Origin: Diabrotica undecimpunctata
Lineage: Eukaryota; Arthropoda; Insecta; Coleoptera; Chrysomelidae
Assembly (NCBI RefSeq): GCF_040954645.1
Contig: NC_092810.1
Span: 8,664,185-8,728,184, forward strand
Direction of reading: 5' to 3'
Length of the DNA: 64,000 nucleotides
Shown here one piece after another: positions 1 to 64,000 of this stretch (positions are counted from its first letter, which is position 1; the number at the start of each line of letters is the position of its first letter). A program made the translations under genes and the position numbers. Below the pieces are notes generated by a model, which ran no database searches, was not told the origin of the DNA, and was given only the letters and a program-made list of their open reading frames with translations.

Positions 1-696
1 ACGCACGACCGCTGGAAGGTTTATATTATTTGTATATGGGAGATTACTATTTACCTATTTTTATGCTTTTTTTTTCATATTTATTATTTACATCTTGTTC
101 ATAATGAGCTTCAAGAAAGAACCTTTTTTAAATGTATGTGTGATCTTTAAGCTTATTAGCGTTACATAATTTCAGTGTAAACCAATCGAAAGTATTTATT
201 GTGAAGTTAGTGAACCATCCCTAGAAGACAGAAGACTTTATTTAAGTGTAGCATACGTCGCAAAAATCAGGTCTAATTAAAAACCCTACTATTCAAAACT
301 GTTTTATATAATAGTATCCAAATCTCTTCATAAATAAGCCAAGAACGGCCAAACCCTTCTGCACGAGGATTAAAAGCTACTAAAATCAATTAAACTACAC
401 GTTGTCAGAATGCTTTTCCTCCCAATCGTGTTAATTTCTTCCATGGCAAATAAAGAACCGTCAGTGCCTAACTTACCTCATTTTTGTCGACCAACATTCA
501 ACAAAGCCACAGTTAATCAAATCCGCCCTCAATGAAATGCTTTACAACTACAAGGTGCATCTAAATCAAATGAAGGTACTGGTGCTACAGTCATAACCTC
601 AACATCGAAAAATAAATACAAACTCCTTTCAGAGTACTCCATTTAAAATCCACAAGGAATCTACGTTCCTGTAGTTGGCTGTATACCATATATTAA

Positions 697-911
697 AAAA
701 TTTATTAAAATCCTTTCTAAAAGGTATATATAAAAACCCAAACGGGCTATGTTAGACAAAACGTTTTCGGAATCCATAATTCCATCATTCCATCATCAGT
801 GTCTAGACACTGCTGATGGAACATGGATTCCGAAAACGTTTTGTCTAACATAGCCCGTTTGGATTTTTAAATACATATATACCTTTTACAAAGGATTTTA
901 ATAAATTTTTT
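697..911. repeat. Foldback MITE-like inverted repeat
   Basis: Two arms of roughly 80-90 bp (697-777 and 822-911) are reverse complements with a few mismatches. They are separated by about 44 bp that contains its own small palindrome around gtctagac. The arms share the core gacaaaacgttttcgg. No coding capacity is present, and the element sits inside the Jockey RNase H remnant. This is the layout of a non-autonomous foldback or MITE. The parent transposase family is not identifiable from the sequence. Confidence 0.8.
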
Positions 912-1489
912 ACTTCATTTACTCTGCTGACCTATACGCCCTATAGAATATTATACTCTACTATTATACTACTATAAGTTTTGTACAGTCAATCCAATAT
1001 GTCTACCCAACTCATCCTTTGGTTATCAGTATAAAACAAGAAGTTCATACCGCTTAACTAAATGAAAAAAATATTATATTCTTCTGGGTCCCATCCCATA
1101 TTGAAATTCAAGGAAATGAAGAGGCATACAACGCTACAAAAGAAGCTGCAACTTGTGATAATGCGGAGTGTACTTAAACATTTAAGAGTGCGGACTTGAA
1201 AGCTGCAGTCAAATGTAAAGTACGATATATGTGAGAAGAAAAGTGGAAAGTGTCATCAACCAAGCTACGCGATAGTAAAAAATCGATAAAACTCTGGCCC
1301 ATATTACCAACAAGTCGAAAAGACCAGGTAATATTAACGCGATATCGGCTAGGTCATACCCGATTAACTAATAGCCATGTGGTTTTTAACAAACAAGAAC
1401 CAAGATGTTACAACTGTGAAGAAAACGTAATAATCAAACATATATTAGAGAAATGTCCAGCATTAAAGCCAAAGCGCATGTTAAACAAT

Positions 1490-1610
1490 CATCATCATCA
1501 GTGGCATTACAGCTCGTTATGAGCCAAACCCTTCTTCAGAACAATCTTCCATTCGCCCCTGTCTCTGGTAACTCTTCTTCATGCTTTAACTCCGATGGAT
1601 TTTAGATCAT
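1490..1610 (-). mobile_element. Short retro-insert (SINE-like or LINE 3' end) with 13-bp TSD
   Basis: A 121-bp segment is bracketed by the direct repeat catgttaaacaat (1477-1489 and 1611-1623). Its plus-strand left edge is catcatcatca, so on the minus strand it ends in an (ATG)n tail, the typical 3' end of RTE-mobilised sequences. It lies within the Jockey remnant, and removing it restores the reading frame across the junction. Whether it is a SINE or a strongly 5'-truncated LINE cannot be decided here. Confidence 0.7.
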
Positions 1611-1735
1611 CATGTTAAACAATATACCCAACAAATTAAGTGATATTTTAGGTCTACAGTGCATAATGTCAAAACTAAAAAGTTTCTTAACTTTAAGTCA
1701 TTCTAAATATTCTAAACGCTCTCTAAACATATAAA

Positions 1736-2779
1736 TGTAATACAAATTATTTATTAAAAAAAATTTCAGTGTAAAGTCAAGGTTTTATATCTTATAAATA
1801 GTGTAATATATCTCTTGTTGCTCATTTTTCTTGACCAATTAAAAACTAAGTTCATTCTTGTAAAAAATAGGCTATTAAATCCGTTGTCTGTGACCCGAAT
1901 ATAAACCATAATAATTAGATTAAATTCTTATCTCACGTCTTCTTTTGCCAACTTTCTAAAAGCTGATCAACCGTTCTAAGATGAGAGACAGACAGATCGA
2001 TATACTAGCGAGGAGTGCTGGGCGTGTCTAATTTTTCACGGCGGATCAAACCACCTGAACATTGTAGTGGTGTAGTAAGTAGCGATGTAACAACAAAAGA
2101 ATTTTATTTCGAAATATTATCAGTCTTTCGATATGACTTTGTCGATTTAACAAAGCTCTTGTGATTTCAATGAGCCGGAGATAATTTTGTGAACTGAAAT
2201 GTCGGGGATGTTTGAACCTTTGTCATTAATCTGTAGGTTCTTTTCGCAAGGAGGAGGAGAGAAAATATAATAAAGGAAATTTCAATTTACGTCGATATTG
2301 ATTATACTCCCACATATCAATTTATATACAGTATAAAGTAATTGTATAAAAATTGGCAAAGGAAGTCGAAACGAAAAAACTAAACGAATATAAGAAGTTT
2401 AAAGACAATTAAATTTTGATTTTTTTTAAATAAATAGAAGTGAAAATTTAAATATAAACTTTTCTAGTAGAAAAAAGTTCTTCTTTATCTTCATCTACCA
2501 GTTCAATCACCGTTATCGATCGGAGGACATCATGGTGAATGTCAGCAGCTTTAAAAAATGATATAGTACCATTGTATTAAGCTTTTAAGCGATGATATTC
2601 TTCTACCAGGACTACGTTTACCTTGAATTTCTTCCTTAACATAAAAATATCAAATACTTTCGTAAGTTTCGTATTTTTTAGTATGCCTTCTACAGTGAAG
2701 GAATTATTTCAGCTTGCATCTTTTAATATTTTAACCAGTTGTGTTGGTTGGTTCCACTGACTAAGAACCCTAGGAGTTT
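1736..2779. other. No recognised gene
   Basis: AT-rich sequence. The first roughly 190 bases look like the 3' UTR of the Jockey remnant. The rest may contain the 5' UTR of the LINE that begins near 2780. No ORF longer than background and no clear repeat structure was seen. Confidence 0.5.
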
Positions 2780-2940
2780 TCAAGATGATGTTCAATAGTC
2801 AAGTCGCACTTTAAACAGCGGAACTAAATAAGAGAAAAAAGCAGGAACTTATTGACCTAATAATGAATTTTAAGTTAATCACTGTCCAGTTCGAATCCTC
2901 AGTTATCAGAGTACGTTAATAGATTAACATAAACAGTTCA

Positions 2941-3163
2941 AAAAGATATTAAAGCATTTATTGTCGAACATAACCTAGACAATATTGTGTGTGATCAGTG
3001 TATTAAGACTAACAAGGATCTAAGTCAAATGAAAAAAATGAAAAGTGAACTTGCAACAGAAAGTAAACTATCATTCCATTTAGAAAAACGTACAGAGGAG
3101 CAACAAGATTTAATTTTTATATTAAAAGATAAATATAATAAAAATTCAGCCATACTCATACTA
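2941..3163 (+). pseudogene. LINE ORF1, N-terminal/central part (coiled coil)
   Basis: The frame reads KAFIVEHNLDNIVCDQCIKT, followed by a charged, coiled-coil-like stretch containing LSFHLEKRTEEQQDLIF and ending KDKYNKNSA. Cys pairs followed by a coiled coil are usual in ORF1 proteins of CR1/L2-like LINEs, which bind RNA. The frame runs directly into the Sailor insertion. After that insert is removed, it continues at 5565 as TPSSEKTVNKAGPSN without a stop. Upstream, 2780-2940 holds stop-interrupted weak similarity (KREKKQELIDLI). Confidence 0.6.
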
Positions 3164-3505
3164 TAGTTTATTTTTATGAACGAGAGAGTAATTAGCATAA
3201 TTTTAACTGGTAGCTCCGACCACTCCATGGGCGTGCTCAAGATTAATTGAAAAATGACTTTGAATAATTGTAAAAAATAAATGAATTATTTCAGTGTTAT
3301 AAAGTGTTATGTGTATGTAAACAAAAGTGACCTCTTTTATCACACACTATATTAGAACTGACTGGCCTACATTAAAAAGGGTTTTAAAAAATTCACATTT
3401 TTTTTAATTTTTAAAAATTACAAAAGAGAAAAAGAGTTTTTAAAACCGTCTAAGGTATGTTAAATAGATGAATAAAAATATTAATATAAAACTTACAGCT
3501 ACTTG

Positions 3506-4846
3506 TTACAAATCCAAATCAGATTCAGAAGATGAACTTTCAGAACCAAGATTTATAATAACTGGCTCGATCATTTTATCAGTAATATTGTCCAGCTTCG
3601 ACATTTTTTCCTCTTCTTTAATAGTGTGATTTACTGCCTTTTCCCAGTTTTCAGGTTTTACATTATTTACGGCCTCCAAAAACAACTGTTTAACATCATG
3701 AATTTTAAAAGTGGTATTTTTTCTTGAAACTTCACTCTTTATCTGTGCCCATACCAGTTCAATCGGGTTTAATTCTCAATGATATGGTGGGGATCTAAGT
3801 ACTGTCATTCCACGATTTTTGGCAATTTCATCAATTTCGTATTTTTTAAATTTTTCTTTATGAAGGGCACACAACGAATAAAGTTCCTTTCTTATAGATC
3901 CGGGATGGTACGTAATATTTTTTGAACTTAGCCAATTCTGCAAGTCTTTTTTTAACCACTTGGTTGTGGGCAGTCCTTCTATAAGTCTGGAGTGATAACT
4001 TGCATTATCCATTACTATTACACAGTTCTTAGGAAGAAGATCTATCATTTGTTCGAACCATTCTTGAAAGACATCAGCGTTCATGTCTTCATGGTAGTCA
4101 CCGGTACGAGTTGATTCAAAAGTTAATAAACCACCTTCAACAAAACCGTCTGAACTGCCAATGTGTACTATTATCAGCCTGCGTCCCTTTCCTGATGGTG
4201 GGTTTAAACCAGTAGATAAGTTATTTACAAAAGCGTGCCTTTGACTTGTAACAGTTTCATCCTGCCAAAATTTATTTGGTGTATGACCCTCGTTGATCCA
4301 TGTTTCATCAAGATAAAATATTTTTCTTTTTTGGTTTCTCATTTCCTTTATGGTTCTTAGAAAATGTCTTCTCCATATGACAATATCGCTTCTTTCTAAT
4401 AAAATAGACTTTCTGGGATTCTTTTTCCAGCGGAAGCCTATTTCTTTTAAAAGTTTTAATAACGTACTTCGACTCATTTCTGGGTAATCCTTATCATCTC
4501 GAACTGAGACAAGAACTTTATCCAATGTTGGAAATTCTTGTCTAAAGAAGAATTCATGCACTTTCCGTCGAAGTCCTTCTTTAAAATGATATTCTATTTG
4601 AAATTTTGGTTTCCCTGGAGCATTACGTGGCATTTGAAAACTACCACATTTCTCTTCTTTAATAACTCTGTAAATCGTAGATTTCCCAACACCAAGTGTA
4701 CTGCTAACTAACTCAACGGTCTCATCAACACTTTCACATAAACGTTTGTCTGTAAATGATTTAAAACAATTAAATATTAATGTTTTTTCATTAACTGTTA
4801 GAGGACCAATTTTTCGGCGTTTACACGGCACTTCCAAATTTTCCAT
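3506..4846 (-). pseudogene. Sailor-like DDE transposase with one internal stop
   Basis: Cut-and-paste transposase of the IS630/Tc1/mariner superfamily, 446 residues from ATG at 4846 (MENLEVPCKRRKIG). The N-terminus carries a helix-turn-helix region with GVGKSTIYRVIKEEK. Catalytic motifs are FYLDETW (first D), VIVMDNASYH (second D) and ELNPIE (third acidic). I count 82 residues between second D and E, which is the DD82E spacing. A single TGA at 3776-3778 (codon 357) falls just before ELNPIE, where relatives have Cys or another residue. The frame continues to an acidic serine-rich tail (LGSESSSS) and stops at 3506. Except for that nonsense codon the protein looks complete, so inactivation appears recent. 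Confidence 0.85.
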
Positions 4847-5089
4847 AACACTAGTATACACAATAAACTGCACCTTGCAACTGAAGTACCTACTTTTAGT
4901 GAACTGTTAAGAATTTTGAATACGCCACTTGGACCTTCCTATATACAAAATGGAAAAACCCACTATCACATTTTCTGTGGAATAAGTTTAGAAGGTAATT
5001 ATGTAGTCAATTACTGTCGTAGATTCCTGGAATTAAAGAATTAAATGTTTGATTGTTGAAACCCTTACTTCGTGGAATGCACTCATTTC

Positions 5090-5229
5090 AGATAAAATAA
5101 AACGTTTTATTTTATCTAAAGAATTAAACTTTATTTTGCAAATAGGCAAAGAATTAAACTTTATTTTGCAAATAGATAAAATAAAACGTTTTATTTTATC
5201 TAAAGAATTAAACTTTATTTTGCAAATAG
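5090..5229. repeat. Palindrome-bearing tandem repeat
   Basis: A perfect 28-bp palindrome centred on aacgtt occurs twice (5090-5117 and 5174-5201). Each copy is followed by the unit aagaattaaactttatttt and then gcaaata. A third copy of the unit without the palindrome lies between them. The repeats sit between the transposase start and the right TIR of the Sailor element, so they could be transposase-binding or regulatory repeats. That role is inference. Confidence 0.85.
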
Positions 5230-5250
5230 GTAGGTAGGTACTTATTAAAC

Positions 5251-5278
5251 TTTTATTGGTTATATATAACCAATAAAA
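5251..5278. repeat. Perfect 28-bp palindrome
   Basis: The sequence from 5251 to 5278 is its own reverse complement, centred on tatata, with arms beginning ttttattggtta. It lies in the same region of the Sailor element as the repeated 28-bp palindromes but has a different sequence. It could form a cruciform or hairpin. Confidence 0.85.
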
Positions 5279-5564
5279 TAAACATCTTACATTTCTTGCA
5301 AATTCATTAGTACCTGTTAACCTCCATCTCTCCGACACTGGCAACCTTATTTAGAGATTAGTAACCCTCACAACTATTGTATTCTATTCTGCTCCAACCT
5401 TTATACCTGGTGGTCATACTCAATTTAAAATTGTTTTCCTATATACTTCTGTAAACTTGTTGACAAATATCTGTTTTTCATTGAGTCACCCGTATCAACA
5501 GTTTAGGGATTTGCATACATAATTTATTGTTTTATTACTCTCTCATACATAAAAATACACTATA

Positions 5565-6025
5565 ACGCCATCTAGCGAGAAAACTGTAAATAAAGCAGGC
5601 CCGAGCAACTTAGTTTCTACCAGTCAAGAACCCATCGATCAAGTCGACCTTATTCATACATGAGTGATAAAAACAAAGAAAATAAAAACAATAGAAAAAC
5701 AGGACACTCATCTTGGAATACTCAATCGAAAAAAGAAAACAAATACAAACCGATTATTGCAAGCAACGGATCATTTACTGTAAACACCATTCCTAGACAA
5801 GGTCATATACATGTGTCCCGCATAGGTGTTGATATAAAAGCCGATGATCTTCTAAAATTCTTGGGTGAGACGATTACTTTCAACTGCATGGAATGGCATA
5901 GAACTGACAAATACTTTACATATAAGGTATCTTTCCCTTTCGATAAAATTGACGAAATCTGCAGACCTAATATTTGACCCAAAGAAGCTGCAGTTGGAGA
6001 TTTAACTTCAAAAGAAATTTTCAGC
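5565..6025 (+). pseudogene. LINE ORF1, C-terminal part
   Basis: After the Sailor insertion ORF1 continues in frame to IDQVDLIHT and meets a stop near 5660. A neighbouring frame then carries MSDKNKENKNN and the conserved C-terminal domain (HVSRIGVDIKADDLLKFLGE, YKVSFPFDKIDEI), ending with WPKEAAVGDL across another frameshift at about 5976. The basic, Asn-rich linker followed by this domain matches ORF1 nucleic-acid-binding proteins of CR1/L2-like elements. At least two frame changes make it non-functional. Confidence 0.65.
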
Positions 6026-6089
6026 ACATAAAAAAGACGGAGGAAGAAACCAAGAAGCTTCTACAAACTTTTTTCAAAATAAACTAATT

Positions 6090-6640
6090 CGACAAGGTAC
6101 CATGCCTACCATGTTTCATGTTAATTTGCAGTGTAGTTCAAATAAACTCAATATGATCAATGCTTTTCTTGCGGATCTAAATGTATATGACTTCATATGA
6201 CTTTCGGAGCTCTGACAAAGTGAAGAAAATTTAAAATTAATTAGCATCTCCTGCTTTTCATTAGCTAATTTCTTTTGTAGGATAAAAAAGAAACAAAGTC
6301 GAATTGCAATTTAAATAAAAGAAAATCTTATGTATTCTTCTCTTAACACGTTAGATTGTATACAGATCGGGTAAGGGTGAATTTGACTTCATCGCCATTT
6401 GACGTTTTTGGTGAATTGTGGGAATGTCATATTGTCCTTGCTTAGTAAACAGACACACTGATCTTATTTGGTGATTTTGATATAATTTTAGAATTGAATC
6501 TGGCCCTTCTTTTGATATTCAAACTCTATTAACATCTTATGGTCTAAAAGTTACTATAAACGATTATACTAAAATCACATCCCAGTCCAGTAGTTGCATC
6601 GACAACATTATGACAAATTTTTCTGAAAATACAATCTGCT
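6090..6640 (+). pseudogene. LINE ORF2, AP-like endonuclease remnant
   Basis: Fragments in shifting frames resemble an apurinic endonuclease-like domain of a CR1/L2-type ORF2. These are NKLNMINAFLADLNVYDF near the start, a GALT-like stretch then ISCFSLANFFCRI near 6240-6285, LILFGDFD at about 6450-6480, and YTKITSQSSSCIDNIMTNF at 6570-6620, which corresponds to the family's conserved IDNIF motif. The GDF motif is where the catalytic GDFN normally occurs. The domain is heavily decayed. Confidence 0.6.
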
Positions 6641-6719
6641 GAAAAAACACCTTCTCTTCCCACTATTAATCTTCAATTTTTTCTTCAATTATAGAAATTA
6701 TGCTTCTCCGAGTAAGTCC

Positions 6720-7309
6720 TTTTTTTTTCATCCCGTGGTTGAAGAAGAGGTCTCTCAAATAGTAAAATCTCTTAGTAATTCTAATTGTAGGGACGTTTAC
6801 AAAATTAACGGCAAAATTTTAAAAGAAACTTACTAAATAGTTTTAACACCTTTCACTCATCTTTTTAATTTAATTCTATTAACTTTAGTGTTTCTGGAAG
6901 TACTAAAATACTCAAAAGTACTACCTATCTACACAAGAGGTAATTCCACAAAAACTGACAATTACAGACCCATAAGCATTATTTCTACTTTTGGAAAAGT
7001 GATTGAAAAGGTTATAAAACCACAATTTTATTCCTATTTTGAGTCAAATAATTACTCTTTAGCAACTTACAATATGGATGGAAGTGCTCGTCCTACTACA
7101 AACGCAGTATTTAATGTTGTGAGTAAGGTGATTGAGGGGCTTGGACGCTTCAATCCCATGGCAATTTCTCTTTGCGACTTGTCGAAGGCTTTTGACTGCG
7201 TTTCACACATTTTGCCCCATAAATTAATTTACTGTGGAATCAGAGGTATCCATCTTAAGCTTATAACTTCTTATCTATGTGGCTGGCACCAGACGGTAGT
7301 ATCTAAAGG
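6720..7309 (+). pseudogene. LINE ORF2, reverse transcriptase N-terminal half
   Basis: Fingers and palm of a non-LTR reverse transcriptase. VVEEEVSQIVKSLSNSNC begins it. After one stop the frame gives KVLPIYTRGNSTKTDNYRP followed by ISIISTFGKVIEK, then SLCDLSKAFDCVSH, the RT block normally containing the first catalytic Asp, and GIRGIHLKLITSYL. It ends abruptly at 7309 with SKG, where a hAT element is inserted, and resumes in frame at 10300. Confidence 0.8.
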
Positions 7310-10291
7310 CAGTGGCGGCTGGTGACTCAAAAATTTGGTAGTTCTGCAGTATTTTTTGGTTTTTTTTAATTCAATATCTTTTAATCGTTGTATTTTACAA
7401 CGAGGCTTTTAGTTTGATATTTTACACCATATATTTATTCATTATATATCTATTAAAAAATAATAAAGAACTTACCGATTTTCTTCTTTTCAAATTGAAG
7501 ATAATTCCAATTATATCAAAAATAGCAATGGTACATTATGGCACACTAGTAATTGTTTTATAGTTTATGTTTTTAGTAGAATTTTATCGATAAATAGGTA
7601 CGTGAAACTAAGGAATGCAAACAAAAAAACACTACAAACAAAATCTCCACAACAATAATTGCATTATAGGGTCTTACGAACTAACTACACACAGAGCCAA
7701 ATATATTATTTTTCTTTATAAATAAGCTCGATTCGTCGATTTTTTTTTTAAAGCAAACTTGTCTATAACTTTTTCATTAAAGTTTGGTATTTCTTTTATA
7801 AGTGTTTTTTCTACTGACAACATGGTTAATGCTACAAGTCGGTCTTCAGTCATGGAATTTCTCAAGAATGTTTTAATCCGTTTTAAACTCGAAAAGCACC
7901 TTTCAGCTTCTGCCGTACTCATGGGCACTGTAATTAGAATTTGAAGCAGTTTTACAGTTTCTTGAAAAGGCTCTGTTAAATTATTTTCAATTAAAAATTT
8001 TAAAAAAGGTATTGCCCCATTAATGTCTCTACAGTCTCTTCTAAAATAAATAACAGATAATTCAATCTTCAAGCGCTCCCTATCTAAATTTGGATATGAC
8101 GCGCAAGTCAGGCTTAAATTATCATCTGGGAAATTATCACAATAATTATCAAATTGCTCAGGATAAAGCAATGAAGTTGCAAGTAGGTGATTTTTAAAAG
8201 CAAATCTATCATTTGCACAATTTATGATTATATCACAAACTTCGATAGATGCTCTCCGATGATCTACTGGACTGTTATCCTTCCGTAACCTTTTAGTTGG
8301 TAATGGTTCAACGCATAAACTAGAACCTTGGTCAATGGTATCATCTATTGAATTTCTAACTGAATTCATGTATCTTTCGAAATCTGTCACCTTTTTATTG
8401 ATTTCCAAAGGATCCGTTTTAGTCTTTTGAAGGGCATTATACAAAACGTCTACTTGTAGCATTATGCGATGGAAAAATGTTAACCAAAAAACAAAATTTT
8501 GATCCACTAGTATTCTTCGAATGGAAGACGCTGAACTACAGACAGCTGCCTTATCAAACGATTCTTCTATTTCTTCCATACATTCGATAAAAGAAGATCG
8601 ATGTTCAAACACAACATTAACAGTTCGAATATTGAAGTTCCAGCGAGTTGGAGCGCCATGAGGAATTTTCTTTTGGACGATTTTATCTAAAACTGCCACT
8701 CGTTGTGGCGAATTTTTAAAAAACTTAGGGATTTCATTTAAATTTCCAAAAAAAAAGTCTAACTTGAGAGTTTTCGGAACAAGCCTTAGACATTATTAAA
8801 TTTAATTGATGCGCGTAACAGTGTACAAAATGAGCAAATGGATATTTTTCTTTGATTCTGGCTTGAACTCCTGCGTGCTGTCCACACATGACCGCTGCCC
8901 CATCATAACTCTGAGCAATTAGTTTATTATTTGAGTTTTCCAGGATAGGATCCAAAACACTGAAAATGTTTTTGCTTAAAGTATCTGCATTTAATTTTGA
9001 AGGTACCAAATATGTCCAAAATCGTTCTACCGGTGCTCCATTTCGACAATATCTAAATACTACAACCATTTGTGATTTTGCTGGAATGTCTGTAGTCTCG
9101 TCGGCCATGACGGCTAGATATGGAGATTCCCGAATTTCCTCCAAAATTTTATCCTGGCATAATTCCAACATGCAGTCCAAAATATCATTTTGAATTTCTT
9201 TAGAAATGCCCTTAAAAACCGTCGATTCTTCCAAGTGTTGTGCTCAAGTTTTATCCAATTCAGCAGTAAAATTTATGAGGCCGCGAAAAATTCCAGGATT
9301 GTCGGATGTTTGTGTCTCGTCGTGTCCCCGAAGCGCCAATTCGAAAACACTACAAAATTTTATGCAGTCTATAATTTTTGAGAGAACATACCTACTTTTT
9401 GTTACAGCTTCATTGAATTTTTGAATATTTATCCAGTATGCAGTATCTAACTATTCTTTAATATTCACGGAGCCTAATAAAGCATATTCTATTTGATTGT
9501 GCAAATGATGCTTAGAAGTTTCGTGCTTTTTTATTTTATCACTTAAATGTACTAAGTCTGTTACACCAACTTGCGTCCATGACTTATCACCTCCAAAGAG
9601 TACACAAGGAAATCAGAAAAGAGCGTTTTTTCTGTTGCAGCCACATATCCAACTATTTCTCGTAGAAATATCGCAATTAAATTGTCGTTTGTAATTTTTC
9701 CCTTGGCTTGATCTTTTTTTTACGATTTTAATATCCGGCAAAGGACGTCCTTTGCATTTTAATTCTAGTTTTTCGTCATAAGAATATTTAAAGAATCTCT
9801 TAACATTAATCAAATTATAAATAACATCCATCCTGAACAGCACGTTTATTCTCATATACTTAATATAAATACCGAATTACGTGCAGGACAACTTATTTTA
9901 ACAGTCGTCGCGTCGCGATCACCGATTATTTAAAATTACAATAAACGTAGGTTTGTACACACTAGTTCGAACTGCGAAAAATGCAGCTCAAATATTGCTT
10001 TTAGTCGTCGCCTGAAAAGTGTTGGCGAGGGGTTGAGCGGGTGTTATCGGGGATATCTTAAACAGTTCACAGCTCGGAGTAGCACCGGTCCGGTCAAATA
10101 AGTGGGACTTGCTGTCGCCATGAGATGCGACGGACGACAGATTAAAATAAAGGCGGCCATGCACGAAAACCATCTAAATGAATTTAAATTTTATAAGTAG
10201 TGATATTTTTTATTTAATTTTCAAAGTAATTTTGTTTGGATTATTTTGGTGGTTCTGCAGCTCCGCAGCACTTATATACCAACCGCCACTG
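7310..10291 (-). mobile_element. hAT transposon (ZMYM1-like lineage), 8-bp TSD
   Basis: A 2982-bp element delimited by the 8-bp duplication tctaaagg (7302-7309 and 10292-10299). The terminal inverted repeats are cagtggcggctggt on the left and accaaccgccactg on the right, one mismatch in 14. TSD length and CAGTGGCG termini are typical of hAT. A transposase pseudogene occupies the minus strand. The element splits the LINE reverse transcriptase, and removing the element plus one TSD copy restores that frame exactly. Confidence 0.92.
7716..9855 (-). pseudogene. hAT transposase (TTF zinc finger to dimerisation domain)
   Basis: Broken hAT transposase. The ATG at 9855 starts an N-terminal piece with KCKGRPLPDIKI, then NSWICGC and a TTF-type zinc-finger region including KIKKHETSKHHLHNQIEYAL. 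The RNase-H-like core follows (ESPYLAVMADETTDIPAKSQ, with QSYDGAAVMCGQHAG and FVHCYAHQLNLIMS). The C-terminal dimerisation domain reads VPMSTAEAERCFSSLKRIKT and ends at 7716. Two in-frame stops lie near 9455 and 9242, and frame changes occur near 8720 and 9610, so it cannot make a full protein. The architecture resembles ZMYM1-like hAT proteins. It could still be mobilised in trans through its intact termini. Confidence 0.85.
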
Positions 10292-10299
10292 TCTAAAGG

Positions 10300-10700
10300 T
10301 CATCTGTCCGATTTTCTATCCGTAAAACATGGAGTCCCGCAAGGTTCAGTCTTAGGATTTTTTTTGTTTATTATTTATGTCAACGATTTGCCTAAATTTA
10401 TATCTCAGTACAGATTCATACAATTCGCGGATTATATGACATACGATATATCAGGAAAAAATAATGATGATTTAAAAATGTCCTATGAGGAAGTTTCTAC
10501 TAAATCTAGTACATGGTTGCTGCAAACAAACTAAAACTTAACTCTGATTAAACGCAAAATTTGGTTGTATCTGCAAGTAATTACACAATGATCCAGATAA
10601 CAAAGAAACTATTGTGAATAAACATAGATAATCGACTGAACTAGATGGCTCATATCTCACAACTAAAGTAAAAGCTCTCAAGTTAATTATTTGTTATTCG
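10300..10700 (+). pseudogene. LINE ORF2, reverse transcriptase C-terminal half
   Basis: Continuation of the RT interrupted by the hAT element. HGVPQGSVLGFFLFIIYVND is block B. The FADD catalytic box is changed to FADYMTYDISG, so the second catalytic Asp of the pair is lost. After a stop at 10531, pieces resembling the thumb (NRLNWMAHISQ, about 10640) are still visible. Degenerate and inactive. Confidence 0.8.
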
Positions 10701-10750
10701 CCAACTGGCAAGGGTTGTCAACTTTGAAACATTAAAAATAACATTTTTCT

Positions 10751-11415
10751 TTATATTTTAAGTACATGGTAGGCGGCCACTTACATTAAAATGTGGCGTA
10801 ATGAAAATTACGCCAAATTTGTCAAAAAACTTTGAATAGAATTATATTTAAACATCAATTAGGCATCTTCTTCAGAACAGTCAACTCATGCATTCAAGTA
10901 CTCTTATAATTAATTTTTACATATTTTAAACGCTAAAATTTATTTTTTTCCATGAAAAATCACATTTTTATCATAATAAATACAACGACACTAACCAACT
11001 CTAATTAGTCAACACACTGCCTTAAGTAAAATAAAAATCACTTATCTCGGTTTGCGCCATTAATTACCAAATAAAATGCTTGCATCCACACGAAATGTGA
11101 ACAAAAAGGAAATGAAAAATTAGTTCATCAAATTTCAAGCTTGCAGCCTTATCATTAGCTGAAGTAAGAAAACTTAGGAATAAATCACAAAAGAGAATAA
11201 AAATTGCCCCAGGACAGTACTCGAGCGGATCATAAATTTATTTATAGCTGGGTTAAAATGGAGCGTTTTAAAATATACGGCATCCGAATGCGGGGTTATA
11301 TATGGAAAAGGGTTGTTGTACCTTTTTAGATTTAGGGGTTTATCTAGATCTAGGGATTTTATTTAGATAGTATTCTAAATTTCGGTCAAGCGCATATATT
11401 CTGGACTGGTGGAAT
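10751..11415. other. No recognised gene
   Basis: AT-rich sequence between the CR1-like LINE and the family A LINE. No ORF of note, no inverted repeat and no family motif was recognised. Confidence 0.5.
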
Positions 11416-11425
11416 ATTATTAAAA

Positions 11426-11429
<4 letters not shown>

Positions 11430-11477
<48 letters not shown>
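11430..11477. repeat. (TA)n tract, distal part of LINE tail
   Basis: Nearly pure TA dinucleotide repeat abutting the left LTR. Together with 18199-18283 it formed one tract before the LTR element inserted. Confidence 0.9.
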
Positions 11478-11481
<4 letters not shown>

Positions 11482-12827
11482 ATGATGTGTTTTTTGTTTG
11501 AATGATGAGCAATGAGTATTTTTAATAATATAATATATAGGGTTTTTATCGCGGTTCTCAAAGAATTAGCTTGTAAGTACTTTTTTAAATTATCTTTATT
11601 ATAACTATTATGAAACACACATATATATCTAACCTAGCCAATGTAAATTTAAAATAAACTATCTTTAAATTGATGTTCTTATAAAACTAATTAAATTCTA
11701 TACACAATGTTAAATTTAAACAAACTATCTTCAAAATTGAAATTGTTATGACATTAACTAAATTATATTAACAAAATTTTGTACCTTTCTTTCACTGAAT
11801 GCCTAAATGAACTGTTTTCCACTATATATATTCTAATCACCACTGAAAGTCTTCGTACTTCGGTTATCCTTGTTTTTTGTGAAATTACTTTTTTCAATTA
11901 TCAGCTTCTACCAATTTAAGATATAGTTTTCTTCACCAGCATTTATACACCACCAACCAAACCAGCAAACAGCATTTATATTTATTCTTCTTTTCAATAT
12001 ACCAATATCCAATTATTATAAGTTGATTTATACTAATCTCCAACCATAATATAATTTAATTTCTTCCAATATACCTTTTTTTTATCTTCAATAATTATTT
12101 GTGTATAATTATAAATGTGCATTAAATTATATGCATAATTTTTAATCTTCATTTAACTCACTATATTAAACTATTGGACTATTTGTACTTGATTCACTGA
12201 CTCTAACTAACTTTCATAATAAACTGCTTGACGTCTGACTAAAAACTTCTAAAAACTGCCATCTTGAATCCAAATCACGGGTATTTATATCTTTTTTATA
12301 TTCCAGAACCATCTGGTAATAGATCATGTTCCAATTTGTTCTATTATATACATGTCTGAATTTTCTGGAACAAACCATCTCGCAAACATGGCCATCTCCG
12401 GAGATCCAGAGAATTCCATTCTTTTCTATTAATAATTTTGTTGACATTTAGGCTTTTCAGATCAGAATATATAATTAAATTAGTAACTTAACACTCTAAT
12501 TTAATAAAATACACATTTCAAACAATATATTATTATAATAACCCCACTTATATTCGTATTATGATTCTTAATTTGACACTTGGAGTATGTATAGTTGGTT
12601 GCCTAGGCACATGGCTCACTTAAATCTATTATTTTACAATTTATTATATTTTTCTATTATATTTTTACAATTATTATATGCTAATTTCTTAAAATGCCCT
12701 CACATAAATATATTTTTATAAAATTCTCTAGTATATAACTTATTTAAAATAATCAAATACTTTTTTATATCTAATATTATGTAGTATATAACTTATAAAT
12801 TATTTTCTATAAACCCCAATCGTCACA
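11478..12827 (-). repeat. 3' LTR
   Basis: 1350 bp, essentially identical to 16849-18198. On the plus strand it starts tgttatgatg and ends aatcgtcaca. It contains a 77-codon open frame (12214-12447, minus) duplicated in the other LTR. I do not treat that as a gene. Confidence 0.93.
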
Positions 12828-13372
12828 ATACCCCAAAAATAATATTTAAAACAAATAATTTACTTATTATTTTTTTAAATATTAATTTTCTCATACCTTA
12901 TTAAATTTAATAAATTAATAATTCAATTTTTTTTTTTATTTAAAATGTGTTAAATACATCCCTGTTCGCTGTCTATATCAAAGCAGAGAACAACGGATCA
13001 CAGTTCGGCTATTCTATGGTCAAACTGTCATGTCAAATGGAGAATGGATTTTATCAGATAATAAAATATAACCTTAATTGAAAATATAATCTATATTGTG
13101 TTATGTTTATTTATAGACAAAATCTAGGAATTATTTCCATTCAAAATAACTTTCATCAATATAAATTGGTAAGTTTTACACTTTTTATATTAGAAAGCCA
13201 TTTTTATAGCAATTATAGTATCAATTTTGTGTCTAACCCCAAATTATGATTTTTAGGGTACAAATTAATTTCCATATATACAAAATTCAACAAGTATGAT
13301 GTCAAATTGATTCAAAATAATGAAATCTACCATCTATTTAACAAATCAAGTCTATTGAATAAAATGGATATA
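12828..13372. other. Non-coding 3' interior of the LTR element
   Basis: Sequence between the end of pol and the 3' LTR. In complete Ty3/gypsy elements several kilobases encoding RNase H and integrase lie here, but only about 545 AT-rich bases remain. Next to the LTR, the minus strand reads atttttggggtat, a weak candidate polypurine tract. Confidence 0.6.
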
Positions 13373-15037
13373 TCAGTAAGTTATTAGTGTTATTATATTT
13401 GTGTTAAAGGTATAGAAATCATTATTCAATCTCTTCATGTTATTTATACTTAGATCTGGTATCATCCTTATATAATAATTAATTATTCCAATAAATCCTC
13501 TTAAAGTTCTTAAATTGTGTGGTGTTTTATATTCCTGAATGACTTGTGTCCGTTCTGGATCCATTTCGATTCCCTTAGTGTTAAGTTTATAACCTAGATA
13601 TATGACTTCTTTTTGAAAAAATGTACATTTTTCTTGATTTATTTTTAGTCCAACTTTGTCTAATCTATTTATTATAATTTTTAGGTGTTTCTCATGATCT
13701 TCAGCCGTTTTAGAAACAATTAATATATCATCAATGTAGTGAATTACAAAATGTTCATATTGATCCAAAATATCATGAAGACATCTACATAGAGCACTGC
13801 AAGATGATTGAAGTCCAAATGGTACTGCTTTGAATTGATATACTACTCCATCTCTCTGAAATCCTGTATATTGTCTACTTTTTCTTTCTAGAGGTATTAA
13901 CCAAAAGCTATGCTGTAAATCGATTTTAGTGAAAAATGACATTCCTGTAATTCTTCCTAATATTCCATCTATACTCATTGGTGCTTCAAATTGCTTTTCA
14001 GTAATCTTGTTCATATTCCTTGCATCCAAACATAACCTGATTTCACCTGATCTTTTTCGTACTACTACTATGGGGTTAATAAAACGTGTATCTGCCTTCT
14101 CAATGATTCCATCTTCTAACATATTATTAATTGTTTTGTTTACTTCTTCTCTGTATTTATATGGTATTGGGTATGATTTTGTTTTAAAATCTTTTTCTTC
14201 TTTAACTTTTATACTATGGATATAATTTTGTGCAATTCTATTTTCTTTATTGACAAGTCCCCTGTGTTGCTGCAATATGGAAATGACTATTGATTTATAT
14301 TCTTCAGGGCAATTTAAAACTTTCATCATATCTTCTTCTTTACAAATAACATTATTCTTCATTATGTACTCATTATTCCTTGCTTCCAATTTTACGCACT
14401 CCGCCTCGTAGGCATCCATCTGCTTAAAATTTCCATTCCTTAAATATTCACTACAATAATTATTCTTTACATTCTTCTGGGACATTTCCCTATCATCAAA
14501 ATACATTTCTTCTTCATAAACATCATTATTTTCTTTTAATAATATCCTATCAACTCTTATTCCTTCTTCTACCTCATCTTTCTGCATAAATTTAATTATT
14601 TGCCCTTCCAAAGTTACCATTTTTTCTTCAAAATCTATCTTTACTTTCTTCTTTTCCAATTCATCATTTCCCATTAATATATCAACACATAAATCCTTGA
14701 CAATAAATCCTTGCATATTAATTTCTTTATTAAGAATATTAATTTTAAAATTGGCTAGTTTATCAATTTCACCCAACTTCTTATTATTTGCACCAATAAT
14801 CTTAATTTTTGGAATCTTTATTATATCTGATAGTTTTAATGTATTAAAAATAAAATTCTCCGAGACTAAAGTACTTTCTGAACCAGTATCTATCATAATT
14901 TTAATCATTTTATTTTTGGCCAAAGCATTTATATAAATTAAATTAATAGATTCAATAATTTTCTCTTCATCTAAAGAAATAAATTCAGAAGGTTTTTCAT
15001 AATAGCAATGGCCTAACTTGTAATTCAGAAAGTTTAC
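13373..15037 (-). CDS. pol: Truncated pol: aspartic protease and reverse transcriptase
   Basis: Pol portion of the LTR element. It has no ATG of its own near the protease. The frame is open from 15037, one base back (-1) from gag, so expression by frameshift is likely. The aspartic protease has catalytic motif IDTGSES. A linker follows, then Ty3/gypsy RT with YPIPYKYREEV, FINPIVVVRKRSGEIRLCLD, FFTKIDLQHSF, AVPFGLQSS and the catalytic YIDDIL box. The protein ends soon after the RT (GFIGIINYYIRMIPDLS), with a short unrelated tail to 13373. RNase H and integrase are missing, far short of the usual length. The frame itself has no internal stop. Confidence 0.88.
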   Translation of the reverse strand, partial: VNFLNYKLGHCYYEKPSEFISLDEEKIIESINLIYINALAKNKMIKIMIDTGSESTLVSENFIFNTLKLSDIIKIPKIKIIGANNKKLGEIDKLANFKINILNKEINMQGFIVKDLCVDILMGNDELEKKKVKIDFEEKMVTLEGQIIKFMQKDEVEEGIRVDRILLKENNDVYEEEMYFDDREMSQKNVKNNYCSEYLRNGNFKQMDAYEAECVKLEARNNEYIMKNNVICKEEDMMKVLNCPEEYKSIVISILQQHRGLVNKENRIAQNYIHSIKVKEEKDFKTKSYPIPYKYREEVNKTINNMLEDGIIEKADTRFINPIVVVRKRSGEIRLCLDARNMNKITEKQFEAPMSIDGILGRITGMSFFTKIDLQHSFWLIPLERKSRQYTGFQRDGVVYQFKAVPFGLQSSCSALCRCLHDILDQYEHFVIHYIDDILIVSKTAEDHEKHLKIIINRLDKVGLKINQEKCTFFQKEVIYLGYKLNTKGIEMDPERTQVIQEYKTPHNLRTLRGFIGIINYYIRMIPDLSINNMKRLNNDFYTFNTNIITLITY

Positions 15038-16704
15038 TGCACAAAATTTTGATTATTAGAATTGTCAGATTGTATCTGACCACTTGGATCTGATGTCCTA
15101 TGTCTTTCCCTACTATGACTTCTACTCACATTTTCCTGACTTGTACTACTTCGTTCCCTGTCTTCGCAGCTTCTATTCCTTCGAACACAATTTACCTGTC
15201 TGTTATAGTTAGGCTGCTCTGTATTTCTTCTATTATTAAAATCTTGTCTATTATTATTAGTACTGTTATTAAAATGTTGTCTATTATAATTAGTATTATT
15301 ATTAAAATATTGTCTATTATAACTAGTATTATTATTAAAGTTCTGTCTATTTGGATTACTGTTATAATTATTAAAATTTTGTAAATTATTACCATATCTA
15401 TAATTATTGTTATATGATTGTCTATATTGTTGAAAGTTATTATTGTTTTTTCTGTTGTTATTATTACTTGTCATATTGCCTCTTTGTATTCTTTGAATAA
15501 AATTAATAAAACTATCTATTGTTTGAATATTTTGTACAGTTACGGTTTGCACAACATCAGCATCAAAATGTCTAGATACATTTAAGACTGTTTCATCCTC
15601 TCTAAGTGGTGGTTCTAAATATTTTGCAACTGTTATCAATTTCAATGCATAATCTACCATATTTGATTTTAAATTTTGATTATACTTTCCAAAATATAGA
15701 ATTTCTCTAAACTTTGCTTGCTCTAATTCACCCCAATAATAATTTAAAAATTTATTTTCAAATGTTTGAAAGTTATCTAAATCATTTTCAATACTAGCAA
15801 ACCAAGTTGCTGCATTGTCATTTAATGTCATTCTAATATAATCTTTAATATCATTAATATTATTCACAAATCTTAATTTATGTTTTAAACTATTTATGTA
15901 TACTCTAGGATGCAAATTTTTTATATTACCAGAGAATTTAATCCCAGTCTCATTTGTTACATTTAAGTAAGGTCTCCCTATGTCTCTCATTTGTGAAATA
16001 TCATCTATTCTCTGTTCCACATTTCTTATTTGATTACTATTTATTTGGATATTTTGTTGTATATCATCTAATTTTTCTTCTGTGTTTCTCCTGTCTTCGT
16101 TAATTTTTACTTCTAAGTTACATTTCTGTAACTCTATTTTCTGTTCTATATCTATCTTATTATCTTGAATAATCCTCTTTACTTCTGTCCTCTCATTGTC
16201 TATCCTTTTCTTGTAGTCATTCCGTATACTTTTTATTTCATTTGCTACTTTTTTCTCTGCAGCTTCAAGTTTTTTATCCATTTGTTTTACAATTTTATTA
16301 TTATTATCTTCTATTTTCTTTTCTAATTTTCTATAATTCTCTTCCAATTTCTGTTCCATTTTTTTCATGTCTTCTTTGACTTCTTTTGAATTCTCTTTCA
16401 ATTTTTTTATGTCTTCTTTGATTTCTTTTGAATTCTCTTCCATTTTTTTTGTATTCTCTTCCATTTTCTGTTCCATTTTTTTCATGTCTTCTTTGATTTC
16501 TTTTGAATTCTCTTCCATTGTCTTGTTCATCTGCATCATTAATGACATCAAAGCTGCCATATTGACATTTTCCTCTCTTTCTGGATTCATTTCTGCAGTA
16601 TCTTGTGGAACTTGAACTAAACTCTCCTCTTGTATAGGTTGTGTTTCTACTTCCACATCTTCTTCATTCTTTTTGCTTCTTGTACCTTTCTTTCCTTGAG
16701 ACAT
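15034..16704 (-). CDS. gag: Gag-like protein with long N-terminal coiled coil
   Basis: 556-residue Gag of the LTR element, ATG at 16704 (MSQGKKGTRSKKNEE). Residues about 50-240 form a long charged coiled coil built from repeats such as MEENSKEIKEDMKKMEQ. The capsid-like part (about 265-415) includes YIRMTLNDNAATWFASIEND, FENKFLNYYWG and FREILYFGKYNQ, the pattern of retrotransposon Gag. The C-terminal third is Asn/Arg/Gln rich with near-repeats of RQ(Y/H/D)FNN, then an Arg/Ser stretch with no CCHC knuckle. Such basic low-complexity tails can replace the zinc knuckle in RNA binding; that is inference. The frame is intact and ends at 15034, overlapping the pol frame. Confidence 0.88.
   Translation of the reverse strand: MSQGKKGTRSKKNEEDVEVETQPIQEESLVQVPQDTAEMNPEREENVNMAALMSLMMQMNKTMEENSKEIKEDMKKMEQKMEENTKKMEENSKEIKEDIKKLKENSKEVKEDMKKMEQKLEENYRKLEKKIEDNNNKIVKQMDKKLEAAEKKVANEIKSIRNDYKKRIDNERTEVKRIIQDNKIDIEQKIELQKCNLEVKINEDRRNTEEKLDDIQQNIQINSNQIRNVEQRIDDISQMRDIGRPYLNVTNETGIKFSGNIKNLHPRVYINSLKHKLRFVNNINDIKDYIRMTLNDNAATWFASIENDLDNFQTFENKFLNYYWGELEQAKFREILYFGKYNQNLKSNMVDYALKLITVAKYLEPPLREDETVLNVSRHFDADVVQTVTVQNIQTIDSFINFIQRIQRGNMTSNNNNRKNNNNFQQYRQSYNNNYRYGNNLQNFNNYNSNPNRQNFNNNTSYNRQYFNNNTNYNRQHFNNSTNNNRQDFNNRRNTEQPNYNRQVNCVRRNRSCEDRERSSTSQENVSRSHSRERHRTSDPSGQIQSDNSNNQNFVQ
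15043..15049 (-). promoter_or_regulatory. Candidate -1 frameshift slippery heptamer
   Basis: On the minus strand the gag codons read A AAT TTT, a match to the X XXY YYZ pattern, two codons before the gag stop. The -1 pol frame is closed by a TAA at 15053-15055 and gag closes at 15034-15036. Any -1 shift must therefore occur within this 19-nt window, where the heptamer lies. I did not model a downstream RNA structure. Confidence 0.6.
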
Positions 16705-16827
16705 TTTGAGACTTTACTTGTTCAAATATAATTAAAAATAAAATCTATAATTTTTTCTTTCTACTGATAATTAATTTAATTATATGAGAGCACTTATCTT
16801 CCCAAACTAATTCTTTTAAATAGAGAG

Positions 16828-16845
16828 CCACCGCGTTGGGTGCCA
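16828..16845 (-). promoter_or_regulatory. Primer binding site
   Basis: Three bases inside the 5' LTR the minus strand reads TGGCACCCAACGCGGTGG. It starts with TGG, the complement of a tRNA CCA end, at the expected position. I did not assign the tRNA. Confidence 0.75.
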
Positions 16846-16848
16846 AAT

Positions 16849-18195
16849 TGTTATGATATGTTTTTTGTTTGAATGATGAGCAATGAGTATTTTTAATAAT
16901 ATAATATATAGGGTTTTTATCGCGGTTCTCAAAGAATTAGCTTGTAAGTACTTTTTTAAATTATCTTTATTATAACTATTATGAAACACACATATATATC
17001 TAACCTAGCCAATGTAAATTTAAAATAAACTATCTTTAAATTGATGTTCTTATAAAACTAATTAAATTCTATACACAATGTTAAATTTAAACAAACTATC
17101 TTCAAAATTGAAATTGTTATGACATTAACTAAATTATATTAACAAAATTTTGTACCTTTCTTTCACTGAATGCCTAAATGAACTGTTTTCCACTATATAT
17201 ATTCTAATCACCACTGAAAGTCTTCGTACTTCGGTTATCCTTGTTTTTTGTGAAATTACTTTTTTCAATTATCAGCTTCTACCAATTTAAGATATAGTTT
17301 TCTTCACCAGCATTTATACACCACCAACCAAACCAGCAAACAGCATTTATATTTATTCTTCTTTTCAATATACCAATATCCAATTATTATAAGTTGATTT
17401 ATACTAATCTCCAACCATAATATAATTTAATTTCTTCCAATATACCTTTTTTTTATCTTCAATAATTATTTGTGTATAATTATAAATGTGCATTAAATTA
17501 TATGCATAATTTTTAATCTTCATTTAACTCACTATATTAAACTATTGGACTATTTGTACTTGATTCACTGACTCTAACTAACTTTCATAATAAACTGCTT
17601 GACGTCTGACTAAAAACTTCTAAAAACTGCCATCTTGAATCCAAATCACGGGTATTTATATCTTTTTTATATTCCAGAACCATCTGGTAATAGATCATGT
17701 TCCAATTTGTTCTATTATATACATGTCTGAATTTTCTGGAACAAACCATCTCGCAAACATGGCCATCTCCGGAGATCCAGAGAATTCCATTCTTTTCTAT
17801 TAATAATTTTGTTGACATTTAGGCTTTTCAGATCAGAATATATAATTAAATTAGTAACTTAACACTCTAATTTAATAAAATACACATTTCAAACAATATA
17901 TTATTATAATAACCCCACTTATATTCGTATTATGATTCTTAATTTGACACTTGGAGTATGTATAGTTGGTTGCCTAGGCACATGGCTCACTTAAATCTAT
18001 TATTTTACAATTTATTATATTTTTCTATTATATTTTTACAATTATTATATGCTAATTTCTTAAAATGCCCTCACATAAATATATTTTTATAAAATTCTCT
18101 AGTATATAACTTATTTAAAATAATCAAATACTTTTTTATATCTAATATTATGTAGTATATAACTTATAAATTATTTTCTATAAACCCCAATCGTC

Positions 18196-18198
<3 letters not shown>
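16849..18198 (-). repeat. 5' LTR
   Basis: 1350 bp, same length as the 3' LTR with one difference seen by eye. It would hold the promoter and poly(A) signals of the element. The outer end abuts the (TA)n tract. Confidence 0.93.

Positions 18199-18283
<85 letters not shown>
18199..18283. repeat. (TA)n tract, proximal part of LINE tail
   Basis: Pure AT repeat of about 84 bp joining the right LTR to the 3' end of the family A LINE. It is read here as the LINE's own (TA)n tail. Confidence 0.9.
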
Positions 18284-18285
<2 letters not shown>

Positions 18286-20803
18286 CGGGGATCCTACAGC
18301 TTCTGCCGCTTCCCGCATTTCGATCGCCCCATCTTTTTCTATCTCTCAGGTGTCTTCATCAATGGCTCTATCTTTCATGGTTTCCATAACACCTTGTATC
18401 CAAGACTTGACTGGTCTTCCTCGTTTCCTTCTATTACTTGGATTGTATTCCATAGCTCTTTTTGGCCATCTGTTGTCGTCCATCCTCTGTACGTGTCCAT
18501 ACCATATTAACTGTCTAGTTTCTATTCTTTCAGAAGTTGTATGTACTCTATCTGTTTTTCTTCTAATTTCAGAATTAGGTATACGTTCTACTTTTGATAT
18601 ACGGCAAGCTCTTCTTAGGTAGTCCATTTCAACCGTGTCAACTTTTTTCTTTCCTTTTACTGTCATTTGCCAACATTCTGCTCCATATGTAAGAATGGGC
18701 TCTACAATTACTTTGTAGATAGTCATTTTAGTTCTCATAGTAGCTTTGTTGATCGAATTGAGCTAGTATCGAATTCAGAATTTGAACACTCTTCCTGCCT
18801 TGTTGCACTCTATAGTCTATATCTCGTTCCGTTGTTCCTTTACTGCAGATAATACTTCCCAAATATTTGTATTCGTAGCACCTTTTCATTTGTATAATTT
18901 CCAAATCCGGGTCTTCGTCTTCACTGCCTATTCGCATATATTCTGTTTTAGACATATTCATACTCATCCCCCATTTTTCGTATTCATCTTTGAGCTTTCT
19001 AAGCATATAATCTGCATCTTCTTCACAGCTTACAATTAGTACTTGATCATCTGCAAAGAACAGCGTTGTCAGATAATGGTTGTTAAGCTTCAACCCCATT
19101 CCCGCACATTTTTGTCTCCACTGGTGCAGTGCTTCTTGGATATATATTTTGAATAGGGTGGGGGAAAGACAACATCCTTGTCTCAAGCCTTTCGTTACTG
19201 TAAATACCCTTGAGAAAGTATTTCCTGTTTTTACAGTGCTTTGAGGACATTTATAGATGTTCAGTATTGCTTTTAGATATGTTTTACTAAGGTCCGTTTT
19301 CGTCAAGACACTAAATAAGAGTTTTAAAGGAACTGTATCATAAGCCTTCTCCAGATCTATAAATACCAGATGCGTAGGGAGGTTTCGAGCTGTTCGTTTT
19401 TCAATTACTTGTTGAAGGGTAAATGTGTTGTCCACGCACGATCTTCCTGCTGTGAAGCCGCTTTGTTCTTTAATTTCTTTATGCTCCTCTTCTATTCTTC
19501 TTTTCAATATACGACCCTATAACCTTCCCAGCGAGCTAGTTACGCTAATGCCTCTATAATTTCCGCATTCTTTTCTGTCTCCCTTTTTATAAATGGGGCT
19601 AATGTGGGCCAAATTCCAATCGTCTGGAATCGTTTGGCCTTCAATTAAGCATTTATTAAAAATATTCACTATGCTTTCCAAAAGAGCATCCGGTCCATGT
19701 TTCACCAACTCGATGGGAATGTCTCCAGGCCCGGGTGCTTTTCCATTTTTCATTTGTTTCAATTCTTTTTTTAGTTCTTCTTTGTTTATCTTATGCACCT
19801 CTGAGTTTTCTATCATTAAGATATGGCCAGGTCTTTCCATAAATTCGTGCCTACTTTCTGTTAATAGCGTTTCGTAATATTTTTCCCACTTTTTATTTTG
19901 AATCAGGTTTATATTTCCCTCATCTTTTCTTTCTTTTCTAATACTTTTGATGAATTTCCAAGCTTGTGTCACTTTGGTTCCTCCTAAGCATCGGTCCATC
20001 TCTTCGCATTTCTCTTCCCACATTTCGTTTTTTCTTTTAGTGACTTCCTTCTTTGCTTCCCTGTTGAGTCTGCTGTAAATTCTGCGGTCTTCTGAGTCTT
20101 TCGTGGATAGCCATGTTTGATAAGCTTTTTTTTTGTCTTTAATTAATTTTCCTACTTCTTCGTTCCACCACTCAAGATTTTTTCTTTTGTCAGCTTCTTC
20201 GTACCCCAATGCCTCTTTGGCCGCCTGATGAATGCAATTTTTTATATCTTGATATTCTTTTTCGGCTGTTTCTCTTCGAGTTAAGTGAGTTAGTTTTGAG
20301 GCTAGTCTAAGTTTGTAGAGGAATTGTACTGATTCTTGTTTGAGGCTATCAATATTATATCTTATCTTTGTGGAAGCTGCTACCTTCTCCTGTTCAATTT
20401 TGTTCTTGTTTACTTTCCTGTAGTGTATGGTTATTTTTGCGACCACCGTATAGTGGTCAGATCCGCATTCGGCACCACGATACACCCTTACGTCATTTGT
20501 TTGGAGCCTTTTGTTTTCTGGTTGGATGAGATAGTCGATTATAGATTTTATCTTTTTCTTTGGTTGTTCCCAGGTAAATTTATGTATATCTTTGTGCTGA
20601 TAAAATCCATTCATTATTTTAAGCTGTAATGTTTCACAAAGATCAATGAGTCGCTCTCCGTTGTTGTTTATTTTGTCTTCACCATATCTTCCTACCACAT
20701 TGTCTTGTAATTTTTTGCCTACCCGAGCATTGAAATCTCCTAATAGGCATATTTCTTTGGATCGGTTTACATGAGTCAACACGTCAAGCAATTTGTCATA
20801 AAA
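18284..20803 (-). pseudogene. Family A RTE-like ORF2 (copy A1)
   Basis: 5'-truncated endonuclease-reverse transcriptase. It starts within the AP-like endonuclease (ICLLGDFNARVGKKLQD, GAECGSDHYTVVAK). RT follows with GKAPGPGDIPIELVKHG, PIYKKGDRKECGNYRGISV, GFTAGRSCVDN, HLVFIDLEKAYDTVPL, GLRQGCCLSPTLFKIY and the catalytic FADDQVLIV. The C-terminal region has ILTYGAECW, LIWYGHVQRMDDNRWPKR and RKRGRPVKSW. One nonsense codon (TAG at about 19514, where relatives have Tyr in LYGRILKRR) and one frameshift near 18740 break it. The FADDQ box, YRGISV and the GRP tail unite it with the copies at 24145, 28010, 33314 and 50234. Confidence 0.85.
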
Positions 20804-20883
20804 ATTATTAAAATATACAAAATTAATTTAAAACAAAAATAAAGTAGAAAGTGATATTTTGCATATTTTTATTAGTTATTGTT

Positions 20884-21078
20884 AACAAAAAGAGAAATCA
20901 AACGATTTCTACCTAGCGAAATCGAATTCAAATTTTTACCACTGTGCTTCCTAAAACTTGATAACAGCTTGATAAATTACTCGGCAAGGTAAATAACTTT
21001 GCAAGTTTTAGGAAGCACTGTGGTAAAAATTTGAAATCGGTTTCGCTAGGTAGAAATCGTTTGATTTCTCTTTTTGTT
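20884..21078. repeat. Foldback element with about 75-bp arms
   Basis: Arms at 20884-20960 and 21002-21078 are reverse complements with few mismatches, sharing ctaggtagaaatcgtttgat on the right arm. They enclose about 41 bp of unrelated sequence. Non-coding, MITE-like. It lies immediately downstream of the family A target-site duplication and directly beside the satellite-like stretch starting near 21120. Confidence 0.8.
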
Positions 21079-21123
21079 TTTAGATGGCGTAGTTACGTCC
21101 GTATATAGTTATTTTGATAAATA

Positions 21124-21365
21124 TTGTCTAGGACGGAAAAGATTTTTGTTTTGATTCATAGAAGTGGCTATACCGCTCTGAGGAGACCTAAAGAGGTCGA
21201 AATACGTATAAGCGGCTCTCGCTGCCCTGTATTAAAACAAAAATCTAATACCGTCATTTTGTTTTATTACTTTACTCCGTTTGGAGTACCAGCAACTGAA
21301 TTCACTACAAATTTTTACAATGATGAACGGCATGTGGAATGCAATTTTAGATTCCCTCCGTCAAA
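21124..21365 (+). repeat. Single diverged copy of the 397-bp satellite monomer
   Basis: Shares several ordered motifs with the array at 41751-43735: gacggaaaagattt near the start, cgaaatacgtataagcgg, gccctgta, gagtac-cagcaac-gaattc-ctac, and gtggaatgcaatttt-agattcc. Order and strand match, read across the monomer boundary. It lies about 20 kb from the array and is much more diverged, so it is an isolated old unit. Confidence 0.65.
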
Positions 21366-22284
21366 ACAAAAAAACCAAATTGTTTGTCAGAAAAATACCA
21401 AAATTTTTTATTCCTACACTTTTATACGTATCTGTCGTCATTTTTGAGATATTATGAAAAAAATGTGGTTTTTTTTTAAATTTGAAAATTTTTTTTTAAT
21501 CGTGACTTTTTTGAAAAATGTCTGTCCTGAAGCAGCCAAACTGATATAGTCTATCAAATTCTTCATAATAAAGTTAATTCTAGGCGGAATACGATTAATT
21601 TAAATTTTGGTGGAAATGACACTTATGAAACCCAATGATTTAAAAGAAAAAACATTAGATGCTCCTCTTATTTGCAAGACAGCTCACTTATTTTACGTGC
21701 AAAAGACTTTTATGAGCGCTCATTTTAAAGCTTATTTTAAGCACTACAAAACCCTTTTTTATTAGAATGCCTAAAATGCATCTGCTCGCCGCTAGATGGC
21801 ACTGGCCACATCGATTAAATTTCAGACAAAATAAAAAACGGCTTTGATCTTTAATATCTAGCTTAATATTGCACTTATAATACTTTATAAAAACTCAAAT
21901 TGTTAATTTTTTTACCTGCTACAATTTTGCTTGTTATAAAATTTTCGATAAAACGTATATTTTTGGAGATATTTGCAAAAAACCGATGAAAAACGTGAAC
22001 AAATTGCGAATTTTCGATTGCCAATTACTTGAAAAGTATTGAATTTTTCGAAAAACTTTATGGATGATTTTTTGCTTAAAATTATATTCTATCGATATCC
22101 GAGGTTATTTTGAAAAAATATTCACCCCCGAAAAGGGGTGGCAGCGGAGGTGGCAGCGGTGGTAACCTCAGGGTGGTTGCGGAGTTCAAATTATTTTCAC
22201 TTTTAAAGTTAAGGGAAGATGAACCTAATTTCAAAATTATATGCAATTCGGTTCACAGTAAAAAAATTCGGAGCAATAATGCTT
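21366..22284. other. No recognised gene
   Basis: AT-rich sequence with long T and A runs. A short GC-rich patch at about 22120-22180 contains ggtggcagcggaggtggcag. It resembles non-coding repetitive DNA, but I recognise no family. Confidence 0.45.
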
Positions 22285-22327
22285 CAATGACTGCACTATC
22301 TGTAATTTTACGGGTCTGATATGTCTC

Positions 22328-23426
22328 TGATGTCTATATTTGTTTTATTGACTACGACAAGGCATTTGATTGTTGTCAGCACCAGAAGATGGTCACCGCA
22401 CTACAAAGAGTAGGATTGGATGAGAAGGACATTCGGATCATCATGAATTTATACTGGAACCAGCGTGCGCAAGTCAAGGTCGAAGACCAGCTGACCGACT
22501 AAGTAAAGATCATGCGAGGAGTAAGGCAAGGATGTGTGCTATCGCCGACTCTTTTCAATATATACTCTGAGGAGATTTTTAATGAAGCCCTCACAAACCT
22601 AGACATGGGAGTCTGAGTGAACGGTGAATACATCAATAATATCCGCTACGCCGATGAGACTGTGTTACTAGCAACCAGCCTAAATGATCTGCAGGCCTTA
22701 CTAGACCGAGTGCGAACTGTGAGCGTAACATACGGACTAAACCTTAATATTAAGAAAACTAAATTCATGGTTGTCAGCCGTACAAATTTAGATCCCGGGG
22801 CACTAATGGCAGGCAGCGAAGAGATCCAGAGAGTCGACAGATTCACTTACCTCGGAACTACCCTCAACGTACAATGGGACTATGCTCAAGAGATTATATC
22901 CAGAATTAAAATGGCACGGTCTACATTTATTAAGTTGACAACCTTGCTGTGCTGCAGTGATCTCAGTTTGGGAACCAAGATGCGGATAGTGAGGTGCTAC
23001 GTTCTTCCAGTGTTACTATATGGAGTTGAAGCCTGGATACTGACGCAAGCCACTGAAAAACGAATCGAAGCCTTCGAGATGTGGATATACAGAAGGATAC
23101 TAAAAAAATCTTATGTGGACCATGTCACCAACGTTGAGGTCCTACAGCGCATGACAAAAGAAAAAGAAGTGCTTAATTTAATTAAACAACGTAAGCTTAA
23201 GTACCTCGGCCACGTGATGTGGAACGAAGAAAAATATCGAATTCTTTAACTCGTTATGCAGGGTAAAGTATTTGGCAGAAGTGGACCGGGACGCCGTCGT
23301 ATCTGGTGGTTGAAAAATCTCCGACAATGGTTTGGAATGACCTCAGCGGAGCTGTTTCGCAGAGCAGTCAACAAAACCATGATCGCCAACATCATCCAGA
23401 CCGGATAAGGCATTGAAGAAGAAGAA
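22328..23426 (+). mobile_element. Family B LINE insertion (copy B1), 10-bp TSD
   Basis: A 1099-bp, 5'-truncated LINE flanked by gatatgtctc (22318-22327 and 23427-23436). The 3' end is a (GAA)n tail. It encodes the C-terminal half of an RT: VYICFIDYDKAFD, RGVRQGCVLSPTLFNIYSEE, RYADETVLLA (catalytic second Asp changed to Glu), LLYGVEAW, FEMWIYRRILK, YLGHVMWNEEKYRIL and GRRRIWWLKNLRQW. Three nonsense codons (about 22501, 22616 and 23248) all correspond to C-to-T changes when compared with the near-identical copy at 47690-49104. It is dead on arrival and later mutated. Confidence 0.9.
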
Positions 23427-24144
23427 GATATGTCTCCCTTTTTGAAGAGAGGTATTAGGATGTTTGATCTTCAGTCTTGAGGTATTCTGTTTTGTTCTAC
23501 TATTTTTTGGATTAGTTTTAACAGTTGTTTGGTCAGATCTGGTCCTTCGTACATTAGTACTTTAGGAGTTCGTTCGGTATTCTGTCCTCTTCTGGTGATT
23601 TTCTATTTTTTATTTTCCTTAATGCTTCCTTTACCTTTTCCTCCTCAATATTTATTTCTTCATTTGACGTCACGTATAGTATTGGTGGTTCATCATCGTC
23701 GCCTTTAGCAAATAGAGATCAAAAGTAGTCTACGCATGCTTCCTTCTGAATGTGTTTCATTTTTATTAGTTCTTTTATCTCTTTTCTTTGTCTTCTGATC
23801 ATTCTTCATATTTGTTTTTCTGTTCTGTTTTTCTGTTGCGTAAAGTCGCTGTTACGAGTCGTGTTTCATCTGTTTTGAGAAAATCTGCCAGTGTTTCCTT
23901 TTTATCTGTCTAACTAAAGTAATCGTTTCATTTCTGATTCGTTTATAGTGGTTGTATGCCTGTTGTGTTCTGTATTGTAAAAAGGCTTTCTTTTTTTCTT
24001 CACATTTTGTCTTCACTTCCTCTTTAAACCATGGTGTTTCCTTTTTTGATATGTTAGTGTTCGTTACTTTCCTCTCTCCAAGTAATTCTGTTGCTGCGTT
24101 AATTATTTTATTTTTGAGTTTTTCCCAGCTCTCCTCGATGTTAT

Positions 24145-25977
24145 ATATAATTTCGGTTTACAACGTTCTTCGACGTCTTCCGATTTCCAATCTCTATCTC
24201 ATTCTATCGTTCCGTAGATCGTCTTCCAGTTCTCTTTCTCTGATTTCTTTATCAACTCCTTCTCTCCAACTTCTTCTAGGCCTTCCTGGTCTTCGCCTAC
24301 CTCTTGGTTGCCATTCAAGAATTTGTCTTGGTATTCTATTCTCCGGCATTATCCTTACGTGTCCGTACCATCTGAGTTGTGTCATTTTGATGTCATCAAC
24401 AATATTATGTGTAACCCCCATGATTTCTCGGACTCTCTCGTTTGTTATTCTGTCGCGTCTGGAGATTCCCGCCGAGCGGCGCCAGAAGTCCATTTCTGTT
24501 GCTCTAAGCATTTTCTCTGATCTGTCTTTTAGGGGCCACACTTCGCATCCATATGTTGTGATACTTTTTATTATGGTGTTGTATATTCTTCTTTTGTTGT
24601 CTTTAGAGATGTTTTTATCCCACAGTACGCTGTTTAGTAAGGCTATGCCTTTCCTTCCCTGTGTATTTCGTTCCTTAATGGCTGCATCTAATTTTCCGTC
24701 TTGAGTGATTTTTACTCCTAGGTATTTGTAGTTATCACATATTTTGATCTCTTGATTTTCCTCTACGAGAAGGTTATGTTGATCTCCTCCGATACTCATG
24801 TACTCAGTTTTTTCCATATTCACTTCCAAACCCCACTCTGTAAACTCTTCTAATAGTTTTCGCATCATGTAACTAAGCTCTTCAGAGTCCTGTGCGATGA
24901 TGACCTGGTCATCTGCAAAGCACAGAGTGTACAAAGTTAAGTCTATTAGTGGTATGCCCATATTCGTACATTTTTTCTTCCATTTGTTGAGTGCTGCTTC
25001 GAGGTATATTTTGAATAATGTTGGGGATATATAGCATCCTTGTCTTAGTCCTTTAGTCACTTTGATGTTATCAGATTTCCTGTTTTAATTCTTGTTGTTT
25101 GTTGGTAGTACAACGTTTTTACTGCTTCAATTAATTCTATATTTATATTTGTTTTCCCCAGTGCCTCCCATAATTTATCAAGCGGGATACTATCATATGC
25201 TTTCCTAAGGTCTACGAACGTCAGATGGACTTCTTGGCCACGAGCAACTTTCTTTTCAATTATCTGAGTAATAGAGAAGACATGGTCTATTGTAGATCGA
25301 CCTGCACGAAAACCATCCTGTTCTTCGGCTTCCATATCTTGGTATTCTTCTTCTATTCGATTTTTTATTATTTTCCCATATATTCTGCTAATACTACTAG
25401 TAACTGCAATTCCTCTATAGTTTTTAGGTTTCGATTTATCTCCCTTTTTATGGATGGTGCTCATATGCGATTCTTTCCATTCCTCAGGTATTTCATGTTT
25501 ATTTATGCATTCCTGGAAAAGTTGTCGTAGTCGTTGAATTAGTATTTTGGGTCCATGTTTAATGAGTTCCGGAGCTACATTTCCGGGGCCAGGTGATTTG
25601 CCATTCTTTAGATGTCTGCATACGGTTTCGACTTCTCTCTCATTTATTCTGATTGGTGACCCTATCAGCCTGACGCCTTGTAAACCATAGTTCTCTATCT
25701 GTTTGAAGGGCTCTCTTGTCTCTGTTAGTAAATCTTTAAAGTATTCTTCCCAAGTTTGCGGTGATATGGACTGGATAATATCTCTTTTTTTGTTGTTTCT
25801 TAAATTTTTTAACAGTTTCCAGCTTTCTGAACTTTGGCTTCCACCAATGTATGTATTTATCATGGTGCACTTTTTTTCCCAGGATTCATTTTTCTTTTGG
25901 CAAATTTTTCTTCTGACCATCGCTTGCATTCTTTTGTATTCGATTCTGTCTTCCACATTTTTTGTGTTGTGATGTAA
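24145..25977 (-). mobile_element. Family A LINE insertion (copy A2), 12-bp TSD
   Basis: 5'-truncated, minus strand, bracketed by cctcgatgttat (24133-24144 and 25978-25989), with a short TATA tail at the left edge. It encodes from the linker (RKICQKKNESWEKKC, INTYIGGSQSSESWK) through RT: GKSPGPGNVAPELIKHGP, TIHKKGDKSKPKNYRGIAV, GFRAGRSTIDHVFSI, LTFVDLRKAYDSIP, GLRQGCYISPTLFKIYLE and CFADDQVIIAQ. The tail has WYGHVRIMPENRIPRQ and RRRPGRPRRSW. One frameshift near 25060-25085 separates the two long frames, which are otherwise open. It lies inside RTE copy C1. Confidence 0.88.
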
Positions 25978-26340
25978 CCTCGATGTTATCGTTTTCTATT
26001 TCATTCTTAGTGATCTTCTCCGATATTCTTTTTCTGTATAAGTATTCCGTATTTAGTCCTACGACTTTGATTCTTGTTTGTATTGGCGCCGCTCTCTTGG
26101 GTGAAAAGTATTTCAGGATGATTCTTATTTTACATAATACATAATACATCTTACGTCGATTATTTTCGATGAATGTATATCGCTGTTGATTATAACATAA
26201 TCTATTGCAGATCTTTGTCCACGGGTGTTATTAAATGTATATTTGTGTTAGTTATTGTGGTCAAAAATGTGTTGATTATTCTTTTACTTTTACAATCGAG
26301 CCATGTTTTGAATATTTCTTCATTTTATTGCAATATATAA

Positions 26341-27267
26341 AATTAGACGCTTCTGTTTGTAAAATTTTTAAATTCATTCTTGTAAAGATTAGAGAGATAA
26401 TTTATTTGTTTAATAACTTTCTTTATAAAGTATTCTTGTATGTGAAAAGTTCATGCCATATACAATAGAATATTATCTTAACAGGTATCAAACATTGACA
26501 AGAAAGAATTGACCGTAAATCAAATTCCTTTAGAGGCTATTTATGAAAAAAGTTCGTATATTCCGCTCATTTTAAATTTTCAAAATCATAGAGATGCATG
26601 TAATTACCCTGAGTCCGTTTCTCACATCCTCTAGTGTAATTTCATGCCGTAACACTTCATAAACCAGCCTTGTTACTTTATTTGCAATAATTTCGAGTTA
26701 ATTAGCATATTTAGGACATTCTTGCCATTACCTTGGCGATACCGAACGTCTTTTTTCAAAGTTTCGGTGATATTTTGTAACTTTTTAATTAATGGTTAAC
26801 AGAATGGTCTTTTAGATAAGCTCTAAGTGGGTTATTAGTCACTAAAATTTTTCCTAACTTGACGGTCTTAGATTTTACCATTACTGAAATTATAAATTGG
26901 GCTATAAATTATGCACATTTTTGAGCTATAATGTCATACTAAAGTTTATGTTTATTCTTTTTACACCAATTATTAAATAATTATAAAAACATAAACATGT
27001 ATGAACAAATACCAATTGAAGACCTTATGGCAACATAATGGTAAGCCATAAAAGAAGAAAGCTGAGATAATAAGGTTTAAACTTTTAAAACAATCTTAAA
27101 AATATTGAGTTAACTTTATAAAACCATAACTCTTGTTATTTACATATATTATTTTACAGAACAAACCAATGTTTATAAAAAATTAAGTTTATTTAAAAAA
27201 AAAATGTGGCTTAACATATTTCTTTATTTAACAAATCGTAACACTATATTGGAAAAAAATTATAAAA
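26341..27267. other. No recognised gene; one coding-like stretch
   Basis: AT-rich spacer between the RTE copy C1 and the DUF7869-like remnant. The minus strand around 26690-26590 reads EIIANKVTRLVYEVLRHE then ITLEDVRNGLRVI, which looks protein-like. A stop lies just upstream and I cannot place it in a family. Confidence 0.4.
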
Positions 27268-27359
27268 TTATATATCTACAATTTGCACATCTTCATTACC
27301 ATTGTCAGTAGCTTCTTTCAGCTGATTATAAAAGTATGATAGACTGGCGGAATATAAGG

Positions 27360-30300
27360 TATAGTATTTTTCATATAAAAATGCGTGCACGTCATTTAAG
27401 ATTTACGACGTCAGAACCCCACAGCGTTGCCAAAACATCAGAATAGTTAGTAAGTGAGGAATTTTTAAAATGTCAAGTATTTGTCAAAATATTATATTAA
27501 CGGTAAATACACTTAGTTCTAAGATTACTGCAACTCACCTACATAAAAATACCATTTTAATACAAACTTATATACTCTAAATTTTAAACTTACCACTTTT
27601 AGAGCATTAATAATAAAAAAGTCCCGCCATTATTTCTTGTTTAAAATATTCTATCTTATATGAAAGCCTATCAGTTTTCTACAGACTATTTCGTTGTTTT
27701 GGCATAGCACAATCACAATACACAACAATAATTAGTTTTTAACGCTATTAATCTAAATTTAATATGTATTTATAAATACAATTTATTAATATATAATATA
27801 TTATGATCAAATTGTGTAAGAAATCAAAACATAAACAAAATTCTTACTCTAAAAAAGCGGCAACAGTTTAAACAATTTTACCACACGCTGAACTGTCAAA
27901 AAATTTGAAGTATTCCCATACCAGTTGCGTACAATTATCTAATATATTTAATTAAGATTATTATTTTTTTGAATATTAGACTTAGAAAGTTATTTAATAA
28001 AATTTATATATATATATATTTAGGGATTCTACAGTATTCACTGCCTTCCCTCGCTCAACCGTTTCCATCTCTCTCTGTTGTTCCATTCTCCATCGTTTAG
28101 TCCTCTCTTACTCATGGCGTCGTCTACTTCGTTCCTCCAGGATTTTCGGGGTCGTCCCCTTTTCCTCCTTCCTATGGGGCTCCATTCGGTTATTCTTTTT
28201 ATCCATCTGCTTTCGCTAGCTCTTCTTACATGTCCATACCACTTTAGTCTTTTTTGTTCTATATATGTTAGTATGTCTGTTTCTATTGATGTTCTTTGCT
28301 TTATTTCGTCATTACTTCTCCTATCCATTCTTGTTACTCTGCAGCATCTTCGCAGGCATTCCATCTCTGTTGCTATTATCTTACTGCTGTTTTTCTTGTT
28401 TATGATCCAATTTTCGGCCCCATATGTCATAATACTTCGCACTAATGTTTTATTAATCTGCGTTTTTGTCTTCATATTTAGGTGTCTATCCCACCATACT
28501 GAGTTAAGTTGTCGGATTGCTGTTCTTGTTTGTCCTAATCTTTGTGTAATTTCTTCCTCTGTTGTTGCCTTTTTCCCATTATAAACCCCAGGTATTTGAA
28601 TTTATCCTTTCCTTTGATTGTTACGTTGTCATCAATCTGTAGATCTTCTATGTCTTCTTCACTTGTAGATAGGTACTCTGTTTTCGCGAGGTTAATATCT
28701 AGGCCAGCCTTGGTATATTCTTCTTGTAGTTTCTTCATCATGTAGCTGAGGTCGTCTTGGTCTTGTGCAATCACTACTTGATCGTCTGCAAAACTTAACG
28801 TATATAGGTATTCGTTCCGTACCGGTACTCCCATGCCTTCGTATTTTCTTTTCCATGTAGTCAAGGCTTTCTCTAAGTATATTTTGAATAGGGTTGGAGA
28901 TGTGGAACAACCCTGCAGGAGCCCTTTTGTTGTGGTGAAGTCTCCTATGATTCTTGTTCCCATTTTAATTGACACTTTATTTTCTTTATACAGAGCTTTT
29001 GTAGCTTCTATGAGTTCCGTCTGTATTTCTAATTTGTACATTGCCTCCCATAGTTCTGACCTTGGTACAGAGTCATACGCCTTTCTCAGATCCACAAATG
29101 CCAAGTGTATATCTCTATTTTTTGCTTTTTTCTTTTCCAACAGTTGTTCCAGTGTGTATATGTGGTCTATGCATGATCTTCCTGCCGTGAAGCCTGCCTG
29201 ATCCTCCCCGATTTTGCCTTTTATCGCTTGCTCTATCTTTTCTCGCAGTATCTTCCCATATAATCTTCCTATTGATGATATTACGCTTATTCCTCTGTAG
29301 TTTTCGCATCGGTTTCTATCTCCTTTCTTAAATATAGATGTCATATATGCCGCCGTCCATTCCTTTGGGAGCTGTTCTCCATTTATGGCTTTCTGAAATA
29401 TCCATTGTATCATCCGGTGTAATTTTTTTGATCCGTATTTTATAAGCTCAGGTGAGATGCCTCCAGGTCCCGGTGCTTTCTTATTTTTGATTGCTTTTAT
29501 GGCCGTTCTCATTTCCCTATCTGTTATTTCTATTTCTTGTTGTGGGAATCTGCTTCGTCTTCGCCTGTTTTCTTTTTCAATGAATTGTGGTCTTTGTTCT
29601 GTTAATAGTTCCTTGTAGTAGTCCTTCCATTCTTTGTCCTGTATATTTCCCAATTTAGTTTTTTCTTTTGAGTTTTGTTTCAATCCTCTCAGTACTTTCC
29701 ATGACTCCGAAGTTCTTGTACCTCCTATATATGTTTCAATATTTAAGCAGATTCTTTTCCATTCTTCATTCTTTTGCTGTGTTATTTGTTTTTTCACTTC
29801 TCTATCTTTTTCTCTATATTCTTTTTAAACTTCATCGTTGTTTGTAGTCAGCCATTTTCTGTATAGTTGCTTTTTTTCTTCAATTATTCTTTTTGTTGGT
29901 TTATTTATTTCATTATAGTGCTGTTTATTTGTTATATGTTCTTTTTCCCCAAGGGCTTCGAATGCTGCTTGCTTTATACTCGCCTTTATATGCTCGTATA
30001 TTTCTTCGATGTTGCCGTATCTAAATTCTATTAATTTTTGGTCTAGACGTTGTTGGTATAGTTCTCTTATTGATTGTTCTTGGAGTAGTTCTATATTGTA
30101 TTGTTTTACTCTTATAGTGTTCAACGGTTCTTCGGTGGAGGGGGTCTTGTTATGTTTCCAATTAATGCCCATTTTTGCTGTCAGTAGTCTATGGTCCGTT
30201 CCACATTCTGCTCCTCTTTTGACTCGCACATCTTTGATCTTTATTGTGGTATCTTGTTTGATTATTATGTAGTCTATTATCGATTTCAGCTTTCGTGTTT

Positions 30301-30585
30301 CTTGCGTCTTGCGTTTAATTAAAATTTATATTATTAATAATAATGTTTTTGGTTATTTAATCAATATAATTCTGAAATTCCCAATATAATGATGATTACA
30401 TTTTTCTGATTATTGAACCATGTTGACGCCTATGAAAGATCAAACAGTTCCGTATGGGTTTCGTATTATTAGCTGTGTTAGGAAAATTTGAACTCTAAGG
30501 TTGACATTCTGGAAATTTTAAATATAAGTGACGTCAATTTATATAAATTGTGACGTGCATGCATTTTTGTATGAAAAATACTATA
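27360..30585. mobile_element. Non-autonomous TIR element carrying a LINE insertion
   Basis: Terminal inverted repeats of about 55 bp (27360-27413 and 30529-30585) share tatagtatttttcata, a-aaaatgc-tgcacgtca and gacgtca. A candidate 5-bp duplication ataag flanks the element (27354-27358 and 30586-30590), leaving one unexplained base on the left. Without the LINE insert the element is about 0.9 kb and non-coding. It sits in the 3' part of the DUF7869-like gene copy 2. Superfamily unassigned. Confidence 0.72.
28010..30320 (-). mobile_element. Family A LINE insertion (copy A3), 11-bp TSD
   Basis: 5'-truncated LINE flanked by aaaatttatat (27999-28009 and 30321-30331), with a short (TA)n tail at the left. 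It encodes the endonuclease end (KSIIDYIIIKQD, RGAECGTDHRLLTAK) and RT motifs KAPGPGGISPELIKYG, SIFKKGDRNRCENYRGISV, GFTAGRSCIDH, LAFVDLRKAYDSVP, GLLQGCSTSPTLFKIYLE and SFADDQVVIAQDQDDLSYM. The C-terminal part has GAENWIINKK, KWYGHVRRASESRW and RKRGRPRKSW. One stop at 29825-29827 and a frameshift near 28575 at a short homopolymer inactivate it. The 50234 fragment is a close relative. Confidence 0.88.
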
Positions 30586-31390
30586 ATAAGCTTTTTATAT
30601 ATTTTATTTTATTTTTGTAATTTTCAGAGGCTTTTTGTATTTTCTTTTTTAATGTTTGACAACTCTATTGTTACAGATCTGTCTTTGCTTACGACATTAA
30701 CTTCTTGATATTCTCCATTGACACTATGTTTGACAAAAAATGATACAACACTTTGTGATTTAAATCGAAAGCTGTATGTTCCAGCAAAACCTAAGCTTTG
30801 CTTGTCAGGTGAACGTCAGTTTTTATTAATATTATTTAAAAGAGGTTGAAAACTGTAAAAATCATTCTGTGCCATCTGCGCAACAACAAAAGGCTTTTTT
30901 TTATTTGCTTTCATAATAATATTTGCCCAACCTTCTGGCGAATAAATAACTGGTACATGGTTTCTCTCGCGTTTCTCAATTTGAGCAAAATCCCGGTCTG
31001 ATGGCATAATAGAATGACCACTAACCAAAAAATGATGTGTTATTTGCTCAATTTTTTTTCCTTGACTAACTGCAACCAAAAAGCCATTAATTGCCAGTTC
31101 TTGTTCTGACCTGGATAGTTATCGGTAAAAACAACGAGCTCTTCATAACATGCCTGACTTATTCTCTAAAAATTTCATCACAACAGAATTAACCTCATCC
31201 GCTCCTCGCTTAGCTTGGTCTTCAGTCCATAAGTACATGTATATATTCTCATTGGTTCAGTCGTGAATACCTAAGTTATAAAGCCAACTTTTTTTACAGT
31301 AAAATGCAGGACCAGTGGTTAATTTTGACAGAGTCATACTAATCTCAAACGAGATTACTAATTTTAGTTTGTTTGTATTGTAATACATTC

Positions 31391-33303
31391 GTTTTTTTCA
31401 GATTTTAGCAGAGTTTGCACATATATTGTTAAGATTGTTTATTTTGACTTTAATCTTAGTTTATTGAGCCAATAAAAAAATATAACTTATTTGTTATCAA
31501 AAGTAAAATAAACTCCTTATATTACCTGTGTTCGATGGATTCAAAGATTTTCTAGTTGTCTTTTATCGGGATAGAGAAGAAGGATAAGAATAAAAAGTAT
31601 ATTATATCACAAAAATTTACGTTTCTTTAATTTATATAAACGAATAAAACAATTATCAAATTCTGTCGTTACCTTATCAATCAACATACAAGAAAATAAA
31701 TCAAATTTTTATAATAATAAGATTTTAAATCTACATACATTTATATTAAGTGAAAACCAATTTTTTCTTAAATTTTTCTTTACTTGAAACAAGAAACAAC
31801 AAAACTTTAAACTTTTGATTAGCCTAACAAAACCTCAGTTCTTAAATTTGAATTCTAATGACCATGATGTCAAACCGATCCTTCACAGATATAAAATTCA
31901 ATTGTACAAAACACTTACAGCTTATTTTCTTATTGAGTTGTATGTTGGAACATACCCAGAAAAATCCAGTCTCCTCAACGATGTGATCTCTCCTTTTTGG
32001 CACCTAGGCTCCTTCCTAACGTCTCTGCAAACCTGCTGCACTAACCAAAAACACCTGATGCACTTCTCCAAAAACTCAACTACTTATTAATGACACGAGG
32101 ACCTCCTTTTGTCAAATTGATGCCGTAAAACTACTTTCAAAAATCTTCACAAAATGCCAACGGTAGATACAAGAACCTTTTTCAATCTACTTGCTATCTC
32201 CTTCTGCAAAAATTATTCAATTCTTTTCACAATGCCAGTATCCAACTCACGAACCACACCCTATCTTGAGACAAACGACTGTTTCCTTCGATGACCAAAT
32301 TATAACTGACTTCTCCGGTTCTCATGATCGGCTCACAAATTCCCATTTAAAAATGACCGTCCAATCAAAAGCTCAAATTGTGTTTACCATGATTTTGGAA
32401 AAGCCTAATTTCGGTTTCAGAGAAAAACTAAATAGCTTACTTTAAAATTGGTTTTGTCAATACACAATTTATACATATTTCAAAAGATTAGAATATGGTC
32501 ATTTAATACTCGATTATACAAACAATGAAAAGATTAACTTACAGGTAAAATGTCTTCTAATTCTAAACAAAGGTTTTTTGATAATTTTGTTTAAAACAGA
32601 AAAAGATCGTTTGCCAAACAAATTTCTATTCTTATCTACACTAAATCTTATTTTAAATTACTATATACGATTTGTTTATATTGATGTCTTAAAATTTTAT
32701 TTCGATGGATTTTTTTATTTATTTTTCTTTGGTTGGGAAAGAAGAAACATATTAATATATATAAAATATTTAATGTGTATTCATTAAATAGATACCAAAA
32801 ATTATAAATGATCTAATATTACACATACCACATTATATTTCCACTTCCATCTGGAAAACGTATTCGTTTGAATAGAATTGCCAAATAATGTGTGCGAATT
32901 TAGGCCAAAAAATATTATCGTACAAGCCATTGTCAGAGCGAACGTTGATAAGTTTTTAAAATGGTACAAAAAACTCGAGCATTGAATATTCAGTTTTTAT
33001 GCTATTTTGTGTTTGCTCTAGACAACTAATTCTGGTACAGGCAAACGCGGATTGTTCTAGTAAAATTCACTAAAGGCAAACTAACGGAAGTTCATACGGC
33101 TGTGAACACCAGCTGTGCCACAATCGTTGTGTTAACGCTAGCTTTAAAGAGTGGTTTAAAATATTAAATTACAGTAACCTTCATTGGAGTGGAAATTAAT
33201 TTAAGCTTTTGACATTTTGGCGCAGCCAATAAAAAAACTAATTTTGAAATGTTGATTTATTAAGTTTAATTATCAATGTTAGTTGATAATAATATATATT
33301 ATT
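31391..33303. other. No recognised gene
   Basis: About 1.9 kb of AT-rich sequence. Open frames of 80-90 codons at 31815-32090 and 32191-32445 (plus) have no recognisable motif or composition bias and are probably chance. The missing N-terminal third of DUF7869-like copy 2 was sought here and not found. Confidence 0.5.
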
Positions 33304-33313
33304 TAATATAACA

Positions 33314-33725
<412 letters not shown>

Positions 33726-33779
33726 ACACATGCTTGCAACGACCAATTATTTATATGATACAATATGTAGGTTATAAGG

Positions 33780-36060
33780 TATCTATCCAAAATAAAATGA
33801 GCTATGCTAAGGATAGTCAAGGAAAGTCGCGAAACCAACTCTTGGTGGTACACTGAATTGAAACACCTAAGAAAGATAGCAAGAACAACTTTTAATAGAG
33901 CCAAACGCACCAAACTCAAAGAGGATTGAAATTATTATCAATCAAACCTCAAAGAGTTTAAAAAAGTCTGTAAACAAAGACAAAGAGCTGCTTGGAGAAC
34001 CTTCTGTGAGGAAATCGAAGATTTCCCGCAAGCTTCCAGGCTACAAAAAGCTTCCACCCCTTGCGAAAGTGGTGAGGTTGATCAGAACAATGATTAATGA
34101 GGAAAAGGTAAAATGGGCCATATTGTGGTTCACCCCTTTCAAATCACCAGGGCCTGACGGCATATATACAGCCTTATTACGGTGGAGACTGGATATCTTT
34201 TTGCCGCACCTCGTAGAAATATTCAGAGCCTCTTTTGCTCTGAGATATATTCCTAGGAAGTGGAAAGAGGTACGTGTGGTCTTCATAACAAAACCAGGTA
34301 GGGTGGACAACACCCTACCAAAGGCTTTCCGAGCAATTAGCTTAACATCCTTTCTGTTAAAAACGATGGAAAGGCTATGCGAGAGGTAAATAAGAGATGA
34401 AGTTCTGGTCCATAACCCACTTCACCCAAATCAGCATGCAAATACTTCAGGAACATCTACCGATTCTGTACTGCATAATGTAGTGGGAAGAATTGAAAGA
34501 TCGCTGGATAATAAAGAATCCACCCTAGGTATATTTATAGACATTGAGGGAGCGTTTGATAAAACCACATTCCCAACCATCACCCAATAGCATAACGTCA
34601 GGAATGTTCCCCTGACGTAAGCGAATGAATATTCAGTATGCTCTCTAATAGAGCATTAAGCATAAATATAGAAGACGTTTCTGTTAGAGGCATCGTTACG
34701 AGGGGTTGTCCACAGGGAGGGGTGCTATCACCACTCCTCTAGAACATAGTTCTAGATACCCTGGTTGACCAACTCAGCAGCAACGGTTTCTACACATTAG
34801 CCTATGCAGACGATATTGCTGTCCTGCAAAGCTGTAAGTTTGAGAACACACTATGTGAGAGATTACAAGTTGCTCTCCGACTAATAGAAACATGGTGCAA
34901 GGAACACTCACTAACTATAAATCCTAAGAAAACAGAGTCTAAATTTTTCTGGCGAGGTTAGGTACCTTGGTATTACCCTTGACAGGAAGTTAACATGGAA
35001 CTCACACTTTGACGGTAGAGCTAAAAGAGCATATATTGCCTATGAGCAGTGTCGATGAACAGTGGGATCTTTCGCCCAGGGTGATCGCCTGGGTCTACAC
35101 TGCTGTCATTAGGGCAATGCTAACTTACGGAGCTATTGCTTTGGTACCAAAAGTGCTACAGGCAACAGTGATTAACAAACTAAAGCACATTCAGCGGAAA
35201 CAAGACAGTATAGGGAGAGAAACGTGGCAAATGTCTATATACACCGATGACTCCAAAATAAAAGAAGGGTCAGGATGCGGGATACACCAGATCACTGAAC
35301 CTAAGAATAAAGTGGGGCATGGGCAAAAATCAGCGTAGTTCAGACAGAACTGACAGGTATTTCCATAGCCGCAAAAGAGATAACCCAAAAAGATATAGCA
35401 GGGAAAACTATAATGATCTGCGCAGCAACTAGAATGATAGCAGACAAGCGCTACTAACATTGAGTAGACCACGTGTCACATCAGGGTTAGTAATGGAGTG
35501 TCACGGGTCACTAACTCAAGCTTCGGATGGTAATACTGTTATCCTGAGGTGTCTTAAAGGACACAATAGGAATAAAAGCAACTTCATTGTTGACCAATTA
35601 TCTAGAAATGCGGCAGGCCTAAGACCTTAAGACCTGGGGATATTTTTTGTTGGTCAAGGATGTAAACTTGCCAGGGTAACAATAAGTAACCTTAAAGAGT
35701 CAGCATCAAAGAAGTACTTGGGAATGACCAGGAAAAACCTACGTTTGACAGTTTGTTTTTTAACTGGTCATTGTCAACTAAGCAAACACCTCCACACACT
35801 GGGGATAGCAGACACACCTCTATGTAGGAAGTTTGAACGAGAAGACGAAACTGTAAAGCATGTTTTATGTAAATGCCCGGAGTTATAGTTATTACGAGAG
35901 TACGCGTTCGGCGAGTCCTGGCCCACACCTGCCCACATAAGAGAGATGTCTCCTGGTGACTTGTCCACCTTCCTAGAACTGGCAGGATGGACAATGAGCT
36001 AAGGGCGACAGCTCCCTGGGAGGATACACAATGGGTCAAATGTGGCCTAAGTGCTGTGAA
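33780..36060 (+). pseudogene. R1/LOA/Jockey-superfamily LINE ORF2 remnant with RNase H
   Basis: Heavily mutated plus-strand ORF2. The linker gives NSWWYTELKHLRKIARTTFN and AAWRTFCEEIEDFPQASRL. RT gives KSPGPDGIYTALL, AFRAISLTSFLLKTMERLCE, IFIDIEGAFDKTTF, VTRGCPQGGVLSPLL, the catalytic YADDIAVLQ and LIETWCKEHSLTINPKKTES. The thumb has SPRVIAWVYTAVIRAMLTYG. RNase H is recognisable by MSIYTDDSKIKEGSGCGIH. The C-terminal zinc-binding-like tail has HLHTLGIADTPLCRKFERED followed by ETVKHVLCKCPEL, and GDLSTFLELAGW. Many stops and frameshifts. RNase H plus the CPQGGVLSPLL signature argue for the R1/LOA/Jockey group rather than RTE. 5' truncated, with no clear TSD. Confidence 0.75.
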
Positions 36061-36337
36061 ACTTAACTCGCCATCCCTGCTCTACAGATACAGATACAGA
36101 TGTGGTTTATAAAGGGTTGCGATAAAGTATGGAACCCGGTAAATATCTTTGAAACGAAAAAGACGATATTCATAAATCTTCATGATACAAATCGCATTTA
36201 TTGCCATAATTTTTATTACTAAATTATAAAATATTAGAATTAAATATCATCAAGCAAATAACAGTAAATAATGGGTACAACCAACAAAGAATAAACAAAA
36301 GCAAACAACAAAAGCCAAAAGTAAAAGCACTTACCCA

Positions 36338-36454
36338 AAAACTTACATAGGTCAAACTGGTAGAACTTGTAACAAACGTATAGCAGGGCACAAAAAGGCT
36401 TTCAGTAATAGGAAATCAAATTCTACCTACGCACTTCACCTATTCTTTTATTGA
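36338..36454 (+). pseudogene. Penelope-like GIY-YIG endonuclease fragment
   Basis: The frame from 36338 to the stop at 36452-36454 reads KTYIGQTGRTCNKRIAGHKK, then AFSNRKSNSTYALHLFFY. YIGQTGR followed by R/K-x-x-x-H matches the GIY-YIG nuclease found at the C-terminus of Penelope-like retroelements. The reading may continue frame-shifted to about 36520 as NKFCKNVENKSF. No Penelope RT was found upstream, where the R1/LOA-like LINE remnant ends, so this is an isolated 3' fragment. Confidence 0.65.
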
Positions 36455-36520
36455 TAATAAATTTTGTAAAAATGTTGAAAACAAAAGTTTTCAATGTTTT
36501 ATTCTTAGTTCTTAATTTTC

Positions 36521-37138
36521 ATTTTGAAATTTTTTATCAGGGAAACCCCATTGACCTACATCTAAGGCAAATTAACCTTTTCTGTCAGTGTCGTATAAAA
36601 TTTTGATTTCGTGCCGATCGCTGTACGCCTTTGACAGCACCTGAAATTTAAAATTCATTACTTTTCTCTACAGTATTTTCCCTTTAGTTCTTATTCTTTT
36701 GTTTATTCGATATGGGCCAAACTGCAACTCCAAAGCGCCTCCACGCTTTTTACTTTCCACTGTACTAAAAAGACTTCGATATCTGCATATTTATTGCACA
36801 TTTTGTGGCGTTGCATTTGCATATCATTTTGAAAAGGAAATTTAATTTCTCGTAATGTTTTTACAATGGAAAAAGCCGACGTTAATTTACTTTTTTAAGA
36901 GTGCAAAATAAAATTAGGTTGATTTTTATTTTGAAAATCTGGAAATTATGAGAATTTCTTATGAATTTTAATGAAACATTAAGCCAGAACTTAAACCGAA
37001 CTAAATTAAAAGTGCCGCACAAAAGTAGGAATTAAATCGACATTTTCCGGCTTTTTAAATAGTGTTTGGGAAGTACCAGAAGTTTTGAAATTACCGCGAA
37101 TGTGTAAATCGGCGGTTTATATCTTTTTAAAGTTTATT
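36521..37138. other. No recognised gene
   Basis: Spacer between the Penelope fragment and the family B LINE. No ORF, inverted repeat or family motif recognised. Confidence 0.45.
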
Positions 37139-37149
37139 AGAAATAGTAT

Positions 37150-38880
37150 ACAACAAAGGCACGATTTTTTAAATTTACATAAAAAGGTAAAAGAGTTTAC
37201 ATCGACTACCAAGAGAACGACTTTTCACACCATGCTGAACACGGATGGCAAACTGCTAGAATCAACGGAAGATAAACTGAAAGAATGGGAAAACTACATT
37301 AAAATTCTTTTTCACGACATACGAGAAGAACCAAGATTGGAAAATAACAACGAAGGGCCAACAATTCTGAAATCTGAAATCATAAATGCAATTAATCATC
37401 TTCAAACAAATAAAAGCACAGGTCCAGACGGAATATACCCAGAAACGTTAAAATTAATCAGCGAAGAAAATATCGAAATATTTGTCCTTTTATTCAATCG
37501 CATTTATGATACAGGTAAAATACTCCAAGATTGGCTGGAGCCAATATTCATCCCACTATCAAAAAAGCCAAACCCACAACACTGCAATGAGTTCCGTCTG
37601 ATAAGCCTTATGAGTCATGCAGTAAAAGTCCTACTAAAATCGTACATAATCGTATCTATAGAAAGTGCGAAACAATCATCGGAGACGATAAGTTTGGATT
37701 CAGAGCCGGCATGGGAACGAGAGAAGCCCTGTTCAGTTTACTAGTTCTCGCCCAAAAATGCTACGACCAACAGAAAGATATATTTATATGCTTTATAGAC
37801 TTCGAAAAAGCATTTGATAGAGTAAGACACGACCTAATATTAGAACGTTTGCAAGAAGTCGGTTTAGAAGGAAAAGACATCAAATTCTTAAAAAACTTGT
37901 ACTGGAACCAAAACGCCAGAGTTAGGATCGAAGGTTCCACATCCGCAGAAGTAGAAATTAGGAGGGGAGTTAGACAAGGATGTGTTCTGTCGCCTCTGCT
38001 GTTTAATCTTCACTCCTAGTTTCTATTTAAAGAAGCATTGGAGGATTCCAAGGATGGAGTCAATGTGAATGGCGTAAATATCAACAGTATCAGATACGCC
38101 GATGATACAGTGTTAATTGCGGATTCCGACTTAGGTCTACAACGACTCATCGACAAGACCAACTCGACCTGTGAGCAATTTGGTATGAAAATAAACATTA
38201 AAAAAACCAAAGTGATGTCAATCCGAAAAAACCAAAACGTACCTCAACCTTGCACAATAAATGGGCACATTTTAGAACAGGTCAATAGATTTAAGTACCT
38301 GGGATGTTGGATCAATAGCAGCCTAAATCCTGATCTAGAAATAAGATCGAGAATAGAACAGGCCAGATAATCTTTCGAAAAAATAAAAAAACTACTTTGT
38401 GATTCTCGAATAAAACTCGAAATTCGACTACGTTTATCAAAATGCTACATCTGGTCGACTCTTCTATATGCAGTTGAAACGTGGACCCTTAAAACATCAA
38501 ACGTAAATAAATTGGAGGCCTTTGAAATGTGGATCTACCGGAGAATACTCAAAATTTCATGGACATCGCATACTTCAAACGAAGAAGTGCTGCATAGAAT
38601 AGGCAAGGAAAGAGAACTTTTTAACACAGTAAAAGTTAGAAAAATATCATACCTAGGCCACATACTAAGAAATAATAAGTACCATTATGTCCAACTTATA
38701 GTGAAAGGAAAAATCGAGAGAAAGAGAAGCCTAGGAAGGAAAAGACTATCGTGGTTCAGAAACATCCGACAATGGACAGGGCTAGATTTTGAACAGCTAA
38801 TAAGAACAGCTGAAGATAGAGAAGAGTTTAAAATTGTAGTAGCCAACCTCCATTGAGGAGAGGGCACTTTAAGAAGAAGA
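37150..38880 (+). mobile_element. Family B-related LINE (copy B2), 11-bp TSD
   Basis: 1731 bp, 5'-truncated, flanked by agaaatagtat (37139-37149 and 38881-38891), with an (AAG)n tail. It encodes the linker (FLNLHKKVKEFTSTTKRTTF) and RT: NKSTGPDGIYPETLKLI, LSKKPNPQHCNEFRLISLMS, IFICFIDFEKAFDRVRHD, RRGVRQGCVLSPLLFNLHS, RYADDTVLIAD with the catalytic pair intact, and NINIKKTKVMSI. The C-terminal region gives LEAFEMWIYRRILKISW, YLGHILRNNKYHYVQL and GRKRLSWFRNIRQW. Frame change near 37710 and stops at 38018 and 38368 inactivate it. It is clearly more diverged from copies B1 and 47690 than those are from each other. Confidence 0.88.
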
Positions 38881-38891
38881 AGAAATAGTAT

Positions 38892-39289
38892 TAGTTTGGT
38901 CAACTTTTTGAAGGACTACACAAAATACAAGACCCTTATTTGACTGCTATTTGCAAGATAATTAGATAAGGCTTGGAAGGAAAGCTTAGGTTTATTCGAA
39001 AAAATATTGTCATATGCATTGTCAGGTCACAAAAATTGTCATGAGATTTTTGCATAATATATTTTGTGAGATACCTCACAAATTCTTTAATTTATTTAAC
39101 CTTCATCACACGGGCCCCAAAAAATTACAGAAAAGTCGAGGTCTGAACGAACCCCATTCTTCAATGGGTGAAATATGCTTATACGAAAAAAAAACTGTAC
39201 CAGTAACAACAACTACATACTATTTGTACAATGTACACAAACTATCTCTGATTTTGCGTGGTCTAGACATACAAAATTGTTACATTTTA
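38892..39289. other. No recognised gene
   Basis: AT-rich spacer between two LINE copies of opposite strand. Nothing recognised. Confidence 0.45.
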
Positions 39290-40648
39290 CAGATATTTTA
39301 CTAGTGTTTCTGTCTTTGCCTCTACAACACACATGGTACCGCCCGCATGGTACATCTTTACTTTATTTATTGCAGCGAGGAAAAGTTCAGTGGTAGTCGT
39401 GTTATACCACTTTCGTAAATTTTGAAGCCAGGAAATGCGTCTTCTTCCCGGTCCTCTCTTACCATTTACTTTCCCTTGGAGAATCAGCTGGAGAAGGCCG
39501 TAACGTTCTTGATTTCTCATTACATGTCCCAGATATTCCAACTTTTTAGTTTTGACGGTCATGAGAATTTCACATTCTTTCCCCATTCTACGCAGGACCT
39601 CCACATTAGTAACTCTGTCAACCCAGGATATAAGTAAGATGCGCCTATAACACCACATTTCGAAAGCTTCGAGCCGATTCATAGATGCAACAGTCAGTGT
39701 CCATGCTTCCATTCCGTAGAGCAGAACTGTGAATGTGTAGCAGTTCAATAGACGGCATTTTGTTTTTAATGATATGTCTCGACTGTTGAAAATGGTTCTC
39801 ATTCTAACGAATGCTGCTTTTGCTTTTATTATTCGCTGTTTAATTTCTGTTGAGTGGTCCCATTGGCTATTTTGGCAAATTTAAATTGTCATAAATTTGG
39901 TTTTCTTTATGTTAAGAGCTAGTCCGTATCTGTTGCTGACTCCTGTTATGCGATTTGTTAATATCTGTAAGTCATTCAGATTATCGGCAAAAACTATAGT
40001 GTCATCTGCATATCTAATGTTATTCAACCATTCACCGTTTATTAGTATTCCTTTCGCACAACCGTCTAAAGCTTCCTTAAATACCCATTCAGAATAAATG
40101 TTGAACAACAATGGACAAAATACAGCCCTGTCGTACTCCACGTTCTATTGCAATTTTATCAGTTAACTGGTCTTCTATTTTGATTTTGGCCGTTTGATTG
40201 TAGTAAATGTTTCTGATAATTCTAAGATCTTTGTTGTCAATTCCAATTTCTTTCATTAGAGTCATTAATTTGTCATGTTTTACTCTGTCAAATGCCTTCT
40301 GGTAATCTATAAAGCATACGTATATGTCACAATTCACATCCCTGCATCTCTGAAATAGCACCTGTACAGCAAAAAGGGCCTCCCGTGTTCCCAGAGCATC
40401 ACGAAATCCAAATTTTGTTCTTGTTAGTTGTTCCTCACATTTGGTATATATTCTTTTGTGAATGACCTTTAGAAATGTTTTAAGTAAATGGCTCATAAGG
40501 CTTATAATTCTATAGTCTTCGCACTTTCTCGCATTGGGTTTTTTTGGAAGATTTATAAAAGTTGACACTAACCACTCTTGGGGAACCACGCCCGTATCAT
40601 ATATACTGTTAAATATATTTGTCAACCATTTTATGCTATCATAGTCCA
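39290..40648 (-). pseudogene. Family B-related LINE ORF2 fragment (copy B3)
   Basis: Minus-strand RT and C-terminal region. RT gives IYDTGVVPQEWLVSTFINLP, YRIISLMSHLLKTFLKVIH, ICFIDYQKAFDRVKHD-like YVCFIDYQKAFDRVKHDKL, ERGVRQGCILS, RYADDTIVFADNLNDLQ and ALNIKKTKFMTI. The C-terminal part gives VLLYGMEAWTLT, LEAFEMWCYRRILLISWVDR, YLGHVMRNQERYGLLQLILQ and GRRRISWLQNLRKW. Frame changes near 40110 and 39850 break it. Unlike the other family B copies there is no (GAA)n tail or TSD that I could find. Its 5' limit abuts a piggyBac remnant directly. Confidence 0.82.
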
Positions 40649-40649
40649 T

Positions 40650-41033
40650 AAGTTGCTAGTCCAGTTATTGCTATAACGTCTGAAAACATATTCCTTTACA
40701 AGTTCCTTGCCTAGTGCCAAAATATACAATTTACGCTTACTTATATTGTGCTTTTTCCAATCAGGATATTTTTCTAGCCACAATTTATAGGAATTAATAC
40801 CTGCGACATCAATAAAATGAGAGAATATGAATATAGCCATCGGCCAACGGTTTGTTTTTCTTTGTACCGTATAATCTTTAGCTAACTTATCGGTTCTATC
40901 GACAGCTCCTTTCGTTTTGTTGTAATGTAGAATAATTTCAAGTTTATAGGAGGGTTCTTCACCAACCACTTTGTCGTCAACACGCTCACTTGAAAGTAAG
41001 ATGACTGCAGTTCTTGGTTTTGAAAAATAAGAA
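40650..41033 (-). pseudogene. piggyBac-like transposase C-terminal fragment
   Basis: Minus-strand open stretch reading FSKPRTAVILLSSERVDD, then YNKTKGAVDRTDKLAKDY, TVQRKTNRWPMAIFIFSHFI, DVAGINSYKLWLEKYPD and KELVKEYVFRR. The YNKTKGxVDxxD motif carries a catalytic Asp of piggyBac transposases, and RKTxRWP with the following hydrophobic segment is also diagnostic. Only this C-terminal catalytic portion remains. It is cut on its 3' side by the family B3 LINE. No TTAA-flanked ends were found. Confidence 0.82.
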
Positions 41034-41750
41034 ACTAACTAACTTTCTAAAAGCAAACATACGTGAATAATCTATTTAATATTAAAATTATTTTAACTAA
41101 CTCTATTTTATATTTTAAAGTTTTTTTTTATATTAAAACTAGTATTTTCTTAAATACTTAACTGTAATCTTTAACTTTGTTAAAGAACATTTTGAAGACA
41201 CTTAAAACAAACAATTTGCAGGTTAGCACAGTTCTGTAGTAAATTTAATATAAAAACCCTCTGGCTACAAATCCACTACCGAGAAGTAAAGCTGAACTCC
41301 ATGCAAATGTGAGCTAATTAGGAGCTATAACCATTATTAGCATCGCTATTAACGCTTAGTTGGACCGTTGCATGAATTTTAAGAGCTTTGTTCTAATTTT
41401 CAATCCAACCGGAACTAGGCCGTATGTATGATTGTTTCTAACGAAGGTTTTTATGCAGGAAGACCGTAATTTTGTATGGTATTAGGTTAATAATGCTAGC
41501 CTGCAATCGTGATTAATATTGCACTGAATAAGGCTACATTACGAATTAGAATAAATGAAGTATAGATTTTTTGTTGCTTATTCCTACTTTTCTACTGTCA
41601 TGTAGTTAATGAGGCTATACCCAAATAAAACGTGATGTGCGCGCATTCTAAGGATATTGGCAGGAAATGTCGATTTTGATCAATGCCTTCAAATCGTGCC
41701 TTGGTTTCAAGGCTGTAAGTTTAATCATAATTTTCATAATTTTTTAATCA
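41034..41750. other. No recognised gene
   Basis: AT-rich sequence before the satellite array. No ORF or repeat structure recognised. Confidence 0.45.
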
Positions 41751-43735
41751 TTTCGATATACTCTGTACGAGTACTAGAAACCAATTCGCTAAGAATTTTG
41801 CTTAGTTGAGGAGATATGTTGTGGAATGCAATTTTTAGATTCCCCATGTCTCTCTTAACATCTTTATCAACGTCTGTTTTGCCTTGCAATTCTTAGAAGG
41901 CAGAGATTAAAGCGGAATTCTTGAATTTGGTTTCGAAAATTAGTCTACGATTTTATTATCAGATGTCGCTACATTGCGTCTATACGAAGCCATGTTAGAG
42001 TTGCTTCCTAAGACAGAAAATATTTATTTCACGTTCAGAGCGATTGCGAAAGCCGTTCTGATGAGGCCTATTGGTCCGAAATACGTATAAGCTGATGCGC
42101 AAGCGCCCTGTATGTGAAATTAAATCTTAACTGTCTTTTCCTTTTTATTTCGATATACTCTGTACGAGTACTAGAAACCAATTCGCTAAGAATTTTGCTT
42201 AGTTGAGGAGATATGTTGTGGAATGCAATTTTTAGATTCCCCATGTCTCTCTTAACATCTTTATCAACGTCTGTTTTGCCTCGCAATTCTTAGAAGGCAC
42301 AGATTAAAGCGGAATTCTTGAATTTGGTTTGCAAAATTAGTCTACGATTTTATTATTAGATGTCGCTACATTGCGTCTATAGGAAGCCATGTTAGAGTTG
42401 CTTCCTAAGATAGAAGAGATTTATTTGACGTCCAGAGCGTTTGCGAAAGCCGTTCTGATGATGCCTATTGGGCTGAAATACGTATAAACGGATGCGCAAG
42501 CTCCCTATACGTGAAATAAAATCTTAACTGTCTTTTCCTTTTTATTTCGATATACTCTGTACGAGTACTAGAAACCAATTCGCTAAGAATTTTGCTTAGT
42601 TGAGGAGATATGTTGTCGAATGCAATTTTTAGATTCCCCATGTCTCTCTTAACATCTTTATCAACGTCTGTTTTGCCTTGCAATTCTTAGAAGGCACAGA
42701 TTAAAGCGGAATTTTTGAATTTGGTTTGCAAAATTAGTCTACGATTTTATTATTAGATGTCGCTACATTGCGTCTATACGAAGCCATGTTAGAGTTGCTT
42801 CCTCAGACAGAAAAGATTTAATTCACGTTCAGAGCGATTGCGAAAGCCGTTCTGATGAGGCCTATTGGGCCGAAATACGTATAAGCGGATGCGCAAGCGC
42901 CCTGTACGTGAAATCAAATCTTAACTGTCTTTTCCTTTTTATTTCGATATACTCTGTACGAGTACTAGAAACCAATTCGCTAAGAATTTTGTTTAGTTGA
43001 GGACATATGTTGTGGAATGCAATTTTTAGATTCCCCATGTCTCTCTTAATATCTTTATCAACGTCTGTTTTGCCTTGCAATTCTTAGAAGGCAGAGATTA
43101 AAGCGGAATTCTTGAATTTGGTTTCGAAAATAAGTCTACGATTTTATTATCAGATGTCGCTACATTGCGTATATACGAAGCCATGTTAGAGTTGCTTCTT
43201 AAGACAGAAAATATTTATTTCACGTTCAGAGCGTTTGCGAAAGCCGTTCTGATGATGCCTATTGGGCTGAAATACGTATAAACGGATGCGCAAGCTCCCT
43301 ATACGTGAAATAAAATCTTAACTGTCTTTTCCTTTTTATTTCGATATACTCTGTACGAGTACTAGAAACCAATTCGCTAAGAATTTTGCTTAGTTAAGGA
43401 GATTTGTTGTAGAATGCAATTTTTAGATTCCCCGTGTCTCTCTTAACATGTTTATCAACGTCTGTTTTGTCTTGCAATTCTTAGAAGGCAGAGATTAAAG
43501 CGGAATTCTTGAATTTGGTTTCGAAAATTAGTCTACGATTTTATTATCAGATGTCGCTACATTGCGTCTATACGAAGCCATGTTCGAGTTGCTTCCTAAG
43601 ACAGAAAAGATTTATTTCACGTTCAGAGCGATTGCGAAAGCCGTTCTGATGAGGCCTATTGGGCCGAAATACGTATAAGCGGATGCGCAAGCGCCCTGTA
43701 CGTAAAATCAAATCTTAACTGTCTTTTCCTCTTTA
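41751..43735. repeat. Tandem satellite, five 397-bp monomers
   Basis: The landmark tttcgatata recurs at 41751, 42148, 42545, 42942 and 43339, exactly 397 bp apart each time. The last unit ends near 43735. The end of each unit (cgaaatacgtataagcgg and flanks) comes in two variants that alternate, units 1, 3 and 5 versus 2 and 4. The middle of the unit groups differently, 1, 4 and 5 versus 2 and 3. This indicates unequal exchange or gene conversion. Units 1-4 keep a 72-codon open frame on the minus strand, which I attribute to shared sequence rather than a gene. Confidence 0.95.
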
Positions 43736-44962
43736 ATTATAATTATTTAGACAATCAAAACTTTTATTACAGGCAATAATGAACAAGTCAAAACCAATGA
43801 TAAATTAAAGTATATAAAATTACTCTTCTAACCGAACAACACAGTTACAACCACTGAAACTGGAAAATTCGTTTTTTCCAGGTTTCACCTTCTCGCCGAA
43901 TGTGGGTAATCTGGATTTTAATTAGAGCTGCTCTAAATATTTCATTTAATCTTAAGACAAATCAATCTCTTAATTTTTTCAACCAAAAATTTTATTTTGT
44001 TCCTGAGCTCCTTTCGACTTTTTTTTTACCTTCCATTAGGCTTTGGAGCAGCGAATAATTGGATCCCAATAAAATATGTCCAAGGTATTTATTTAAGTTT
44101 TTTTCTGTAGGCAATCGATCATCATTTGTAAAAACTAAATCTAATGTTGATGGAAAATAGTTTATTCTGAAACGAGTTGGATTCATAATCAAATTGGTGT
44201 AGATTAGAACTTTGAACAAAGTTTATTAAAATGTTTCTCGCAATTGTGAGGTCATTGCTTACAACTGGCAAAGGCCAAAAGATATCAGGAAAATTGAAGT
44301 CACCAAATAAGACAAGGTTTTCAAGGTTTGAAATGAGTAACATTTTTTCGATCAAGATTTGGTCATCTTCTAGAACAGTACTACCTGGACGATATAGGCA
44401 CGCCAAATGAATAACAAGTGAATTGTGAGAAATTTTTAAACTTCAATGTTAGGAACAACAATATTCAGATTAGCAACAGAAAAAGTTTCAGAAATTTCTA
44501 AAGACAGGTATATGCATACTCCTCCCCTCTTCGACTGCTGCGATCAAATCTGTAGAGTATCCATCTATAGTATATAAATTGTCAGGATCTATTTGTGTTG
44601 GCCAAGTCTCGGTTATTAGTATTATTTTAGGTTTTAAATCCTGAATGTAACATATTAGTTTATTAAATTTAGAATGAAGTGTAGCCAAATTGGTACAACA
44701 GCAGAGCCAGTCGCAAAAGGCAGTTTTTTTAATATTACTGTCGAAAATGAGTAATTTTTGGTATACCACGTACGTATTTTATTGTTAAATTTTGTTCGCC
44801 GTTTTCTTTTCTAATCTCTAACTCAGATCGCAAATCTTTTAAAAAGTTAACTTGCGTTGGTGTCTTATCATCAACAATGGATACATTTTTTGTTTTTACT
44901 TTCTCTAAGAGTTTCTTTTTATTTCGCAGAATTTGTTTAGCTTCATACTCATTATTCATGAC

Positions 44963-47188
44963 TAAAGCTCGGATTTATAGGCAACAAAAATTGAAGAAAA
45001 AGGCGCCTATATAGACAAAGATTTTTATTAAAAAAGGCAGGAATATTAACATTTAGGCAAAATATAGGCAATAAAGGAATATAACTTATTATTTATTGTA
45101 CAAAGTGAATTAACGTAATATTAACTTAAGGCAGGTATATTTGCACATCATAATCATAACATTAGTATGAATAAACTAGTAACTAAATAACTGTAAATTA
45201 ATAATTAAACATTGTAACCACTTAAAATTCTATCATTAATAGAAACAACTAAATGTTTTTCAATATTTTCGGTCTTAAAACTATGTCTTAAATTTGTCGA
45301 TCACTTAAAATTAATTTGTACATTGAAAACGAACGTTTGACATCGACAGATGTAATTGGAGCATATTTCAGAGCGGATAATAAATCTGGCATAATTTGAA
45401 ATTTCTCGGAAAATGTCCCATTCAAAACTTTAGCAACATTAAATAAAAACGAAAAACCTTTATTCTTGTCGAAAACATATTTCATTTTTTTTTTTAATTA
45501 ATTGACCGTTACTTTCAGGTGCCGATTTAATTTTCCTCTTTAAATTATCTATTAATTTTACTGACTCACATAAATTCTTGTTTTTCTAATAAGGTAATTG
45601 TGGTAACTATTAGTTTATAATTGTCATTGATATAAGCGAGTTCCTGTTTCAATTTGGGATTTTTTAATATTTTTTTGCTTCTCGAATGGCTTCGGAAATA
45701 TCATCATCAAATTCTGACATAACTAATTCTATTTCATTGCAGTGTTTAAAGTAAAAAAAACTGCTTCAAGCCAGGTTCCCCAACTTGTAATTACTGGTTT
45801 AGGTGGCAAAGGGACACCGGGAAGTCTTTCTTTATATATTTGCACTCTCAACGTAGACTTTACAAAAACTTTTTTTATAACATTTATAAAATTATTTACC
45901 AACGGAAACAGATTTCTTATTTCTTCAGCAATTCTATTTATCCCGTGGGCTACACAAGTGCAATGAATTAAATTAGGATAAAAAATCTTTAAATTAACAG
46001 CAGCTTTTAACATATATGCCGCAGCATCTGAAAGCATTAAAACTATGTTATTCACTGGTATAGCGTTGGGTAAAAAGAGTTTTGTTAAACTATCTTGTAT
46101 AAATCGACTTATTGTTAAATTATTTGTTTTTTCCAATTCTTTAACGGCAACTAAATAAGGTTTTCTCGCAAAGTTTTCGTTCAAAATTCCAATCATTAAA
46201 TTAGCTATATACCTGCCGCATACATCTGTCGTTTCATCCACGATAATATACAAAAAATTGCCCTCTAACTCCCGCTTAATTTTTGAAATACATTCCACAT
46301 AACATTTTTTCACAGTATGTTTTCTCAATGTACTCTCGTCCGGTAAGGATTTATTAAGATATTTTTCGAAAAAGCATTTAAAACTAAGGTTATTAACTTT
46401 ATATAGAGGAGTGTTGGATGCAATCATCATCTGGCATAAATCAAATTTAAATGCGTCTTCCTCCTTTTTTTTTTGAACTGCTTAAACTATCCCGCAGAGA
46501 TATTTGGGCTAATTTAGAGGAATTTAATTTTTCCAAATTCCGTTTATGAAGTGGGGTTCCACAGTGCTGGTCAATAAAGTACTTTTTTCTACTTGAAATC
46601 TGAGAATTTAAAAAACAAATAATTGGAATTTTAAAATCGCTTTAGAATTTAGTTATGTTGTGGGACGAGAAAAAATAAATCTTACCGATTTGCCGCATGG
46701 TTTACAAAATGCTCAATCTCCTTCTAAAGAAAGTTCCGAATAAGGTGCGATCTATAGCCTTAATTTAGATGTTATCTTTTCACACAAATGTCTAAAACGT
46801 TTTAAAACGTGTTCTTTTGCTTTTCGGTATACGCAACAAAACTAAACTCGGATATAGCAATTTGTGACTAAACTCTGATACAGTAACCGACTGTACAATT
46901 GATAATAAACTAATAAAGGTTAGGGATTTCCAAATAGTTAATCCTCAAGTCTCGATCAGGTACATTTTCCTAGAAATCTGTTATATAAACAAACCATTGA
47001 TATTTTATTATTGACCCAAAATTTTATTATAGAATGGTATAGTAATAGAATAATATCATGGGTAGTACCATGAAATTTTAAAAAAGACACAAATAGGCGG
47101 AATTTACGAAAAAAGGGAAAAAATGCAAAAAACAATTATAATAGGCAAAATAGGCCAAAAAGGCATTTTTCCTATAATTCGAGCCTTA
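44963..47188 (-). mobile_element. hAT transposon (CGGBP-like lineage), 8-bp TSD
   Basis: A 2226-bp element with termini taaagctcggatttatagg on the left and cctataattcgagcctta on the right, an imperfect TIR of about 19 bp. The flanks are ttcatgac (44955-44962) and ttgatgac (47189-47196), seven of eight bases matching, the TSD length of hAT. It carries a broken transposase on the minus strand. Removing it rejoins LINE ORF1 in frame. Confidence 0.82.
45288..46600 (-). pseudogene. hAT transposase (CGGBP1-related)
   Basis: The N-terminus near 46600-46440 has a zinc-finger end (FIDQHCGTPLHKRN). A 10-A run near 46466-46475 shifts the frame. The long open part (46430-45729) has FLYIIVDETTDVCGRYIANL with the first catalytic Asp region, VLMLSDAAAYMLKAAVNLK, FYPNLIHCTCVAHGINRIAE and PVITSWGTWLEAVFF. 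The C-terminal dimerisation region near 45380-45290 reads YAPITSVDVKRSFSMYKLIL followed by SDRQI. Further frame breaks lie at 45745-45480. The motifs match the hAT lineage related to CGG-triplet-binding protein 1. Non-functional. Confidence 0.82.
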
Positions 47189-47400
47189 TTGATGACCATT
47201 TTGATCATTCTAGGATATTTATTACCAACTTTTCCTACTCTAAAGAAAGTAACCGGGGTTGTGTCACATTCTACAGTCTGTAAAATTTCTTTCTCTGATT
47301 TTTGAGGCAGATTTTTGAGAAGATGTTCAGTATGATGAATGGAAAATTGTATAATAAGTATAATGAGAATATTGTTCTGAAGCTATTTTCCTGTGGCATC

Positions 47401-47679
47401 TTAAAGTAGTTATTATTTTAATGGGAATAAGCCACAATTGAAGGTTAAAATAAGTTTATTGACGTTTCAATTTCAACTTCGGAAATCGTTATCAAAATGT
47501 TTGTATTTTGATAACCTTTCTGGGTGTTTACATTATATTCTAATTAAAATAATAGTGAATCTTGAAATGGCTATCTTAGTAGTATAAACTCTAAATGGAT
47601 CTGCTAATTATTTTTAAATACACTTGTGAATCGGATCGACCTATGGATGCGCAGAAGGGCAAGAGATAAGGGCTTGCAA
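47401..47679. repeat. Dispersed-repeat-like spacer
   Basis: 47435-47515 contains aagtttattgacgtttcaa followed by cttcggaaatcgtt and a short inverted pair around caaaatgtttgtattttg. I recall this motif as a frequent dispersed repeat in insect genomes but cannot name the family. The rest shows nothing recognisable. Confidence 0.4.
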
Positions 47680-47689
47680 ATCGATGTTA

Positions 47690-49104
47690 ATTGTTGTAAT
47701 TGATGTTAGTTGTAACTGAACTGTTCAACGCCATATACGATTCAGGTAATATCCCAGAGGAATGGCTATTGTCAACATTTGTAACGCTATCAAAAAAACG
47801 ATCTGCGAAAACGTGCGAAGATTTCCGAACTATCAGTCTTATGAGTCATGCACTTAAAATTTTTCTTAAAATCATACATGCCAGAATTTACAAGAAATGC
47901 GAAGAAAATGTCGGTGAAATGCAATTCGGATTCCGCAATTCTATGGGTACACGTGAAGCACTTTTCACCTAAGTCCTACTTCAGAGATGCCGCGATGTCA
48001 GTTGTGATGTCTATATTTGTTTTATTGACTACGCCAAGGCATTTGACCGTTGTCAGCACCAGAAGATGGTCACCGCACTACAAAGAGTAGGATTGGATGA
48101 AAAGGACATTCGGATCATCATGAATTTATACTGGAACCAGCTTGCTCAAGTCAAGGTCGAAGACCAGCTGACCGACCAAGTGAAGATCATGCGAGGAGTA
48201 AGGCAAGGATGTGTGCTATCGCCGACTCTTTTCAATATATACTCTGAGGAGATTTTTAATGAAGCCCTCACAAACCTAGACATGGGAATCCGAGTGAACG
48301 GTGAATACATCAATAATATCCGCTACGCCGATGACACTGTGTTACTGGCAACCAGCCTAAACGATCTTCAGGCCTTACTAGACCGAGTGCGAACTGTGAG
48401 CGTAACATACGGACTGAACCTTAATATTAAGAAAACTAAATTCATGGTTGTCAGCCGTACAAATTTAGATCCCGGGGCACTAATGGCAGGTAGCGAAGAG
48501 ATCCAGAGAGTCGACAGATTCACTTACCTCGGAACTACCCTCAACGTACAATGGGACTACGCTCAAGAGATTAGATCCAGAATTGAAATGGCACGGTCTA
48601 CTTTTATTAAGTTGAGATCCTTGCTGTGCTGCAGTGATCTCAGTTTGGGAACCAAGATGCGGATAGTGAGGTGCTACGTTCTTCCAGTGTTACTATATGG
48701 AGTTGAAGCCTGGACACTGACGCAAGCCACTGAAAAACGAATCGAAGCCTTCGAGATGTGGATATACAGAAGGATACTAAAAATATCTTACCATGTCACC
48801 AACGTTGAGGTCCTACAGCGCATGACAAAAGAAAAAGAAGTGCTTAATTTAATTAAACAACGTAAGCTTGAGTACCTCGGCCACGTGATGCGGAACGAAG
48901 AAAAATATCGAATTCTTCAACTTGTTATGCAGGGTAAAGTATTTGGCAGAAGAGGACCGGGACGCCGTCGTATCTCGTGGTTGAAAAATCTCCGACAATG
49001 GTTTGGGATGACCTCAGCGGAGCTGTTTCGCAGAGCAGTCAACAAAACCATGATAGCCTTGATGATCGCCAACATCCGGACCGGATAAGGCACTGAAGAA
49101 GAAG
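47690..49104 (+). mobile_element. Family B LINE insertion (copy B5), 10-bp TSD
   Basis: 1415 bp, 5'-truncated, flanked by atcgatgtta (47680-47689 and 49105-49114), ending in a (GAA)n tail. One reading frame runs almost the whole length. RT motifs are EEWLLSTFVTLSKKRS, FRTISLMSHALKIFLKIIHA, YICFIDYAKAFDRCQHQ, RGVRQGCVLSPTLFNIYSEE, RYADDTVLLATSLNDLQALL and LNIKKTKFMVVSR. The tail has LLYGVEAWTLTQATEK, FEMWIYRRILK, YLGHVMRNEEKYRILQLVMQ and GRRRISWLKNLRQWFG. One nonsense codon at 47970-47972 (TAA, consistent with an original CAA) is the only break, so this is the youngest family B copy here. The endonuclease is missing through 5' truncation. Confidence 0.92.
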
Positions 49105-49114
49105 ATCGATGTTA

Positions 49115-50231
49115 CTCACTCCATATACCGGACGAGAGTGTATCCGTAAATAACCGAAATTTTCTTAGTTTTTTTTTACTGTTAAATTAATCCATTGACA
49201 GAAGTAAATATTTCATATATGTTTCTTTTTTATTTTACATAAACACATATCTTTATGGTATCTCTAATTTTATTTGCTTTACAAAAGTTTAATTAAAAGA
49301 TATCCCGATTTAATTAGCGTACTCAATAGCACCGGACTGTAATCGAATTTCCATTCGAAATAATCACGATGTAACTCCCACAGAGGTAATTCAGAATGTC
49401 ATGCTCCCTTGTAATTAGCGACGTTGAGTGGTCGTCGGTAGCGTCTAGGCGTATTCACAATCGCACAGCAACCTCCGCCTTTTGTGAATTCTATTACAAA
49501 CTTACTAACTGCACTTTGTATGTTCTAGTTAACAACTCTGACACAAACTTCGAACTTTCTTGTTGAATTTTCACTATGTGTTACATTTATTTTATTCTTC
49601 GTACCCTTAGATACCCTTTTAATTTAAGCACCGTAAAATGGGACAAAGAGCTGGGTCTTTTCGAGCACGAAATGGAGTAATCTAAACAAAGCGTAATTAT
49701 TTTGAAAAAAACCTATATGCTGAATTCTTTTAACGACGAAAATCTGAAACATACAGGGTGTTTCAAAAAGGTATGTCATAAATTAAATCATGCATTCCGG
49801 GGACAAAAATAAATTGATTGAATCCAACTTACCCTAGTACAAAATTGTACACAAAAAAAGTTACAGCCCTTTGAAGTTACAAAATAAAAAATGTTTTTTG
49901 CATTATCTCCTCCACTACTTGACATTTTGTAATAAAAATGGACACGTTACTTTCTTGTTCTAAAAGCATTTTTTTATACAAAACAAACAACAAAATCTAA
50001 GCGCACAGAAAAATTTTAAGGGGGCTGTGGTGCAGCCCTAAATCCCCCAAACTCTTGAGTACGTTCAAATCAAATGAATTTTGTGGCATCATTAGTTCAA
50101 CACATTATTTTTAAAACTTTTTTGCCTTTTATCACTTTTTTGAAGAAGTAGTTTTTTTCTAGTTGGCCATAAAATTACAATTAGTTTCTATGGATACGAT
50201 AATTACAAAGAGTTCCATCAATAATAGTCAA
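49115..50231. other. No gene; one mariner-end-like motif
   Basis: AT-rich. At 49753 the sequence acagggtgtttcaaaaaggt begins, a motif typical of an insect Tc1/mariner-like terminal repeat. I find no partner end, so it may be a solo or degraded terminus. Nothing else recognised. Confidence 0.4.
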
Positions 50232-50233
50232 TA

Positions 50234-50664
50234 GTCATAGAAGCTACAAAAGCTCTGTATAAAGAAAATAAAGTGTCCATTAAAATGGGAACAAGAATCA
50301 TAGAAGACTTCACCACAAAAAAAGGGCTCCTGCAGGGTTGTTTCACATCTCCAACCCTATTCAAAATATACTTAGAGAAAGCCTTGACTACATGGAAAAG
50401 AAAATGCGAAGGCATGGGAGTACCGGTACCGGAACGAATACCTATATACGTTAAGTTTTGTAGGCGATCAAGTAGTGATTGCACAAGACCAAGACGACCT
50501 CAGCTACATGATGAAGAAACTACAAGAAGAATATACCAAGGCTGGCCTAGATATTAACCTTGCGAAAACAGAATACCTATCGACAAGTGAAGAAGACATA
50601 GAAGATATACAGATTGATGACAACGTAACAATCAAAGGAAAGGATAAATTCAAATACCTGGGGT
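50234..50664 (+). pseudogene. Family A LINE internal RT fragment (copy A5)
   Basis: Internal piece of a LINE very similar to copy A3, truncated at both ends. It reads ATKALYKENKVSIKMGTRII, GCFTSPTLFKIYLEKALTTW, then after a one-base frame change near 50430 VVIAQDQDDLSYMMKKLQEE and TIKGKDKFKYLG. The FADDQ catalytic box itself lies at the frame break. The 3' end is not a tail but joins directly to a pogo-like transposase remnant. It is therefore a rearranged fragment rather than a standard insertion. Confidence 0.8.
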
Positions 50665-51525
50665 GACGTCTGCAGCTCGAGGATCTATCTTTACTTGCGT
50701 TTTGTGTATTAGCGCAAGTGGGAATTATCTACCCCCTTCGCCTATATTTTCTTGCAAGAATGCCACCAAATTGTTAAAGAAGAGACATCTACCTAGAAGT
50801 ATTTTTTACTTTCATTCATCAGAGTGGATTTAAACCGACATTTTTACGCAGTGGTTTAATCACTTGATCGATTATGTAAAACCAAGTGCCGAAAACACTA
50901 TACATTTGATTTTGGATGGGCATCACTCGCACACGAGAAACCTAGATGATATTATCGCTGCCAGGGGAAACTAAGTAACTTTATTGTGCTAACACTACAC
51001 ACAAGATGCAACCGCTAGACAAATTCGTGATATGAGCTTTGAAAATTTTCAAAAGTGAAGAAATTCGTCAATTTTTAATGCAAGATAATAGCCTAATCTC
51101 TCACTTTGACATCAGTGACCTTTACGGGTATCTTTCCAGTAAATAGACACATTTTTTTCGAAGAGGATTTTCTATTGAAAGCACCCAAAAATGAAGAAGC
51201 ACTCGTTGGACATGAAAGCCAGATAAACTCCCCTTGTGACCAGAAAAATGACGATGAAGAGGCAAATGGACAACCAGTTTTAGCACAACACATACTTCTC
51301 ATTTCGGCTCTTAAACAAACGACAAGGCACAAGAGGCCGAAAATCGGGAACAGCCAAAATTTTGTTTACAACCCCAAAACAAAAATGAACTGGAAGAGTT
51401 AGTCGTATCGACAATTAAAAAATATAAAATTAAAAGAAAAGTTGGGTTTGACGGAACGAAAAAAAACTGACGATGCAAAACCTGGTAGCAGCAAAATTGA
51501 TGTTGTGGCAGCAAGTTATTAAATT
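50665..51525 (+). pseudogene. pogo/Tigger-like (DDE_1) transposase remnant
   Basis: Plus-strand pieces of a DDE_1-type transposase. VTSAARGSIFTCV comes first, then ISASGNYLPPSPIFSCKNAT, the palm-like WFNHLIDYVKPSAENTIHLI followed by LDGHHSHTRNLDD (second catalytic Asp in LDGHHSHT) and LLC-HYT-x-MQPLD (third catalytic Asp in QPLD). The C-terminal tail has FFEEDFLLKAPKNEEALVG and KRPKIGNSQNF. Several stops and frameshifts are present. The DNA-binding N-terminal half is missing, since the upstream side is replaced by the LINE fragment A5. An alternative is a jerky-like domesticated relative, but the decay argues for a dead transposon. Confidence 0.75.
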
Positions 51526-51579
51526 AACTTAAATTATTATTCCTTAGTCAAACACTTTTGTAAAATAGAATTCATAAAT

Positions 51580-53920
51580 GAAGAGTGGCCGAGCTAAGTG
51601 ATCTAAGTACCAAAATTAACAATTGCCAGAAATAAAAAAAAAAACTTTATTAACCAAAAAAATAAAACAAATATATAATTGTTTATGGAAATTCAGCTTC
51701 ATTAACAAGTACCTAAATAACGTATAACAAATTTTCGGTGTTAATATACTAAACAAACTTAGTAATACTCAATAAATGAAGAAAAAATGGAAATGATCTA
51801 ATTCCACAGGAATAATATTTGACTAAATATCTAAAATAGAGGTGAAAAATGCTCTATTTTCGTGGTTAATTCTAGCATGGCGCGAAGGTCTTTTTTCTTA
51901 CTTTCGTTTATTTGCTGAACACCAGAAAAACCCAAGAGCTCTGTCTACTTTAACTTTTAAACAGTCACACCTTTTTTCAATACACGACACTTCTCCCATC
52001 CAATTAAGTCACTAAAATTTTTCTTGTACCACACTGTTCCCGGCTCTGCTTTCGTCACACGTAACCACGATGCTTGAGTAATACCAAGTTTAGATGTATC
52101 TATACATTCTGATGATATTTGATCGAAATCAAAGAAAGTACATTCTCCCATATCTAAAAGTCTGTAAGGTCTGAAAGGTCTAGCAGCAGCAATTACAGTT
52201 TTTAAATCGTTTACTGTTTGAAGCTTGGAACATTTTGCTCGTTTCTCTATAAGAGCAAAATCTCTATCTGAAGATGAAAAGCTATGACCGGAAACTAAAA
52301 ATGTATGATCAATGGTATCAAAATGTCCATTAGCTACTAAGAAAATGTATAAGAAGATAAACATTCGGTTTTTCAGTTGACCTGCACAGTTGTCGCTCCA
52401 TATACATAGTTTTCGCTTATAAGTTGAAAGCTCTCCTGTATTCAAGGCTTGTAAAAAGAATGATGCCATTTGGTTCCCACCACGACCCGATTGTCCTTCA
52501 TGCCAGATGCACATTATCCCATCTGCAGTATCTTGCATGTGTATTCCAAAATTGTAGCATGACAATTGGCGGCTGTAATACATACTACTATGCGTCAATT
52601 TGGGAAGCGAAAATACTTTTTGTAGATCCATGGTAATGGTACAGGTATCGCTACCTGGAAGAGTACTGCTCGTACTATCTTCTTGAAAAACATTAAGAGC
52701 TTTATCTGTTTTTCTATGATGTAATTCCAACTCATTTTTAGCTTTTCTGGATATACTAAGGTCTTTGTCCTTGCCTCTTAAAAAAAGTAAATCACAAGTC
52801 TTACAGGTGTCAACTCTAGGTTTTCTAAAAGAAAGATTCGGAAAATCCTTCATAAAAACTTTCCTATAGAATTTGTATGTTGTGGTGCTGTCAGGATGTT
52901 TTATTTTAAAAGAGTTGTATAGCTTATTAACATTGAGGTCTGGACTGAGATATTCCTTTTCACTTTTTGAACGACTGTAGTGGCTCTCGTCCCTCGGGAA
53001 GCTATTGATGTGATTATTTACCATCTGTCTGTCATGAAGAGTATACTTAAATTTTCTAACACCTCCTCGTTTATCCTTAAAGGTTGTATGTCCCTCCTTT
53101 TTACGCCTAACAAGCGTAGTAATCTTTTGCGGACTTATAGCAAATATTTCCAAAAACGTTTTTTTACAAACTCTTTTCACATTACCTTCCCCATCTGGAA
53201 CAAAAAAAGCTACGGTACACTGTCGTCTACTTTCTGATGAATCACCAGAACTACCATTGCGGCGACGTTGGATTGGTAAAACTTGCAATAATCCCATGAG
53301 ATAGCTGCCTTGCTCGTTGAGTTCAAGGCCATGATACAAGTCGAAAAGCTTAATTTTTATATCAACCACGTATCTACAGCTGAATTTACATTTGCACGTA
53401 ATCTAAAATCTCATGATAATATATCATATCAACAAAGCCAAAGTAGCAATAAAAAAAGTTTTATGTAGCTATTCACAAATTTCAAGCGAAATATCTGTTA
53501 AAAATCTCGTACTAACCTCATTTTTTGGAATGGCCTTTCCAAGTTTTTGAAGCTTACATTTTTGTGTAATGTAGGGTTTTCCACTCAATCTAGCTTCACT
53601 CTGTTTTCTTCTTGACGATATTGTTTTCTTTTTATCATCAAACCCACTAGAATCCATTGTATTTACTTTAAAACACAAATTCATCAATCGATTCTAACGA
53701 CACTACGTCAACCTGCAAATGGCACTTAGATCAATTAGCACAGCACATGATCTCGGACTTACAGGCGGCTCCACCTTTGGGCTTTGTTTGCAATCACTAG
53801 AGTGAAGTTAGCACGTAGATCTCATAGGGGGACATTGGCATAGGAACATTGATCATATTGATTGAATAAAAACAAAATTTTATGTTTTGGCACTTAGATC
53901 ACTTAGCTTGGACACTCTTC
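51580..53920 (-). mobile_element. TIR transposon carrying an intact DUF7869-like gene
   Basis: A 2341-bp element. Its imperfect terminal inverted repeats (51580-51615 and 53885-53920) match at 33 of 36 positions, beginning gaagagtg and containing agctaagtgatctaagt. AAAT flanks both sides (51576-51579 and 53921-53924), a possible 4-bp target-site duplication. The right subterminal region repeats the TIR core as ggcacttagatcaattagc at 53721-53739, with 18 of 19 bases matching 53889-53907, as expected of transposase-binding sites. The only gene inside is the two-exon DUF7869-like gene on the minus strand. Confidence 0.82.
51957..53657 (-). CDS. DUF7869-like putative DDE transposase, two exons
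   Basis: Predicted 528-residue protein. Exon 1 is 53657-53517 (ATG, MDSSGFDDKKKTISSRRKQS to AIPKNE), with donor GAG|GTTAGT. Exon 2 is 53402-51957, after acceptor ATTTTAG. Both keep phase and no stop interrupts. Exon 2 opens with a Cys cluster (ITCKCKFSCRY). A second Cys pair is in RVDTCKTCDLL. Three acidic motifs follow: TITMDLQKVFSLPKL (D306), CIWSDNCAGQLKNR (D384) and SGHSFSSSDRDFALIEKR (D426 to E433). Order and context suggest an RNase-H-like nuclease core. I recognise it as the arthropod family labelled DUF7869; the transposase role is my inference from the enclosing TIRs and from a second copy at 27268-31390. An alternative is a host gene captured by a transposon. Confidence 0.78.
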
Positions 53921-53924
53921 AAAT

Positions 53925-54358
53925 ATTTTAGTAAGTTTTTTGAAGAATTTCACGGTGATGGCCGGTTTTTTTGCCGATCAGTGTAGGTATATATATTTCA
54001 ATATAATAATATTGATTTATCATAAATAGTTAGGTACTAACGTTTTGTAGCGAATTTTAAGTTTCATATTTAACATTTCAACATTGATTTAGTTAAAACA
54101 ATATTTCTATATTATTTTAAACTATAAATTCACATGTATGTCCACAGAAGGTTCTGATTATTTCATTAATAATCTATGTGTTTTATTAAACCCAATATTC
54201 ATTGTGAATATACATAAAAATTTAACGAAAGTATTGAATAAATAATGAGAATTTCGAAATTTGAATTTGTTTGGTTTTATTTAAAATTATATAAAAAGTC
54301 TTGCTATGGTAGTGTACAGAATATGTATTTTATTTTTATTACCAATGTATTTAGTACA
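53925..54358. other. No recognised gene
   Basis: AT-rich spacer between the DUF7869-type element and the mariner-like element. Nothing recognised. Confidence 0.5.
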
Positions 54359-54360
54359 TA

Positions 54361-56384
54361 CAGGGTGGCGCACCGAAAACGAAACAGATGCATTTACTGG
54401 CAGATGATTCCTTTTTAAAAAAAACGCTTGGACCCGTCGATTTTGTTATCGAGGGGGACACAAAATTGGCATAAAATCACATTAACATTTGCAGCCCCCT
54501 AAGCGGGGGTGGCACCATCCCTAAAATCTTAAATAGAAAGGAAGGTCGAATGATCCATCATTTAAAAGGTCTTTCAACTCCCTTTACAATGATGTAAAAT
54601 TCATGTACTTCAATTCAGTAGTTTTGGAGATTTATTGATTTAAAGTTTAAATACATCATCGTAAGAGGAGATCAATACATAGCAGCAAAGTTGTTAAAAA
54701 ATAAAGAATGAACTGACCTGTCAGCCGAGTAAATGTTGAAAATGACCACCATTACTTTCCATGCAATAATAAAGATTTTGCTGAAAACGTTGCCGGACAT
54801 TTTGCAATATTTGAGGAGTAATTTGATGGCACTCATTCACAATTCTTTGCCGTAAATCTTCTAAGGATGTTGGCTGAGTAGCATAGATTTTGCTTTTTAA
54901 GTAACCCCACAAAAAGAAATCCAAAGGTGATAAATCTGGCGATCTTGGGGGCCATTCAACGGCACCTCTTCTACCAATCCATTGATCTGGAAAGGTATGA
55001 TCTAAATATTGCCGAACTCTTAATGCGTAATGTGGTGGGGCACCATCCTGTTGGAACATCAACATATTCTCAACGTATCGACCATCATTCTGATTTTCAA
55101 TTATATCTATTAGCGCAGGATCTATGGCATTTTGCAGTAATTCCAAATACATTTCACCAGTCAAATTTCCAGGTAAGAAAAAAGGACCAACCAAATGATT
55201 GCCAAAAATGCCAGCCCAAACATTTAATTTTTGTGGCTGCTGTGTGTGTACCTCATGGTAAATTCTGGGATTAGAGTCCGACCAATATCGACAATTATGA
55301 CGATTTACTTCGCCATTTAAAAAAAAGGAACATTCGTCGGAAAAGCAAATGTTAAATAAAAATTGTTCATCGTTTGTAATTCGTTCACTCATAACTTCAC
55401 AAAATTCTAATCGCTTATCAAAATCGTCTTCAATAAGTTCTTGTATAAGGTGAATTTTATACGGATGAAAATTATGGGCCTTTAGAATCTGTTGGATAAT
55501 ACGTCGACTAACACCACACGAAGTTTGCAATTTGCGGGTACTTAATGTAAGATCTACAATAACTTGCCCTAAAACCTCCACTTCTGTTGCTTCGTTCCTT
55601 ATAGGATTTTCAATATTACGTTTTTTATTGGCAACTGATCCAGTTTCCCGAAATTTAGCTACAAGTTCTAGAACATATTTTCGGTGCACATTATTGTTCT
55701 CATGTCGCTCATTAAAAATTTGTGCTGTTCTATTAGCGCACTGATTATTTCCGAAAAATATTTCAATAATTTCAACCCTTTCTGCCGTGGAATATACCAT
55801 GGTTAATTTATGTATAAAGCAATAAATGATATTTTAACAACAAAGATTGGTCAAATCAATCGCAAACTATAATTATAATGTACTATTTCCTTTAAAATAA
55901 GTACGTGGCATTCTCTACTTATCTTTCTTCAAGAAACAACTTTTTTTGTCACAAAGGACACTTCAATTGCTATTTTTATTATTAATAAACCATGGGCGTA
56001 GTAAATAAAAGCATTTACTTATCAGGAAAATGCTTTTACTCAAATTTCTTCTGACAGAAGTACAAACTAATTTGATGTACCTATTAAAGTCTACTTTAAA
56101 CTTTAAATCAATAAATCTCTAAAACTACTGAATTGAATACATGAATTTTACATTATTATAAAGGGAGTTGAAAGACCTTTCAAATAATGGATCATTCGAA
56201 CCCCCTTTTCATTTAAGATTTTAGGGATGATGCCACCCCCGCTTAAGGGGCTGCAAATGTTAAAGTGATTTTATGCCAATTTTGTGTCCCCCTCGAAAAC
56301 AAAATCGACGGGTCCGAGCGTTTTTTCAAAAAAGGAATCATGTGCCAGTAAATGCCTCTGTTTCGTTTTCGGTGCGCCACACTG
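54361..56384 (-). mobile_element. DD41D Tc1/mariner-superfamily transposon with long TIRs
   Basis: A 2024-bp element flanked by TA (54359-54360 and 56385-56386). Termini are cagggtggcgcacc on the left and ggtgcgccacactg on the right. The inverted repeats extend for about 295 bp (54361-54655 and 56091-56384) with scattered mismatches and small indels, which is long for this superfamily. A single intact transposase ORF lies between them. It is the best-preserved mobile element in the window next to the DUF7869-type one. Confidence 0.92.
54721..55800 (-). CDS. Mariner-like transposase (DD41D), intact
   Basis: 359 residues from ATG at 55800 (MVYSTAERVEIIEIFFGNNQ). The N-terminal helix-turn-helix DNA-binding region covers about residues 1-110 (NVHRKYVLELVAKFRETGSV, LQTSCGVSRRIIQQILKAHN). 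The catalytic core has CFSDECSFFLNGEVNRHNCR (first Asp), LMFQQDGAPPHYALRVRQYL (second Asp) and WPPRSPDLSPLDFFLWGYLK (third Asp). I count 41 residues between the second and third Asp, which places it with DD41D relatives of mariner (rosa/Visitor-like groups). No stop or frameshift is present, so it may be functional. The stop codon leaves only about 66 bp to the inner edge of the left TIR. Confidence 0.92.
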   Translation of the reverse strand: MVYSTAERVEIIEIFFGNNQCANRTAQIFNERHENNNVHRKYVLELVAKFRETGSVANKKRNIENPIRNEATEVEVLGQVIVDLTLSTRKLQTSCGVSRRIIQQILKAHNFHPYKIHLIQELIEDDFDKRLEFCEVMSERITNDEQFLFNICFSDECSFFLNGEVNRHNCRYWSDSNPRIYHEVHTQQPQKLNVWAGIFGNHLVGPFFLPGNLTGEMYLELLQNAIDPALIDIIENQNDGRYVENMLMFQQDGAPPHYALRVRQYLDHTFPDQWIGRRGAVEWPPRSPDLSPLDFFLWGYLKSKIYATQPTSLEDLRQRIVNECHQITPQILQNVRQRFQQNLYYCMESNGGHFQHLLG

Positions 56385-56399
56385 TATATAAAGTAATTT

Positions 56400-59060
56400 A
56401 ATGGAAAAAGGAAATTAAACACAAAAAACAGGCAACAACCTAAGGATGTAATAAAAATTGGTACTTGGAATGTGAGAGATATTTATGAGCAGGGAGCTTT
56501 AAGAAACTTAGAACAAATTATGGAGAAATATTCAATAGATATCCTTGCCATGCAGGAAACGAAACAACTGGGAAATGAGATAAAAAAAAATAGGAAAGAC
56601 CACACTGTTCAAGAGTGGGGGGACCAAGAGATATTTTGAAGTGGGATTCATTCATTCAAGAGGAAAGTGTAGGAAGATAAGTATCATTAATGTACATGCG
56701 CCCACTGAAGATAAAGACAGAAACCAAAACAGAGTTCTACAAAAAACTAAGCACCGTAATAGGAAATATACAGAAATACGATATAATCATTGGTAACATA
56801 AATGCGAAAGTCGGCAAAGAGGAAATATATAGAAGAGTAACAGGGGAACAAAGTTTACATAAGGAATCAAATAAATACGGGAAAAAGTTAATAGAATTTG
56901 CTACAGAGAACAAAATAAAGATAGCTAGCACAAGGTTTGATCACAAAGACATTCATAAGGTAACATGGACTTCTCCCGATGGAAAAATAAAAAATCAGAT
57001 AGACCATGTCCTAAGTAAAAGCAAACATGATAAGGCAATCATTGATTGCAAGAGTTACAGAGGGGTAGATATCAAAGTGACTATACACTCATAATAGCAA
57101 AATTAAAACAAGAACTACCAATTATACCAAAACCTGTTAGAGATAAATTAAATTACCAATTAGAGCGCCTTCAAGAGAAGCAGGTTGTAAATAAACAAGA
57201 GAAAGAAAAAGATAAAAAACTAGAGAATCCAGTAAAACAAGATATAGATAAAGAGTGGCAGACCATACAGACAGCCATGTCGGAAGCAGCGGAAAGGTGT
57301 ATAGGAAAAGAGCAAATAAAAAGACGGCAAAACTGGTTCGATAAAGAATGTAAGAATGTTTTGGCAAGAAGGAACAGGGCAAAACTACAACGAGATAAAG
57401 AAAATACCCAAAATGTGATCAAAAACTATGTGGCAAAAAGAAGGGAAGTGAAAAGAATTTGCACAAACAAGAAAAGAGAACAGCTAGAAAAGCAATTTAA
57501 AAACATAGAAGATGCCTACACAAACAAAGAGGTAAAGAATTTTTACCAAGAAGTTAAGAAATTCAGAGAAACTACAAACAATAATCCACAGTGTTGCAGA
57601 AACAAAGAAAGCTTACTTCTAGATAAAACAATAGAAAAATTAAACAGATGGGCGGAATATTTCGCAAAATTTATTAAATACAGACCAACACGAGGAACTT
57701 GGGGGAAATGATAATTGGCAAGAAGATGAAGAAGGGACGTGCAAGGAACCAACTTTGAATGATGTCAAAGAAATAATAAGAGACCTAAAAAATAACAAAA
57801 GTGCAGGAGAAAGTGGTATCCCATGAGATTTTTAAAGAAGGTGGTGAAAGATTAAAGGAAAGGATATTTCACTTGACACTAATAATTTGGCAAAAGGAAG
57901 AAATGCCAAAACAATGGAGAAGCGCTCTTATTTGTCCTATCTATAAAAAAGGATACAAAACGGAGTGCAAAATCTATAGAGGCATAGCACTATTAGAAGT
58001 AGTTAGTCTATAAATACAAGGAGGTTTTAGATCAGAAAAAACAACTGCTGATCAAACAAGTAGGTATGTTAAAATTAAAACAAAAATAATAGCCACGAAC
58101 AAAACTTAGGATTACATATGCTAATTATCGATTTTAAACAAGCATATACCTCCCTAAATCAGACGATGCTATATGAGGCCACGAGAACCTTAGAAATACC
58201 AGAAAAGCTTATAAGGATAGTGAGAATGACGCTTAGGAACACGATGAATAGGGTAACAATGGGAAGAAGCTTTTCAAGGTAGTTCACAGTGAATATAGGT
58301 TTAAAACAAGGGGATCCGCTATCAACGAATTTATTTAACCTACTATTAGAACAAATCGTAAGAAGATCAAATATAAGCACAAACAGGACTATTTTCAATA
58401 GCAGGGAACAAAACATTTAGAAAAAGTTTTCCAGAAATTTAAAGAACAAGCAAAAAGATACGGATTAATAATAAACCAAACAAAAACGCAATATATGGAA
58501 ATGAGAGGAAACATAACAAATAATAACAAATGTATCAAAATAAAAGGAGCAGAGACTGTCTATAATTTTGAAAAAGTTGTCAGAATTTGAATACTTAGGA
58601 GTAACCATAACGAACACGGGAAAAGAAGAAAAAGAGATAGACAAAAGATTAATGAATGGAAACAGAGCGATGGGGTCACTAAATTCATTACTGAAAGCAA
58701 AAAATGTGTCAAGAACAGCTAAACTGCGAGTCTACGAGACAGTAATCGGAGACACAGTGATGTATGCCAGTGAAACGTGGATTATGAACCAGCAGGAAGA
58801 AAAGAATGTAGATATCTGGGAAAGAAAGGTGCTCAGAAAAATCTTCGGAGGAATAAAGACGGCAGAGGATATTTGGAGAAGACGAACGAATAAAGAAATA
58901 ATGAGGATGTATGGAAAACCAGCAAAAAGGAGTGAGAAATGGGGAAAAAAAGAAGAGGACGTCCAAAGAAAAAATGGTTGGAAGCAGTAAAGCAAGACTT
59001 GTCAGAAATAGGCGTGAGACATTGGAGAAAGAAAGCAAGGGACCGAAAAAGCCAGGTACC
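56400..59060 (+). pseudogene. RTE-like LINE ORF, nearly full length but broken (copy C2)
   Basis: Starts with the endonuclease N-terminus IKIGTWNVRDIYEQGALRNL, then ILAMQETKQLG, IIIGNINAKVGKEE (the usual GDFNAKVG has become GNINAKVG) and KIKNQIDHVLSKSKHD. The linker has RRQNWFDKECKNVLARRNRA. RT has QWRSALICPIYKKGYKTECK and IYRGIALLEVV, LIIDFKQAYTSL and GLKQGDPLSTNLFNLLLEQI. The FADD box was not recognised. The tail gives FEYLGVTITNTGKEEKEIDK, MYASETWIMNQQEE, IWERKVLRKIFGG, KRGRPKKKWLEAVKQDLSEI. It needs at least six frame changes. No poly-tail or TSD was found. This is the only RTE-type copy here that keeps the endonuclease start. Confidence 0.8.
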
Positions 59061-60036
59061 TACTGTAGCATTTCTAAATTCTTTGGATATGTATTAAAAT
59101 TCACTCGTATTTGATAAAGTATCAAAGAATAGTCTTAGTGTATTTCATTTCCCATTCGTACGTATTAAAACACCCAATTCTTCCAATTCATCTTAGCGTC
59201 ACCAAGTAATATAAACCATTTTTAGAGTTGTTTATATTTCTTGGGTATTATTTTCTTTGATCGAAACCGCTTTTAGGATATTCTGCGTTTCAAATAGATA
59301 TTCCCGTTTATATGTTTTGTTTATGTTTCTTACTTGAGTCGCTGTAAAAGACTTCGGCTTCGGTCTGGATCCAAATTCATTCGTCGACTTTGTAAAGTTT
59401 TCTGTTTTTGCCCCTTTTCATGTAAATCTTCGTCTTACGTTATGGAAAGTGATTTGATTGGCGGTTGATGGTAGCAGTTTAATGTGTATGCAGTCTAATT
59501 CTACCTGTTCCTGTTTTTTAAGAGGCAGAGGCCAAAGTTTTGTGTTCAGTGCCGGCTTCGGCCTCAAATGGTCGGTCCAATTCGCAGTGTGAGATACGGC
59601 CCTTTTGTTCGTGTATTCGTGTCCAGAGAGTTCAACTCCAGTTTCCAACCTCAGGAACTTAAAGTTATAAAGTGAAATCCGGGTAATTTTTTGTGTATGA
59701 ATTTCAAAGTAAGGTAGACATTTTTTTTAAATAACAATAATTGCTTTCATACACGATAAAAATTGTACTATGTAAAGTTGTAAATTTTATGGTTTAACTT
59801 TAGCTGTCATTTTAATTGTTGTTTTAAATTTAATGTTAAGTTATGACAGCTCGTTTTATTATTTTTGATATTCATTTGTTTTGTTTTAAAAAAGGTTAAC
59901 CTCTATGTAATAATAGTTTTGAAATTTTTTTGTGGCATTTTCCAGTTGTAAACATATAGGACATATGTAAGTCTTTTTTATATTTTATTTTGGTATAAAC
60001 CCATGTAATTTGTGTCATTATTTTTATAACTGTTTG
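59061..60036. other. No recognised gene
   Basis: Spacer with T-rich tracts. Nothing recognised on either strand. Confidence 0.5.
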
Positions 60037-60047
60037 TGGTAAGACAC

Positions 60048-61501
60048 TTCTTCTTCTTCAAGTGCCATCTTCGTTCCGAAGGTTGGCGATTATCAGGGCT
60101 ATACGTATTTTCGAAACTGCTGACCGAAACAATTCGTTGCTGCTACAGCTATACCATTCCCGTAGATTCTTTAGCCAGGAGTTTCGTCTTCTTCCTATGG
60201 ACCTTTTTCCTGCTATTTTCCCTTGCATAATTATTCGAAGCAGTTTATATCTTTCGCCTCTTGTAATGTGTCCCAAGTATTGCAGTTTTCGTTTTGTGAT
60301 CGTAAATATGACTTCCTTTTTTTATTCATTCTTCTCAAGACCTCGACATTTGTGACTCTCTCGGTCCATGATATTCTCAGGATTCTGCGATACATCCACA
60401 GTTCAAATGCCTCTAATTTTTTGGTATCAATCTTTTTCAACGTCCATGACTCCATTCCGTAGAACAGCACAGAAAGTACGTAACATCTCATCAGGCGAAG
60501 TTTCATTTCAAGGCTCAAATCTCTTCCGCAGAACACTCTCTTCATTTTAGTGAATATGGATCTGGCTTTTTCTATTCTTATTTTGATTTCTGCTGAGCTA
60601 TCGTTGTCTTCATTTATAAAAGTGCCTAAATATTTGTATTTGCTAACTCGATCGATAATTTCATTGTGTAAATATAAATTTTGAACATTTTGTGTTGATT
60701 TCGATATTACCATAAATTTAGTTTTCTTTATGTTCAAAGATAGTCCATATTCTTCGCTGCAGTCTGCTATCTTATTCACCAATGTCTGTAGCTCTTCAAG
60801 TGTTTCTGCGATCAGAAAGGTGTCGTCGGCAAATCTCAGATTGTTTAATTTAACACCATTTATTTTAATACCTACGGATTGCTCAGAGAGTGTTCTATTC
60901 ATTACGTCTTCGGAATAGAGATTAAACAGGGTTGGTGACAGTATACACCCTTGTCTCACACCTCGCTTTATTTCAATTTCTTCAGTGGTATTATTCTCTA
61001 CTCTCACTACTGCTTTCTGATTGTAGTACATATTTGCTATTAGTCGGATGTCTCGTTTATCTAAATTCTTTTCTGTCAGGAGTCTGATTAGGTGATCATG
61101 CCGCACTTTATCAAAGGCCCTGTTGTAATCTATGAAACACATGAATACATCTTGATTTATATCAAGACATCTTTGAGACATAACGTTCAGTGCAAACAAC
61201 GCCTCTCTTGTTCCAAGTCCATTTCGGAATCCAAACTGGATATTATTGATGTCCATTTCCAGTTTTCTGTGTACTCTAGAGTGTATAATTTTCAGAAATA
61301 TTTTCAGTACATGGCTCATCAGACTGATTGTACGGTAATCACTGCATTGTTTGGGATTTATCTTTTTTGGTATAGTAACAAAGGTGGATAAAAGCCATTC
61401 TTGTGGTATTTTTCCTGATGTATAAATGCTATTGAAAAGTTTAACTAAAATGTGAATCGAGTCTTTTTCTATTAGTTTAAGGATTTCCGTTGGTATTCCG
61501 T
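60048..61501 (-). mobile_element. Family B-related LINE (copy B4), 11-bp TSD
   Basis: 1454 bp, 5'-truncated, bracketed by tggtaagacac (60037-60047 and 61502-61512). On the plus strand the left edge is (TTC)n, the complement of a (GAA)n tail. One long frame (about 61501-60300) covers the RT: GKIPQEWLLSTFVTIPKK, YRTISLMSHVLKIFLKIIHS, FMCFIDYNRAFDKVRHDH, RGVRQGCILSPTLFNLYSED, RFADDTFLIAETLEELQTLV and LNIKKTKFMVISKS. Then come LFYGMESWTLKK, FELWMYRRILRISWTERVTN and, after a single frameshift near 60315, YLGHITRGERYKLLRIIMQG and GRRRNSWLKNLREW. The catalytic FADD is intact. Confidence 0.9.
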
Positions 61502-61512
61502 TGGTAAGACAC

Positions 61513-62113
61513 AATAAATGTTAAATTTTTTTCTTAACATTTTGTTTATTTTTTTAACTAACCCTTTTTGAGTTTCATTTAAAAAACATATGTTTTTCAT
61601 TTTTAATAATTACTTCGATAGTTACAACTAGCTGTTGTAATAGTTATAATTAGGCACCTGAAAGTGGCGTTCTTTTTAAATTACTAGAGGTGCTTCCTGA
61701 TTCCTTTCTGTGTTTTGTTTTATTTGTCCCAAGAGATTCTTGACATTTGTTTCATATTTTTGTATTTGCCCCAATCCAAATCCCTTGTCATTTACTTATC
61801 CACGACCCCAACTCTCCTAACAAACCCTGAGTGCCGTCCGCATACGTTTCGATTATTTTGCTTGCCCTATCTCCGCCCCAATAATGTCTGTTCCCAATTT
61901 TCTACTCCTTATAATAATACCCCATGCGGTAAGCAAAATAATTCGTTACACTACAAGGTCTGTATCGCTGTTTATATTGTAATTATTCATAGATAATCAT
62001 AAATAATCATTTTTTCACGAATTTAACAATTTCCATTCTGTTCTGCATTATTGTAGCTCAAAGTATTATATTTAATTTGATTTTTAACTCTTATTCGTCT
62101 AGTAATTCAGATG
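61513..62113. other. No recognised gene
   Basis: AT-rich spacer between two LINE insertions. Nothing recognised. Confidence 0.5.
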
Positions 62114-62124
62114 TAATTATTATT

Positions 62125-62340
62125 CATCATCATCATCATCATCATTCAACCTCTTCTGTCCACTGCTGGACATAGGTCTCTCCCATTTTTCACCACTATT
62201 CACGGCTCTGTGCTTCTTGTTGCCATTTCTTGGATATTCGTCAATGTCGTCCATCCAGCGTGTTGGTGGTCGTCCTCTGCTGCGTTTGTCTTCTCTTGGA
62301 CGCCAGTCAATTAGTTTTCTGGTCCATCTTGTGTCTTTCA
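62125..62340 (-). mobile_element. RTE LINE 3' end with (ATG)n tail, 11-bp TSD
   Basis: 216-bp, strongly 5'-truncated insertion flanked by taattattatt (62114-62124 and 62341-62351). On the minus strand it codes the RTE C-terminus, RWTRKLIDWRPREDKRSRGR then PPTRWMDDIDEY, and MSSSGQKRLND. It ends in an (ATG)n tail seen as catcatcat on plus. The plus-strand phrase ctgtccactgctggacatag is a hallmark of insect RTE 3' ends. Confidence 0.88.
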
Positions 62341-62354
62341 TAATTATTATTATT

Positions 62355-62444
62355 AAATTTTAACGAAAATAGATTTATTTAAATGTTATTAATAAAGTAA
62401 TTATTATTAATAACATTTAAATAGATCTATTTTCGTTAAAATTT
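62355..62444. repeat. Hairpin, 39-bp arms
   Basis: Arms 62355-62393 and 62406-62444 are reverse complements with one mismatch, separated by 12 bp. The arms contain ttttcgttaaaattt on the right. Non-coding, possibly a small MITE. Its left edge lies almost on the target-site duplication of the neighbouring RTE insertion. Confidence 0.88.
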
Positions 62445-63219
62445 ATTGATATTAATAAACTTATGGTTTTGCTACTACCAATAAACTTCCAATAATATTA
62501 TAATAAATCTCTGAGTTGGTAAAACCGAATTACAGTTTTCACTGTAAATAAATCTTAGTTCCAATCGAAACTTAACGTTATGGTTGTGGTGTTTAAAATT
62601 ATTGCGAATCTTCGCACTTTGTTCGCGGAGCATTCTGTGGAATGGAATGGAATGGAATGGAGTATGAAAATTTATATCAAAGCCAAAACCAAACAACCAA
62701 CAAACTTTAGAACAACTCAAATCGTACCCTTGCCCATATCTTAAATACAAACTTTTAACAGACAATATTAATGACAAAAAAGTACACGTAACTAACTACT
62801 GAAATTTTTTTGCTGAAATATGGTTATTTGTATTTTTTTTAGAAACTAGTTATTACTCCATTTAGCGAGTATACAATGTGCAGTTTTGTTTTGTAATGAT
62901 TAGACATTTGGTTTTGTATATTGAATATGAAAAATACTTGTTCTTTTTCTAGTTTCATCGTCGTTATAGATATTTTAATAACAAGTTGGTTATATTTGCT
63001 ATAATATTGCTGATTCTATAATTTGTTGATCCTATTTTTAACTGTAAATTGTAAGATGGGAGTCCAGGCAATTCCAATGAATTAAAAATCTCTGTGGGAT
63101 AGTTGACTGATCAACATAATCAGTCATCGTGATTTATACCTGTGTCAAATAATATGAATAAAAGCAACTTTTGTGGAAAAAAAATCTGAATCGTTACATT
63201 AAGATCATTAATATCTGTA
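62445..63219. other. No gene; short (GGAAT)n tract
   Basis: AT-rich spacer. At about 62638-62661 the pentamer ggaat repeats four to five times in tandem. Nothing else recognised. Confidence 0.5.
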
Positions 63220-63630
63220 TTTTGTGCCACCAAAGTTGCTCGTGCTCTCCGCCAATCGCTGGTATTGAACTGTGTCATAAATACACAATTATATCGAGAA
63301 TTACAAAAATAAAACTGTACAAAACAATAATACGCCCAGTCCTAACATATGGGTCAGAGAAGGATGTTTCCAAAGAAAAGTACTAAGACGAATCTATGGA
63401 CGTGACTGATAATGGAGAGTGGAGAAGACGATACAACTTCGAACCAGGTACCAGATATCGTAAAACGCTCCTTGATAGACCATTGGTCAGAGAAGAAGAA
63501 GAAGATCCAGAAGAAGGTTCCTTGATAGCATCGATGAAGACATGAGAAATATAGGACTACGTGCTTGGCGGAAAAAGGCGATGGATAGAGACGACTGAAA
63601 ATTAATTGAGGAGGCTAGGATCCACGCGGA
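63220..63630 (+). pseudogene. RTE/CR1-like LINE 3' fragment
   Basis: C-terminal region of a LINE ORF2 in several frames: ISRITKIKLYKTIIRPVLTY followed by GSE, VFQRKVLRRIYG, WRRRYNFE, RFLDSIDEDMRNIGLRAWRK and KAMDRDD, then KLIEEARIHAE. The YKTIIRPVLTYG motif and the basic tail before an acidic EEAR end are common to RTE/CR1-type ORF2 proteins. A tail-like aatgataatgatgataatta follows at 63629. It is strongly 5'-truncated, internally deleted (the YKE...GHVxRM part is missing), and no TSD was found. Confidence 0.65.
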
Positions 63631-63651
63631 ATGATAATGATGATAATTAAC

Positions 63652-64000
63652 TATGTCATAGGCTTTCTACACCAAGAAATGTCTACAAACTGCTTCGAAC
63701 ACATAAATGCACTTATATCTTGTTTCAAAAACTCTCGTATATTAGTTACCAGTTGAACATGCTTACGTACCGCCACAAATTTAATGATGTCAGGCTTGCG
63801 TTTAGTTCGTACGTAGTAATTGATTCAGGATATATTGAAGTTCAAAGTTCTGTCGAGTGTCTGTAATGACCTCTTGTGGGCCATCGTACATTCTTCCCAA
63901 ATGATTAAGTTGCGTACCTGTAAAATCTTTGCCATCATTGTCCTATTTATTGGCGATGTTTCAAGCTAGTGTGTAACGATGTTCTGATCGTTTAATAGTT
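63652..64000 (-). pseudogene. Helitron Pif1-type helicase remnant (runs off window)
   Basis: Minus strand from the right edge: TMMAKILQVRNLIIWEECTM then AHKRSLQTLDRTL, which matches the Walker-B region of Helitron Rep/helicase proteins (usually IIWDE; here Asp is Glu). About 30 residues normally containing the GDFRQxLPVI motif are missing. Then come residues aligning with the LWRHV segment, HVQLVTNIREFLKQDISAFM and CSKQFVDI, matching the L-TNMR...FS-QLLDIGNG region. There is a stop near 63830. The rest of the element lies beyond position 64000. Confidence 0.7.

Follow-up and report, generated by a model that had tools for sequence, protein, structure and literature searches.

In a 64-kb stretch of the Diabrotica undecimpunctata genome (hereafter the window, meaning the whole stretch analyzed), a gene of the DUF7869 family lies between terminal inverted repeats (TIRs), which raises the question of whether its product moves the surrounding DNA and, if so, to which type of transposon the element belongs. 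An initial sequence-only reading had proposed an intact TIR transposon, linking DUF7869 with DNA transposition.

Structure of the DUF7869 element

Comparison of both ends of the element bore out the 36-bp TIRs of that reading, which are identical at 33 of 36 positions (three mismatches, 92% over 36 bp), and the AAAT duplication that it had regarded as possible was present on both sides (table 1). The subterminal repeat of the TIR core was likewise recovered: with up to three mismatches allowed, the core produced three matches in the window, compared with 0 in 100 shuffles. The DUF7869 gene is the sole long open reading frame (ORF) of the element, and its minus-strand model comprises two exons encoding 528 aa. 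Two alternative splice options, each giving 510 aa, were considered; the chosen one retains three CxC..C cysteines, which do not vary in any of the 36 rows of alignment A3.

Table 1. Features of the DUF7869 element, in window coordinates
Feature	Position	Strand	Remark
Whole transposon, 2341 bp	51580..53920	(-), strand taken from its gene	TIRs and duplication, alignment with genomic copies
Left target-site duplication, AAAT	51576..51579	.
Right target-site duplication, AAAT	53921..53924	.
Left terminal inverted repeat, 36 bp	51580..51615	+	Core at element positions 17-32
Right terminal inverted repeat, 36 bp	53885..53920	-
Subterminal repeat of TIR core, upstream of gene	53721..53741	-	Counterpart at equal depth in five second-family copies
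Exon 1 of DUF7869 gene, 47 aa	53517..53657	-
Predicted intron, GTTAGT..TTTTAG	53403..53516	-	Splice sites kept among copies
Exon 2 of putative DUF7869 transposase gene, 481 aa and stop	51957..53402	-	Stop early relative to six sibling copies

Copies and empty sites in the host genome

A DNA search of the 1.74-Gb host assembly with the element, in which 40 of 299 candidates were scored, returned at least 107 rows, of which many were brief cross matches between TIRs and at least 31, the window copy among them, cover all 2,341 bp. We fetched 40 copies and located their ends by TIR match, leaving out L057 and L058, in each of which one end was missing; both ends were kept in the other 38. Exact 4-bp duplications flank 33 of these 38 copies, so that further copies with common ends and duplications, as the initial reading had anticipated, were found in number. 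Among the 33 exact duplications, 26 read AWWT (AATT, ATTT, AAAT, or ATAT), 32 fit ANNT, and none is TTAA. As a control, pairing the left flank of one copy with the right flank of another gave agreement in 15.8% of the comparisons, and in 10,000 shuffles the highest count was 15 of 38. The mean pairwise difference among the 38 copies was 2.1%. Copies L025 and L056 have flanks that match in inverse orientation as far as the insertion point, as though a single kind of repeat had been struck twice, in two of its copies, at about one place.

Empty sites were sought by joining the flanks of copies L021 and L026 and searching the genome with them. Four of the 40 resulting rows were the copies' own flanks, and five of the remaining 36 were fetched and aligned. 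Two of these (L069 and L070) are continuous across the L021 junction and have a single AATT there, at 78 and 75% identity; the other three (L066, L067, and L068) pass through the L026 junction at 75–76% identity, but carry AAGG there versus AATT at the filled site. Paralogous empty sites thus exist.

The alignment of genomic copies agrees with the two exons and consensus splice sites described at first, the GT donor and the AG acceptor of the predicted intron each being kept in 36 of 38 copies. The absence of a stop codon, also claimed then, holds up to residue 528 of the window copy, but the reading frame of six of the 38 copies extends to 574 or 579 aa, which indicates that the protein of the window copy is C-terminally truncated. 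The term intact therefore suits the ends of this element, both of which are kept, and not its reading frame, and the window copy was rejected as a full-length gene. It retains all three presumed catalytic aspartates and lacks the last 46 residues of the full-length copies, so it may be mobile only with the help of such a sibling. The pN/pS ratio over all pairs of the 38 copies was 0.82, as expected if the copies decay after insertion. Since full-length reading frames do occur among the copies, activity is open to direct test.

Domain content and predicted fold of the DUF7869 protein

DUF7869 (PF25273) was the only Pfam family matched by the window protein up to E = 1 (E = 2.7e-13, 50.4 bits vs. 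a cut-off of 26, residues 356–481). The name of this family gives no function, and the matched segment corresponds to part of the predicted catalytic core, with D384 and D426 inside and D306 outside. A search of NCBIfam yielded nothing above the cut-off (one chance match lay far below it), that of PHROGs no match up to E = 0.1, and a PDB sequence search only three matches at E = 0.16–0.24; a second PDB search returned none.

The acidic motifs had been put forward as those of a DDE-type nuclease, and this was upheld in part. D306, D384, and D426 (528-aa numbering) were invariant in all 94 aligned proteins; in terms of protein P0001, D259, D337, and D379 showed no change over the 63 rows of alignment A1, nor did their equivalents over the 36 rows of A3. 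E433, by contrast, is not conserved in the bacterial-type rows and was rejected as a catalytic residue; among the 36 rows of A3, a basic residue (K or R) stands there in 30 and S in one (position E386 of P0001: K 24, R 6, S 1, E 5). As judged from this conservation pattern, the putative catalytic triad is DDD, formed by D306, D384, and D426, and does not include E433.

The predicted model exhibits an RNase H/DDE core in the order β1-β2-β3-α-β4-α-β5-α, consistent with the RNase-H-like fold that had been suggested, and the acidic residues are placed on β1, β4, and the last helix in the predicted models. Among the structural neighbors of this predicted fold are mariner Mos1 and the transposase domain of Metnase. 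Mos1 and retroviral integrases would share with it the RNase H-like core and an equal order of strands and helices, at sequence identities of 7–16% in the rows listed; unlike them, the present protein has as its third acidic residue a D close to where the last helix begins, and the duplications of the element are 4-bp ANNT. The resemblance to Mos1 and Metnase could be read as indicating that the element belongs to Tc1/mariner, piggyBac, or Kolobok and that its transposase has diverged. We give this reading next to no credence because it is contradicted by the 33 exact duplications, which are 4 bp long and mostly AWWT rather than the 2-bp TA of Tc1/mariner or the TTAA of piggyBac and Kolobok; the Pfam match, moreover, is to DUF7869 only.

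A second family and relatives in insects and bacteria

A protein search of the host genome returned 92 rows, including a group mostly 60–64% identical to the query with several frames open, which represents a second family at about 62% protein identity to that of the window. Six stretches of this family were fetched, five of them having both ends, and four of these five bear exact 4-bp duplications (AATT three times, ATTT once). Copy L060 has ATAT versus ATGT at its two sides, and in copy L062 one TIR is missing its outer portion. The TIR core AAGTGATCTAAGTGCC occupies positions 17–32 from the end in both families, with at most one mismatch, and an extra copy of it occurs in each ~185 bp inside the gene-upstream end, to which the second family adds one more ~62 bp inside the end. 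Single-letter shuffling of the window element, repeated 200 times, gave on average 0.015 core matches with up to three mismatches.

The window protein has 235 relatives, and those with a named organism among the 120 matches listed were all from insects. These insect DUF7869 proteins are publicly entered as uncharacterized or hypothetical; their genes call for checking and, probably, for masking as transposases. Scanning of genome contigs added 11 loci titled bacterial, with relatives at 20–33% identity, and the two bacterial proteins scanned (from L004 and L009) match DUF7869 directly and above the cut-off, as the window protein does. Inverted repeats were sought at eight of these 11 loci, that is, at all except L008, L010, and L011, and a pair around the gene was found at seven of the eight, measuring 39 to 64 bp with 75–100% complementarity (L007 being the weakest at 75%); L001 had no such pair around its gene. 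The inferred bacterial elements span 2.06–3.54 kb. Their 4-bp duplications are weak, being exact in two of the seven (L002 and L003), and all seven fit A..T on both sides.

A search with the L004 protein, in which 7,996 candidates were scored, retrieved at least 551 relatives, and 118 of the 120 listed carry PF25273. The predicted model of L004 (pLDDT 78.5) agrees with that of the window protein in its core and in its structural neighbors. DUF7869 is sparse in bacteria: one match occurred in each of two bacterial genomes, and among 297 genomes from the phylum to which the L004 genome belongs a single one was positive, namely the starting genome itself. Neither the phage records nor the viral contigs contained a relative, 12 pattern matches in the latter including none and a further viral-contig search also returning none. 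Listed L004 relatives with a usable name (120 listed) were hypothetical proteins, except for one chaperonin. This DUF7869 protein, P0139, is bacterial and apparently misannotated.

The location of a gene between TIRs is by itself no proof that its product moves the element, and a non-autonomous element moved by another transposase might instead have caught the gene, either as a passenger or as a domesticated gene of the host. We hold this to be very improbable, given that the element has no other long ORF, that two families at the protein distance given above carry the gene between related TIRs, that the bacterial genes likewise lie between inverted repeats, and that a DDE-enzyme fold is predicted for the protein. 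The DUF7869 protein is, with high confidence, the transposase of a cut-and-paste TIR element, as strongly supported by the copies with fixed ends, the 33 duplications among 38 copies, and the empty sites, and further backed by the predicted RNase H-like fold, the second family, and the bacterial loci built alike. The sequence-only reading had named three outcomes that would speak against it (TIR pairs never bracketing the gene elsewhere, no empty sites, and no RNase-H-like core), none of which occurred, copies with the gene between fixed ends being many.

Proposed transposition mechanism

The single gene would yield a transposase with N-terminal parts that bear cysteines and, as predicted by the model, a catalytic core resembling RNase H. 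The N-terminal parts probably bind the TIR core and its copies upstream of the gene, and the catalytic core would excise the element and join it to target strands 4 bp apart. The targets would be AT-rich ANNT sites, the stagger there would be 4 bp, and gap repair would then yield the duplication. Any self-regulation is likewise inferred.

Relationship with Sola and other transposon types

The 2009 paper on Sola reportedly distinguished three groups differing in target preference. In published descriptions, Sola2 is characterized by AT-rich 4-bp AWWT duplications, with an 888-aa transposase in a slime-mould example (PMC3627910), and Sola by DDD transposases, 4-bp duplications, a distribution from bacteria to metazoa, sizes mostly of 2–9 kb, and TIRs of 11–1124 bp (PMC10741241). 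The present element resembles Sola2 in its 4-bp target-site duplications (33 of 38 copies; 4 of 5 in the second family), in the AWWT sequence of 26 of the 33 exact ones (PMC3627910), and in the DDD triad of its transposase (PMC10741241). Its 2,341 bp and 36-bp TIRs also fall within the Sola ranges, and DUF7869 relatives likewise occur in bacteria and in metazoa, here insects (PMC10741241). Owing to the length and sequence of the duplications, the triad, and the host range, the element is probably of the Sola2 type, Sola having been compared by published description only; on that assignment, DUF7869 would be part of a Sola-type transposase core.

We also weighed whether DUF7869 defines a DDD superfamily of its own, present in animals and bacteria and resembling Sola2 only in duplication length and triad. 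Such a superfamily would stand apart from Sola and span both transposons of animals and insertion sequences of bacteria, the latter with long TIRs and 4-bp ANNT targets, its bacterial branch being an unrecognized insertion-sequence family. Neither the word DUF7869 nor the DNC-GQ motif strings were found in the literature searched, the NCBIfam and PHROGs results and the names of the bacterial relatives reported above point the same way, and the transposase is shorter than one published Sola2 example (574 aa in 2.34 kb here vs. the 888-aa slime-mould protein; PMC3627910). The triad, the AWWT duplications, the size, the TIR range, and the spread over bacteria and animals nevertheless all fit these descriptions of Sola, and both the separate superfamily and its bacterial branch thus seem doubtful to us. 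The link between DUF7869 and transposition claimed as new is strongly supported as a link, but its newness is questionable since the published Sola2 descriptions fit; most likely a known transposon type stands behind the DUF label, and the novelty is lower than first proposed. The bacterial DUF7869 genes are worth examining as an insertion-sequence family.

Genomic surroundings

The 64-kb window is rich in transposable elements overall. Near the element lies a Tc1/mariner-like transposase ORF of 359 aa (54721–55800, -), and hAT-like transposase fragments occur at 7716–9234 (-) and 45729–46430 (-), both labels being assigned by eye, as are those of the LTR- and LINE-like retroelement ORFs at 13373–16704 (-), 18728–20791 (-), 24194–29797 (-), 48066–49088 (+), and 60231–61514 (-). 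A tandem array with a 397-bp unit (five copies, 94% matches) extends over 41750–43735, and a flank of element copy L044 matches this region at 73–75%.
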